Origin: Mesostigma viride
Taxonomy: Eukaryota; Streptophyta; Mesostigmatophyceae; Mesostigmatales; Mesostigmataceae
DNA length: 64,000 bases
NCBI GenBank assembly: GCA_009746045.1
Contig: RPFO01000104.1
Location: 1,019,076-1,083,075, forward strand
Direction: 5' to 3'
The notes below the pieces were generated by a model. It did not search any database. It saw nothing but the letters and a program-made list of their open reading frames with translations, and was not told the origin of the DNA. Shown here piece by piece: positions 1 to 64,000 of the stretch (positions are counted from its first letter, which is position 1; each line of letters begins with the position of its first letter). Both the position numbers and the translations under genes were made by a program.

Positions 1-432
1 TAAAAGGTCGCAGGGGTTCTCATCTACCTCAGCATCACCCTCAGCCGGAAGCCAAGGGAACACCTCCCGTAGGCAGGTACGGCCCACAGGGTGGAGAGGT
101 AGGAGAACACACGGCAGCACCGGAGAACCGCATCTATCTGTCCCAAGGCGGGACAGCTGGAACCACACCCCAACAAACAGTGTCCGGCATCGTCGAACCC
201 GTGCAGGACAAGCTGGTGCGGCTCATCAGGGGAAGGACCATACCACGTGACCCCGAAGAGGGCCGCCCTGACTAAGCCCGCATGTTGGGCCTGAAGGGCC
301 GGCTGCACAACGCCACCCGGTAACTTGATCGCGACACCCAGCGGCCCGGAAGGGCCTCGAAATACAGCTCAGGGTCCGGTGGGGGCGGGGACGGCAGCGA
401 GCTCTCAGCCGGAGGGGTAGGCTCTGACATGA
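1..432 (-). CDS. Ty3-A post-pol ORF (ORF3), partial and frameshifted
   Basis: A reading frame starts just downstream of the Ty3-A integrase/chromodomain stop with a proline- and serine-rich N-terminus (MSEPTPPAESS, start near 432). It appears to change frame near 310-330 and continues towards the window edge at 24. No membrane segment or known domain is visible, so calling it env-like is not justified. The second Ty3 element also has an extra ORF in this position, which supports a real third gene, but I see no convincing sequence match between the two. The 3' end of the element lies outside the window. Confidence 0.35.
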
Positions 433-506
433 CGGCTGCGGAGGGGAGGGGACAACCAACCATCCGTCGACAGCAGACATAACATAAGAGAGGAGAAGGT
501 CTACAA

Positions 507-2155
507 CTAGAGCTTATGCAGGGTTTTATACTCCTGCAGCAGGCGACTACACCCATCTAGCTCACTCTCAGTATACCAGACCTTATCTACCTCACTACGA
601 GCATACATCCACTTCACCTTATACTGGCGCTGGGTACCGCGGCCTTTTTTGATATCTCTATGGGCCACGATACCCTCTACCTCATCCTCTACCTCACCAG
701 TATCCGGGTTATGCTCTAAAGGGGCAGGGGCTAATTCTCTACCAGCGAACGTGCTCTGATGATAGAGCTTCAGCTGGCTTCTATGAAAGGTGCGAGAGTG
801 GGTCTGCCAAGAGGTAGGAATATCTATCTCATACAGAAAATTACCTACTCTAGACAACACACGGAAGGGTCCTAAGAAGGCGGGCCTAAGTTTCACTTTC
901 AGTTCAGCTTCGAACTTATGAGCGAAGCGGCCAACACGGGGGCCTTCTACTAAGACTAAATCTCCTATTTCTATCTCAGGTGCTCTTCTATCTAATGAGG
1001 CACGCAACCTAGCAAGGTATTTGGCCTGCGCCCTATGGTACCCTGCAATAGCGTTGTCGTGTGCATTCTTCATCTTATCTAATAACGCCTGCACACCTTC
1101 TACAGTATCCCGGGACACATCATCCTTGTCCCTTAAAGGACTAGCTAAAGAGAGGTAGGGGTAAGAGGTTGTCTACCAGTATCTAGGAAGAAGGGCGTAT
1201 AACCATGCGCAGCCTGAGGGCAGTTGTTAAGGGAAAACTCTACCAAACATAGGTAATCCTCCCAATCACTCCCAGAGCCATTCACATAGTGACGCAGAGC
1301 TTCTTCCACTACCCTATTCAAACGTTCTACTAAATGAGACGAGGAGGAGTGGTAGGCAGTACCGAAGGTGACCTTGGTACCGATAGCAGCGAAGAACTGC
1401 TGCCAAAAATCAGAAGTAAATAACTTATCCTTATCACTAATAAACTGCCTACTCAAACCATGATATCTATATACGTTATTAAGGTATAGGCGTGCGCAAT
1501 CGCGTGCGGTGAGTTCTAAGGGACACGGCACGAGATGACACATACGAGTAAAACGATCTACAAAAACAAGGATCTGGGCGTTACCTCTATCATTCTTCCT
1601 AAAAGGTCCTACAAAATCCATCATAATGGAGTCCCACGGCATGATGGGATCAGGTAAGGTCCTAGGCTCTGCTATCTGTCCTACATTGTTGGGTTTCATC
1701 TCCTGGCAAGATTGACAGGTTCTAACATACTCATCTACATCCTTTAAAAGGGAAGGCCAGTAGTAAGAGCGGGCTACTAGGTCCCGTACCCGTTTACCAC
1801 CCTGGTGAGCAGCTAAGTCATGCAACTCAAAGAGCAAGGAGGAGCGACAGATAGGAGGGACATACAGGCGCCATTGAGGGGGAGAATCTGCTATCTGCAC
1901 ATATAAAAATCCACCTACAAATTTACAAGGGTGCTTGCCTAATTGTTGGGGATGGGCAGCAATGGCAGCTAATGCTTCCGGCTCAGTGGCCGTAAATCTA
2001 CTAATAAGACGTTCGAGATCAGAGGTAGGCATCGCTACAGAGGTATCCAGAACAGGTTTAAAGAGATCTCCTACCGCCTTGCCAAAGAGAAGGGGAGGTC
2101 CTAGAGGGACTATGTGTTCATAAGACTTTCCTGACCTAGTCGCTATATGGCTAAG
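507..2155 (-). pseudogene. Ty3-A integrase with C-terminal chromodomain
   Basis: Inserts the element cDNA into the host genome. The N-terminal zinc-binding part shows histidines near LHDLAAHQGG and the pair CQSCQ. The catalytic core shows D in MMDFVGPF, D in ISDKDKLFTSDFW and E in LVERLNRV, a DDE arrangement; the residues before the E (SSSHLVER) differ from the usual QTDGQTER. The C-terminal piece (507-1118) has a GPY-like region (AFLGPFRVLSRVGNFLYEI) and a chromodomain (EVEGIVAHR...QRQYKVKWMYAR), which in chromoviruses guides insertion to marked chromatin. Frame shifts near 2155 and near 1130 break the pol frame. The domain order IN-chromodomain places the element among Ty3/gypsy chromoviruses. 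Confidence 0.85.
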
Positions 2156-2925
2156 CGGTATAGAAATTTTATTTTTCCCCTCCCCCCCACCGAGACCACA
2201 GGAAGGGCCTCACACGGGAGAGAGAGTCCTACGTGAGAAAGGAGATCAGGCATGCGAACAGCTGTATGAAAGAGGTAGGCATAGGATTCATCATCAGGTA
2301 GTTCACCATACGGGGTTACACCCATAGTAGTAGGAACTAGAGTAGTATTGAGAACATCAAGGTCCTCGAAAAAGGAGTAATCTGCACGACGAGAGAGTGC
2401 ATCTGGTACTATGTTATCTACACCCTTAACATACTGAAGTTTAAAAGGGGAGAACTGTGCTAAAAACTCCATCCAGCGCGCTTGACGAGGGGTAAGGTTG
2501 GGTTGTGAGAGAAGATGGGTAAGAGGGCGGTGATCTGTCTGGATAACTAATCTATAAGGATCAATCTCACAGGGTTCATTCAGACAAACATCAAATTGAG
2601 CACCTTTAAGAAAGTGCTGCCACGCGTGGCAACAATACACCACAGCTAATAGTTCTTGCTGGTGTACGGGATAGTTACGCTCCGCAGGAAGCATTGTCCT
2701 AGAGATATACTCGATTGGCTGTAAGCCCTGACCCTGATCCTGGAGAAGGACGCCCCCTATAGCTACCTTGCTAGCATCTGTAGCTACAACAAAGGGTTTA
2801 GTAGTATCCGGTAGGATGAGTACAGGAGGGGAGAGGAGTAGGGATTTTAGACACTGAAAAGCCGACTGACATTCACTACTCCAAACAAAGGGGATATCCT
2901 TCTTTAATAGATGATTAATAGGGCT
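2143..2925 (-). pseudogene. Ty3-A RNase H domain
   Basis: Ribonuclease H part of pol, degrading RNA in RNA-DNA hybrids during reverse transcription. Reading across a one-base frame change near 2925 gives the RT-RH connection (HLLKKDIPFVW) and the first catalytic aspartate (FVVATDASKVAIGGVLLQD). It continues as RNYPVHQQELLAVVYCCHAWQHFLKGAQF (catalytic E in QQELLAV), then TDHRPLTHLL and the end motif NIVPDALSRR. This is the ordinary Ty3/gypsy RNase H order. The frame is lost again near 2155 before integrase. Confidence 0.8.
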
Positions 2926-4091
2926 GCTATAGTTGCGAAACGCGGGATAAAACGCCTATAGTAAGAAGCAATTCCTAGAAAACTACGTACACCTTTAACG
3001 TCGGTAGGGGTAGGCCATTCCTGAATTGACTTAGTCTTGTCAGGGTCGGTAGCAACCCCGGCATCTGACAGAACGTGCCCTAAAAATGGGACACTCCTAC
3101 CAGAGCGAACTTTAGCACGGCGCGCCCATAAAGAATTTTCAGCCATGATTTCTAATACTTTCTTTAAATCACGTAGGTGCGTTTCAAAATCAGGAGAATA
3201 AATAAGGATATCATCTAAGTAAGCTTGAGCACAAGAACGGTCATGCTCAGATAAAGAAACAGAGGAGAAGGAAGGATCCTTTAAATCAGAGGACACTTGA
3301 GGAAGGTGGGAATTTCCCATAACAGGTCTAAGCACTTCATTCATTAACATTTGGAAAGAGGCAGGAGAGTTACAGAGTCCCATAGCCGCTACTCTAAACT
3401 GGTAATGCCCAAAAGGGGTAGCAAAGGCGGTTTTGTGGCAATCCTCAGGAGCTATACGTAGTTGCCAAAAACCATCCGCACAATCTAGTACTGTGAAACA
3501 GGTAGAACCTTTAACCTTATTAAATATATCATCAATACGAGGTAGAGGGTATTTAGACTTCACAGTAATATCGTTTAACTTCCTATAATCAGTAACTAGG
3601 CGAAACTTGCCATTTGGCTTAGGAACTAACAGGACACCAGCGGAGTAGGGGGAGTTACTAGGCTCTATCAATCCTGCTTCTAATAGTGATACTAAAATCT
3701 GTTTTAGTTCCTTTAATTCTGTAGGGCCCATTCTATACATCGGAGAGTGCGTAGGAACTGCACCGTCCTTGATAACTACACGGTGTAAAACAGAACGAGG
3801 AGGAGGATAAGAAGGAGTCTTTTCTTCAAATACTTTTGAGGAATCTATCACAGCCATGTATCTTACTATTTCATTTTCAGTAAATCCCACTCCTATTGTA
3901 TCCACTGTATTTACATCTATATCCACACTATTATTAGTGATAGGTATCTCTTGTACTTCTAACTGAAGGAACATACATAATAGGTATCCATATTCCTTTA
4001 GTTCAGATCGCAATTCGTCATTGGACATTAATACTTCAGGTATAGGTCTCACAGGAGGATCAACAGGTGTAGGAGGAGTAATATCTACCAA
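2904..4091 (-). CDS. Ty3-A reverse transcriptase
   Basis: Reverse transcriptase of the Ty3/gypsy type. Motifs in order: AGLIEPSNSPYSAGVLLVPK, the FRLVTDYRKLNDITVKSKYP block, LDCADGFWQLRIAPED (first catalytic Asp), TAFATPFGHYQF, MGLCNSPASFQ and the catalytic box AYLDDILIYS, followed by FLGHVLS and the connection RSFLGIASYYRRFIPRF. An extra stretch of about 25-30 residues lies between the MNEVLRPV helix and YLDD (GNSHLPQVSSDLKDPSF and beyond). Ty3-B has a matching insertion, so it is a lineage feature rather than damage. The ORF ends early at a frame change just before RNase H. Confidence 0.9.
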   Translation of the reverse strand: MVDITPPTPVDPPVRPIPEVLMSNDELRSELKEYGYLLCMFLQLEVQEIPITNNSVDIDVNTVDTIGVGFTENEIVRYMAVIDSSKVFEEKTPSYPPPRSVLHRVVIKDGAVPTHSPMYRMGPTELKELKQILVSLLEAGLIEPSNSPYSAGVLLVPKPNGKFRLVTDYRKLNDITVKSKYPLPRIDDIFNKVKGSTCFTVLDCADGFWQLRIAPEDCHKTAFATPFGHYQFRVAAMGLCNSPASFQMLMNEVLRPVMGNSHLPQVSSDLKDPSFSSVSLSEHDRSCAQAYLDDILIYSPDFETHLRDLKKVLEIMAENSLWARRAKVRSGRSVPFLGHVLSDAGVATDPDKTKSIQEWPTPTDVKGVRSFLGIASYYRRFIPRFATIAALLIIY

Positions 4092-4102
4092 GGATAAATT
4101 TT

Positions 4103-4573
4103 CTAATCTATAATGACGTTCTGGTACCCAGTAGAGCTATCTGGAAACCAAATGACCATAGTATCATAATTAATAGTGATTTTATTATCCTGGTGCCAAT
4201 CTAATCCTAGTAATACATCAGCTGTAGTGATAGGGCCTATAGTGGCCGTCAGGTTGACCGTACGTCCTTGTATGACCAGGGGAAGGGACACCGTACCCGG
4301 GGAATGACTGGTGCGACCGTCAGCATAATGGACAGTGACAGTTTTTGTGTGAGGGGTAGGGACTAGTCCTAAACGCCTAACTAGGGCCTCGCTCACAAAG
4401 GAGCTAGCCGCACCGCTATCCACTAACACAGAGACATTCAAGAGTTCATCAGCATGCAGGAAGGGGTCTACAACAGTATGAGGGACGGTTAAGCCACCAT
4501 TCAAGAACATAAGAGGACGCACACGTAGTGGTAGGGATGATTCAGCTCCTACAGAGGTTATAAAAACAGGCAA
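4103..4573 (-). CDS. Ty3-A aspartic protease (retropepsin)
   Basis: Retropepsin-like protease that would process the Gag-Pol polyprotein. The active site VLVDSGAASSFVSEALVRRLGL is followed by the conserved second half ADVLLGLDWHQDNKITINY. The length, about 150 codons, fits a protease domain cut out of pol by frame changes on both sides: 30 bases separate its stop from gag and 11 from RT. It acts as a homodimer in the family. No start codon context is convincing, so it is probably made as part of a longer polyprotein. Confidence 0.85.
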   Translation of the reverse strand: MPVFITSVGAESSLPLRVRPLMFLNGGLTVPHTVVDPFLHADELLNVSVLVDSGAASSFVSEALVRRLGLVPTPHTKTVTVHYADGRTSHSPGTVSLPLVIQGRTVNLTATIGPITTADVLLGLDWHQDNKITINYDTMVIWFPDSSTGYQNVIID

Positions 4574-4635
4574 GCAAAAATTATTATCTGGGGTACTATC
4601 TAAGGACCTGTCCAGGTTACCCCCGGCTGACAGGC

Positions 4636-6365
4636 CTACTGTTCCCCCTCCCCCCCCAAATCCATAGGAACGAACCCCGAAGAAGACCCTGGCGGAAAAG
4701 CCACTGCTGGAGGGTCACGAGGGATTGAAGAGGGTGCGGGAGCCTGATTATCATAGGGGAACCCTGGGGATCCTGTCTGCACAGCATTCAGCCTACTAGG
4801 GGTAGCTGAAGGAATGCGTCCTGAAGTGGGACGAATAGGAGCACGCTGAGGGGTACGAGGAGGGCGAGCGTCGGGATGAGGGGGAGCACCCGAAAGGAAC
4901 TTGGGGCACTCACGTTTAAGATGACCTACTTCCTTACAATGATAGCAGGTGATATGAGAGACATCCAGAGCTGAAAGGTCAGTCACACAGATATCTAATT
5001 CTTCTACATAGGAGTTCTCCTCCTCAGGGGTAAGGCTAATATTATTAATACGGGAACGGGTAGGAAGAGAAGGTGTGGAGAAGAAATCTGCTACTCGTAA
5101 AAGATGCTGGCGCACATGCTTGAGGGGCAGGTCAGTAAAACGGTAGGCAGAGAACTGGCGCTTGACTTCACGCAATAAGGGTCTACTGAGGCCCTGAAGG
5201 AAGCGGCACGTACTTCTGCACCCGACAAATCCCTAATTCGTACCATCTGAGCATCAAACTCTTTCATATATTCTTTGAAGGACTTGGTACCCTGCTGCAA
5301 GGTGCCAAAGGATAATCTATCCTGCCAATCTGCATCGGGAGGGACTAAATGGTTCTCTAAACGCTTGAACAATTCTGCTACAGAGTTTGGGTAGGCATGA
5401 GAGGCAAGAGACTCACACTGGATGAGGTTAGCAAGTTCAGGAGTAATGCAGGTAGTAAGATAATGAGGAACTAGTACAGCATCAGAGAGGCGCCACCTAT
5501 TGTGGTTCTGCCAGGACTCTGTGTTCTGGGTGAGCAACATAATGAAGGTGAAAAACTGTTGAGGGGTAGACTTGACATCCAGCTTAGGAAGGTTGGCAAA
5601 GAGGGGAAGAGCAGGAGGCTTAGGGGGATTAGAAGAATCAGTTTTTCCCATAGGGCCACTATCTTCCACTGCTACATAAGCGGGATAGAAGGAAGGGATA
5701 GGAAAAGTCTTGGGTAGGGGTCTAGAGGGAGCCACCGTTTCAGGATGGTGCCCATAGGAGAAGGGGACAGTATATTGCTCACGAAGAGAGGAATAGGCAA
5801 AATGATCATAATTCCTATCATCTAGGGGCATGGTACTGAAATCATTATTAACTTCTAAATCAGCCACACGGGTAGGAACCTGGGCAGCCTCATAGGCCGT
5901 CTCAGGGTAGGACCAGGAAGCAGGTGGGTAAAAGGGAACTGCACTAGGGCGCCCAGAAGGGCCGACAGGGGCCGAGGTACGACCCGTGTTAATAGCAGGC
6001 ATTGAAGGCACAGGGTGGGAAGGAGGCCTAGGAGCATTGTTAGTGTGTGAGGACCTGCTGGAGGGGTGAGCCAAGGTTGCAGAAGGGGCAGGGGCCTGGT
6101 TCACAACGAAAGAAGGTTCCTCACTAAATCTGACTTGGGAAATACGTTGTTCATAGGTAGGTGGGGTAATTGAGGGACGACGGCGACCACCAGCAACAGG
6201 AGAAGGAGGTGAGGTACGCAGAATACCTTGAGGGGTGAGATGGTGTACCGTTTCCAAGGAGTCCCGTCGGTTACCACGAGTATTGTTATTGTTAGTGTTA
6301 TTAGTAGTAGTATTATTATTATTATTGGTAGGTATAGGCGACATATCTCCACCCACTGGATCCAT
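4636..6365 (-). pseudogene. Ty3-A gag, frameshifted, with CCHC zinc knuckle
   Basis: Capsid/nucleocapsid protein that packages element RNA. The upstream frame (5091-6365, 424 codons) begins MDPVGGDMSPIPTNNNNN with an Asn/Thr-rich run encoded by AAT/ACT repeats. A Pro/Ser-rich disordered part follows, then a capsid-like region (PQQFFTFIMLLTQNT, DWQDRLSFGTLQQGTKSFKEYMKEFDAQM), typical of Ty3 gag. The second frame (4636-5175) carries the knuckle CYHCKEVGHLKREC (CX2CX4HX4C) and a proline-rich tail. The two frames overlap by 85 bases; I think it is one gag gene broken by an indel rather than a programmed shift. Confidence 0.8.
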
Positions 6366-6456
6366 CTTTAATTACGTAAAGGAATAGGAATCTAGAAGAA
6401 AGCAACAAAGGAAAAAGGAAAAACCTTGAAGGTCTGCAGCAGGAACAAAATTAAAA

Positions 6457-6849
6457 TCAATCCTTTTTAACAACAGTAATGGATAGGGAACCAAACTCCA
6501 AAGTGAGAGGAGTATCTGAAGCAGATGCAGATGCAGCCCGTTTAGGGGGAGAAGAAGGAGGGGTAGCAAAGACTAGAGCTTCTACTGGAGGGCGACCATG
6601 AGGAATAGGGCGTACATGCAGGCCTAAATCTGTTTGGCTATGATCTATAAGGAACTGCTGAGCTTCTTCAAAGGACATAAATTTCTTATACCTAATTACG
6701 TTATATACACGATTCTGAACGATCTTCCTAGCGTCGGACCAAGAAAGGAAAATGGAGGACCATTGAGGCGTAATCACTACGTAATATTTAGCTAGACTAT
6801 TATCGCTAGAAGAATGGGAAGGAGCAGTAAAAGATCGCCGTTGGCTCAT
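6457..6849 (-). CDS. Stand-alone RNase H1-type hybrid-binding domain protein upstream of gag
   Basis: 130-codon ORF on the Ty3-A coding strand, ending about 90 bases before the gag start. Residues about 20-70 match the RNase H1 N-terminal hybrid-binding domain (Pfam Cauli_VI/viroplasmin-like) as I know it. The visible pattern is KYYVVITPQWSSIFLSW, then SDARKIVQ, then YKKFMSFEEAQQFL: paired tyrosines, the Trp, the conserved YKKF and the A..FL ending. The C-terminus is a Ser/Pro/Lys-rich tail. In RNase H1 this fold grips RNA-DNA hybrids; here it could bind element RNA or replication intermediates, which is inference. It lacks any nuclease domain. Confidence 0.6.
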   Translation of the reverse strand: MSQRRSFTAPSHSSSDNSLAKYYVVITPQWSSIFLSWSDARKIVQNRVYNVIRYKKFMSFEEAQQFLIDHSQTDLGLHVRPIPHGRPPVEALVFATPPSSPPKRAASASASDTPLTLEFGSLSITVVKKD

Positions 6850-8416
6850 GGTAACGCACCTGGTAGGTCTTGAGCAGTCAAATGAGGAGAACGAGGAGAA
6901 GGCGACTTATCTCGGGTGTCTGAAACCGAACCAGATTGACGACGCACGTAGGGACGATGTTTCCAGCGCCAGGTGGTCGTAAGTATCCGGTTTCAAGAAT
7001 TCTGCGTCCGGCGAAGGGTCGTCTAAATACAAAGCAGGCAAGATGCAGAAAAAGGGTAATCTACGAGACGCTAGCCGTCTCTCTATCGTCGAACCAAAAC
7101 CAGCAACTGTCTACGGCAGTAAACCATCTTTCTAAGGAAACAAGACGAGGAACAGGAGCTATATACGAAAGGATTTTCCGCTTCGAGCAGGTCTAACGTC
7201 TAGGCAGGGCGTGTCCTGAATCAGGCAGCACTATCCTCCTAGCTTGACGGCGACCCGCCCATTACCTGTCAAGTAGGTGTCGTCTTCTTTTTCCCAGCCG
7301 CGGAAGGGTTGATTCAATGACGTATGTTGCAAAGGATCGTCGTCTCGCTCTCTATCTAAACTACCTCCGAGTCCATTGTTACGCCGCAAGCCTCGGCCAC
7401 CACCTCTACCTCTACCTGTCCTGATACTACCTAAACTAGTGAGGCTGCTCTATATACACCCCTAGCGAAAGACGACCGAGACGAACCAGATCTCAATGCA
7501 TTTACATATGTACTACTGTAATACGCCATAGGCCATTTAATCAAACCCGTTTACTCCAGGAAAAGAGGAAGGAAACACAACTAAACTGCCGTGACCCAAG
7601 CTAATATGTGTTAATTCATTTAACACACGCCGAGTGACCACACAAGGAGTGGAACGTGCATAAATGGTCACCAACGGTCCAACAGGCTCGGGCCGACCTG
7701 GCCCTCGCCTGCAGAAACACAGAAACACAAGCAGGTGCACAGATGCACGCCTGTCCACTACATTCTACAAAAGGATAAGGACCACTAATATAGTACGCGG
7801 CGCGGCGCCCAAAGGCACCCACTATACCACAGTACTGTTACGGGGACAATCATGTCCAAACTAGAACTGCACGTAACCTAGGAACAACCGAGGCCAAGGA
7901 CCTAATTTACGTCCGTAACTACAACGAATTGTTACGCGACGTAACACTTACGTGTAGTTAGGACCTTTTGGCCGGTCGGTATCGGGCCTTGTGACGTGGC
8001 AATTGTACAGTATGGTGGTTCGGTGCAGTCGCGCCGCGCTGCGTACTTTAGTAGTGGTCCTTTTATCCTGCGTGTGAACCTTGTGGACGTGCGTTGGTCC
8101 TGTAGGCGAGGGTCGATGTCGGCCCGAGCATACACGCCTGTCGGCGATCATTTATGCAGCAGTTGTCCTTCGTGAATGGCACCCGGCGTGTGTTATGAAT
8201 TAACACATATTAGCTAGGGTCATGGCAGTGTAGTATTGTTTCCTTCGTAGTACCCTGGTTTTATTCGGTGTATGGCGTATTCTAATAGAATGCATTGAGA
8301 ACAGAGTCGACGTCCCAGGTCTTTCCACAACATAGCTCCTCATCACTAGGTACCCTCACTAGTTTAGGTGAAGTCAGGCTAGGCGTTTGGGAATAGAGAG
8401 GAGCCAGGGCGTAACA
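6850..8416. other. Non-coding: probable Ty3-A 5' leader/LTR, edges unresolved
   Basis: No credible gene. Short ORFs here lack any domain or composition signal. The part nearest 6850 should be the Ty3-A untranslated leader and some of the rest its 5' LTR. A GC-rich block near 7795-7812 loosely resembles part of the YR-element A module, but the match is too short to claim. Confidence 0.4.
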
Positions 8417-8430
8417 GGTGGGTGGGTGGG

Positions 8431-9018
8431 GAAAACTGATAAAGCATGCGCCGCCATGTCTTCCTCAATCAATTGGCTGCATTGCATTCGCACGGTGACG
8501 GATGCAAGTCCGGTACAATACTGGCGCGGCGCCCAGGTGCCACTGAACAGTTGTATACTACAAAGAACCCATTTGTACTGATTCTTTCGACATTGTACTA
8601 CGTTTAGTCACTGTCTACTTCAAACCAAGTGGTCATACCACCTCCTAGGCAGGTTGTGCTACACCTGAACGAATCTTTACTAGCCTGAGCTAGTTTGAAC
8701 TAGTTTGAAGTAGATTGTATTACCCTGTGGTACCAATGAAGTACTTTGAACTACATCCAAGTACTTGGAAGCAGTCCAGAGGTCATTTGCAGGGACTTTC
8801 ACCCTTTCCAGGAGCATTTCTTGCAGATCAGCCATGAGGCAGCGGCACCGACTCGCACTCCGCTCCCCTTAGTCGCAAATCAGGGAATCCAGATCGTAAG
8901 ATCAACCATCCTCTGTGCATGCTTTCAAGTTCACTTTGTTTGAGAAGGCACCAGAACTTGTTTATTGCAAAATTATATGCTTAAGCCGCTTGCAGGCCTT
9001 GGTAGACCGAGAGACTGG
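8431..9018 (-). repeat. A2 and truncated B1 terminal modules of copy A
   Basis: 8431-8908 is the A module, reading TGGTTGATCTTACGATC at its outer end (minus strand) and TATCAGTTTTC at its inner end. 8909-9018 is the first ~110 bp of B1, including AATAAACAAG, a possible poly(A) signal on the element strand. Near-identical modules occur at 12147-12622, 27695-28525, 44023-44498, 49981-50811 and 52666-53141. Confidence 0.9.
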
Positions 9019-9019
9019 G

Positions 9020-10146
9020 ATATGACACGCACTGTGCGCACCCCGAGCTGATGCATCGGGACGCTCACACTCAGCCCAGGGTTCAGCTTCCCCGGCCCGA
9101 ACAGGGTCTGCATGTGCGCCACCTGCGCCAGCAGGACCGAGTGAGACCACCCCATCACCAGAACACGGAACCTGGGATAAAGCCGGCGGCGCTCCCCGGG
9201 CTGGCCGACCTCGTCCGACCAGACTGGGGGCAGCGCGAACCACTCCCGCCACTCCGTTGGCACAGAGAAGCGGTAGTAGTACGTCTCCAGGTCCGTTTTG
9301 CTCGAGTAGCTGGGCGCGCCACCTGCCATCTCGGCCACCGCCCCCACATCTGGCAGGTAACAGCCGCCATGGGTGATCGAGGAACTTGTCGTTGCTCTGC
9401 ACCATGTTGCAGATGAGTCGCTGGCGCTGGGCTGACGGGTCCACCACCCCTGGATCGCGCTTGGGCACGCCGAACAGGCCGTTGGTGACCGGTGGTTCCT
9501 CCTCGCTATACTCTGTCATCCCGGTCTCCGCCAGCCGCACGCTCAGGCGCGCGTACTCCGTGTCGCTCGCACAGCCATGCGTCACTCGCCGTCGACGCCC
9601 TGGCTGCACTACCTCCTCCTCCCTCAAAATATTTTTTATGTTGCCATATACCTGAGTCCCTCCACTGGGGGGGGAGGCAGTCCATCAGCGGCACGCTGCC
9701 CGCCACTCCGCCCGCGGGCAGCGCAAGTCTCTCTGGGACAATCATTTCATATTGCCCGTCGGGCTCATAGGGCCCAGACTCAACGTCATGCACCAGGTCC
9801 TCTGCCGCTACGGCTCTCAGCCGGCGCTCATGGACCTGGGCGGCAATCTCCAGCCCTTGTAGGGCCGCCTGCTGGGCAGCGGTGCAGGGAGCCGTTGCCG
9901 TCGCCCCGCTGGTGCCGCGCCCTGGGGGCCCGCCGGCAGGCGTGGCCATTGCTGGCCCCGCCCCACACCCGGCAGCCCCCACAGGCGGTTCCCGTGTCAC
10001 CCCCCACATCCAGTTCAGGCCTTCCACGAGCCGGACCATGAGCAGCAAGCCTGCCCGCCGCCGCGTGGCTCGCTGCAGCCTGCGTCGTGAGCGCAGGCGG
10101 GACCGGTCGAGGGGCTGGACGGCCGGAACTGGGAGGGGGTTCGCCG
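9020..10146 (-). pseudogene. ORF2 fragment of copy A: N-terminal region and part of reverse transcriptase
   Basis: Frames broken by several indels encode the N-terminal ORF2 part (PCTAAQQAALQGLEIAAQ), the segment ending in THGCASDTEYARLSVRLAE, and RT pieces SKTDLETYYYRFSVPTEW and FRVLVMGWSHSVLLAQVAH. The last is the equivalent of the PMGFxxSP-type motif in other RTs. The catalytic MIDD box, RNase H and recombinase are absent because of the deletion at 9018. Compared with copy B there is also a small rearrangement near 9370 (ATGGGTGATCGAGG where B has AGGGGTGAGG). Confidence 0.8.
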
Positions 10147-10153
10147 CGCCCCC

Positions 10154-10788
10154 TCACTTCTGCTTGTTGCTGGTGGAGGAGGAGGCCACCGCCCCCCCAT
10201 CCACCTTGGCCAGCACCGCCGCGCTGACCCGCGCGTCGTGCTCCTTCTTGGCGGCCTTGAGAGCCCGTCGCGCCGCCCTCGTCCGCTGGCTGCCGCTCTC
10301 CACCACCGGCAGCACGAAGGAGGCCTGGGCGACCCACGCGCCCTGGCCCCGCTCGCTCTCCACCACCATGAGTGACTCCACGATGCGTGCAAAGTACTCC
10401 ATGCACGCGAGCTCGGTCACCGCCGTGACTCCCAGCTCCTTCACCGCCACGTCCAGGGCGTGGCACAGGTTGACCGCGATGTCCATGCGCTCGCGACTCT
10501 GCCACCCGCTGGTCTGGCCTGGCCCACGGATGAACATGGGCTTCAGGCCCTCCAGCCGGGCCCGCAGACTGCCCCCGTACCGGTCCTTGGCCGTTTGCAG
10601 GTACTCGGGCAGCCCCCGCAGCTTGTACCGGTAGTCCTCCACCTCCCAAGGGATGCTGGTGGCAGTCCCCGGCAGGGCGACCCCCTTGGTCATGGGCACA
10701 GCCAACACCTGGCCGCTCGCTGGGTCGGCGCGACCCGGTAGGCGGTCCCTGCGGCGCCGGCTGCTGCTGCGACGGCCCGAGTCGCTGC

Positions 10789-10824
<36 letters not shown>

Positions 10825-12054
10825 AACGGCACGTGCGATGGCGGCACTTGGGACACTTGGCCGTCTTGGCTCGCGCCGGTGCTGGGGCCACTGGTTTGGC
10901 GCCGGGCAGGATTGTCCCACCCGCCCGCGCCCCTTGCTGGGCCGCTGGGTGTGAGCTGTGCAAGGGATACCCCTCTGCAGGCTCCTCGTCCCCCGCCACG
11001 GACGCGGGGGCCGTCAACCATCCCCCCTGGCCGCCCCGGGGCTCTTCCCCAGTGCCTGGGCCTCCAGCCCCCGGCCACCCGGCTCCCCAGTACCCCGGGG
11101 GGGGAGCAGGCACCCAGTAACCGCCCCCTGGCACTGCTCCTTCCCCTGCCCCACTGGTGTACCCCCATGGAGGGGCTACCCCCGTGGCGTGCGGGCCACC
11201 AGCCCACAGTGGGGCTATCCCGGGGTGGGTTTGAGGGGTGTGCCCACCCGGCACTCGCAGTGCAGGGCCCAATGGGGGGTGCCCTCCTCCCTGCAAGCCG
11301 GCAGGGCCCCCCCCCACCCCCCCCGCACCCGTCAACCCCTGTCCACCCATGACGGCGCCCATGCGGGCCATCATGGCCGGGTCCATGGCCAACAGGTGGG
11401 CCCCCGCAGCCCCTCCCTTGCCACCGCTGCGCCCCCCCCCACAGTTGGGGCTGTGCCCCCTACCCCCTTTCCCCTGGCCCCTCCAGCCACAAGGGGGGTG
11501 CCTCCCACCACCTTCCCTCGCCCAGCAAATGGCGTGGCACCTCTGCCAACAGTCTCCCCACCCCCTGGGAGACCTGTGCCAATCTCCTGAGCCGATCCTA
11601 GGGCTTCTATGCTCATGTTGCCCATGGTTGCCGCAATTTTTGCCAAATCATTGGAAAAATTCGCAGCTTGAGGCGCCCCATCATTCTGCTCATGTCCAGA
11701 GGCCCCAGACATGTCCCCCAACATATCTTCGGCCTCCTCAGAGCCTACGAAGCCCTCCTCGGCCCCCATTTCGGCCAGGAACCCCTCTGGCAGTTTGTGC
11801 TCCAAGGAAAACGCGATATTCTTTCCCAGTTGTGCTGGCTCGCTGCTAGCTTCTATTTCATATCCCACACTCACCAAATACCGTCCTAATGAGTCTAAGG
11901 GACTTTTTGAAGAAGCTGCAAGTCTTGCCTTGTAGGCAGGACCGAGGGAACCCACTATCAAAGTGGCCAACGAAGTGCTATCCTTATTTGCTGCAAAATA
12001 AAGATTTCGTGCAGTTTGCGCGAAACCTCTCGGAATGGGCTCATTCGACCCCAT
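10154..12054 (-). pseudogene. ORF1 (gag-like) of copy A, one frameshift
   Basis: Presumed nucleic-acid-binding structural protein of the YR element. The N-terminal half (start MGSNEPIPRG) is acidic and glycine-rich. A frame change near 11380 leads to the C-terminal half (10154-11392), which has a Gly/Pro-rich linker, a cysteine cluster CPKCRHRTCRC and a serine/arginine run encoded by AGC/CGC repeats. A conserved C-terminal domain follows (NLCHALDVAVKELG, ELACMEYFARIVESLMVVE, then an Ala/Arg/Lys-rich tail). The same C-terminal domain is present in B, X and H. ORF1 ends in AAGTGA, where ORF2 overlaps in the -1 frame. Confidence 0.75.
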
Positions 12055-12146
12055 TTTTTGCTGCGGAATCACTTAGTATGACGTGGAAACTATCGAGCTT
12101 TAAAGAGCGCAAAAAGAACGAGTGATTTTGACCAAGAAACGGCAAA

Positions 12147-12622
12147 GAAAACTGATAAAGCATGCGCCGCCATGTCTTCCTCAATAAATTGGCTGCATTG
12201 CATTCGCACGGTGACGAATGCAAGTCCGGTACAGTACTGGCGCGGCGCCTAGGTGCCACTGAACAGTTGTACTACAAAGAACCCATTTGTACTGATTCTT
12301 TCGACATTGTACTATGTTCAGTCACTGTCTACTTCAAACCAAGTGGTCATACCACCTCCTAGGCAGGTTGTGCTACACCTGAACGAATCTTTACTAGCCT
12401 GAGCTAGTTTGAACTAGTTTGAAGTAGATTGTACTACCCTGTAGTACCAATGAAGTACTTTGAACTACATCCAAGTACTTGGAAGCAGTCCAGAGGTCAT
12501 TTGCAGGGACTTTCACCCTTTCCAGGAGCATTTCTTGCAGATCAGCCATGAGGCAGCGGCACCGACTCGCACTCCGCTCCCCTCAGTCGCAAATCAGGGA
12601 ATCCAGATCGTAAGATCAACCA
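12147..12622 (-). repeat. A1 terminal module of copy A
   Basis: Left end of the element on the minus strand, starting TGGTTGATCTTACGATC at 12622 and ending TATCAGTTTTC. It holds an array of short imperfect repeats (GAACTAGTTT/GTAGTAC type) and a GC-rich block around GGCGCCGCGCCAG. Probably the promoter and recombination end of the element (inference). The outer flank here reads GTGCAGGC before TGGTTG, not GGA. Confidence 0.85.
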
Positions 12623-12631
12623 GCCTGCACC

Positions 12632-13825
12632 ATGGCCGATAGCGGGCATCGAGATGCAGCGGGGCTCTGTGCGCGGCATGTTGGTTGGACATGGCCTGCA
12701 ACTCCAGCACAATCAAAGCGGGCAGCCACATGGTTTGCACAATTCCAAGCAGAATTGCAGGACTTTATTCTTGGCAATTGTGCAGCAAAGCCTTGCATCC
12801 TTTCGGCAAATGATTTCCCACACAGCGGCTCAGTTGAAATCATCCACTCTGCAACGCCTGTGATGGCTGAGCGCTCGCGGGAGCTCCGGCCTCGGGCTGC
12901 ATCGGCCTCAGATGGAGTTGCCTTGATGGAGGTGACAAACACCTACCAAGAACGGGGAGCAAAGCCAACCAAGAAAGCAGATCCCCCGCCTGTGAAGCGG
13001 CCACGCAAGCAAGAGTGCGACCGCACACCGTCGCGACCACCGCTGCATGCCACAACCACCACTGCCACAGCAGCAAGATGTATCTTCAAAGCTACTGCAG
13101 CAAGTTGTGGACATGATGCAAAAACAGGCAGCGGACCATCAACAGCAACTGCAGCAGATGCATGCAACAGCAGATGCATCAGCTTGCATCAGCAAGAACA
13201 ACGCAGATGGAACCAACACAAGCGCTGCCTGCATCAGCACCATCAGCACCAATGCCACCAGCATCCGTACCACTGGCACCGACCGCACCGCCCGCAGCGG
13301 CGCCACCGGGTTGGCAGGTGACATCAACAGGGTGGCAGCAGGCACCAGCACCGCCGGCACCGCCTGCAGCGGCGCCACCCGGTTGCATGGCAGGTGACAT
13401 CAACAGGGTGGCAGCAGGTACCACCACCGCCGGCACCGACTGCACCGCCCGCAGCGGCGCCACCGGGTTGGCAGCTGACATCTTAACAGGGTGGCAGCAG
13501 GCACCAGCACCGCCGGCACCGACCGCACTGCCCGCAGTGCATGGCGCCACCGGGTTCGCAGGTGACATCAACAGGGTGGCAGCAGGCACCAGCACCGCCG
13601 GCACCGACCGCACCGCCCGCAGCGGCGCCACCGGGTTGGCAGCTGACATCAACAGGGTGGCAGCAGGCACTAGCCCCACCGGCACCAACCGGGCCACCTG
13701 GTTGGCAGTGGACAGCTAGTGCGGGATGGCAGCAGGTTCCAACGCCGCCGGCACCGACTGCGCCACCAGGTTGGCAGCTAACATCCGCTGGGTGGCAATG
13801 GATGTCAGGAAGGGCGGCGTGGTAG
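12632..13825 (+). pseudogene. Pro/Gln-rich tandem-repeat protein, unknown function, frameshifted
   Basis: I do not recognise this gene. The first frame starts MADSGHRDAAGLCARHVGW ten bases from the edge of copy A and runs about 140 codons to a basic stretch (KKADPPPVKRPRKQE, possible nuclear signal). Near 13050 the sense moves to another frame with a Gln-rich probable coiled coil (LLQQVVDMMQKQAADHQQQL). From about 13285 six to seven imperfect 75-87-bp repeats encode units like PAPPAPTAPPAAAPPGWQ and TSTGWQQ, in shifting frames. Unit-length variation explains some of the shifts. It may be an ORF of an unrecognised transposon or a host gene. Confidence 0.4.
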
Positions 13826-14590
13826 TATGGACCCCCTATATAGGCACTGGCACCATCAATTCAGTGTGAATTAGGCAGCACATCAGCCCAGCATGCCGCA
13901 ATTCCGTATTTCCACCCATCACTGATGGCCTACGCCATTCAAGGAACCAGGCATCAGTCAAGTTTATAACTACCCTTGGCGTGCACTACGCAAGCTAGCG
14001 ATGATTGCCTTTGTGATGACAATGTGATGCCTTATAACGACTTGGAATAACATGTAGATCATGATAATTGTGTTAACCCAAGGGGGAGGGGATATGCCTA
14101 AAGGGCACTTTTCTGGAAACCATACCTACGCATGAGATAAAAATTCAGTGATGATTGGGGACCATAAATATGATTAAAAAAAAATTTTCCAGCCACTTGG
14201 GGGGGGTACTAGCCCCCACCATACACCGGTAACGCGCTAAAAATAGAAAAAGACGCTATTTTAGTCACATTTTTCCTAGGACAATGGGCAAACATATTGG
14301 GACCAAATCATATATTCCCATATAGTTCCCTGACTTTTGAGAAAGTCTGCCTAATTTTGAGCACAAAATAATGATGTTTAGACACATTGATGGATTTCCC
14401 CGCAAAAAGGGTACTTTTTTAACAAAAAAAAAATCAAATCATAAACACATGCAATAGTGCCAAATCATATATTCCCAAATATAACATGTTGGGAGACATG
14501 CAGCCCCAAACTTTCAGGTCATTCTGACAAGCGCAGCCCTATTTGATGGATATTCCTAGATCGCCACCTGACAGCGCCAGACACTAGCAA
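13826..14590. other. Non-coding, includes left copy of a diverged direct repeat
   Basis: No gene seen. From about 14130 to 14580 the sequence is AT-rich and lines up, in the same orientation, with 26650-27140. Shared landmarks in order: GGGGACCATAAA, a G-run followed by TACTA and CCCCC, CCATACACCGG, AAAAATAGAAAAA, ACGCT, CCCATATA, and a GCCACCTG near the end. Confidence 0.5.
14130..14580 (+). repeat. Left flanking direct repeat around the Mutator-like gene
   Basis: About 450 bp, diverged, aligning by eye with 26650-27140 in the same orientation. They flank the transposase gene on both sides but are not inverted, so they are not TIRs in the usual sense. Confidence 0.45.
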
Positions 14591-14595
14591 AATGC

Positions 14596-15558
14596 TCATT
14601 CATTATCACTATAGGCGCCCCCAGGCTCGCAGTCTTGGCAGTACCACTCCCCCTTTCGCACAGTTTCGAGGGTGAGACCCGTGCACAGCATGTGTACCCC
14701 CTGCACGCAATCGGTGCCACCACAGATGAGAGAGGGGTTGTGAGTTGTGTGTGTGGGGACACCGCAGAACATGCACAGTCTAGCATCAACATCCATGTCA
14801 TCCCCATCCTCATCCCCTGCCCCCCCTTCCTCATAGTGCACCCCCTTGCTGTATTTGCAGCGGACCTCCTGCTTGCCCTCCTTCCAGTGCCTTTTCATAT
14901 TCTCTAACTTCCTTTTCATCTTGCGCCGCTTCCAGCCATGCTGCCCCTTGAGCTGCTGCTGCCACTCCCTCTTGGTGATGATGGTCCCCAGCTGCGCCTC
15001 GACAGCGGGGGTCACTGTCACACCCAGCTCCTCTGCATCCTCTAGCCACCAGTGTTCACCGTGCTGCACGTGCAGTATGCCCACGGCGCATGCACCTGGG
15101 TACAGCCCTGCCCCAAACCCGCCCTTCCCACCGGGGACAGCCCTGATCTGCTGGGAGTGCAGGAACTCATTCCTGTTGCTGCTGGCATCGTGGGTGCAGG
15201 GCGCCTCCAGAATGTCCCTCGTGGTGTACTTGGCCCAGACAGCCTTGACCAGCCCCAGCACATCCACGGTCACCCCCTGCGGCGTGCTCGCTGCGACGTG
15301 CAGCCACGTGGTCCCACCCCACCCGGGCGTTGTGTCCCCCACCACAGAGCCACACCACTGCTGCTCAACATGCGGCTGGCTTGGATCCGCTTGCCGCACA
15401 TAGTTAGGCCACTGCTCACACTTGTCGTGCTCGTTAAAGTACTGCAGCAGTGCGTTGCCTAGTGCCCCCTTGAGGTGGACTGCCCCCATGTGCCCGTTGG
15501 CATGGATGCATGTGCGGAAGGAATAACACATGGAGTTCACTGTGGGGTCATCTAGCAC
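14596..15558 (-). CDS. Mutator-like transposase, C-terminal part with PHD finger
   Basis: C-terminal 320 codons of a DDE transposase of the 'Mutator-like transposase domain' family (the PF20700-type family, from memory). Seen: a helical region TVNSMCYSFRTCIHANGHMGAVHLKGAL, the motif SSNRNEFLHSQQ, which supplies the expected catalytic glutamate (NE.LH), a basic helix (KREWQQQLKGQHGWKRRKMKRK), an acidic stretch, and a PHD finger CMFCGV...CGGTDCVQGVHMLC...WYCQDC (C4HC3). PHD fingers bind histone H3 tails, so the protein may direct insertion to marked chromatin; that is inference. Ends YSDNE then stop. Confidence 0.7.
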   Translation of the reverse strand: MLDDPTVNSMCYSFRTCIHANGHMGAVHLKGALGNALLQYFNEHDKCEQWPNYVRQADPSQPHVEQQWCGSVVGDTTPGWGGTTWLHVAASTPQGVTVDVLGLVKAVWAKYTTRDILEAPCTHDASSNRNEFLHSQQIRAVPGGKGGFGAGLYPGACAVGILHVQHGEHWWLEDAEELGVTVTPAVEAQLGTIITKREWQQQLKGQHGWKRRKMKRKLENMKRHWKEGKQEVRCKYSKGVHYEEGGAGDEDGDDMDVDARLCMFCGVPTHTTHNPSLICGGTDCVQGVHMLCTGLTLETVRKGEWYCQDCEPGGAYSDNE

Positions 15559-16676
15559 CCCCCTGAGCTTGCCCAGGTACGTGCTCCTTCTTGAGCTTGG
15601 TCAGTGCACAAACAACCCCCCAAGTGATTGATGTCTTCCTTCTTCTCGGGGATGAGGCCTGCCTCTGCGAGGAAGTTGTCCTCTTTGACCCGTGCAAACC
15701 AGGTGGTGTCACCATCGCTAACCACCTCAGCGGCGTACAAGCGTTGGGCCATTGGCTTTGGCAGCACCTCCTTCTCCCCTCATGCCCCCTCCTCCCCTGC
15801 TGCCCCCTCCTCCCCTGCTGCCCCCTCCTCCCCGTGCACCACCTGCCCCGTGCTGATGCCCGCAACCGTGGATGCCAGGTCACGCAGCAAGAAGACATCC
15901 CCCTCCCCTTCCATGGTTCTACTACTGCCTGTGTGGTTGAGATAGCACGCATGGGGCCTGGGCTCCTTGCCTGCCTTGCTAGCCACCTCGCACGCCTGAC
16001 ACCACTTGCCAGAGACATGGTGCCCCACGCACAGCCCAGTGCCATCGTGAATTATCGACTGCTGCCCAAACGGGGATGCGAAACCCCGGTTGGGCCATGA
16101 CCCATCCAGCGTCAGGCGGCAGCCCTGCCTCCCCTCCCCATCTACCCCAAAGCGCTTGTGCTCCTGCTCCCATGCCCGCACCGTCTCCCTATTCTCCATT
16201 AGCTGAATAAGCTGATGGTGCAGGTGCTCCTTGACAATAGACGTGGCAGCTGCGACATCCTTACGCCACGTGCTGTGCCTAGTGGTGCACCTCAGCCCTA
16301 GGAGCGTGGCTAGCCGCACAAGCACGGGCTGGCTGATACCAATTAACAACACCCCAGCCACTGCCATGAGGCTGTTGAGCATGTTGCGATCCACACCTGG
16401 CCGCAGGTCCGAGTTAGGGGAGAGTATGTCTTTGGTACACCACCATGGCCCGCCATCCACCCCCGTGCAGCTGCTATTAGTGCACCACAGCACCACAGAA
16501 GATGGGCTGCCACGATCAGACCTCGAATGCATCTCAGGTTCTCCTATCTTGACAGTGCACATCTTGCATGACGGGCATGCCATGGCACCAACAATGGCCT
16601 CAAGATTGTGTGCATCTACCAGCAAACGAGGCAGCTCAAACGGCATGCCACGAGTATAGGGGCAGGCGCAGTCTGA
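15552..16676 (-). pseudogene. Mutator-like transposase, zinc ribbon and catalytic core, frameshifted
   Basis: Continues the transposase upstream. The long frame (15780-16646, with in-frame extension to about 16676) has a zinc-ribbon-like start (ACPSCKMC, CTNSSCTG) and a helical region. The first catalytic Asp is in LTLDGSWPNRGFASPFG, followed by the family pattern CQACEVASKAG, CYLNHTGSSRTMEGEG. A GEEGA tandem run encoded by a 15-bp repeat (15782-15832) ends the frame. The next frame holds VSDGDTTWFARVKE (second Asp) and KKEDINHLGG. Shifts near 15775 and 15570 separate these from the C-terminal ORF. The DG.W..RG and GSS..ME patterns are what identify the family. Confidence 0.65.
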
Positions 16677-16855
16677 CGCGAGGCATGTACCTTGATGTGA
16701 TTTCCTCGCGAGTCAATCTTCTTCGGCGATGGCCCATATACAGCTCCGGTGCCTTTCTCTTGCGCCCAGTGCTTGACGGAGTTGAATGCGCACCACCCTC
16801 GCTGCCAGGGGTCGATCCAGTTGCTGGTGTTGCTGGGCTGCTTGTAATTGATGCC
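16636..16855 (-). CDS. Mutator-like transposase, basic linker segment
   Basis: Low-complexity Ser/Thr/Pro-rich and then Lys/Arg-rich segment (TGRKRKAPELYMGHRRRRLTR) that joins in frame to the start segment at 26273-26468 once Ty3-B and one copy of ATGCC are removed. The junction codons read K-S-K-A-S-I-T-S. Between this frame and the zinc-ribbon frame there is either a small intron or an indel; a GT follows CATCAAG near 16698, but I cannot prove splicing. Confidence 0.55.
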
Positions 16856-17558
16856 TGTAACAACCAAATGTTACATCCAAAGTTTTCCTACTGTTGAATC
16901 TTATTATGAGTTCTTTAGGACAATTATTTGAGAAGTTAGGAGGCTTCGACGTCTGATAGATATTGGGCCTGTTGAGATCTGTCGAATCTATTGTTCTACC
17001 CTCATTGGTCGTGGCCTGATCCACGTAGGGTACTTTGCATGGTGTTGTTTAGTCAGTCAAAGATTCTCTGCAGTACCGTTGTACCTGGTGGATTTGGTTC
17101 CAGGTCCTTGAGATTTCGTATGTACTGGCTTTGTGTTGTGTGGAGGATTCGGAGGCTAAGATCTTATCTTGAGTGATCCTCACTTTTGATTGGTCCTTCC
17201 GGGTTAGGGTTGGATGGATGCTGCGTGCACGATGACTTTTATCCTGTTTGGGGCGGCCGTGCATGTGTGCGTACGTGAGAGCTAAAGCTATGGTGTAATT
17301 CAAGGGTTTCCTTGTTTCATCAATCAAACAACCCTTGCCAAAAGTCAACTATAACTTCAACAGATAGTCGACTTGGATATAACTTGTCTGTTGTGTCTAA
17401 CAAGGGTGGGGACTCATTCCCTTAACTGTTGAAGATCCATCTTCATTGCTTCTCTGGACGTGAAGTTATCTGTCGCGACTCCAACCCAGGTATAAAGATC
17501 TTTTCACGCTAATGTTGATACTGAGGCTGTTGCAAACACAACATTTTTAGTCGTTACA
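16856..17558 (+). repeat. Ty3-B 5' LTR
   Basis: 703 bp, TGTAACAACC at the start and TCGTTACA at the end, the same length as the 3' copy. It should hold the promoter and poly(A) signals; I did not find a clear TATA box. Confidence 0.95.
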
Positions 17559-17572
17559 TTGGTATCGGAGGT
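17559..17572 (+). promoter_or_regulatory. Ty3-B primer-binding site
   Basis: TTGGTATCGGAGGT follows the LTR end directly. TGGTATC-GAG resembles the complement of the initiator-Met tRNA 3' end used by many plant and algal LTR elements, with one or two differences. Confidence 0.6.
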
Positions 17573-17777
17573 TTCTACCTAGGTGTTGGTTGTCTTGACA
17601 GTATTAGTTCACGATTAACAATGGAATTCTTGCCAGACCCAGAGAGGGTACGTTATGCTGTGTATTCGGACAGTTCTTAAGAGTGTGACTCATCCTTATG
17701 TGACAGTCTTGCTCTGAGAACTGCCTTGAGCCCATAAGTCTCTAACGTTCCCCAGTCCGGCATGCGCGACCCATGGA

Positions 17778-19565
17778 GTGATGAGTAACCCGGAGACACA
17801 ACCACCGTTATCAAGTAAGAGAGTTGAAGATGCAACCACATCTTTAGCAGCTCAACGGACGACCGGTGATGAAAGGGTTTCATCATCTACTCCCAGACGT
17901 CAACTATTTGGAGATACCACCTTAATGTCTGCTTCCCGCAGATATTCGCTGTCGGTCGGCCCAAAGTTCTCCATCTTGCCCCTCGGTGTGCAACCAGGCG
18001 AGCCCTCCCTGCGTGGCATTGGTAGAGGTGTACCACGGTTCTCCAACGTGGGGACACGCGTTCGCCAGCACCCGAATACGGTTCGGCTATTCGTTTTGGC
18101 TACAACACGGTGCCGGGGCGAGACGGCACTCGGCTAGCGGCTGACGAGCTGACAGCGGAGAAAATTCGATTACAACATGAACGTGAGGAAGCTGCGAGAG
18201 CTAGAAGTGTGGCGGAAGCGCTGGAGAAGAGTGTGGGTAGGACTATTGCGCGTGTGCAGCAACTTGAGTCGCAAGGGCAGGCGGGCGATGGAGAGTCTGT
18301 TTTCGTGGATCAACCGTCTCCAACACTGGGTATACGAGGGTATATGCGGTTGACGCTCCTTTTGTTGATGAAGGGACAGATGCACAGGGGCATGAGCCTC
18401 CACGGCTCTCGGTGGCTGCGACATTGTCGGAGAATCAGAATGCACCACACGCCCCAGTGATGGAGCTCACGTCTTTGTATCCTCGTACTGTTCCTTTTCC
18501 TAAGGTGGAGTCGGTAGACAAGCTATCGCTGACCAACCTTACCCATCGCAGCTTCGACCATTTCTCCACCAAGTTTCAGGATGTCTTCGCTATCCACTTC
18601 GCCAACTATGGGCCCAAGGCAGAGGAACGTCTCACGATGGACATCCAGAAGAGAATGGTTAGGCAGCGGATGAGCGACAGTGCCAGCGACCGTTTTGATG
18701 AGTTTTTGCGTTCTGTGGCTGGACGTGCGTGTACCGACCTCCCCTCTCTCCTATTGGGCTTTCGCCGGTTTCTGTTACCCCAGGATCAGCTTCGCATGGA
18801 TCGGGACGCACTGGCTAACTGTACGCAGGCTGGTTTGACGCTGCCACAGTTCGTGGAGCAATTCACCAACCTTAGAGCCAAGATTCCCAATGCTCTGACG
18901 CAGAGGCGCTTCACAGACTACTGCATGGCATGGCTCCACACGTGCGACTGGATGTGGACAAGCACTTCTCCCAGTTCGACTACGTGGATTGGCAATGGGA
19001 CAAGGTGTTGTCTTATGTGCTTACCCTTTGTCGTGTGCCTGCTTTTTCTGTCAAGTGGGAACCTGTGGCCACGCCAGTGCCACCCATCAAGAAGTCCCTG
19101 AACCAGCTGGATGACCTCCTGGGGGAACTCAATGCATTGGATCCCACCCAGGGTAACTGTTTTATCTGCAACCAGCCAGGTCACTTTGCACGGGACTGCC
19201 CTAGACGGGACCAGTTTCCCCCTGCCACGAGAGGACCTTTTGGCGCCCTGCCATCTCCCAGGCCACCCAACCTTCCTCCTGGCGTTCCTGCTGGCGATCA
19301 CCGGATGCAGCCAGGGTTCCAGCCCAACTTCCAGCCCTCTGGGAGGTTCCAGTCCCGCGCTAGGCCCTTCAGCAGACAGGATAAGCGTAGGATGGTGAAC
19401 GCTCTCATGCAGCTGCTGGCAGATGAGGAGGATGGGGGGACGAGGATGAGCCTCCAGCACCACCTGAGCAGCTTCCACCATCGGGCAGTGGAGCATCCCC
19501 AGACCCACCTGAGTCAAAAAACTAGTTGGGTCCCCAGGTCATCCTTCTGTCATGGCCAGGTCTGA
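17778..19565 (+). pseudogene. Ty3-B gag, frameshifted, with CCHC zinc knuckle
   Basis: Gag in at least three frames: 17778-18137 (MMSNPETQPPLSSKR, disordered), 18412-19101 (capsid-like, ending in the overlap) and 18930-19565 (C-terminal, with the knuckle CFICNQPGHFARDC and a Pro/Gly/Arg-rich tail). The capsid part shows RSFDHFSTKFQDVFAIHF, MSDSASDRFDEFLRSV and a helical stretch before the knuckle. A separate short frame at 17621 (MEFLPDPERVRYAVYSDSS) stops almost at once and may be the original gag start. Unlike Ty3-A no hybrid-binding domain precedes it. Confidence 0.75.
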
Positions 19566-20487
19566 CCTGCCTGCTGTTGACGTTAGGCCAGTGAACACTG
19601 TGGGTGCTTCTGACCCTGCTGTCCCTGTGGGTCCTCCTGTACCAGGTCACTTACTCAAGTTTCAGGCTAGGCTCCTCAACGTGCCAGTCCCCTTGGCTCA
19701 GCCAGCTTGCTTGTTTATGATTGATTCTGGTGCTGGCAGTAATTATATTGCTGCATCCTTGGTGCAGGAGCTGAAGTTGCCTGTGTTGGCCCACCCCACA
19801 CCTGTCATGGTGCAGTATTCTGATGGCAGGAGAAGCTGCTCACCTGGCTATGTGCAGCTCATCTTCCAAGTTTGTTCATCCCAGACTTTGGAAGTGACAG
19901 CAGATGTCATTCCCCTCACGGCAGCAGATGTGATTTTGGGGATCCCATGGTTGTCTGACACCAATCCTGCTATTTCTTGGCCTGACAGGGTGGTCCAGTT
20001 CAAGGATGGGACAGTGTGGGATGCTACCTGTGTGTTGCCAGGGGGGAGAAGAACAGCCACTGAGTGCTGTTCCACACAGACAGCTGTCAATGATGGCAAG
20101 GGAGGGGAAGCAGGTGCGAAAGGGGTGGATCAAGAGCCGACTTTGGAGGAGAAACGGGCTGCCCTACTGAAGCATGTGTGGTCTGCCAAGCATACTCTGT
20201 CTTATTTGGCCACCTATCCAGTGGAACACATCTTTTTCCTGCATTTGGTGCCTAATGAACCTGAGTCTGCTAGTGGTCATTCTGTCAATGCTGTCAGTTC
20301 TACTGTCACCACTGAGCAACAACAGCAGCATGATGCCTTGTTGGACAGGTATGGAGCCATCTTTGAGGACAAGATGCCCCAGTATCCTCCTGAGGGACCC
20401 ATCACACATGTCATCAAGTTGGTAGAGGGTGCTCGTCCTCCTTTGTGCCTATGTACAGGATGGGCCCTGCAGAGATGGCAGAGCTGA
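19552..20487 (+). CDS. Ty3-B protease and pol N-terminus
   Basis: Retropepsin with active site CLFMIDSGAGSNYIAASLVQEL and second half TAADVILGIPWLSDTNPAISW. After the protease comes a linker (EEKRAALLKHVWSAKHTLSYL) and the upstream RT lead-in HDALLDRYGAIFEDKMPQYPP...HVIKLVEGARPP. The frame is lost at about 20440, just before PMYRMGPAEMAELK in the RT frame. The ORF overlaps the end of gag by 14 bases. Confidence 0.85.
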   Translation: MARSDLPAVDVRPVNTVGASDPAVPVGPPVPGHLLKFQARLLNVPVPLAQPACLFMIDSGAGSNYIAASLVQELKLPVLAHPTPVMVQYSDGRRSCSPGYVQLIFQVCSSQTLEVTADVIPLTAADVILGIPWLSDTNPAISWPDRVVQFKDGTVWDATCVLPGGRRTATECCSTQTAVNDGKGGEAGAKGVDQEPTLEEKRAALLKHVWSAKHTLSYLATYPVEHIFFLHLVPNEPESASGHSVNAVSSTVTTEQQQQHDALLDRYGAIFEDKMPQYPPEGPITHVIKLVEGARPPLCLCTGWALQRWQS

Positions 20488-21263
20488 AGACCATACTTAT
20501 TGGCCTGTTGGAGGCTGGTCTGATCCTCCCAGCTAACAGTCCTTTCAGTTCTGGGTGTTTGCTTGTACCCAAGCATGATGGGGGGTGGAGGTTGTGCATT
20601 GACCTGAGGGGACTGAACAAGGTGACTGTCAAGTCCAGGTACCCTCTGCCCAGAATTGATGAGTTGCTGGAGAGGACTGCAGGAGCTGCCTTCTTTACCA
20701 AGTTTGACCTCAGGCATGCTTTCTGGCAGATCAGGGTGGCTACTGAGGACATCCCCAAGACGGCCTTTTCTACCCCATGGGGACAGTTCCAGTGGACAGT
20801 AATGCCCATGGGTGCCTCTAACAGTCCTGCCACTATGCAGATGTTTGTCAATGCCATCTTTGGCCACCTGACTGGAAATGCCCTGCCCCAGATCTCACCT
20901 GACCTTCGCAACCCCAGGTTCAAGGACATTGCCCACTTGTGTGACACTACCAGGGTGGTCTTCAGGACTTGTGTGGTCGTCTACCTGGACGACATTCTGG
21001 TACACTCTCGTACCTTCAGGGAGCACCTGGAGAACGTGGAGGAGGTCCTTAAGGTGATCCATCAGTATCATCTGTCGGTGAAGAGGTCCAAGGTGGAGTG
21101 GGGCCAAGAGGTGAAGTTTCTGGGCTACCAGCTGAGCGCTGCAGGTATGACTCCTGAGGCCAGCAAGGTCTCTGCTGTTTTGGAGTGGCCTGTGTTGAAG
21201 TCAGCTCAGGATGTCAGATCCTTTCTGGGCCTGGTGGGCTGGTACCGACGGTTCATTCCCTGA
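20445..21263 (+). CDS. Ty3-B reverse transcriptase
   Basis: Ty3/gypsy RT. Motifs: AGLILPANSPFSSGCLLVPK, WRLCIDLRGLNKVTVKSRYP, FTKFDLRHAFWQIRVATED (Asp), TAFSTPWGQFQW, MGASNSPATMQ and VVYLDDILVHS, then FLGYQLSAAG and RSFLGLVGWYRRFIP. Between the NAIFGHL helix and YLDD is an extra stretch (TGNALPQISPDLRNPRF and on to VFRTCV) matching the position and part of the sequence of the insertion in Ty3-A. It ends in a premature stop at a one-base frame change. Confidence 0.9.
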   Translation: MPMYRMGPAEMAELKTILIGLLEAGLILPANSPFSSGCLLVPKHDGGWRLCIDLRGLNKVTVKSRYPLPRIDELLERTAGAAFFTKFDLRHAFWQIRVATEDIPKTAFSTPWGQFQWTVMPMGASNSPATMQMFVNAIFGHLTGNALPQISPDLRNPRFKDIAHLCDTTRVVFRTCVVVYLDDILVHSRTFREHLENVEEVLKVIHQYHLSVKRSKVEWGQEVKFLGYQLSAAGMTPEASKVSAVLEWPVLKSAQDVRSFLGLVGWYRRFIP

Positions 21264-21264
21264 C

Positions 21265-22320
21265 ATGGCGGCCATCTCTGGTCCCCTGTTAGCCCTGCTC
21301 AAGAAGGATGTCCCTTTGAATGGACTGCAGCATGCCAGCAAGCTTTTGATGTGTTGAAGCAGAAGCTTACCACTGCTCCCTTGTTGGTGGGCCCCAACCC
21401 AGACTTGCCATACCAGGTTAGGTCTGACGCCTCACAGGGTGCTATTGGTGCAGTACTAATGCAAGATCATGGTAAGGGCCCTCAACCAGTGGAATACATG
21501 TCCAGGAGTATGACGTCTGCAGAACGTAACTACCCTGTTCATGAGCAAGAGCTGTTGGGATTGGTGGTGGCCTGTCACAAGTGGGAACACCTACTGAAGG
21601 GGGCCCAGTTTTCTGTGGCCAGCAGCGCCAGAGATGGGCAGGGCAACGAGTCTATTACCCTGATGACTGACCACAGGCCCTTGGTACATGTGTTGGAACA
21701 GACCCGGATGAGTAAGAGGATGGCTGGATGGATGGAGTTCCTGGGGGGGTTTGGACCTTTCTCTGTGAGGTACATTCCTGGTACGCAGAATGTGGTGCCT
21801 GACGCCCTGTCCAGGAGGAGGGATTTGATGGGAAGTTTTCATGAGGACTTGGACATCTGTGCTGCCCTGATTTCTGTGGTAGAGTGTGGAGCCTTGACTA
21901 GAGCTCAGGCCAACAACCAGAAGGTTTCTCAACTGTTGACACCACCTGTAGGGAATAACGGTGGTCCCGTGATGCTCATCGACCAGGGCTCTGTCCCAGA
22001 GTTGACAGGCGTCCAGGAGGGTGTCCAGTCACTGTCTGACAGTCTTAGGAGAAGTCCTGAAGGTGTGGTGCCCACTCCCACAGAGCAGCCAGGTGAGGGA
22101 GGCCCTGCTAGGCGCAGCAGAGGTAGGCCCAGGAAGTGGGTCATGGACCCTGTGTTGGTAGGCCGGTCCAAGGTGTTGGCCTCTCAGGTGATGGCAAGGT
22201 CAAAAGGGCCTATAGCTACTACTGTCTCATCCAAGCAGTTGGTGGCTAGCCCTGGGCAGGAAGAGGAGATGCAGATGCAGCCCCTGGGACCTGACAAGGA
22301 CCTGGTGTTGCCTAACCCTT
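21265..22320 (+). CDS. Ty3-B RNase H and linker
   Basis: RNase H begins in a shifted frame (LLALLKKDVPFEW..) and continues in the ORF from 21351: VRSDASQGAIGAVLMQDHG (Asp), RNYPVHEQELLGLVVACHKWEH (Glu), LMTDHRPLVHVL (Asp) and NVVPDALSRR. A hydrophilic linker follows, with RRSRGRPRKWVMDP, an AT-hook-like RGRPRK, before the integrase zinc domain. The linker is long for a Ty3 RH-IN junction. Confidence 0.8.
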
Positions 22321-23884
22321 TAAATATTTCCCTGCTGGACGTCATCAAGGCCTTCACCAAGACGGAGGACATGGCTACTGCAGCTATCCAGAGGGGCAAC
22401 TTTGGCAATAGACCTGTAGAATACTGGGAGGGCGTTCTGTATGTTCACACTCATGATGCAGAGCACACGGTGACTAGAAAAGTGTATGTGCCTGAGATGG
22501 CCATTCCCACAGTGTTACATTGTTTCCATGACGATGTGACTGCGTGTCATCCTGGTTATGCTAAGCTACTTCATGAGGTGCAGCAGAGGTTTTGGTGGCC
22601 TGGCCTTTATCAGGATGTTAAGGCCTATGTGGATCCTGTGACTCCTGCCAGAGAAATAAGGTCAGGAACCAAGCCACGCCCATTTTCCCATGGCTATGCC
22701 CATTCCCCTGCGCCCTTGGATCAGTGTGACTATGGATTTTATCTGTGGTCTTCCCATGTCAGATGGTGGCAATGACAGGATCCTTGTGGTCATGGACAGG
22801 CTGTCCAGGATGTGCCATCTGATTCCTTGCAATACTCATCTCACCGCTGTACAGTGTGTGATTTGTTTATGAAGGAGATCTACCGTCTGCACGGCATGCC
22901 TAGAGTGATCATCACTGATCAGGACCCCCTTTGGCTGTCAGGGTTTTGGAAGTCATTCTTTGACATCCTAGACACTAAGCTGGCATTCGGTGTGGCATAC
23001 AGGTGTGCCAGTACTGGGGCGGTGGAGAGGATGAACAGAATTGTCAGGGAGTGTCAAAAGCACTATTGTACACACGACAACAAGGACTGGGACAAGAAGA
23101 TACCTTTCATAGAGTTCGCAATCAACAACTCTCCTCTGGCTCCTCACCAGATGTCCCCCTTCGTGATCTGCAATGGCCAGTGTCCCTTGACACCATTCGA
23201 CTTGGAACTGCCTGACAGAGACGCTGAAGGCCCTTTCCAGCGACGTCTTGGTTCAGTCCAGCAGTTGTTGGCTTCCTTCCAGGAGGCTCACAGCATTGTG
23301 GCTACCCAGCTGTTGAGGACACAGGACAAATACCTGACTACGCCTGGCAGCAAACGGTGGCCAGTCATTCCTTTGTAGCTCCTGGGGACTTGGTGTTGCT
23401 GGAAGCCAACAGAGTGCTGCCTGAGAAGGAGCAATGCAGGAAACTGCAACCACTCTGGTTGGGTCCTTACCCAGTGTTGGCAACCTTCCACTATGGTACA
23501 GTGGTCCAGGTCCAAGTGCCTTCTCACTGGAAGCTCAGGAATAATATTTTTCACCTAGCCCAGCTGAAGCTGTACAGGCGCAACACCTTACCAGGCAGAT
23601 TGTCTGCCCCTTTGCCTTATGAATTGGATTCTGAGGGGGAGAAGATCTATGAAGTGGAGCGGTTGTTGGCTCACAGGGTGAAGGGGAAAGGTCGTACCAA
23701 ACAGTTGCAGTTTAAGGTACACTGGAAGGGAGAGCTAGAGGTGACTGCTACGTGGCTGTGGTTGTCTGATCTCACCAACAGTCACTCTGCTGTACTAGAG
23801 TATTGTCAGCGTCATGGTATCACCTTGCCTGAGTGGTATGTCATGGGCTCTGAGCGGTGTGCTCCCCTTCATAGCTCCCAGTGA
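22320..23884 (+). pseudogene. Ty3-B integrase with chromodomain, frameshifted
   Basis: N-terminal zinc domain: HCFHDDVTACHPGYAKLL and RFWWPGLYQDVKAYV. The CxxC pair (GSCDSCQRNKVRN) is present only if the frame changes at about 22632. Catalytic core: SVTMDFICGLPM (Asp, frame 22690-22872), then IITDQDPLWLSGFW (Asp) and GAVERMNRIVREC (Glu) in frame 22812-23378. The C-terminal ORF 23357-23884 has the GPY-like LWLGPYPVLATFHYGTVV and a chromodomain (YEVERLLAHR...QLQFKVHWKGELEVTATWLWLSDL). At least three indels separate these pieces. Confidence 0.85.
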
Positions 23885-23932
23885 GCACTGCTAACACCTC
23901 TTTTTGGTGTTTTGTGTCTGTGGTTGCCAGCC

Positions 23933-25166
23933 ATGGCCGACTCCCATCCGGAGGGGACACCCAGGCCACCTGCACGAACCCAAGAGGACGTGAGGGCTAC
24001 GTATGTCTTTCAGCACGACTACGCTGGCCCCAGAGCCCGGGCCCTTCGATCCAGGAAGACGCTGGGTTTGTGGAAGCCCATTTTCTCAATCTGTTCCAGC
24101 GTATGGTACATGATCAGCAACGGCACGAGCAGCGTCACGGGGCCTTGATAACCAGGTTGATTAATGTGGAGGGTCTGGTTACTCAGATGGCAGAACACTT
24201 GAGGGCTGGGCACATTCCAACTGTGGGTTCTGCTGTGCCTGCAGTTTCTGAGGCTCCAGTAGCTCAGGAGGCTATCCCCACCCCGGTGGTCTCAGTCCCC
24301 TCTCCTACGGAGGCTCCTCCACCCCCTAAGGTGGTGGTACACTTGCCCAGGTCAGCTGTTCCAACAAAACAGGTGGAGCAGTTCTTGGACCACCGTAATT
24401 GTGCTCCTGGACAGTGCGAGTGGTGTAAATCCTTGTACACAGCCATGCAGGCATTGGATCAGACAGTGGTGGAGGAGGGTGAACTAGTACCTGAGGGTAT
24501 GGTAGAGTTGGCCCTTGACTGTCTGCCCCCCAGTCTCTGTGAGATTGGGTCACCTATGGTGGCTTACATTATGCACACCGTCTTTGCAGTGTACCCGTGG
24601 CCTTCGTTTGACATGAGGCCGGTGGAGGGCCAGGACTTGATGGAGGCTCTGCCCAGTGACCTGAGACTCGCCTTTGCAGGGCTCAAGCCAGTTGGATATT
24701 CCCAGACCTACACTGAGCTACTTGAGCAGGCTGTCAAGCAGGGAGAGTTTGACCTTACCCGTCGTCCAACTGCTCTGTGATGTCTTGTTTTCCACGCAAG
24801 GACAGCACAGTCTTTGTGGGGCTGCAGTTACCAAAGTTCCCTAACGAGCTGAGGGCCAGGCTCACACCTTTGAGGGTGCTGGTACCCATCTTGGGCGCCA
24901 GGTGGGGGCCTATCAAGGCCTTTCTACAGCTGTGGTGGGCCTATAGCAGCTGGCTATGTCGCCATAAGACTGCCAGTGGCTGGGTCTTCGATCCCCTCCG
25001 ACAGGCTGTGGTCACTCTGTCCTACCCTGCCCAGTGCAGTAGGTTTTCAGCTGAGTTGGGCAAGGCTGCTGAGACCTGCTTGGATATTCAGGTCAGCAGG
25101 AACTGGCCAGATCTGGTGTCCATGGTGGAGCATTTCCCAGTGTTTGGAACGAGGGGAAGGATATGA
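23933..25166 (+). pseudogene. Ty3-B post-pol ORF (ORF3), unknown function
   Basis: Extra coding region between chromodomain and 3' LTR. Pieces: MADSHPEGTPRPPARTQED (start 23933, out of frame with the next), then a long frame to 24780 with helical EAHFLNLFQRMVHDQQRHE and LINVEGLVTQMAEHLR, a proline-rich linker, and a cysteine-containing segment DHRNCAPGQCEWCKSLY. A last piece runs 24777-25166 (GLQLPKFPNELRARL...). About 400 residues if joined. No transmembrane segment, so not an obvious envelope protein. I do not recognise a family. Confidence 0.45.
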
Positions 25167-25554
25167 AGAAGGGGGATTGGTTCACTCTGTGAAGGGTTCC
25201 AGGATGGTTGGAGATGGGCTGTGGAGTGAGGTGGGGATCCAGAATGGAGGCGACCAGTTCTGATGTCCAGTCCAGATTTCCAGCAATGACAGTTCTGAGT
25301 TCATGGTAGCTTTGCAGTTGTATTATCCAGGCATGGTTGCCTGTGTGTTAGTCACTTGATGACATTTCATCTGTGGGTGAATTTGTCTTATTCAGGGTTG
25401 ACATGATCAGATGGTACTGAGATAGGAGGCCCTTTGGGGATGTAAAAACCCACTTGCTTGTCCCAAGAGGTGGTGGACTTCCTGTTTATGTTGTGTTGTT
25501 TTGTGGAGGTTGTTGTTTTATTCTTCTTGGCTTCTAGGAACTGGGAGTTCCTGT

Positions 25555-25569
25555 CTTGAGGGGGAGATA
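25555..25569 (+). promoter_or_regulatory. Ty3-B polypurine tract
   Basis: Purine-rich run (GAGGGGGAGA then TA) abutting the 3' LTR, the expected plus-strand primer. Confidence 0.7.
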
Positions 25570-26272
25570 TGTAACAACCAAATGTTACATCCAAAGTTTT
25601 CCTACTGTTGAATCTTATTATGAGTTCTTTAGGACAATTATTTGAGAAGTTAGGAGGCTTCGACGTCTGATAGATATTGGGCCTGTTGAGATCTGTCGAA
25701 TCTATTGTTCTACCCTCATTGGTCGTGGCCTGATCCACGTAGGGTACTTTGCATGGTGTTGTTTAGTCAGTCAAAGATTCTCTGCAGTACCGTTGTACCT
25801 GGTGGATTTGGTTCCAGGTCCTTGAGATTTCGTATGTGCTGGCTTTGTGTTGTGTGGAGGATTCGGAGGCTAAGATCTTATCTTGAGTGATCCTCACTTT
25901 TGATTGGTCCTTCCGGGTTAGGGTTGGATGGATGCTGCGTGCACGATGACTTTTATCCTGTTTGGGGCGGCCGTGCATGTGTGCGTACGTGAGAGCTAAA
26001 GCTATGGTGTAATTCAAGGGTTTCCTTGTTTCATCAATCAAACAACCCTTGCCAAAAGTCAACTATAACTTCAACAGATAGTTGACTTGGATATAACTTG
26101 TCTGTTGTGTCTAACAAGGGTGGGGACTCATTCCCTTAACTGTTGAAGATCCATCTTCATTGCTTCTCTGGACGTGAAGTTATCTGTCGCGACTCCAACC
26201 CAGGTATAAAGATCTTTTCACGCTAATGTTGATACTGAGGCTGTTGCAAACACAACATTTTTAGTCGTTACA
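25570..26272 (+). repeat. Ty3-B 3' LTR
   Basis: 703 bp, almost identical to the 5' LTR. It is preceded by a purine run (GAGGGGGAGATA, ending 25569) that fits a polypurine tract. Confidence 0.95.
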
Positions 26273-26468
26273 ATGCCTTGCTTTTCTTTTTATTCGACCG
26301 TGTGCGCCGCCGACCTGGCCCTTTCTCTTTCGTCGAGCCGCGAGGGCGCCCCCTGCCCCTGCGTTGCGGCGTTGCTGCTGCCTCAAAATCGGTGCCTAAC
26401 CACGCAGCGGATGTCTCCTTAAGTCGCCGTGACCGCTGCGCCCCTGATCGTTTGCCGGGATTCGGCAT
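26273..26468 (-). CDS. Mutator-like transposase, N-terminal segment with AT-hook
   Basis: Start of the transposase gene cut off by Ty3-B. It begins MPNPGKRSGAQRSRRLKE and contains RRGRGRPRGS, a good AT-hook (core RGRP) for minor-groove DNA binding, followed by a very basic stretch (GRRRTRSNKKKSK) suited to nuclear import. Upstream of the ATG I see no obvious coding continuation. The frame runs through the target duplication into 16855, so the gene was intact here before the retrotransposon landed. Confidence 0.6.
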
Positions 26469-27694
26469 TTCTTCTTTTTGCGGGCTAGTCTATACTGCAC
26501 GAAAAAAATTCTATCTGTCCTCCGTCGGAATAAAACCTACGTAAATCCCCTACTCATTGGGAAAACGTTTGCGGATAGCCGTGGTCATCTCGCCCGGAAG
26601 GGGCTTGGCACTTCCATCATCATTAAGGGGAGGGTCCCATGGAAATGTATCAAAACTGAAGCCCCCTAATAACTACAGAAATGCAACTGACAACCACTGA
26701 ATGATGTTTGGGGACCATAAACATGATGTTTGGGCATGCATACCACCACTTGTTGGGGGTACTACCCCCAGCCATACACCGGCTATGAGCAAAAAATAGA
26801 AAAAAACGCTGTCCGGGGCACATCTTGCCCAGAACAGTGGGAGAACCAGTTGCATGAAAAAAGTAATACCCATATAAAAATGTCATGGGACATGGTTTCT
26901 ACCTAATTGGATCAACAAAATCAGCACATCCCTTTGAGTTATTAATTTTCGGGCCAAAAATACGCTTTTTTAGGCGGGGCGTCCCCATACACACTCATAC
27001 CACATCAATTAGGCCTGAAAAGCACAAGTCCAATTCTGTCATGACCATAGAAGGCACTGTCAAAGTTTGGTGGCATTCTGAGCTCAGCTGTAGCAGTTAT
27101 TAATTTTGGCAGTTGGCCACCTGTGCAGGCGCTAAGGAAGGCATTAGTGAGTATTAAGCACACTAACACTTCCTATGCCATCCAAAAGGCTCCTGACCAT
27201 GCCCAATTCGACCACAATGTACAAGGAGGTGGCTGGGCACGTCATGTGCCCTTGCCTTACCTCGACATGGGCAACCTGTTGCGTGTGTGCACAACAATGA
27301 GGCAGGTAGCTCTACATGCCTAGCCGACACTTCTAAAGCATATTCCAGGTTTATGGTGTGGGCATCATCCCAAAACCAAGCTCAAACACACCCTAGAAAG
27401 CCATATCCACTAATTGCCCAACAAGGGTAATAACAGACAGTCCACAGAGAAAGCAGAATTATCATCCATGCTGCTTGCCAAGGCTTCTTACCATGGTTAC
27501 CTTGCCTTGCTAGCATATGAATTAGGGCTCTCCCATTTAGTGGGAGAAAGGCCAACAAGACAACGATAATCCCTAACTACGTGCAGTTCCACCCATGCAG
27601 TATGCCCCTCAGAAAAAACACTGCCACCTTTCTTTCCAGCGCAATTGTTTGCCAAGAAACAAACTCAAGATTGTGAGCCTCTAACCACATTATG
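26469..27694. other. Non-coding upstream of the Mutator-like gene
   Basis: Probably holds the transposase promoter next to 26469. It contains the right direct repeat (26650-27140). Nothing recognisable from 27140 to the edge of element X at 27695. Confidence 0.5.
26650..27140 (+). repeat. Right flanking direct repeat around the Mutator-like gene
   Basis: Partner of 14130-14580. Shared anchors include GGGGACCATAAA, GGGGGTACTA, CCATACACCGG, AAAAATAGAAAAA and GGCATTCTGA-like blocks in the same order. Confidence 0.45.
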
Positions 27695-28525
27695 TCCTCT
27701 GTGCATGCTTTCAGGTTCACTTTGTTTGAGAAGGCACCAGAACTTGTTTATTGCAAAATTATATGCTTAAGCCGCTTGCAGGCCTTGGTAGACCGAGAGA
27801 CTGGCAAATTGTGCGCAAGTCCCAGGCGGCTGCCACCATATAACACCCCCAGAGACAACAAACAAACAAACAAACAAAAGAGGGTGGGTGGGTGGGGAAA
27901 ACTGATAAAGCATGCGCCGCCATGTCTTCCTCAATAAATTGGCTGCATTGCATGCGCACGGTGACGAATGCAAGTCCGGTACAGTACTGGCGCGGCGCCC
28001 AGATGCCACTGACCAGTTGTACTACAAAGAACCCACTTGTACTGATTCTTTCGACATTGTACTACGTTTAGTCACTGTCTACTTCAACCCAGGTGGTCAT
28101 ACCACCTCCTAGGCAGGTTGTGCTACACCTGAACGAATCTTTACTAGCCTGAGCTAGTTTGAACTAGTTTGAAGTAGATTGTACTACCCTGTAGTACCAA
28201 TGAAGTACTTTGAACTACATCCAAGTACTTGGAAGCAGTCCAGAGGTCATTTGCAGGGACTTTCACCCTTTCCAGGAGCATTTCTTGCAGATCAGCCATG
28301 AGGCAGCGGCACCGACTCGCACTCCGCTCCCCTTAGTCGCAAATCAGGGAATCCAGATCGTAAGATCAACCATCCTCTGTGCATGCTTTCAGGTTCACTT
28401 TGTTTGAGAAGGCACCAGAACTTGTTTATTGCAAAATTATATGCTTAAGCCGCTTGCAGGCCTTGGTAGACCGAGAGACTGGCAAATTGTGCGCAAGTCC
28501 CAGGCGGCTGCCACCATATAACACC
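27695..28525 (-). repeat. B1-A2-B2 right end of element X (split direct repeats)
   Basis: B2 27695-27847 and B1 28373-28525 are 153-bp direct repeats; A2 27898-28372 lies between them. A 50-bp spacer with (CAAA)n and (GGGT)n separates B2 from A2. This is the A1 - internal - B1A2B2 layout known from PAT/Kangaroo YR elements. B modules contain AATAAACAAG, a likely poly(A) signal. Confidence 0.9.
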
Positions 28526-28566
28526 CGCATCTCCAACCTGGCCATGCCCGGCCGCATCTGGAGTGG

Positions 28567-28790
28567 CTGTAGAGGGGGAAGCCCTAGCTTGGCTGCTAGA
28601 GTGCGCCTCCCCTGCACCTGTCAACGCAGGTACCCGCAGAGCCCTAGTGTATCCACTAGAGTGCGCCCTGCCGGCTCTTTCCAAGGCAGGATACGGTCGA
28701 AGTTGAGCCAAACCGGAAATCAGGATGATGGCGCAACGCCCAAAACCAGCAGGGCCCCAGCGTGTCCACTGGAGTGCGCCCTGCCGACTC
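28567..28790 (-). other. Three 3'-UTR hairpins of element X
   Basis: On the minus strand, hairpins at 28784-28749, 28671-28636 and 28612-28575. Each is a 7-8-bp lower stem, a 5-nt bulge GCACT on the 5' side opposite a single G, and a 5-6-bp upper stem (CCAG../CTAG..) closed by a short loop. The arms covary with copies B, F and H (see findings). Confidence 0.65.
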
Positions 28791-28862
28791 CTCCAACGGA
28801 GCTGCTTCATTTTATATCGCGCCCCCCCAGCCTAGACCGGGGCAGGCGCATCCCCACACTTG

Positions 28863-29024
28863 CTACTGCCAGTGTGAACTCCACTGAGCGGGGGGGAACT
28901 CCTCAGCCAGCAACCACACCCACCGCGGCACTTGCACCGCTAGAGCACGGTGCAGGCCCACGTAGTGGTCCACCGACTTGAACTGGCGCCAACGCCCGCG
29001 CTTCTGGATGTCTGGGAGTGAAAC
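28863..29024 (-). pseudogene. Tyrosine recombinase C-terminus of element X
   Basis: Encodes the end of the recombinase after the TIR-element insertion: SLPDIQKRGRWRQFKSVDHY, containing GRW (position III, Trp for His) and the nucleophile Tyr, then VGLHRALAVQVPRW and a Trp-rich tail. The stop codon is at 28863-28865. It pairs with the rest of the recombinase at 36458-37120. Confidence 0.8.
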
Positions 29025-29700
29025 CCCATGCACACCTGGAATTGTACTCCACCACTAGTACAAATTGACTTTTTTTCAACTTTGTTATTTTGTACCTCTC
29101 TTAGGTCCAAAGGTAGGAGGTAAGTGTCTCATAATGTTTTGACACCGTTGCACCGTTGCACCGTTGCACCATAAAACTACCATTTTATGATTTTGTATGG
29201 TGTCACGAGGTAACCTAACGTCCAATACTATAATGTTATAATGTCCACAAGCACTGCCTAAAGTGGGGTGCCACTGTGCCACCGTTGCACCGTTGCACCG
29301 TTGCACCGTTGCACCGTTGCACCATAAAACTACCATTTTATGATGCTGTATGGTGTCACGAGGTAACATAACGTCCAATACTAATGTTATATTGCCCACA
29401 AGCACTGCCCAACGTGGGATGCCACTGTGCCACCGTGCCACCGTGCCACCGTGCCGGTGCCGTGACATGTCTTGACACACACATTAATCCGAAAACCCAT
29501 TTTCTTCCCCTGGAAATTATTTGGAGAAGGAATAATGGTCAGTTTGACCTCAAATTTGGCACCAAGGTTCCTTATCAGATATCTAATGATGCCATGTGGT
29601 CAAAAAAAATTTTGGGAGTCGGCAGCATGGTAACATGATGACATTTGCTAGCAAAAAATACCGTATTTTCAGCACTTTCTGGCATGTATGCATATATAAA

Positions 29701-30440
29701 GACTCCAAATGAACTCAGTTGGGCCTGGGACTTTGCACATCTTGTAAACACATCCCATGCAGCATGCCCACAAAGTTGCAGGCTGGTTGGATGACAAATA
29801 GGTGACAAATGCTAGCATAAATACCCCCAAAATGCAGTTTTTCATGGTTTTTCAAGGGTTTTATCACACATATGCATACATAATGACTCCAAATGAACTC
29901 AGTTGGAGCTGGAACTTTGCACATGTTCTAAACACATCCCATGCAGCATGCCCACAAAGTTGCAGGCGGGTTGGATGACAAATAGGTGACAAATGCTAGC
30001 ATAAATACCCCCAAAATGCAGTTTTTCATGGTTTTTCAAGGGTTTTATCACACATATGCATAAATAATGACTCCAAATGAACTCAGTTGGAGCTGGAACT
30101 TTGCACATGTTCTAAACACATCCCATGCAGCATGCCCACAAAGTTTCAGGCTGGCTGGATGACAAATAGGTGACAAATGCTAGCATAAATACCCCCAAAA
30201 TGCAGTTTTTCATGGTTTTTCAAGGGTTTTATCACACATATGCATAAATAATGACTCCAAATGAACTCAGTTGGAGCTGGAACTTTGCACATGTTCTAAA
30301 CACATCCCATGCAGCATGCCCACAAAGTTTCAGGCTGGCTGGATGACAAATAGGTGACAAATGCTAGCATAAATACGCCCAAAATGCAGTTTTTCTTGGT
30401 TTTCCAAGGGTTCCAACACATGGGTGCCTATATCAATGAA
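29701..30440 (+). repeat. 184-bp satellite, four units
   Basis: Units start GACTCCAAATGAACTCAG at 29701, 29885, 30069 and 30253, an exact 184-bp spacing. A diverged fifth unit runs on to about 30600. Units share TTGGATGACAAATAGGTGAC-type text. Confidence 0.9.
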
Positions 30441-30804
30441 CTCAGTCAAGCCTAGAAATTTGCACAGCTCATAAAAACATCTATGCTAACTGCCCACAAG
30501 AAATTCAGACTGTTTGCATGACAAATAGGTGACAGATGCTAGCAAACATAGCACAAAAAGTTCCTAGTAATTGTTTTTCCTGGGTTTCATCCCATAGTTG
30601 AATGTCAACCATTCCAGTTTGGGATATATTCTGATCTATATAGTTGGGATATATAGTCAGGTTCCCAACAACACATCTAGATGATATATTATGTGATACT
30701 GCAGGAAGGCAGACTTAGGGGCACACGCCCATGATACAACGTCAACATGTACATCAACAACACACACGTAACTTAGCTAATCATCATAATAAAAAGCACA
30801 CCTT

Positions 30805-31247
<443 letters not shown>

Positions 31248-32570
31248 CCACACCATCCAAGGCTGCCTGCCTCCTGTGTGTCTTCCAGGTCCAGACCAGC
31301 CTGACCTGGTAGTGTCGTCAGCTTGCGAGCGTTCCCACGTGCCTACCTATGTGGCTGGCAACATGCGTAACCCCATTCATGCATGCGTGCATGCACGCAT
31401 GCGACCATATTTGAACATATCTGTCCAGGCCTGCCAAAACATGACCATGCAAAGATACACGCAAACTAGCGTACCAGCGGCAAGCATGTGTGCAAATATA
31501 AACGGCTGTTCGCCTGCCCCTCTGCCTGCACTTCATCCTGCCTGTCAGTATGTCTGCCGACACAGGATGCAGGAGGGAGGCCGCCTTCCACAGGCTAATC
31601 CCACCAAGGAAATGAAATAAAGCGCATAAAAGCAAAGCAACCAACAGCAAGAGGCAAAAGGTTACATAGATGAATGCCACATGCAAGACGTATGGACAAC
31701 ATGACACTCAAGGCGCCATAATACCCTGAGCATCCATAACATTGACGCAGTCAGGTGCGGCAATTTATCAATGCAGGTGTTTGCGGCCGTCGAATCCACG
31801 GCAGCGGTGCCAGACGGAAGGACAGCACACATCCTAGGTCCCGCAAAGAATTTCTTCAGCGGCCACCGACAGCACCGGAAAATAAAATTCCAGCAAGAAA
31901 CGCAACAAAAATAACAAACCCTGACTAGACCTCCATTTTCAACCACCCTATCACCCTAAACCAGAACTGCGGCTCACCAGATGCTCCGGAGGTCAAGCAG
32001 TATCCAGTTTTCACTTACGCACGTTTCCGCAGTATTCTCACGGCATTCCCACCGGCAGCTACCTCGGTCCGCCCCAAAAATGCTGTACGATGGAGCCCAT
32101 GGATGTATCCCGCATTCGACGCCTTTTTGAAGTGATCGCGTCACGTAGGCAGCTGTAGGCACACGATTCACACGATTCCGGATAGCCCAGTTTTTCATTC
32201 TTTGATCATCGCAATCGGTCGCTATATGCATGACTCCAACCTCAGCGTGGAGCGATGCAGACTGAGAAATGTAGCAATTATACACATAAGCACGAGATTT
32301 TTCACAGATTTCTTTCTGAAACGATTGTTTTCGCAGCAAGAATGGGAAATGCCGTCTCCATAGCTCCACGAGCTGACGACCTCGCCATCATACTAATGAA
32401 GTGAGTTGCATGTACTAATTATTCGCGTCGTTAGTGCTTTCGGATCGGATTTGGTCGGGTACGAATTGTCACTAATCAGTATCCGACCAGATTTCTCGGG
32501 TAAACCGTACTAATGAACCGAAAATTGTCACTAATGAGGTGCCGAAATCACTAAGGAAGTGAGCTGACCC
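31248..32570. other. TIR-element body without recognised features
   Basis: A 131-codon minus-strand frame lies at 31974-32369 but shows no domain or repeat support. From about 32390 to 32560 a short CACTAAT-like motif recurs (ACTAATGAAG, CACTAATCAG, CACTAATGAG). Confidence 0.4.
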
Positions 32571-33073
32571 TGTAAAGACCAAATGGTGGTGGCACGGAGT
32601 ACAAAATTAATGGTGGTGGCACGCCGCCATTGTTGTTGTTGTTGTTGTGTCCCACGCCGCACACCGGTGGAGTACAGTTTGGTGGTGGCACGGTGTGCCG
32701 GTGCAACGGTGCAACGGTGCAACGGTGCAACGGTGCAACGGTGCAACGGTGCAACGGTGCAACGGCCAGTGATTGGCCCGTTGCTGATTTTCTGATATGC
32801 AGCCTAGTAAAAATTGGCCGCAAATCTTGTGCCCACGTGCGACCGGACGAATTTGCGGCCAATTTTTATTAGGATGCATGTCAGCAAATCAGCAACGGGC
32901 CAATCACTGGCCGTTGCACCGTTGCACCGTTGCACCGTTGCACCGGCACACCGTGCCACCACCAAATTGTACTCCACCGGTGTGCGGCGTGGGACACAAC
33001 AACAACAACAACAATGGCGGCGTGCCACCACCATTAATTTTGTACTCCGTGCCACCACCATTTGGTCTTTACA
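32571..33073. repeat. ~500-bp palindrome (foldback/MITE-like)
   Basis: Arms begin TGTAAAGACCAAATGG and meet around 32838, with a short loop between two copies of TTTGCGGCCAA-like text. The arms differ mainly in the number of GTGCAACG octamers (about eight left, about four right). They also contain (GTT)n/(AAC)n. It could form a cruciform or a long hairpin RNA. Confidence 0.85.
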
Positions 33074-34149
33074 TGTAGGGGATATCGGAAAGCACCAGCG
33101 ATGTGTGTTTTGTTTACTCATGTCGTGTGCACAACCAGTAGCCATCTTTTATTTCCCTATGATGCAAGTTTGCGGAATTCTGGCAACCTGGCACATGGCC
33201 AAACTCCTCAATGTCAGGGGTGCGAGGGGTTGTTTGTCAAGAGGATAGACACACGCACATGCTCAACAACTCTTGCTCCAATGCCACTGCCACTCACCCA
33301 GAAACTCGGGCACAACCACGCACGATCGCTAAGCTGCTAGCCAGAATCGCAGTCCTCACCAAAGTGAGGGATGGGGCACCAGCTAGTTTGGCAGTCTGGT
33401 GGCTGAGGACGTGCAGGAGTTGAATGACATTTCTGAAGCAAGTAGTCACGGATGGCTTGGAGAAACATGGTGAAGCATGCAAGGGCGTGCATCTCATGCT
33501 GACAAGGGCCAGAGCAAGAGCATGAGCACAAGGCACGTGCCTGTGAAGAGGCCATTGGCCTTGCACTATCTGTTGAAGACAACTGCGGTATGGTGGCCAA
33601 GCGGCTCACCGGGGTTGTGCAGTGGCTTCTTCATGCTAGGTATGATGGCGGCCAAGTGCAGTCCTTTGGTGGCACATTTCAAGCCGGCAACCTCGAGGTA
33701 GCAACTGAGCAGTGTATGAGCTGTCTGGCTATGCACCACAGCGCTGGCTGAGGAGATCTAGTCCAACTTGGAAGCTGCATCGCCAGCAACGTGAACCCCT
33801 ATAACAGAGACAGGGACATGGGGACATCCATGGTGATGCAGAGGACCATGTGTGGCAACCTTAGTCAGGCGGGCCGGTTGCCAAGGGATGTGCTGCTACC
33901 GAATCAAGGCGCACAAAACACATCGCAGCCATGCCGACCGCCAAGATGCCTGGCATGATTAGATTATTACATTGCCAAGCTGAGTTTGCGACTACCGTGC
34001 ATGCTGTGGGTTTGAACTGATCATGCTAGCGAACGTGACAGCTGGCAGTTCTTATGTCTAACAAGCCCCTACTTGAAAATTGCCTGAGCATGGCCACATG
34101 CACATATATACAGCCATCACATGTCTAGCCACTGTTCATATTCATATAT
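33074..34149. other. TIR-element body without recognised features
   Basis: Low-coding unique sequence. Short frames near 33062-33700 have no domain signal. Confidence 0.4.
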
Positions 34150-34900
34150 CTTTGTCTATGTGTCACAAAAGTTGTGTTATATTATCTGTGCAAGGTCTGA
34201 ACAGTTAGCAACACAGTTGGTGGGAGTTGGCCATACCGTTACAAAAGAACTTTGCATCCAAGGTTGAGTGATTAGCTGGAAACTGGCTGGTGTTGCATGG
34301 ACCAGTGAACCCAATGACACTTGATGGACCTGAATTAAGTTTTGTGCAATGTCTGAAATGATGATGATTAACATGCGCGCCTGTTTTCAGCCTCAACTGA
34401 GCACACCTGGCATGGGAAACTGCAAGAAATGTGGCGGAAATGCAAAAATCGCACATTTTTTCTCACATTTGGTAGCGAGTTGTCAATGAATGAAGTACAA
34501 CGGACCTGAATTTTTGTGCAATGTCTACAATGATGATATTTAACATGCTTGCAAGTTTCCAGCCCCAACTGAGCTTGTATGAAAACAAACTGTCATGAAA
34601 TGTGTCTAAAAACGCGAAAACGCACATTTTTGCTAGCATTTGGTGGCATTTTGTTACCAAATACAGTACGATGGACCTGATTTTTTGTGCCATGTCTACA
34701 TTTATGATGTGCAATGTGATTGCAAATTTCCAGCCTCGACTGAACACACCTTCTATGGAAACTGCAATGAGATGTGGTGAAACAATGCGTTTTTGCTAGC
34801 ATTTGGTGGCAGTTTGTCACCAAATGAGGTCAGATGACCATGGGACCTGGTGCACAGTTGGTAGACATGAGCATTAGCCTACCTGCAAATAGCCAGGCCA
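34150..34900 (+). repeat. Diverged ~173-bp tandem repeat
   Basis: Landmark GACCTGA..TTTTGTGCAATGTCT recurs near 34326, 34503 and 34674, with a weaker copy at 34844. Units also share TTGCTAGCATTTGGTGGC-like text. Confidence 0.7.
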
Positions 34901-35104
34901 GGAGCTCTTTATTTGCATACTAAATGGTATTTGTTTATATTAAAATCTGGAAAGTTGCTAAAAATAGACATGCCAAAAATAGACCAACCGATGTCGGAAA
35001 ATTCTGGAAATTCCTTCTACTGGTGTCCTGGACATGCTGCCTACCAATATCTAGCATGTTTGGACTCAATTTGCTCCATGTAGGGCTTATAAGGGCATTT
35101 TTTG

Positions 35105-36345
35105 GCACTTTCATACCGTTGTGGAGGTGGCACGGTGGCACGGTGGCATGGTGGCTCCATGGATAACAATTGCATGTGCAAAGGTGTGTTCTGATCAGGC
35201 ACTCCGCAAAGGTGAAAACCATTTGCGTTCAGTGCCGGGCCGCGGAAAACGCGGAAAAACGGAAAGGTGTGTGTTTATATGCAACTTGAGGTGCAACGGT
35301 GCAACGGTGCAACGGTGCCACGGTGCCACGGTGGCACGGTGGCACGGTGGCACGGTGGCACGATGCAACGGTGTCATGAGCATGTCTAGGTAACCCTTGC
35401 ATGACCCATTACCCTTGATAAATCCCAATGGATAACCATTATGTGCAAAGGTGTGTGTTTATATGCAATTTGAGGTGCAACGGTGCAACGGTGCAACGGT
35501 GCAACGGCGCCACGGTGGCACGGTGTCATGAGCATCTAGGTAACCCTTGCATGACCCATCCACCTTCATAAAACCCATGGATAACCATTGCATGTGCAAA
35601 GGTGTGTGTTTATATGCAATTTGAGGTGCAACGGTGCAACGGTGCAACGGTGCCACGGTGCCACGGTGGCACGGTGGCACGATGCCACGATGCAACGGTG
35701 TCATGAGCATGTCTAGGTAACCCTTGCATGACCCATTACCCTTGATAAATCCCAATGGATAACCATTATGTGCAAAGGTGTGTGTTTGTATGCAATTTGA
35801 GGTGCAACGGTGCAACGGTGCAACGGTGCAACGGTGCAACGGTGCAACGGTGGCACGGTGTCATGAGCATCTAGGTAACCCTTGCATGACCCATCCACCT
35901 ACATAAAACCCATGGATAACAATTGCATGTGCAAAGGTGTGTGTTTATATGCAATTTGAGGTGCAACGGTGCAACGGTGCAACGGTGCAACGGTGCCACG
36001 GTGCCAAGGTGGCACGGTGGCACGATGCCACGATGCAACAGTGTCATGAGCATGTCTAGGTAACCCTTGCATGACCCATTACCCTAGATAGATCCCAATG
36101 GATAACCATTGTATGTGCAAAGGTGTGTGTTTATATGCAATTTGAGGTGCAACGGTGCAACGGTGCAACGGTGCAACGGCGCCACGGTGGCACGGTGTCA
36201 TGAGCATCTAGGTAACCCTTGCATGACCCATCCACCTACATAAATCCCATGGATAACCATTGCATGTGCAAAGGTGTGTGCATATATGCAATTTGAGGTG
36301 CAACGGTGCAACGGTGCAACGGTGCAACGGTGCAACGGCCGCCGA
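35105..36345 (+). repeat. Higher-order tandem array with embedded octamer repeats
   Basis: Units carrying TGTGCAAAGGTGTGTG start near 35173, 35442, 35595, 35770, 35930, 36114 and 36266. Short and long units alternate (about 153 and 180 bp), giving a dimer of about 330-345 bp. Each unit holds a variable run of GTGCAACG, GTGCCACG or GTGGCACG octamers, then a TCATGAGCAT..CTAGGTAACC block. Confidence 0.85.
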
Positions 36346-36457
36346 CGAACTTTTTTTTCCTCAAAGACTTTAGTTGACCCTTTAAATGCATGAAAATGCA
36401 ACTTTCAAAACTGAAGTACAATTTGAAAAATGTAGTACAATTCCAGGTGTGCCTGGG

Positions 36458-37341
36458 GAAACGCCCTGCAGGTAGTCGTACGTTGCCCCACCATGTCGCA
36501 TGGAGTAGGGCGGAAACATCCCCCGCAGGCCCAGAACATCCCACGCCGCGTGCCACCGACGAGAGAACTGGCTGTAGTTGAGGCTCCCAAACAAGGGCTC
36601 CTCGGGCTCCCGCCCAGAGCACAGGCGCTCGAGCACGTACAGCGAGAGGGGATCCTGCACCACCACCGCCTGTGCACCCCCCTTGGCTGTCTTGGGATCC
36701 CGCAGAAGAAGCGCGCCCAGTCCCCGCTGCCCCAGGCGACGGTCGCCGCGCAGCGCCACGTCCCCCACTCGGAGCTTGAAGGCCTCCCCGATGCGCAGGT
36801 ATTGCTGGAAAGTGATGACGCACACGGCTGCTGCCATGGGCGCCCCCTGCCAGCGGAGGAGCTGCACCACCAGGTAGAGCAGCTCCCACGGCACCGGATT
36901 GGGGCTATGCGTTTGCACGCGTCGCTGCCACCCGTACAAGAGCCGGCGGGCCTCGCGCCACCCCTGCACTTGGCTGGGGTAGTACAGTTGCAGCCCACAC
37001 AGCGCCCTCATGCACATGGAACGCCCTGCTCCCCCTCCATCCTCGTAGACAGACACGAGCCACTCGCAGAACACGCTCTCCGCTTCCTCCGGCGGTACAG
37101 CACCATAGGGCTCAGCCCAAAGAAGGTATCGATCACTGCGCGATGGTAGCTGCGCAGGGTCGCGGGCAGCACGGTGCTCTCCAGTAGCTCCTGCCGCCCT
37201 CCCGGCCCCGGGTTACTCTCCACATCGCCATCGGCGGTAAGGTCCCGCACCCACCGGCCCCGGCTGGGCGCGTCAGCGGGGTTTCGCTCCGAGCGGATGT
37301 ACACCCAGTGGTACCTGGTGTTGCTGGCACAGCCCAGGGCG
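36458..37341 (-). pseudogene. Element X: RNase H end, 2A motif, tyrosine recombinase
   Basis: Upstream frame (37120-37341): RNase H end YIRSERNPADAPSRGRW, then GDVESNPGP (37203-37229), then recombinase N-terminus GGRQELLESTVLPATLRSYH. A one-base deletion near 37125 shifts the frame. Recombinase continues in 36462-37074: YLRIGEAFKLRVGDVALRGD (catalytic Arg I), RDPKTAKGGAQAVVV, and PYSMRHGGATYDYLQG (Arg II region). The rest is across the TIR element at 28863-29024. Recombinase inserts element circles by cutting and rejoining DNA through a tyrosine, so no integrase is needed. Confidence 0.85.
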
Positions 37342-38622
37342 CAGTGATGCGTCATACGCCGTATTATACGCCGTATTTAGCGTATTATGCGCGATACGCA
37401 CGCGGCGCGTATGAAAATGGGGTACTTTAATACGCAACGCGTATTTTTGCGTATTTTTGCGTATTTTCGCGTATTTTTTGGCATATTTTTGGCTTACGAG
37501 GTGGGTGCATTTGCTTGCCTAGACTGCGGCGCGCCGACCTGTAGTAGGAACAAATAATTGCGTGATGAGCTAGCTAGTGTATAATGCAAGAAAGCGTTCG
37601 AATCGTGACTTGTGAAGGCGGGAATGTGAAGGCGGGAAGGCTGAAGACTAAAGACAACAGGTGACAAGGTTTCTTTGTCTGCCAGCAACATCAGTGCGTT
37701 GCATATCGACATCCAGGCATGGCTGACACGAATGAGTCAATGGAACACGATGATGATGTGCGGCCCGATGAAGAAGAGGCCACATCCGAAACTGTCTGGA
37801 CATACATTAGCAAAGAGCGCATCCTCAAGAATGGGCAGCAGACAAATAACTACTACATGGATGATGGAGTACTCCGTTACAGGCTGCTGGTCGAGCAGGC
37901 GGAGAAGGAAAGCAATACCAGGAAGAGGAAGGCGACTAGTGACGCCAAGAAGCAGGCTGATGTGCGGGCGGCACTTAAAGACAGGCTTGCAGACGTTGTA
38001 GAAACCGACGCCTCTAACTGGGTGTCCGCTCATGCCAGCAACACCTCGGGGCGCGCTGCTGGGGCGGCTGGGCCAAGCGGATCATCAAAGGGCCAATCCA
38101 CCGACGGTAATTTGCCCGCACCTTATGGGCTCAGCAAAGAGCAGCTGGACGAGGAGCAGTGCGAGACATTCATTTGCGCCTTTCAATGCCATCGACGCCC
38201 TTCAATGTCATCGACACCTCGGGGCAATGTATAGTGCATTCATATCTTGAGTTCTACAAATTTATTATCCTTTCCAGTGAGTTGTGAATTGATACGTACT
38301 GGTATTGATACTGAGTTGCATGTTGTCTCGATTTTGAAGAGAAACTATCAAGTTAGACCGTTAGAAACTATGCTTGTATTTCTAGGTAGTGATGACAATG
38401 CCAAGGTCATGCTATATATGTCATGTATAGCCAAAAGGTATGGCAAAAACACCAGCAGACCATGCTTGGTTGCTCAGAATGTTGAAAACCCCTCAAAACC
38501 ATGCCAAAAAAGGGGTTTTCAACAGTTAGCGTACGATTAGCGTATAATACATTATACACCGCGTATTATACATTATACACCTGGGGCCGCGTACGACGCG
38601 TATCGCGTATGACCCATCACTG
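37342..38622. mobile_element. hAT-like non-autonomous DNA transposon
   Basis: 1,281 bp flanked by the 8-bp duplication CCAGGGCG (37334-37341 and 38623-38630). TIRs are CAGTGATGCGTCATACGC at the left and CAGTGATGGGTCATACGC at the right (complement), one mismatch. Subterminal GCGTATT-type motifs are repeated many times at both ends. An 8-bp duplication with CAGTGATG ends is the hAT signature. Confidence 0.85.
37719..38234 (+). CDS. ORF inside the hAT-like element, possibly truncated transposase N-terminus
   Basis: 172 codons starting MADTNESMEHDDDVRPDEEE. An acidic N-terminus is followed by SETVWTYISKERILKNGQQ, a basic region (RKRKATSDAKKQ) and a Gly/Ser-rich tail. It is too short for a transposase and has no RNase-H-fold catalytic core. 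The TVWTYI segment could be a remnant of a BED-finger region, but the zinc ligands are not clear. I do not assign a function. Confidence 0.35.
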   Translation: MADTNESMEHDDDVRPDEEEATSETVWTYISKERILKNGQQTNNYYMDDGVLRYRLLVEQAEKESNTRKRKATSDAKKQADVRAALKDRLADVVETDASNWVSAHASNTSGRAAGAAGPSGSSKGQSTDGNLPAPYGLSKEQLDEEQCETFICAFQCHRRPSMSSTPRGNV

Positions 38623-39610
38623 CCAGGGCGGCAGCGCGGCGGCACCACGTGTTGAGGCGGTAAGATGATGACCGCCCCTTCACCAGTGCGCCCAGAACGG
38701 CGGTGCTATCCACCAGCCGTACGTGCCGTCGCCCCCACCGCTCCCGCGTGCGCAGCCCCCACTCCATGCTCTGCACGGCTGCGCGCGCCTCTTTCTCATT
38801 GATGTGTGCCCCCGCGTCCCTCCACCGGTGACAGTTTCACCGCCACACGCCAGCGGGCGGTCGCCACCGCCCGATGTTCCCTCTCCCCCGTTCGCTCCAC
38901 ACCGACCTCTTCCGACCCGACACACAGAGTCTTCCACCCCTTCATCTTACGGCAGTTGGACAAAAAGCATTCACGTCTGCCTCTGCCAGACGGGCATACA
39001 CCACACCGGAGCCCCGGCTCGACGCGTCACTGGCCACGACGGTGGTGTCCAGTGGCTGGTTGCGCTGCGCATGCACCAGGGGAGCCAGGCAGACAGCCGC
39101 CCAGAGCTCCCGGCGCACACTTGCCCAGAGTTGGAAGCGTCCTCCCTTGCGGAGGGCCAGCACTTGGTGGAGCATCCTGTAGGCGTGGAACCAGATGCTT
39201 AGCAGACTCCTGCGAAGCAGGTGCATCCATACCCAGCGTCCCAGTAGGGAGGCCAGCTCATGGTAGCTTGCACGTCCCCGGGCCAGCACCGTCTCAGTGT
39301 CGTGGACCAGGAGGGCCAGTCGCTTCGCCGACGGCCACAAGCTCCCATCTTCGTGAAACTCGATGCCCAGGATCTCCACAGCTTGGCCCTCCCGCGCCCG
39401 CTCGACCTTTTTCTCATTCACCACCAGGCGAGCTGGCGCGTAGCACTCGGTGCATGCGCGGTCCAGCAGCGCGTTCGCCTCCGCTGCGCTGCGCGCGTGT
39501 GTGGTGCCCAGATCGTCGATCATGACCAACTGTGCCGGGTGAGGAGGGTCCTCAGGCAGCAGCTGCCAGTCAAGCTCGGAGGCCCCCACCAACTCCATCC
39601 ACTCCCGTCC
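38623..39610 (-). pseudogene. Element X: RT C-terminal half and RNase H
   Basis: Frame 38942-39598 reads on from the RT: the catalytic box LVMIDDLGTTHARS (MIDD in the YxDD position), VVNEKKVERAREGQAVEILG, LASLLGRWVWMHLLRRSLL (thumb/connection), then RNase H VVASDASSRGSGVVYARLA (first Asp). After a frame change near 38950 it continues with INEKEARAAVQS-like text (Glu), the DSTAVLGALVKGRSSSYRLN block (Asp) and the hAT insertion point. It is nearly identical to copy B. Confidence 0.8.
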
Positions 39611-42600
39611 CTATGCATGTCTCAACTCGTTCACTCCATCACTGAGGGCTCCAGACATTATTTTTTACAAAATACGTTTACGCACAAGAGACTCTTGGAC
39701 CAAAGTCGCATAATTGGTGAATAAAGCATCTGCAGGCCCCCCCAGCCAGCTGATGCTGCCATCTCACTTCCCTCAGGGTGGGTTGGGTGGGCTAATAAAA
39801 ACGAATACCAGCATAGGCACACCTCGGCTGGTTATATGCCAGCACTTTTTCTCAGACGTGGGCCGGCGGCGGCCCAGGTCCTTCTAATTCGGGTCGAAAC
39901 ACAATTCCGTGACCCATACAATATTCCTACACCATGCGAAGTGGCAGCGTACTTGCCCACTGTGGCGGATGCAAGTCCGGTACACCTGGTTTTGGCGCCA
40001 AAAGCACCCTTGGCCAGTTGTACTACAAGGAACCCATCCCTACTGATTCTTTTGACATTGTACTACGTTTAGTCTTGGTCTACTACACCCCAGTAGGTCC
40101 GTTCACCTCCTGAGCGTCCAATGCTACGCCGAAGCACGTCAGCACTGGTTTGAACTAGAATGAACTAGTTTGTAGTAGATTGAAGTAGACTGTACTACCC
40201 TGTAGGCCAAGTGAAGTACTTGGAACTACGTCCAAGTACTTAGAACTAGTTTACAAGTTACTTGTACGGACTTTCACCCTATTAGAGGGCAGATCTCGTA
40301 CCACCACACTGGCGCCCCTTATTAAATTCCAGGGCCCTTATAAATTGTGACTTCTGCCCCTTATAAAAGACCAGGGCCTATTATAAAATATTAAATGCTC
40401 TATTTATTTTTTATATGTGCTGTCACCCAGCGGCGTCCCTCGCCTCCTTCGCTCCCTCCGCCCCGACAAATCAGGGAATCCAGATCGAGGGAGATCAACC
40501 ATCCCTATGCATGTCTCAACTCGTTCACTCCATCACTGAGGGCTCCAGACATTATTTTTTACAAAATACGTTTACGCACAAGAGACTCTTGGACCAAAGT
40601 CGCATAATTGGTGAATAAAGCATCTGCAGGCCCCCCCAGCCAGCTGATGCTGCCATCTCACTTCCCGCTTCCCCCAGCCTGGCCATTCTGGCCGTGGAGG
40701 ACCCGTCACCAATAGTGAAGGCCTAGCATGCCTGCTAGAGTGCCCCTCACTTACTGGTCGCGGGGAAGCCTGTCACCAACAGTGGGGCCCCAGCTTGTCT
40801 GCTGGAGTGCGCCCCACTAGCGAAGTCTCAAACAATGCCTTGATCCCCCTTGGATAGGAGAGAACAGCGTCCAACCAAAGGTACGGTCAATCAATCCCCC
40901 ACACCTTTCCCCCTTCCTCGTCCAACGAAAATAGCTGGCACGTCTGCCAACTTCCACCCTACACCATCCTCCTCGCGCTCCTCATGCCATAACTGTCACG
41001 ATCCAGTGCAATGGCCCAGCGACTTGCCAAAAGTCACATGCCACAAGCTGCCGCTACGGTCACAGCCCTCTGTTTGCAGGGCGTAACCCGGGGTGCAAGC
41101 ATCCCCAGGTACTCGCCCTAGAGGGCTGCCGGCGGCATACATAGCAAGGTGTAATCTCCATTCCATTCTCAGGACAGCTAGCCAGTCACTTAGGCTATCT
41201 TGAGCAAGCGCCCCTGCTCTTAGCCCTCACAACCGTCAAAACCAGCCGGTCTCACCAGGCTCCCCCCATTAAAATTGCCACCTCTTGGATGCCATTACAG
41301 ATGTCATCCCAAAGCTCTCAGGGTTCCAGCCTGGCAGCGCCCAAAAGTCTCTTTACGTAGGCCGCTCATTTTGCCTCCCCCCAGTTCCAAAACACCACAG
41401 TCCTTAGCTCCCCAAAGCCGTCAAGAAAGGCACCTCCCCCAACCGGCCACCACTGGCCCAAGGCCGCCGAGCCGCCCTACCACCACGTAAGCCCTCGAGA
41501 AATAAAATCCAGGGAGCCACACCCAGCGCTCCTCCAGCCACCGGTTTTCCCCATAAAATTCGGCTCCACATATTCTTTTTCGCGTAACCATCACGTAATG
41601 GACCAGCCGACTCGCTCCTTCAAAGCCATCGGGCTGTGACGCGGTATGCCCTGCCCACAAAGCCCCGAGAGCCAAAGACAGCTAATGATGCCGCATTCAG
41701 ATCTTGGGCAGCCGGCTTTGCAGCCTACTATATTTTTTACACTGCTCGTCGTTGAGGGTCATCGTGCAAGGCAGTATCAAACGTAAAACAGCTCGAACAA
41801 GCACGCCCAGGGCCGAAATAGAATTTTCGTTCCCTTATCGCACTTTCCGGCCTTGCGACTCAATTTCGGGTCAAAATTTCTATGCCCACCCCTCAAACGC
41901 CGGGATAGCAGCCGGCCACCTTTGCTCGTCGTTTAGGACCATCGAAACAGGTCCAAGCAACCTTTAGTCGCCTCCTCCCAGGTCTGTTAAGGCCGAAAAA
42001 GATTGCCGGCACCCTACCGCAGATTTCGGCACTAAATCTGCAATTTCTGCCCCGATTTTCAACGACTGGCCCTCAAACGACCGCTTGGACGCCGACCACT
42101 GTCGCGCGTCTCTAAATAAAATTCATTCCCAGCCCCCCCGGACTCGGGGAAGCCTTTTGCATTCGTTTAAATCATTGCCAGCCACCATGGCTGGCCGTCA
42201 CCACTAATAAAAACGAATACCAGCATAGGCACACCTCGGCTGGTTATATGCCAGCACTTTTTCTCAGACGTGGGCCGGCGGCGGCCCAGGTCCTTCTAAT
42301 TCGGGTCGAAACACAATTCCGTGACCCATACAATATTCCTACACCATGCGAAGTGGCAGCGTACTTGCCCACTGTGGCGGATGCAAGTCCGGTACACCTG
42401 GTTTTGGCGCCAAAAGCACCCTTGGCCAGTTGTACTACAAGGAACCCATCCCTACTGATTCTTTTGACATTGTGCTACGTTTAGTCTTGGTCTACTACAC
42501 CCCAGTAGGTCCGTTCACCTCCTGAGCGTCCAATGCTACGCCGAAGCACGTCAGCACTGGTTTGAACTAGAATGAACTAGTTTGTAGTAGATTGAAGTAG

Positions 42601-42916
42601 ACTGTACTACCCTGTAGGCCAAGTGAAGTACTTGGAACTACGTCCAAGTACTTAGAACTAGTTTACAAGTTACTTGTACGGACTTTCACCCTATTAGAGG
42701 GCAGATCTCGTACCACCACACTGGCGCCCCTTATTAAATTCCAGGGCCCTTATAAATTGTGACTACTGCCCCTTATAAAAGACCAGGGCCTATTATAAAA
42801 TATTAAATGCTCTATTTATTTTTTATATGTGCTGTCACCCAGCGGCGTCCCTCGCCTCCTTCGCTCCCTCCGCCCCGACAAATCAGGGAATCCAGATCGA
42901 GGGAGATCAACCATCC
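39611..42916 (-). mobile_element. Non-autonomous YR element 'F', inserted in X RT
   Basis: Minus-strand order A1 (42913-42203), non-coding body (42202-40666), B1 (40665-40502), A2 (40501-39792), spacer, B2 (39771-39608). B copies are 164 bp. Same split-direct-repeat plan as A/B/X, with related but diverged modules (shared blocks such as GATGCAAGTCCGGTACA and GACATTGTACTACGTTTAGTC). No ORF1 or ORF2 remains. Junctions show TCC (GGA on the element strand) at both ends (39608-39610, 42914-42916). Confidence 0.85.
40666..42202 (-). other. Non-coding body of element F, with two 3'-UTR hairpins
   Basis: No protein domain found. Hairpins of the YR-element type lie at about 40715-40752 and 40782-40819 (the second has an 8-bp perfect lower stem, AGTGGGGC against GCCCCACT). 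The rest is unique sequence with several TTTCGG-rich stretches near 41820-42040. Confidence 0.6.
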
Positions 42917-44022
42917 TCCCTCACGCACTGTGCGCACCCCGAGCTGATGCATCGGGACGCTCACACTCAGCCCGGGGTTAAGCTTCCCCGGCCCGAACAG
43001 GGTCTGCATGTGCGCCACCTGCGCCAGCAGGACCGAGTGGGACCACCCCATCACCAGAACACGGAACCTGGGATAGAGCCGGCGGCGCTCCCCTGGCTGG
43101 CCGACCTCGTCCGACCAGACTGGGGGCAGCGCGAACCACTCCCGCCACTCCGTTGGCACAGAGAAGCGGTAGTAGTACGTCTCCAGGTCCGTTTTGCTCG
43201 AGTAGCTGGGCGCGCCCCCTGCCATCTCGGCCACCGCCCCCACATCTGGCAGGTAACAGCTGCCAGGGGTGAGGAACTTGTCGTTGCTCTGCACCATGTT
43301 GCAGATGAGTCGCTGGCGCTGGGCTGACGGGTCCACAACCCCTGGATCGCGCTTGGGCACGCCGAACAGGCCGTTGGTGACCGGTGGCTCCTCCTCACTG
43401 TACTCTGTCATCCCGGTCTCCGCCAGCCGCACGCTCACGCGCGCGTACTCGGTGTCGCTCGCACAGCCATGCGTTACTCGCCGTCGACGCCCTGGCTGCG
43501 CTACCCCTTCCCTCAAAATATTTTGTATGTTGCCATAGACCTCCCTCCACTGGGGGGGGAGGCAGTCCATCAGCGGCACGCTGCCCGCCACTCCGCCCGC
43601 GGGCAGCGCAAGTCTCTCCGGGGCAATTATTTCATATTGCCCGTCGGGCCCATAGGGCCCAGACTCAACGTCATGCACCAGGTCCGCTGCCGCTACGGCT
43701 CTCAGCCGGCGCTCATGGACCTGGGCGGCAATCTCCAGCCCTTGTAGGGCCGCCTGCTGGGCCGCAGTGCAGGGAGTCACTAAGGACACCCCGCTGGTAC
43801 CGCAACCCGCGGGCTCCTGGGCAACAGGTGCGGGCAAAGCCATCCGCATGCCACTGACAGGACCCGTTTCAGGCGGTTCCTGTGCTCACCTCCACAACCA
43901 GTTGAGGCCATCCACGATTCGCGCGCTGCGCAGGAGCAGGGCCCGCCGCCGCATGGCCCGCTGCTACCTACGTCGGGACCGTAGGCGCGCGCAGTCGAGG
44001 GGCTTGATGGCCACCTCTGGGA
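42914..44022 (-). pseudogene. Element X: ORF2 N-terminus and RT N-terminal half
   Basis: Frame 42812-43849 gives PCTAAQQAALQGLEIAAQ, VHERRLRAVAAADLVHDVES, LMDCLPPQWREVYGNIQNIL, VTHGCASDTEYARVSVRLAE, then RT: NGLFGVPKRDPGV, QRLICNMVQSNDKFLT, SKTDLETYYYRF (catalytic Asp region), VLVMGWSHSVLLAQVAHMQ. It stops at the F insertion after GVRTVREGG and resumes at 39610 with EWMELVG. It matches copy B almost residue for residue from PCTAAQQ onward. Confidence 0.85.
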
Positions 44023-44498
44023 TGGTTGATCTTACGATCTGGATTCCCTGATTTGCGACTAAGGGGAGCGGAGTGCGAGTCGGTGCCGCTGCCTCATGGC
44101 TGATCTGCGAGAAATGCTCCTGGAAAGGGTGAAAGTCCCTGCAAATGACCTCTGGACTGCTTCCAAGTACTTGGATGTAGTTCAAAGTACTTCATTGGTA
44201 CTGCAGGGTAGTACAATCTACTTCAAACTAGTTCAAACTAGCTCAGGCTAGTAAAGATTCGTTCAGGTGTAGCACAACCTGCCTAGGAGGTGGTATGACC
44301 ACCTGGGTTGAAGTAGACAGTGTCTAAACGTAGTACAATGTCGAAAGAATCAGTACAAATGGGTTCTTTGTAGTACAACTGTTCAGTGGCACCTGGGCGC
44401 CGCGCCAGTACTGTACCGGACTTGCATCCGTCACCGTGCGCATGCAATGCAGCCAATTTATTGAGGAAGACATGGCGGCGCATGCTTTATCAGTTTTC
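44023..44498 (+). repeat. A1 terminal module of element B
   Basis: Starts TGGTTGATCTTACGATC and ends TATCAGTTTTC. Repeated at 50134-50609 as A2. It contains the GAACTAGTTT/GTAGTAC repeat cluster and probably drives transcription (inference). Confidence 0.9.
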
Positions 44499-44590
44499 TT
44501 TGCCGTTTCTTGGTCAAAATCACTCGTTCTTTTTGCGCTCTTTAAAGCTCGATAATTTCCACGTCATATTAAGTGATTTCGCAGCAAAAA

Positions 44591-45816
44591 ATGGGGTCGA
44601 ATGAGCCCATTCCGAGAGGTTTCGCGCAAACTGCACGAAATCTTTATTTTGCAGCAAATAAGGATAGCACTTCGTTGGCCACTTTGATAGTGGGTTCCCT
44701 CGGTCCTGCCTACAAGGCAAGACTTGCAGCTTCTTCAAAAAGTCCCTTAGACTCATTAGGACGGTATTTGGTGAGTGTGGGATATGAAATAGAAGCTAGC
44801 AGCGAGCCAGCACAACTGGGAAAGAATATCGCGTTTTCCTTGGAGCACAAACTGCCAGAGGGGTTCCTGGCCGAAATGGGGGCCGAGGAGGGCTTCGTAG
44901 GCTCTGAGGAGGCCGAAGATATGTTGGGGGACATGTCTGGGGCCTCTGGAGATGAGCAGAATGATGGGGCGCCTCAAGCTGCGAATTTTTCCAATGATTT
45001 GGCAAAAATTGCGGCAACCATGGGCAACATGAGCATAGAAGCCCTAGGATCGGCTCAGGAGACTGGCACAGGTCTCCCAGGGGGTGGGGAGACTGTTGGC
45101 AGAGGTGCCACGCCATTTGCTGGGCGAGGGAAGGTGGTGGGAGGCACCCCCCTGGTGGCTGGAGGGGCCAGGGGAAAGGGGGTAGGGGGCACGGCCCCAA
45201 CTGTGGGGGGGGGCGCAGCGGTGGCAAGGGAGGGGCTGCGGGGGCCCACCTGTTGGCCATGGACCCCGCCATGATGGCCCGCATGGGCGCCGTCATGGGT
45301 GGACAGGGGGTGATGGGTGCGGGGGGGTGGGGGGGGGCCCTGCCGGCTTGCAGGGAGGAGGGCACCCCCCATTGGGCCCTGCACTGCGAGTGCCGGGTGG
45401 GCACACCCCTCAAACCCACCCCGGGATAGCCCCACTGTGGGCTGGTGGCCTGCACGCCACGGGGGTAGCCCCTCCATGGGGGTACACCAGTGGGGCAGGG
45501 GAAGGAGCAGTGCCAGGGGGCGGTTACTGGGTGCCTGCTCCCCCCCGGGGTACTGGGGAGCCGGGTGGCCGGGGGCTGGAGGCCCAGGCACTGGGGAAGA
45601 GCCCCGGGCGGCCAGGGGGGATGGGTGACGGCCCCCGCGTCCGTGGCGGGGGACGAGGAGCCTGCAGAGGGGTATCCCTTGCACAGCTCACACCCAGCGG
45701 CCCAGCAAGGGGCGCGGGGGGTGGGACAATCCTGCCCGGCGCCAAACCAGTGGCCCCAGCACCGGCGCGAGCCAAGGCGGCCAAGGGTCCCAAGTGCCGC
45801 CATCGCACGTGCCGTT

Positions 45817-45849
<33 letters not shown>

Positions 45850-46505
45850 GCAGCAGCAGCAGCGACAGCAGCAGCGAGTCGGGCCGGCGCAGCAGCAGCC
45901 GGCGCCGCAAGGACCGCCAACCGGGTCGCGCCGACCCAGCGAGCGGCCAGGTGTTGGCTGTGCCCATGACCAAGGGGGTCGCCCTGCCGGGGACTGCCAC
46001 CAGCATCCCTTGGGAGGTGGAGGACTACCGGTACAAGCTGCGGGGGCTGCCCGAGTACCTGCAAACGGCCAAGGACCGGTACGGGGGCAGTCTGCGGGCC
46101 CGGCTGGAGGGCCTGAAGCCCATGTTCATCCGTGGGCCAGGCCAGACCAGCGGGTGGCAGAGTCGCGAGCGCATGGACATCGCGGTCAACCTGTGCCACG
46201 CCCTGGACGTGGCGGTGAAGGAGCTGGGAGTCACGGCGGTGACCGAGCTCGCGTGCATGGAGTACTTTGCACGCATCGTGGAGTCACTCATGGTGGTGGA
46301 GAGCGAGCGGGGCCAGGGCGCGTGGGTCGCCCAGGCCGCCTTCGTGCTGCCGGTGGTGGAGAGCGGCAGCCAGCGGACGAGGGCGGCGCGACGGGCTCTC
46401 AAGGCCGCCAAGAAGGAGCACGACGCGCGGGTCAGCGCGGCGGTGCTGGCCAAGGTGGATGGGGGGGCGGTGGCCTCCTCCTCCGCCAGCAACAAGCAGA
46501 AGTGA
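44591..46505 (+). pseudogene. ORF1 (gag-like) of element B, one frameshift
   Basis: The first frame (start 44591, MGSNEPIPRGFAQTARN) encodes an N-terminal helical region (LATLIVGSLGPAYKARLAAS), an acidic part, and a Gly-rich stretch. The frame changes in G-runs between about 45255 and 45345. The second frame to 46505 has a Gly/Pro-rich linker, CPKCRHRTCRC (possible zinc knuckle), a serine run from AGC repeats, an Arg-rich part, and the conserved C-terminal domain (NLCHALDVAVKELG, ACMEYFARIVESLMVVE). Likely the structural, nucleic-acid-binding protein of the particle. The stop AAGTGA overlaps ORF2 in the -1 frame. Confidence 0.75.
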
Positions 46506-47870
46506 GGGGGCGCGGCGTGTTCCCCCTCCCAGTTCCGGCCGTCCAGCCCCTCGACCGGTCCCGCCTGCGCTCACGACGCAGGCTGCAGCGAGCCACGCGG
46601 CGGCGGGCACGCTTGCTGCTCATGGTCCGGCTCGTGGAAGGCCTGAACTGGATGTGGGGGGGACACGGGAACCGCCTGTGGGGGCGGCCGGGTGTGGGGC
46701 GGGGCCAGCAATGGCCACGCCTGCCGGCGGGCCCCCAGGGCGCGGCACTAGCGGGGCGACGGCAACGGCTCCCTGCACCGCTGCCCAGCAGGCGGCCCTA
46801 CAAGGGCTGGAGATTGCCGCCCAGGTCCATGAGCGCCGGCTGAGAGCCGTAGCGGCAGAGGACCTGGTGCATGACGTTGAGTCTGGGCCCTATGGGCCCG
46901 ACGGGCAATATGAAATGATTGTCCCAGAGAGACTTGCGCTGCCCGCGGGCGGAGTGGCGGGCAGCGTGCCGCTGATGGACTGCCTCCCCCCCAGTGGAGG
47001 GAGGTATATGGCAACATAAAAAATATTTTGAGGGAGGAGGAGGTAGTGCAGCCAGGGCGTCGACGGCGAGTGACGCATGGCTGTGCGAGCGACACAGAGT
47101 ACGCGCGCCTGAGCGTGCGGCTGGCGGAGACCGGGATGACAGAGTACAGCGAGGAGGAGCCCCCGGTCACCAACGGCCTGTTCGGCGTGCCCAAGCGCGA
47201 TCCAGGGGTGGTGGACCCGTCAGCCCAGCGCCAGCGACTCATCTGCAACATGGTGCAGAGCAACGACAAGTTCCTCACCCCTGGCGGCTGTTACCTGCCA
47301 GATGTGGGGGCGGTGGCCGAGATGGCAGGGGGCGCGCCCAGCTACTCGAGCAAAACGGACCTGGAGACGTACTACTACCGCTTCTCCGTGCCAACGGAGT
47401 GGCGGGAGTGGTTCGCGCTGCCCCCAGTCTGGTCGGACGAGGTCGGCCAGCCCGGGGAGCGCCGCCGGCTCTATCCCAGGTTCCGTGTTCTGGTGATGGG
47501 GTGGTCTCACTCGGTCCTGCTGGCGCAGGTGGCGCACATGCAGACCCTGTTCGGGCCGGGGAAGCTGAACCCCGGGCTGAGTGTGAGCGTCCCGATGCAT
47601 CAGCTCGGGGTGCGCACAGTGCGTGAGGGAGGACGGGAGTGGATGGAGTTGGTGGGGGCCGCCGAACTTGACTGGCAGCTGCTGCCCGAGGACCCTCCTC
47701 GGCCGGCGCAGTTGGTCATGATCGACGACCTGGGCACCACACACGCGCGCAGCGCAGCGGAGGCGAACGCGCTGCTGGACCGCGCATGCACCGAGTGCTA
47801 CGCGCCAGCTGGCCTGGTGGTGAATGAGAAAAAGGTCGAGCGGGCGCGGGAGGTCAAGCTGTGGAGATCC
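46490..47870 (+). pseudogene. ORF2 of element B: N-terminal region and reverse transcriptase
   Basis: The ORF2 frame overlaps the ORF1 stop (GCAGAAGTGAGG gives AEVRGRGVFPLP). A basic helix (DRSRLRSRRRLQRATRRRAR) follows. After indels near 46660 and 46995 the RT frame from 47028 shows VTHGCASDTEYARLSVRLAE, NGLFGVPKRDPGV, KTDLETYYYRF, VLVMGWSHSVLLAQVAH and the MIDDLG catalytic box. A one-base loss near 47850 moves the frame to 47861-48811. Spacing and motifs are those of DIRS-order RTs rather than Ty3. Confidence 0.85.
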
Positions 47871-48745
47871 TGGGCATCGAGTTTCACCAAGATGGGAGCT
47901 TGTGGCCGTCGGCGAAGCGACTGGCCCTCCTGGTCCACGACACCGAGGCGGTGCTGGCCCGGGGACGTGCAAGCTACCATGAGTTGGCCTCCCTACTGGG
48001 ACGCTGGGTATGGATCCAGCTGCTGCGCAGGAGTCTGCTAAGCACCTGGTTCCACGCCTACAGGATGCTCCACCAAGTGCTGGCCCTCCGCAAGGGAGGA
48101 CGCTTCCAACTCTGGGCAAGTGTGCGCCGGGAGCTCTGGGCGGCTGTCTGCCTGGCTCCCCTGGTGCATGCGCAGCGCAACCAGCCACTGGACACCACCG
48201 TCGTGGCCAGTGACGCGTCGAGCCGGGGCTCCGGTGTGGTGTACGCCCGTCTGGCAGAGGCAGACGTGAAGGCTTTGTCCAACTGCCGCGAAATGAAGGG
48301 GTGGAAGACTCTGTGTGTCGGGTCGGAAGAGGTCGGTGTGGAGCGAACGGGGGAGAGGGAACATCGGGCGGTGGCGACCGCCCGCTGGCGTGTGGCGGTG
48401 AAACACCGGTGGAGGGACGCGGGGGCGCACATCAATGAGAAAGAGGCGCGCGCAGCCGTGCAGAGCCTGGAGTGGGGGCTGCGCACGCGGGCGCGGTGGG
48501 GGCGACGGCACGTACGGCTGGTGGATAACACCGCCGTTGTGGGCGCAGTGGTGAAGGGGCGGTCATCATCTTACCGCCTCAACACGTGGTGCCGCCGCGC
48601 TGCCGCCCTGGGCTGTGCCAGCAACACCAGGTACCACTGGGTGTACATCCGCTCGGAGCGAAACCCCGCTGACGCGCCCAGCCGGGGCCGGTGGGTGCGG
48701 GACCTTACCGCCGATGGCGATGTGGAGAGTAACCCGGGCCGGGAG
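47861..48745 (+). CDS. ORF2 of element B: RT end and RNase H, broken 2A motif
   Basis: Continues with MEILGIEFHQDGSLWP, LASLLGRWVWIQLLRRSLL, then RNase H: VVASDASSRGSGVVYARLA (Asp), INEKEARAAVQSLEWGL (Glu), VRLVDNTAVVGAVVKGRS (Asp), YIRSERNPADAPSR (Asp). It then reads GDVESNPG, where X and H continue with P. Here one G is missing in the G-run at about 48737, so the frame leaves the recombinase and ends at 48811. This copy therefore lacks both the final Pro of the 2A motif and continuity with the recombinase. Confidence 0.85.
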
Positions 48746-49644
48746 GGCGGCAGGAACTGCTGGAGAGCACCGTGCTGCCCGCGACCCTGCGCAGCTACCA
48801 TCGCGCAGTGATCGCGTACCTCCTGTGGGCTGAGCCCTATGGTGCTGTACCGCCGGAGGAAGCGGAGAGCGTGTTCTGCGAGTGGCTCGTGTCTGTCTAC
48901 GAGGATGGAGGGGGAGCAGGGCGTTCCATGTGCATGAGGGCGCTGTGTGGGCTGCAACTGTACTACCCCAGCCAAGTGCAGGGGTGGCGCGAGGCCCGCC
49001 GGCTCCTGTACGGGTGGCAGCGACGCGTGCAAACGCATAGCCCCAATCCGGTGCCGTGGGAGCTGCTCTACCTGGTGGTGCAGCTCCTCCGCTGGCAGGG
49101 GGCGCCCATGGCAGCAGCCGTGTGCGTCATCACTTTCCAGCAATACCTGCGCATCGGGGAGGCCTTCAAGCTCCGAGTGGGGGACGTGGCACTGCGTGGC
49201 GACCGTCGCCTGGGGCAGCGGGGACTGGGCGCGCTTCTTCTGCGGGATCCCAAGACAGCCAAGGGGGGTGCACAGGCGGTGGTGGTGCAGGATCCCCTCT
49301 CGCTGTACGTGCTCGAGCGCCTGTGCGCTGGGCGGGAGCCCGAGGAGCCCTTGTTTGGGAGCCTCAACTACAGCCAGTTCTCTCGTCGGTGGCACGCGGC
49401 GTGGGATGTTCTGGGCCTGCGGGGGATGTTTCCGCCCTACTCCATGCGACATGGTGGGGCAACGTACGACTACCTGCAGGGCGTTTCACTCCCAGACATC
49501 CAGAAGCGCGGGCGTTGGCGCCAGTTCAAGTCGGTGGACCACTACGTGGGCCTGCACCGTGCTCTAGCGGTGCAAGTGCCGCGGTGGGTGTGGTTGCTGG
49601 CTGAGGAGTTCCCCCCCGCTCAGTGGAGTTCACACTGGCAGTAG
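48740..49644 (+). CDS. ORF2 of element B: tyrosine recombinase
   Basis: About 290 codons from 48772. N-terminal SAM-like/core-binding region (LRSYHRAVIAYLLWAEP, EWLVSVYEDGGG, MRALCGLQLYYPSQV), then the catalytic domain: FQQYLRIGEAFKLRVGD (Arg I), RDPKTAKGGAQAVVV (Lys-beta region), PYSMRHGGATYDYLQGVS (Arg II; Tyr stands where many families have His in HxxR), KRGRWRQFKSVDHYVGLHRAL (Trp for the second His, then the nucleophile Tyr). Stop at 49642-49644. It recombines the circular DNA intermediate with the target. Confidence 0.9.
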
Positions 49645-49720
49645 CAAGTGTGGGGATGCGCCTGCCCCGGTCTAGGCCGGGGGGCGCAGTATAAAACGAT
49701 GCAGCTCCGTTGGAGGAGTC

Positions 49721-49931
49721 GGCAGGGCGCACTCCAGCGGACACGCTGGGGCCCTGCTGGTTTTGGGCGTCGCGCCATCATCCTGATTTCCGGTTTGGCT
49801 CAACTTCGACCGTATCCTGCCTTGGACAGAGCCGGCGGGGCGCACTCTAGTGGATACACTAGGGCTCTGCGGGTACCTGCGTTGACAGGTGCAGGGGAGG
49901 CGCACTCTAGCAGCCACGCTAGGGCTTCCCC
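49721..49931 (+). other. Three 3'-UTR hairpins of element B
   Basis: Hairpin 1, 49722-49757: GCAGGGC / bulge GCACT / CCAGCG-GACA-CGCTGG / G / GCCCTGC. Hairpin 2, 49835-49870: GCGGGGC and GCTCTGC stems around CTAGTG-GATA-CACTAG. Hairpin 3, 49894-49931: GGGGAGGC and GCTTCCCC stems around CTAGC-AGCCAC-GCTAG. All keep the GCACT bulge and the single opposing G while the stems change in a compensating way. Confidence 0.7.
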
Positions 49932-49980
49932 CTCTACAACCACTCCAGATGCGGCCGGGGACGGCCAGGTTGGAGATGCG

Positions 49981-50811
49981 GGTGTTATATGGTGGCAGCC
50001 GCCTGGGACTTGCGCACAATTTGCCAGTCTCTCGGTCTACCAAGGCCTGCAAGCGGCTTAAGCATATAATTTTGCAATAAACAAGTTCTGGTGCCTTCTC
50101 AAACAAAGTGAACCTGAAAGCATGCACAGAGGATGGTTGATCTTACGATCTGGATTCCCTGATTTGCGACTAAGGGGAGCGGAGTGCGAGTCGGTGCCGC
50201 TGCCTCATGGCTGATCTGCGAGAAATGCTCCTGGAAAGGGTGAAAGTCCCTGCAAATGACCTCTGGACTGCTTCCAAGTACTTGGATGTAGTTCAAAGTA
50301 CTTCATTGGTACTACAGGGTAGTACAATCTACTTCAAACTAGTTCAAACTAGCTCAGGCTAGTAAAGATTCGTTCAGGTGTAGCACAACCTGCCTAGGAG
50401 GTGGTATGACCACCTGGGTTGAAGTAGACAGTGACTAAACGTAGTACAATGTCGAAAGAATCAGTACAAGTGGGTTCTTTGTAGTACAACTGGTCAGTGG
50501 CACCTAGGCGCCGCGCCAGTACTGTACCGGACTTGCATTCGTCACCGTGCGCATGCAATGCAGCCAATTTATTGAGGAAGACATGGCGGCGCATGCTTTA
50601 TCAGTTTTCCCCACCCACCCACCCTCTTTTGTTTGTTTGTTCGTTTGTTGTCTCTGGGGGTGTTATATGGTGGCAGCCGCCTGGGACTTGCGCACAATTT
50701 GCCAGTCTCTCGGTCTACCAAGGCCTGCAAGCGGCTTAAGCATATATTTTTGCAATAAACAAGTTCTGGTGCCTTCTCAAACAAAGTGAACCTGAAAGCA
50801 TGCACAGAGGA
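49981..50811 (+). repeat. B1-A2-B2 right end of element B
   Basis: B1 49981-50133 and B2 50659-50811 are 153-bp direct repeats; A2 50134-50609 repeats A1. The spacer 50610-50658 has (CCCA)n and (GTTT)n runs. B contains AATAAACAAG. The B1|A2 boundary reads CAGAGGATGGTTGATC, the sequence a circular intermediate would carry. Confidence 0.9.
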
Positions 50812-50832
50812 GGGGGAATACACCTCGCCCTC

Positions 50833-52419
50833 TCACTTCTTCTGGGAAGAGCCCGCCGCTCCTCCCTCCGCCTTGTCCTCCTTTCCTCGCGCCGACGCCA
50901 ACGCATCGCGCTCCTTCTTGTGTGCCCGCAGCGCTCGTCGGGCCGCCCGCGTGCGGACACCCCCTGCCGGCCGGTAGGGCAGCATGTACCCGGACGCGTT
51001 CCAAGACCCGCTGGTCTCCACTAGCAGGAGAGCCTCCACGCAGAGCGCCAGGTACTCCACGCCCGCCAGCTCGCTGCACACGTTGGGACTGAGCTCCTTG
51101 TTGAGCGTATCCCAGACGTGGCACAGGTTCTGGGCCAGCTCCATCCTCTCCTTGGATGCCCACCCAAGTCCCGTCCCCTCCTTCTGCTGGCGCAGCACGG
51201 GGGCCCTTTGCACGTTCAGCCAGGCCACCATGTTGCCGTTGTGGCCCTGTATGGCTGTCTCCATGTGCTTGGGGGCCGTGCGCTGGTGGTACTTGTGGTC
51301 TTCCACGTCCCACACCACGCTGAGCGCCCGCCCCGCCGGCAGGTACTCGAGCAGGTTGACCCCGCGGGTAACTGGCAGGTCGGTCAACCTCCCACCTGTG
51401 CCCCGGCCACCCGCGCGCCCTCGCCCGCTCCCCTCCGAGGCGCTGCTTGTGCTGTCGCTGGACGTGCACCGGCAGTGCCGATGCCCGCACTCCCGGCACT
51501 TGGACCGCTTGCTCTCCCGTTTCCTCTGCCCACCTTGGGCTGCTGCGAGCGCCATGTGGTACGGGGTTCCAGCCGCTGGCACCCAGGTACCGTACGCGGT
51601 ACCCGGTGGTGGGTAGGGCTGAGGCCAGGCTGCACCCATCTGCCCTGGGTAAGCGTACGCTGGGCCCTGCGTTCTTTCCACGCCTGTCGGTGTGCCCGGG
51701 TACCCATGGGGCCCGCTTGTCCACCCGGCAGGGCTGGGCCCTGCTGCCCCCGCCCCCCCCCATGCGCCTCCTTCCTGCACGCTGGGTGCTGGCACCCGTA
51801 CTGCAGCTCCCAACCCCTGGGCGCCGCCAATCCCCACCTGTTGGAAGCCCCCCATGAGGGCATTCATCTGCGCCATCATTTCTGGGCTCAGTCCCATTCC
51901 GGCCGCCCCAATCCCCTTGGCACTGCGCGGGAGACCTGCTTTCTCCTCCTTGCCTCCCCCGCGCGCGCCCGCTTTTAAAGTGCCTGAGCGTGGCACTGCA
52001 GACACCCCCTCGCCTCCCCAAAAACTAGCGCCAGCCGCGTTTGCCAAGCTCCTCCCTGCATTTGCAGGCTGTTTCCTGCCATCCCCTCCTATGACAGGCG
52101 CCGTATGACCAAAAACGGCGGGAAAAACGGCACCTGGTGCGCCAGCAACTGTGCTAGCACCTGGGGGGCGAAATCCCTGCGCCTGCTCCTCTTTGGACCC
52201 CGCCAAAGCTTCCCCGACATCAGTGTCCTCCTCTGAGGAGTCCCCGTTCGTTTCCTCATCGTTTGTAATGCCTGTTGTACCTTGTGCTAACATTTTCGCC
52301 ACGTTGGCTGAAATATTTTGCGCCAGCTCCTCACGAGTGTCATACCCATTGATTTCAAACCCAAAGATCCGAAGCTTTTCTGCCAAACTTCGTAACTTGT
52401 TTTCCGAGCTACGCAACAA
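50833..52419 (-). CDS. ORF1 of element X, intact and diverged from A/B
   Basis: 528-codon frame. N-terminus MLRSSENKLRSLAEKLRIFG, acidic Asp/Glu/Ser-rich segment, Gly/Pro-rich middle (with MSPEMMAQMNALMGG, the counterpart of MDPAMMARMGAVMGG in A/B), cysteine cluster CRECGHRHCRC, Ser/Arg-rich part, and the conserved C-terminal domain (NLCHVWDTLNKELS, ELAGVEYLALCVEALLLVE) with an Arg/Lys/Ala tail. Only this ORF differs strongly from copies A and B; the A module and ORF2 are almost identical. The stop AAGTGA overlaps ORF2 (EEVRGRGVFPL) in the -1 frame, just before the B insertion. Confidence 0.8.
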   Translation of the reverse strand: MLRSSENKLRSLAEKLRIFGFEINGYDTREELAQNISANVAKMLAQGTTGITNDEETNGDSSEEDTDVGEALAGSKEEQAQGFRPPGASTVAGAPGAVFPAVFGHTAPVIGGDGRKQPANAGRSLANAAGASFWGGEGVSAVPRSGTLKAGARGGGKEEKAGLPRSAKGIGAAGMGLSPEMMAQMNALMGGFQQVGIGGAQGLGAAVRVPAPSVQEGGAWGGAGAAGPSPAGWTSGPHGYPGTPTGVERTQGPAYAYPGQMGAAWPQPYPPPGTAYGTWVPAAGTPYHMALAAAQGGQRKRESKRSKCRECGHRHCRCTSSDSTSSASEGSGRGRAGGRGTGGRLTDLPVTRGVNLLEYLPAGRALSVVWDVEDHKYHQRTAPKHMETAIQGHNGNMVAWLNVQRAPVLRQQKEGTGLGWASKERMELAQNLCHVWDTLNKELSPNVCSELAGVEYLALCVEALLLVETSGSWNASGYMLPYRPAGGVRTRAARRALRAHKKERDALASARGKEDKAEGGAAGSSQKK

Positions 52420-52665
52420 TATTTAAGGGTATTCAGAGCCGAGTTCTGCCGCTATAAAATAGGCGACAGCTAAGGCGTTCCTGCCATGGTTCACATAGAT
52501 TTCCTCCACACGACTCGCAAATCCGCGCGGTAAATCCCCCGTCTCGCTAGCGTTTTCATCCCCGCTAGCCATCAGATTCGTAAAGAGGAAGTCGTTAGCT
52601 TTAAAGCGGACCTATTCCGAGGTAAAACGGCCAAAAGATGGCTTAGAAAACCGAAAAACGAATTT
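52420..52665 (-). other. 5' untranslated region of element X ORF1
   Basis: Between the A1 module and the ORF1 start; no module or hairpin recognised. The corresponding stretch in A/B is shorter and unrelated, which fits an ORF1 exchange that included its leader. Confidence 0.5.
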
Positions 52666-53141
52666 GAAAACTGATAAAGCATGCGCCGCCATGTCTTCCT
52701 CAATAAATTGGCTGCATTGCATGCGCACGGTGACGAATGCAAGTCCGGTACAGTACTGGCGCGGCGCCCAGGTGCCACTGACCAGTTGTACTACAAAGAA
52801 CCCACTTGTACTGATTCTTTCGACAATGTACTACGTTTAGTAACTGTCTACTTCAACCCAGGTGGTCATACCACCTCCTAGGCAGGTTGTGCTACACCTG
52901 AACGAATCTTTACTAGCCTGAGCTAGTTTGAACTAGTTTGAAGTAGATTGTACTACCCTGTAGTACCAATGAAGTACTTTGAACTACATCCAAGTACTTG
53001 GAAGCAGTCCAGAGGTCATTTGCAGGGACTTTCACCCTTTCTAGGAGCATTTCTCGCAGATCAGCCATGAGGCAGCGGCACCGACTCGCACTCCGCTCCC
53101 CTTAGTCGCAAATCAGGGAATCCAGATCGTAAGATCAACCA
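52666..53141 (-). repeat. A1 terminal module of element X
   Basis: Starts TGGTTGATC at 53141 (minus) and ends TATCAGTTTTC. Nearly identical to the modules in A and B. The outer flank reads CAGAGGCTT before TGGTTG. Confidence 0.9.
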
Positions 53142-54384
53142 AAGCCTCTGCTAAGAAAGGCCGCGTCAATATTCACACAAAACTGAGTGCTGTTAGCAAT
53201 CTCCTTCCAAGAAACCACTCAGCAAATCCCTGACAACTTGACGATATGCCACGGTCACGCTTTGACACGTCCCAGCCATGCAACGTACATAAAAAACACT
53301 GAAAGGTGCCAGGAATCTGGCGATGCGCAGCACGGAATGGCATTATACCTGGCGCTAACTGCAGGGAAAGAAGCCGAAAACTTGCGTTGATAACCCATAA
53401 AGGAAGCGAAACATTCATAGGGTCACGTTGATCACACGATCGTACCATGACCGGAATTGTCCTTCGCCCAGCGGCGCAAGAAAGAACAACCTTCCATGGA
53501 ATAATAAGACGCGCATCCCGTGAGCCTGGAGAGTGTCTGGTAAGATCATGACGGAAATCTTGCCGAAACCCAGCAAATTTTTTAAAGCTTTACCAATAAC
53601 AATTCAAACGCATCCTTGACGCTAGGTAAAAGCCCATAAAACCTGACAATCACCGCCGCCAGCGTGCATTCTAATTTATTCCTCTCGACAAAAACATCAG
53701 ATTGGACCCCCGTGGCGATGGTCATCAATAAAATCATCGACACTGCAAAAAACGCGAACTCCGCTACGAAGTAGTATCATTTACTCATCGTCTTTAAGAT
53801 TCGCTCAGTTTCTCTGCATTCCGCGAGCTATCTTTTTCTACTCTGCCTGAAAGCACGTCGCCATGGCCAGCTCCGGTAGGGGTGCGCGCCCCGTGCACCA
53901 CTTTTTCACGGTACGGACGGGTACCGCGAATTTTTCGGCGCCAAAAATATTCGCACCGGGACCGTCCCCTTAACACAGCAGGCACACTTATCAAAGAAAG
54001 GTGGTATTGTTCGCCATGTCTCCCTAGCCTCTTCCTGGTCACCCTTGAGAAAAGCCCCCTTGAAATCTATCAAAGCAGAGCCATAGGCAATGCCTTTGAC
54101 CAGGAAGGATAAGAAAACACACAACAACATTCTCCACGCTTGTCATGCAGCATCCCTGGGGTATAGAGCTCTTTATCTGCTATCTGTCCAGTGCCATGGT
54201 ACTCGGTTACAACTGGTCTGACATGTGGCACCTCGACACCATCTACCTGTTTGAGCTTGAGGACAAACATCAATCTGAGCAGCTGGTGATCTTCAGGGAG
54301 GACATCTACAGGTTCTGCACAGCTGGCAATCATCCACTCATGCCCAGAAGCAACGAAGCCAGGAGTCCATGCCTTAGCCATCTT
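53142..54384. other. Sequence between elements X and H; one possible minus-strand exon
   Basis: No clear gene. A minus-strand frame at 54070-54381 (104 codons, WTPGFVASGHEWMIAS..., VLPEDHQLLRLMFVLKLKQV) has protein-like composition and could be part of a split host or transposon gene. I recognise no domain. Confidence 0.3.
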
Positions 54385-56051
54385 TGATTGATCTTACGAT
54401 CGGGATTCCCTGATTTTGCCTGGGGGAGCGGAGGGATGGAGGTGCGCCGCTACCTTGGAGGCGCTACACCGTTGCCCAGTGGTGCAAGTCGACATGCGGG
54501 AGCCAAACGGGGTGGCCACGCCCTCTCTAGAGGGTCTGACAGCCTTGGATGGGCCTCAGATGTAGTTCGAACTAGTTCAAAGTTAGTACAGGTAGTACAA
54601 ACTAGTTCAAACGAGTTCAATCTACTTCAACTAGTATCCAGGGACCCTCAAGATATGCCAGGTGGTTGCTGAACGGTTCTGGCATGACAGAACATGTGTG
54701 ACATCATAAAAATGTAGTACAATGTTGAAAAAAGTAGTATCAGGGTCCTAGATCTAGTACAGTAGTATTCTAAGGTCATTCTTACATGGAGCGCCGCGCC
54801 AGCGGGGCGCCGCACTTGCGTGTGTCACGGATGCAACGTTGATGCGATGTATTTCAAGGTGGTGATGGCTGCCAAGCCAGCTTATCAGTTTTAGTTTTTT
54901 TTTGAAGGGCACCAGAACTTGTTTAGTACACTATAATGTCTGAAAACTGGCTTTGCATAATTTTTACTAGCTTGCGCCAAGGTACAGGACTCGTTCCAGG
55001 GATCTGGTACCTCTGCACCCCCAACTGGCGTGGGTCAAACGTAGTTGGAATGATCAGCAGGTTCTGAGCAATGGGCTCCTTAGAATCAGGCCCCTCCACT
55101 GCAACACCCTTCACAGCCCTTACAGCCACACTAAGTCCCTGGGAGTAGCGATATCTCTGGAGGGGTAAACTACCCTGCCCTTCTAGTGCCAATATTTCCT
55201 CAGAGGTTATCGTCACCCCCGGCTGGCATAAGAAATTCTGCCCCAGTATGGCTGGACCCTCACAGCCCTCTACCACACAGAACGCAGTGGGCACCCCCAG
55301 AATAGGCACACTCACCTCCCCCAGAACTTTCATGGACACATTCCCCGAGAAATCAGACACGGCTGGGTTACCGGCTACCGACATCTGCAACCCTGCAGCA
55401 TGCTCAGCCCTCAGAATGGACACCTGTGAGTTGGTATCCACCTCTAATGTTGCTGCCCAGCATGACCCCCGCCCCGTGAGCTTAGATACCTTGGAGTTAG
55501 TCTCCATGCTTTGCTGCAGACTAAGTCTCAAAGGCCTTGTGAATACAACGTATGAATAAGCCTTGTAAACCTACGTTGGTATGTGAATATAAATACCACG
55601 TGGGCTATGCAGATAGGACTGCTAGTCGAGTCGCATACATTTCCCTAGATACATGTAGGTACTTTGGGTACTGGGATACGTGACAGATGTCAGTACCCAG
55701 TATACGTAGTGTCCTGTCATTGGACGGTACTAGAGTATCCTAGATAGGGAACGTACTGCAGCGTGCATTGATCTGTCCACTGTGCATTGCCTAGGTCCAC
55801 TTCTGGTTGAAGGGCACCAGAACTTGTTTATTACACTATATGTTGAAGCCGACCGGACTACTAGTTCGAACTACATCTGAGGCCCATCCAAGGCTGTCAG
55901 ACCCTCCAGAGAGGGCGTGGCCACCCCGTTTGGCTCCCGCATGTCGACTTGCACCACTGGGCAACGGTGTAGCGCCTCCAAGGTAGCGGCGCACCTCCAT
56001 CCCTCCGCTCCCCCAGGCAAAATCAGGGAATCCCGATCGTAAGATCAATCA
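54385..56051. mobile_element. Inverted-repeat YR-element relic with retropepsin-like ORF
   Basis: Both ends read inward TGATTGATCTTACGATC: left on the plus strand from 54385 (A module 54385-54893), right on the minus strand from 56051 (partial A, 56051 to about 55858, followed by partial B to 55776). These modules belong to the H subfamily. The ~0.9 kb between them is unique and carries the ORF below. The inverted layout differs from the split direct repeats of the other copies. Confidence 0.55.
54923..55531 (-). CDS. Retropepsin-like protein, active site altered
   Basis: 202 codons. ATLEVDTNSQVSILRAEHAA occupies the position of the aspartic-protease active site; DTNS replaces the usual D(S/T)G(A/S). 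The second half, FCVVEGCEGPAILGQNFL, matches the conserved ILGxDFL region. The stop codon lies inside a partial B module of the YR element (DIIVY then TAA in GTGTACTAAACAAG), so the ORF is physically part of the relic. It could be an inactive protease relative or a domesticated binding fold. It is not part of any Ty3 pol here. Confidence 0.5.
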   Translation of the reverse strand: MRLSLQQSMETNSKVSKLTGRGSCWAATLEVDTNSQVSILRAEHAAGLQMSVAGNPAVSDFSGNVSMKVLGEVSVPILGVPTAFCVVEGCEGPAILGQNFLCQPGVTITSEEILALEGQGSLPLQRYRYSQGLSVAVRAVKGVAVEGPDSKEPIAQNLLIIPTTFDPRQLGVQRYQIPGTSPVPWRKLVKIMQSQFSDIIVY

Positions 56052-56886
56052 TCCACTGTGCATTGCCTAGGTCCACTTCTGGTTGAAGGGCACCAGAACT
56101 TGTTTATTACACTATATGTTGAAGCCGACCGGACTTAGTAGACAGAGAGACATAAAATATTTTTTGGCAGTCCCTGGCCGCCGCTTCCACTTGACCCCCC
56201 AAGACAAAACAGAAAAGGGTGGGTGGGTGGGGAAAACTGATAAGCTGGCTTGGCAGCCATCACCACCTTGAAATACATCGCATCAACGTTGCATCCGTGA
56301 CACACGCAAGTGCGGCGCCCCGCTGGCGCGGCGCTCCATGTAAGAATGACCTCAGAATACTACTGTACTAGATCTAGGACCCTGATACTACTTTTTTCAA
56401 CATTGTACTACATTTTTATGATGTCACACATGTTCTGTCATGCCAGAACCGTTCAGCAACCACCTGGCATATCTTGAGGGTCCCTGGATACTAGTTGAAG
56501 TAGATTGAACTCGTTTGAACTAGTTTGTACTACCTGTACTAACTTTGAACTAGTTCGAACTACATCTGAGGCCCATCCAAGGCTGTCAGACCCTCCAGAG
56601 AGGGCGTGGCCACCCCGTTTGGCTCCCGCATGTCGACTTGCACCACTGGGCAACGGTGTAGCGCCTCCAAGGTAGCGGCGCACCTCCATCCCTCCGCTCC
56701 CCCAGGCAAAATCAGGGAATCCCGATCGTAAGATCAATCATCCACTGTGCATTGCCTAGGTCCACTTCTGGTTGAAGGGCACCAGAACTTGTTTATTACA
56801 CTATATGTTGAAGCCGACCGGACTTAGTAGACAGAGAGACATAAAATATTTTTTGGCAGTCCCTGGCCGCCGCTTCCACTTGACCC
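56052..56886 (-). repeat. B1-A2-B2 right end of element H
   Basis: B2 56052-56197 and B1 56741-56886 are 146-bp direct repeats; A2 56233-56740 lies between. The A module begins TGATTGATCTTACGATC. The same A module opens at 63552 as A1. Confidence 0.9.
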
Positions 56887-56966
56887 GCATCTCCAACCTG
56901 GCCGCAGGCCGTACATCTGGAAACCGCGTCAGGAGCCATGGGAGGGCACATCCTTACCCTCCAGCT

Positions 56967-57004
56967 GGTGAAGCCCTAGCGTGTCCGCTAGAGTGCGCCT
57001 CACC
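56967..57004 (-). other. 3'-UTR hairpin of element H
   Basis: Minus strand: GGTGAGGC / bulge GCACT / CTAGCG-GACA-CGCTAG / G / GCTTCACC, starting 17 bases after the recombinase stop. The lower stem differs from those of B and X but still pairs over 8 bp with one G-U. Confidence 0.7.
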
Positions 57005-57020
57005 GAAGTATGGCCGAAAT

Positions 57021-59105
57021 CTACGGCCCAAAGTGACGACGCCAGTCACGGGGGGGCAGTCTGCCCGCGAGGTCCCACACCACCTGGGGCACCCGCACCT
57101 GCAGGGCGCGGTGGAGCCCCACGTAATGGTCCACGGACGAAAACTGGCGCCACCGGCCACGCTTTTGGATGTCCGCGATTGGTACCCCGCGCAGGTAGTC
57201 ATGGGTGGCCCCCCCGTGGCGCATGCTGTAGGGTGAAAACATCCCCCGCAAGCCAAGGAGGTCCCAGGCGGCGTGCCACCGCCGCAAGAAACGGCTGTAG
57301 CTGAGTGCGCCAAAGAGCAGCTCCTCGTGCGCCCGCCCAGCACACAGGGCGCCAAGCAACGTGAGTGAAAGGGGCTCAACAACCACCACTGCCTGGGCCT
57401 GGCCCTTGGCTGTCTTGGGGTCGCGTAGCAGCAGCGCACCCTGGTTACTGGGCCCCAGGCGGAAGTCCCCGCGCAGAGCCACGTCCCCCACGCGAAGCTT
57501 GAACGCTTCTCCGATGCGCAAGTATTGCTGAAAAACAATGATGCAGCAGCAGGCAGCTAATATCGAGCCTTGTGCACGAAGAATGTTTGCCACGAGGTAC
57601 AGTAGCTGCCACGGGACGGGGTGAGGGCTCTGCACGGGAACTCGTCGCGCCCAGCCGGCCAGCAAGCGACGCGCCTCGTACCACCCCTTAATCTCGTTGG
57701 GGAAGTACAGCTGCAGCCCGCATAATGCGCGCACAACCATGGTCCGGCTTCCCCCTTCCTCATACACGCTGACCAGCCACTCACAAAAGACGCCTTCCGC
57801 CTCCGTCTTGGCCACGGGAGCGAGGGGTTGACCATACTCCACGTACGCCCTCAGCGCTCGGTGATATGCAGCTAGCGTGCTGGGCTGCACAGTGGCCTCC
57901 AGCAATTCCTGCCGCCCATGTGGCCCCGGATTGCTCTCCACGTCGCCATCCGCAGTGAGGTTGCGCACCCATCGACCACGACTGGGCGCGTCGGCCGGGT
58001 TGCGCTCCGACCTCACATACACCCAGTGGTAGCGGGTGTTGCTGGCCAGCCCTAGCGCGATCGCCCGGCGGCACCAGGCGTTCAGCCGGTAGGACGACGA
58101 ACGCCCTTTGACGAGCGCACCGACAACTGCCGAATTGTCCACCAGCCGCACGTGACGTTGCTGCCAGTGAACCTGTGAGCGCAGGCCCCACTCGATCCCT
58201 TGCACAGCCGCACGAATCTCCTTCTCGTTGATGTGGGCCGAGGGATCGAGCCACCGGTGGGCAAGAGCGGTCCTCCACTGCGCCGCTGCCATGGCTCGGT
58301 GCTCAATCTCCCCTGTGCGCTCCACGCTGGCCGTCTCAGAGTCCACACAGAGCGTCTTCCAGCCCTTCCGCTCCCGACAGTTGGACAGGCCACGCACCGC
58401 AGGCGCCTCCCACCGGCTGTACACCACCCCAGAACCGTGGGTTGACGCATCAGTGGCCACCACGGTGCAGCTCAGGGGCTGGTCGCGCTGCGCATGCACC
58501 AGCGGGGCCAAGTCCATTGCAGCCTGGAGCTCTTCCCTTACACTACCCCACAGCCGATAGCTCCAGCCCCGCTTGTGCACCAGGACTTGCTGCAGCAAGC
58601 GGTAGGCGTGAAACCAGATGGACAGTAGACCCCGACGCAGCAAGTGGACCCACACCCACCGTCCCAGCAACGAGGCCAGTTGGTGGTAAGTGGCCCGTCC
58701 ACGCCCCAGCATTGCCTGCGTGTCGCGCACCAAGGCCGCCATCCGGGCCGCGCTCGGCCGCATGGACCCGTCCTGGCAGAACTCAATCCCCAAGATTTCC
58801 ACCGGGCGCCCCTCCTCAGCTCTCTCCACCTTCTTCTCGTTGACCACCAACCCCTTGGGACCGTAGCTCTCCTCGCACGCCTTGGTGAGCACGGCGTTGG
58901 TCTCCTCCGCGCTCCGCCCATGGGTGACCCCCAGATCATCGATCATGACCAGCTGAGCGGGATGTGGGGGATCCTCCGGCAGCAGCCGCCACGCTGCACT
59001 GGCTGCGCTCTCCACCAACTCCAGCCGGTCCATGCCATCCCCGCGCACTGTGCGCACCCCCATCAAGTGCATGGGATATGACAGCCCTCTCTTGGCATCG
59101 AGCAC
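57021..59105 (-). CDS. ORF2 of element H: RT end, RNase H, 2A motif and tyrosine recombinase in one frame
   Basis: 694 codons uninterrupted. RT box LVMIDDLGVTHGRS; connection LASLLGRWVWVHLLRRGLL; RNase H VVATDASTHGSGVVYSR (Asp), INEKEIRAAVQGIEWGL (Glu), VRLVDNSAVVGALVKGRS (Asp), NPADAPSR (Asp). Then LTADGDVESNPGP (motif at 57921-57947), and recombinase: QSTLAAYHRAL-like start, FQQYLRIGEAFKLRVGD (Arg I), RDPKTAKGQAQAVVV, PYSMRHGGATHDYL (Arg II), KRGRWRQFSSVDHYVGLH (nucleophile Tyr codon near 57123-57125). The only copy with RNase H, 2A and recombinase in one open frame. Confidence 0.9.
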   Translation of the reverse strand: MLDAKRGLSYPMHLMGVRTVRGDGMDRLELVESAASAAWRLLPEDPPHPAQLVMIDDLGVTHGRSAEETNAVLTKACEESYGPKGLVVNEKKVERAEEGRPVEILGIEFCQDGSMRPSAARMAALVRDTQAMLGRGRATYHQLASLLGRWVWVHLLRRGLLSIWFHAYRLLQQVLVHKRGWSYRLWGSVREELQAAMDLAPLVHAQRDQPLSCTVVATDASTHGSGVVYSRWEAPAVRGLSNCRERKGWKTLCVDSETASVERTGEIEHRAMAAAQWRTALAHRWLDPSAHINEKEIRAAVQGIEWGLRSQVHWQQRHVRLVDNSAVVGALVKGRSSSYRLNAWCRRAIALGLASNTRYHWVYVRSERNPADAPSRGRWVRNLTADGDVESNPGPHGRQELLEATVQPSTLAAYHRALRAYVEYGQPLAPVAKTEAEGVFCEWLVSVYEEGGSRTMVVRALCGLQLYFPNEIKGWYEARRLLAGWARRVPVQSPHPVPWQLLYLVANILRAQGSILAACCCIIVFQQYLRIGEAFKLRVGDVALRGDFRLGPSNQGALLLRDPKTAKGQAQAVVVVEPLSLTLLGALCAGRAHEELLFGALSYSRFLRRWHAAWDLLGLRGMFSPYSMRHGGATHDYLRGVPIADIQKRGRWRQFSSVDHYVGLHRALQVRVPQVVWDLAGRLPPRDWRRHFGP

Positions 59106-60130
59106 CCCGCCCCGTAGAGACAGTGCAGGTGGGCAACCTGTGCAAGGACCACCGAGTGGCTCCAGCCCATGACAAGGACCCGGAACCTGGGGTACAACTT
59201 TCGCCGTCGTCCCAGCTGGCCGACCTCATCGGACCACACGGGGGGCAGCGAGAAATAGGGGCGCCAGCTCTCAGGTACCTCGAACCGGTAATAGTAGGTG
59301 TCAAGGTCTGTCTTGCCCGAATAGCATGGCGCCCCCACACTCAGCTCAGCGACCTCGCCCAAGTTAGGCAGGTAACAGGTAGGCGGCTTGAGGAAGCGCC
59401 GGTTGCACGGCACCATATTCCCTATAAACCGCTGCCGTCGTTCGCTGGGCTCCACAACCCCGGGGTCTTTCTTGGGGACGGCAAAACAGCCGTTCACCAC
59501 AGGGGCGCCTCCTCACTGTACTCGATCATCCGCGTCTCCGCCAGCCTGATGCTCAGTCGTGCGTACGCCGCATCGCTTGCACAACCATGAGACACCCGGC
59601 CCCGCCGCATCCACGCCCCCGCCTCCGCGTCGCATCTTTGTAGAATGTTGTTTATGTCCTCATACGTCCTCTGCCATGCCTCCGGCAGGCAGTCCAGCAG
59701 CTTGACACTACCTGCAGCTCCTCCTTTTGGCAGTGCCAGCCTCTCCGGGTCAATAATTTCGTATTGACCGCCCGGCCCGTATGGCGCGGGCTCTGCGTCC
59801 CCCGTGTCTGTCGCCTCCGCTACGGCGGTAAGCCGGCGGTTGTAGACGCGGGCAGCATCCTCCATCCCTTGTAGGGCGGCCCTTTGGGCGACGGTGCAGG
59901 GGCTCGCAGTAATAGCCTGCTGCTGCACCGCCGGTCCACCGGACCGTTCCCGGGTCCTGCCCCACAGCCAGTTCAGGCCCCTTGTGGCCCGCTCTTGACA
60001 CCGCAGCCTTGCTCTGGCACGCAGAGCGCGCTGCAGCCTGCGGTTGGATCGCAGGCGGCTGCGGTCGAGCGGGGGGACCATCTTCACTGGCAGCGGGAGC
60101 ACACCCCTGCCCCTCACTTGTCCTTTTTGG
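59063..60130 (-). pseudogene. ORF2 of element H: N-terminal region and RT N-terminal half, two frameshifts
   Basis: Frame 59494-60417 overlaps the ORF1 end (QVRGRGVLPLPVK), then a basic helix (DRSRLRSNRRLQRALRARAR), CTVAQRAALQGMEDAARV, VSHGCASDAAYARLSIRLAE, and stops after a frame change near 59500. Frame 59063-59500 continues: NGCFAVPKKDPGVVEP, RQRFIGNMVPCNRRFLKPP, KTDLDTYYYRF, VLVMGWSHSVVLAQVAHLH. A second frame change near 59100 leads into the 57021-59105 frame. Confidence 0.85.
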
Positions 60131-60854
60131 CCGCCGCCGCCGCCGCCGATGCCAGCTCCGCCTCCTGGCGAGCCGCCTTCCGCGCTGCCCGGGCTGCTGC
60201 GCTTCCAATAGTACTGCCCTCCACCAGTGGCAGCAGGTGCATCGCCCCGTTGTTCCAGCCGCTGGTCTTCTCCACCATGAGGAACGCCTCGACCACACGC
60301 GCCAGGTACTCGAAGCAGGCCAGCTCCGTCACCACATCCTCCCCCAGCTCTTGGATGGCCACATCCAGAATGTAGGTCAGGTTGTTGCACACCAGATGGT
60401 GCGTGCTGTTCTTCCACCCGCGGGGGGCTCCCGGTGCAGCCCCAACGCCCTCCTGCTCCTTGCGAAGGGCCAAGCGGGCCTGCAGGCTCCCGTGCGCGAC
60501 CTGGCGCGCATCCAGCACCTGCAGCGGCGGCACCCTGTCGTCGCGGTCCTTGACCAACAGGCGCCAGGCCACTTTGAAAGCTCGCCGGGGGAGACGCACC
60601 CCCTTGGTGGTTCGGCGCAGGTCTCTCTCCCTCACACGCTCCCGCGATCGACGCGAGCTCCGCTGGGAGGAGTCCCGACTCGTGCTCCGGCTGCTGGACC
60701 GCTGCCGCTCCTTGCGACGCTCGCGGGAGCGATCCCGACGCCCCTTGGGCTCCGCAGAACGGCCCCTGCCATGCCCACGTCGCTCCCGGGACTTGTCGCG
60801 GCGCGACCGAGCGCCACCCCTGCCCCTGCCACGGCCTCTGCTCTCGCTGTCGGA

Positions 60855-60896
<42 letters not shown>

Positions 60897-61553
60897 GCGA
60901 CTCTCGTCGCTCCCACTGCTGGTGTCTGTCGAGCCTGGGCTGCTCCCGCGCCGCGCGCGTCTCTTCTCCTGGCGCTTGCTCTTCGGATGGCCCTTGCCCC
61001 CCTTGTCCTCGCGCTGGCTCTTCCCTTTCCTCGCGTCCCTCCTCTTCCCCCGCGCCAGGGCTTGCAACTCCGCTCCGATGAGCTCGCGGACGCCCGCCAG
61101 AAGGGCAGCATTCTCTGCCAGCTTTCGGTTCCTGCCCTGAGACTTCTTTCCCTTGGCGCGAGCAGCAGCAGGGGCCAGCTGCTCGCGCGCGTCCAAAAAA
61201 TCCTCAGAGCTCGTCGCGTCCTCCTCTTCCTCGTCGGTGCCGTTGCTGGGAGGATCCTTTCGGGTCCTTTCGCCCCTGGCTGGACCAGTCTTCCCCTTGC
61301 CCCCAGTGGCCACTGGGGGCTTCTTCATCTCTAGAGTAATGGCCTTGCACAACATGGAACCCATGTCGGAATCACTTGACCCCTCACTAATCTGGAGCCC
61401 TGCAGTCTTGAGAAACTGTCCCAAGGATGTCAAACGACCCTCAGACATAGTAGTAAGCCTTTGGGCCCAGTTTGGACCGAGATACTCAGTCAAGAACTTC
61501 AAAGTCGTTAACAGCTCCTTGCCCCCCTGAAAATACGATTTTTTCACATTTAA
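60114..61553 (-). CDS. ORF1 of element H, main part
   Basis: About 478 codons: helical N-terminal part (KKSYFQGGKELLTTLKFLTE, LGPNWAQRLTTMSEGRLTSL), acidic stretch, Lys-rich part, a serine run, an Arg/Ser-rich segment, and the conserved C-terminal domain (HHLVCNNLTYILDVAIQELG, ELACFEYLARVVEAFLMVE, then Ala-rich and Lys-ended tail). No CxxC cluster as in A/B/X, which is a subfamily difference. The frame runs upstream into the piggyBac-like insertion and resumes beyond it. Stop AAGTGA again overlaps ORF2 in the -1 frame. Confidence 0.8.
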
Positions 61554-63252
61554 CCCCTAAATGGTCTGGCTGCCGATTTTCCGCCTAAAACTGAGTTACA
61601 GCCGACACGTCGGCCCCTTCTCGGGGGACCAAATGCCGCGAAAACTATTGAGAATTAGGAAACGTTTAGCTGAGAAGAATGAAAGTTTATAATTTTCCTC
61701 ACAGCATGGTACTAGGGTTTGCATACTTCTGACAAAGTTATAGAGGTGTTCTGGCCGGTCAAAGTACAAGGGGTCAGGGTACTTTTTCGCGTACAACGTG
61801 CATTCCGGAAAACGACGACCTGGCCATGGCGGCTTGCGCCCACGCATGGCATTTACGTTTTCGTTCGAATTTTCTGACCAAAGTCAGGAAATTGATTTTA
61901 TACGTCCTAAAGATGATACAGGCCAATTTTTGGTTCGCGGGAATGCCATTTGATAGGTGTCGGCAGCGTTCTTGCTGGAAAAAACTGCGATCAGGCCGGA
62001 CGATAGAAACGTTGACAGCAATACCTTTCCGGCGTATTTTAAAGGATATATTGGTTTCTTTGTACTTTTTATGATACATGGTAGTCGTAAACGTGCAAGG
62101 GTGGCCAGAAATCGCCGAATCCAGCGACCATGCTGCACAACTTTGGTGTGCCGAAATGCGCCATTTTGCGGCCACCGCCTGGGCCAAGGTAACGCCATCC
62201 ATGCCTGGTAAAGCTTAAGCATCGTTTTCCTATCGATGTTTGACGTTTATATATACGTTCTAGCTTGTGTAGCACATTCTTTTTGCATTATTCATGCTCT
62301 TTCTTGACCCTGGCCTGGCCCCTTTCTAAAACACCCTTCTTAGATGCTTCCCTCAGTCAGTTGACCTGCCACAGGGTGATGGTGATAAGTTTAAGAGGCT
62401 GTATGGGTTTGAATACCTCCATATATGTTTGTTATACATTTCCCACACACATATTGCATGAGTGTGAGGCAGTTGGCTGGTCTCTGTGGCATCATCAAGC
62501 ATGTAACCGGTGAGTAGAAGCTTCCCATTGTCAGCATGTGACACCAGGTGTGCTGGCCATCACCTGGCAAGCTATAGCAGCTTAGGCCTAGTTTATTCTT
62601 GCTAGGGCAAGCTGAAATAGGCTTAAAATCACTAGTTTGTTGGTGGCTGCCTCCTAGAATGCATGCCTTGCGTAGGGTATCCGTACCACGTTACCTACGT
62701 GCATGGACAAGGTGGCACCTGCACATAGGTGCCATGTAAGGGCAGTGTGATGATGCAGTTATGTTTCCCCATCATTGTGGAATGGAAATGTATTGTGTGG
62801 CATGGTTGGGGGCCATATTAGTAGGTATTAGTAGGTAGTATGCCCACTCCTACCCCCTTGGTTGCTTTTTACCAACGGTACCCCTATGGGCTGTACTGGG
62901 TGTAACTGCTGGTATACCCACCCAAATGATGACCCCAATGGCTCAAACTGTTCAGCAACTAATTGTTTATCATCCCTGAAGTGGTAGGTGCCTAGCTCTT
63001 ACAACATAATTCAAAATGCACATTCTACCAAAAATGAAAACGCTCGTCTTGACCCCCCTGACTTTGACGGCAGTTATACATGGCCTACCCTGCATATATG
63101 TAAGGTTGTGATATACCAACCCGAAGGGCAACTCATGGACATGCTTGGCCCCCAAGGACAGCCATTGGATATGGGTGGGTTGGATGGCATCTGGTTTGCA
63201 AAATTGTGAAGTTACAGCCGATGCATCGGCAGTATTTCTGCCCATTTAGGGG
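61554..63252. mobile_element. piggyBac-like non-autonomous DNA element, TTAA target
   Basis: 1,699 bp between TTAA copies (61550-61553 and 63253-63256). TIR CCCCTAAATGG at the left and its complement at the right. Subterminal near-palindromes GCCGACACGTCGGC (left, near 61597) and GCCGATGCATCGGC (right, near 63217) lie in mirrored positions. No transposase ORF; the interior is AT-rich non-coding sequence. TTAA duplication with a CCC-starting TIR fits piggyBac; Kolobok also uses TTAA but usually has other ends. Confidence 0.8.
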
Positions 63253-63310
63253 TTAATAAGAAATCTCGGTCTACTGCCTCAAGGGTGGTGTCTTCGTGAT
63301 CACTAGCCAT
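63253..63310 (-). CDS. ORF1 of element H, N-terminal codons beyond the TTAA insertion
   Basis: ATG at 63310 (MASDHEDTTLEAVDRDFLL), in frame across the TTAA target with the main ORF1 (next residues N-V-K-K-S-Y). The exact in-frame join after removing 61554-63252 and one TTAA supports both the start site and the insertion edges. Confidence 0.75.
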
Positions 63311-63551
63311 TATAGAATTCAAAGATGAAGAAATTTCTCACAACTAGGCTCAATATTCCGCAATCTTGGAGACTGAGAAAAATTTCGGACTGAAAATTTG
63401 TCACTCAGTTCTACCTTGCGGACTTTTACTCCCGTTGCGCAAACCCGTCAAAACTTGGTGCGAAAACCGTCAAAATGTTGTCGGCTATTGTCTCACGATT
63501 AGTTTGACACCAACTTTGTCAAAAACGGTGAAGTATTGCTCTAGTTGTGTT
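63311..63551 (-). other. 5' untranslated region of element H ORF1
   Basis: About 240 bp between the A1 module and the ORF1 start. No module, hairpin or ORF. Confidence 0.5.
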
Positions 63552-64000
63552 GAAAACTGATAAGCTGGCTTGGCAGCCATCACCACCTTGAAATACATCG
63601 CATCAACGTTGCATCCGTGACACACGCAAGTGCGGCGCCCCGCTGGCGCGGCGCTCCATGTAAGAATGACCTCAGAATACTACTGTACTAGATCTAGGAC
63701 CCTGATACTACTTTTTTCAACATTGTACTACATTTTTATGATGTCACACATGTTCTGTCATGCCAGAACCGTTTAGCAACCACCTGGCATATCTTGAGGG
63801 TCCCTGGATACTAGTTGAAGTAGATTGAACTCGTTTGAACTAGTTGGTACTACCTGTACTAACTTTGAACTAGTTCGAACTACATCTGAGGCCCATCCAA
63901 GGCTGTCAGACCCTCCAGAGAGGGCGTGGCCACCCCGTTTGGCTCCCGCATGTCGACTTGCACCACTGGGCAACGGTGTAGCGCCTCCAAGGTAGCGGCG
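63552..64000 (-). repeat. A1 terminal module of element H, cut by window edge
   Basis: Same sequence as A2 at 56233-56740, starting (inner end) GAAAACTGATAAGCTGGC. It continues past the window. Confidence 0.9.

Follow-up and report, generated by a model that had tools for sequence, protein, structure and literature searches.

A stretch of the Mesostigma viride genome (64,000 nucleotides, hereafter the window) raises the question of whether a retrotransposon there separates its enzymes during translation. On the minus strand, the peptide LTADGDVESNPGP is encoded at 57921-57959, between the RNase H and the tyrosine recombinase (YR) of an element termed H. The original prediction had placed a 2A-type ribosome-skipping motif at 57915-57955, at the RNase H-YR border and in one open frame with both enzymes. 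The peptide, its border position and the shared frame of 734 codons were borne out, and the coordinates were corrected by a few bases. Judged from its sequence and setting, the peptide is in all likelihood a working StopGo (2A) of the class called motif 4, which would release RT-RNase H from the recombinase within a single ORF2. The features of H and of its neighbors are listed in the table.

Features of element H and other copies of the peptide in the window (positions in window coordinates)
Feature	Positions	Strand	Remarks
StopGo/2A-like peptide WVRNLTADG-DVESNPG/P, element H	57921..57971	-	viral motif 4 except N for D at p6
Core octapeptide DVESNPGP	57921..57944	-	sequence read
Predicted unmade bond in DVESNPGP	Gly 57924-57926 / Pro 57921-57923	-	
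NPADAPSR, conserved RNase H end	57978..58001	-	
Open frame of 734 codons: C-terminal RT (VMIDD), RNase H, 2A, YR	57021..59225	-	homology to P0002/P0010-type RT-RH-YR proteins
Tyrosine recombinase (Phage_integrase), residues 551-703	57117..57575	-	Pfam PF00589, E 5.6e-7
N-terminal part of H ORF2	59494..61203	-	by eye against P0002/P0003; frame differs from 57021-59225
ORF1, in place of gag	60114..61556	-	no Pfam match at E 0.01
Terminal repeat A1	63552..64000, on to 64061 beyond the window	-	510 bp, 99.6% identical to 56232-56741
Repeat A2	56232..56741	-	pairs with A1
Repeat B1	56549..56886	-	338 bp; identity to 55860-56197 100%; 193 bp shared with A2
Repeat B2, end of element H	55860..56197	-	pairs with B1
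Same peptide in element X, WVRDLTADGDVESNPGP	37203..37253	-	full motif 4 match
Third copy, frame broken within the motif (DVESNPG followed by another frame)	48719..48739	+	

Li et al. (2026; PMC12846837) sort viral StopGo sequences into six classes by their upstream residues. In motif 4, DLTxDG precedes D(V/I)ExNPGP, with D at p12 and S at p15; in motif 1, (R/K)DLTxE precedes G(V/I)ExNPGP, with G at p12 and P at p15; and both contain WV(R/K)DLTx[acidic]G with an offset of one residue. One example each of motifs 4 and 1 was almost 100% active in reticulocyte lysate, and changing the characteristic upstream residues removed nearly all activity in almost all cases (PMC12846837). The core D(V/I)ExNPGP is not always active (PMC11512398). 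Li et al. describe StopGo as frequent among RNA viruses and as a rarity in cellular genes, and they report no evidence of its natural use by plant viruses (PMC12846837). Outside viruses, 2A is on record from sea urchin NLR genes and, as the original prediction had stated, from non-LTR retrotransposons (PMC4981915, PMC11512398).

The octapeptide of H fits the core of the 2A class, (D/G/C/N)(V/I)ExNPGP, as had been proposed, and the hexapeptide upstream assigns it to motif 4: the match is exact in element X, and H reads NLTADG with one change (N for the first D, p6). Both elements have S at p15, the residue preferred in motif 4. A degenerate DNA pattern of the motif matched exactly two places in the window, namely H and X, and none in each of 100 dinucleotide shuffles. 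Element X indeed shares the nine residues of H at 37203-37229 with other codons (GAT/AGT/AAC in X for GAC/AGC/AAT in H). Its recombinase continues in another frame shortly after the motif, and the N-terminal RT part of H lies in a frame other than that of the peptide (within 59494-61203), so neither copy is whole. RT and RNase H of H were assigned from homologous proteins whose PF00078 annotation was precomputed; the Pfam scan of H itself gave no PF00078 match, its frame holding only part of the RT. By eye, gypsy-like polyprotein frames with reverse transcriptase and integrase were also seen in the window at 1145-4136 (minus strand) and 18268-22775 (plus strand).

Element H spans the minus strand from 64061, i.e. 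61 bases past the window, to 55860. Its repeats are split direct repeats in the order A1 ... B1-A2-B2, which is the order given for VIPER, Ngaro, and PAT-like elements (PMC6681497). The element had been called PAT/Kangaroo-type. The PAT half of this label fits both the YR and the split direct repeats; the Kangaroo half, with its inverted YR, was rejected since the YR shares the frame of the RNase H. Two other assignments were likewise dismissed: (i) a DIRS1-like element, because among the ends only plus-strand repeat matches and no inverted terminal repeats were found at E 1e-6; and (ii) a non-LTR retrotransposon with a 2A, because a YR is present and the APE endonuclease family was not matched. 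Among the Pfam matches of the five frames scanned, no endonuclease family occurred.

The genome assembly (440 Mb, 2243 contigs) was searched for further copies. The 26-base motif of H occurs exactly 57 times (control, 0). Searched with the octapeptide alone, DVExNPGP has 177 matches at the DNA level (reversed pattern, 0), with 12 DNA spellings among the 100 matches listed. A protein search with H gave at least 61 places, 57 of them without an internal stop. Full score over all 734 residues was reached at 11, including H's own, and another 11 belong to the 71%-identical X family, with open frames of 909 or 1044 codons. There are sister copies whose motif-bearing stop-to-stop frame is 909 to 1102 codons long. 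Although absent from the query, [DN]LTxDG stands just upstream in 14 of 15 octapeptide occurrences at the 14 loci read, which include near-copies and represent some five families altogether; the one deviating occurrence, at L028, seems to have changed frame upstream. The loci read belong to the X family, to a third YR family that is dispersed, or to one of three contexts lacking a recombinase. At the same RNase H-YR border, the dispersed family reads NPADGPSR...GWRRDLTSDGDVEANPGP. The motif is thus displayed by three YR families of this genome; since loci were picked by the octapeptide, borders lacking it would be missed.

In every H copy whose frame was read (H, L003, L005, and L007), p6 is asparagine, which would suit a once-working StopGo that was inherited by copying and became useless in family H through the change of D to N. 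We regard this as improbable, because the family is numerous and little diverged, with its 57 exact 26-mers and 11 full-score places, and because L030 of the dispersed family also has N at p6. For the same reason, i.e. its many and little diverged members, the H family is probably young. A working StopGo remains the reading that we prefer for H.

The copies of H and X are unevenly placed. Among the matches listed for X, 86 of the 91 H and X places have another one within 150 kb; in 200 random draws, the number of places with such a neighbor averaged 5.6 and reached at most 18. A contig with such copies mostly holds them in a single tight block (e.g. C1:13.26-13.30 Mb, C1480:2.26-2.37 Mb, and C1579:2.62-2.73 Mb; the window lies within C1801), and an outlying copy was seen on C1690. 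The dispersed YR family, assigned by DNA spelling, is not so clustered (4 of 21, among the matches listed). DIRS-1 localizes to centromeres in Dictyostelium (PMC5633606), and the H/X blocks, which resemble it, may mark centromeres. In frames in which no recombinase was seen, a module FIN[LIF]xxxRxxWRA... runs into DLTxDGDVExNPGP (L024, L026, L036, and L029; L025 and L032). The FIN[LIF]xxxRxxWRA-type context was found at 13 places (L024, L026, L036, and L029), twice in tandem in L026, and appears by its sequence to be a separate repeat module and a further StopGo context of this genome.

The original prediction had read the differing codons of H and X as a sign of selection on the protein, and codon comparisons supported this. 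Between H and the X family, the nine codons of GDVESNPGP differ by five synonymous and no replacement changes, against a background pN of 0.24 over some 447 codons. Between H and the dispersed family, on the contrary, only one synonymous but two replacement changes were found, and between the X family and the dispersed family four synonymous and two replacement changes; in both cases the replacements fall in the free x codon. For the comparisons with the dispersed family, pN was 0.10 in the nine codons versus 0.44 (H) and 0.40 (X family) overall. In the same way, the x of DVExNPGP varies in proteins P0001-P0006 (S, A, R, T) and the other positions are fixed. Nucleotide-level conservation alone was rejected as an explanation, given the synonymous changes within the motif. 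Chance similarity was dismissed on the shuffle and genome counts and is practically negligible as an account of the peptide; the synonymous-only change between H and its sister family also argues against it.

Three protein searches yielded 141 proteins, one search contributing its best 120 of 284. The best match, a Mesostigma gene model (P0001), was 100% identical over the 151 residues queried. An RNase H end and a recombinase box occur in one frame in 39 of the 141 proteins, and all 39 carry a border peptide ending in G-P. By class, five have motif 4 (P0001-P0005), three motif 1, 29 the peptide FDSTLG[YF]PGEGP and two LGDGP, the patterns for the last two classes having been drawn up after the sequences were seen. 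Motif 1 stands at the same border in P0010, P0011, and P0028, reading W[VT]RDLTEEGIEPNPGP; P0010 and P0011 share 31 and 32% identity with P0002. The two LGDGP proteins (P0051 and P0055) read SSN[SD]LGDGP, possibly a shortened form of the FDST sequence. A further 90 proteins have the RNase H end without a recombinase, and 88 of these stop within 20 residues of it (median, 3); the 2A thus sits where most recombinase-less relatives simply end. Three proteins were set aside (P0006, P0007, and P0026), and the pattern for the RNase H end was unmatched in nine (P0008, P0009, P0024, P0025, P0027, P0070, P0090, P0119, and P0129). P0006 has a 2A further from motif 4, with WVPNVTQAG, and its frame ends 19 residues later without a recombinase. 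P0008 and P0024 have a recombinase-type RHGG box with no recognizable RNase H end and none of the peptides; in P0008, a Mesostigma gene model, gene prediction may have taken the linker for an intron and cut it out. Absence of the motif from family members with an intact ORF2 had been named as evidence against a 2A; P0001-P0006, which are at least 62% identical and reach the border, all keep it. One RT-RNase H of this group, P0133, is filed under Nostoc sp. DedSLP01 and is perhaps a eukaryotic contaminant.

In H, the linker from NPADAPSR to the recombinase is GRWVRNLTADGDVESNPGPHGRQELLEATV. A border between two folded domains is where structural linkers and protease sites occur, and YR elements could conceivably use host proteases. 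That the peptide is such a linker or site, with any splitting done by a protease, is nevertheless unlikely, although somewhat less so than a StopGo useless in H: the StopGo core with its hexapeptide recurs in frames of this genome that have no recombinase, two StopGo classes occupy the same border, and no protease family was matched by Pfam at E 0.01 in the five frames scanned. If the peptide works as a StopGo, the nascent ...LTADGDVESNPG would leave the ribosome with the last Gly-Pro bond unmade. RT-RNase H would then be released with an 18-residue tail after NPADAPSR, and the ribosome would continue and make the recombinase as a separate protein starting with Pro; that both enzymes arise in equal amounts is an assumption of the original prediction. 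The StopGo reading is based on position, frame, selection on the amino acids, the match to an assayed class, and the place where RT-RNase H ends in relatives; activity in the alga, its efficiency, and a need for separate enzymes are what we infer.

The FDST peptide FDSTLG[YF]PGEG(P) was examined across its carriers, which comprise fused proteins (P0012-P0015, P0029-P0050, and P0052-P0054) and two without a recombinase (P0056 and P0060). Its border reads FDSTLGYPGEGP, e.g. in P0032, P0038, and the tandem P0036; tandem duplicates occur in P0030 and P0036. Thirty-three copies were compared, 31 from the 29 fused proteins and one each from P0056 and P0060. Among these, F, D, T, G, P, G, E, and G do not vary, S and L each differ in two copies, position 7 holds F or Y, and 32 copies retain the last P. 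Much of the motif was, however, fixed by the collecting pattern itself, which constrained D and S in part and left freedom only at T, L, and the last P. Information content is 4.1 bits at the last P, against 1.65, 2.4, and 1.2 bits over the three positions that follow, and the distance to both neighboring domains varies. The FDST peptide ends in GEGP rather than in the NPGP core and is therefore not a StopGo member by sequence; it may work alike.

Literature searches with FDSTLG and two longer strings gave no match, and only PGEGP was matched. In the viral_contigs collection, neither the FDST motif nor the motif-1 pattern was found; a profile scan of it turned up 13 loci that are 26 to 32% identical to the recombinase part. 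The FDST motif had a single match in genome_contigs, within the frame FDRTIGFPGEGP of a bacterial MAG; nothing like an RT or recombinase was seen in the 164 residues read, and the match was taken for chance. Tentatively, and at somewhat less than even odds, FDSTLG[YF]PGEG/P could be a second, unrelated class of ribosome-skipping peptide. This reading draws on its occupation of the StopGo slot in 29 of 39 fused proteins, the sharp end of conservation at G-P, the tandem copies, and the trees.

Trees were obtained by short searches without bootstraps, and their support values are to be read as such. With 22 unfused relatives, thinned by number, and without P0007 and P0026, the RT-RH tree united the FDST, motif-1, and LGDGP proteins in one clade (SH-aLRT 99) and placed motif 4 apart. 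Within FDST, motif 1 grouped next to P0038 and P0039 in the RT-RH tree (93, P0045 included) and the YR tree (97), and also in the joint trees, with support of 94 and of 90, the latter in a tree that left out the five motif-4 proteins. A single FDST clade was rejected (p-AU 0.003, with LGDGP, motif 4, and motif 1 among the rows outside it), and motif 1 plus motif 4 as a single clade was compatible with the data (p-AU 0.154), so that the two StopGo classes may share an origin. These sequence trees are most simply explained by replacement of one border device with another, and such a replacement suggests that both do the same job.

The locus thus very probably holds a real StopGo in an unusual place, as judged from the sequence. 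In this streptophyte alga, StopGo recurs in YR retrotransposons as a component under selection, which hints at the way in which single-ORF YR elements obtain separate enzymes. The two kindred viral classes, motifs 4 and 1, at one homologous border of related elements offer a natural series for the relations between classes. The FDST peptide is a testable candidate for a new skipping sequence, also of use as a tool, and is the part of the finding that could be categorically new.

Several known systems invite comparison. Heras in 2006 and Odon in 2013 reportedly described 2A in non-LTR retrotransposons (L1Tc; APE-type elements). These likewise have a 2A-like peptide in a retrotransposon ORF; here, in contrast, the peptide parts RT-RNase H from a YR, in an element with split direct repeats. 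Among the matches listed in a literature search for 2A with DIRS/YR retrotransposons nothing fitted; Rao et al. (2025) lay outside its scope, so no claim of priority is made. With the viral StopGo sequences of motifs 4 and 1, the border peptides share the core, the upstream hexapeptides, WV(R/K)DLTx[acidic]G, and a position in frame between coding parts. The host differs: a retrotransposon of a green alga here, viral ORFs in the survey of PMC12846837, in which 'retrotranspos' occurs once, in a reference title. Among YR elements, the YR of the DIRS1-like ones has an ORF of its own, and in half of 28 elements the overlap is long (PMC3266345); single-ORF copies are on record for TATE of Bodo saltans (PMC6681497). 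The YR may be inverted in elements of the PAT group (PMC3266345). With the PAT-type YR elements (PAT and Kangaroo), H has RT, RNase H, YR, and the A1 ... B1-A2-B2 repeats in common, but it differs from them in carrying the YR in frame 3′ of the RNase H, with the 2A between the two.
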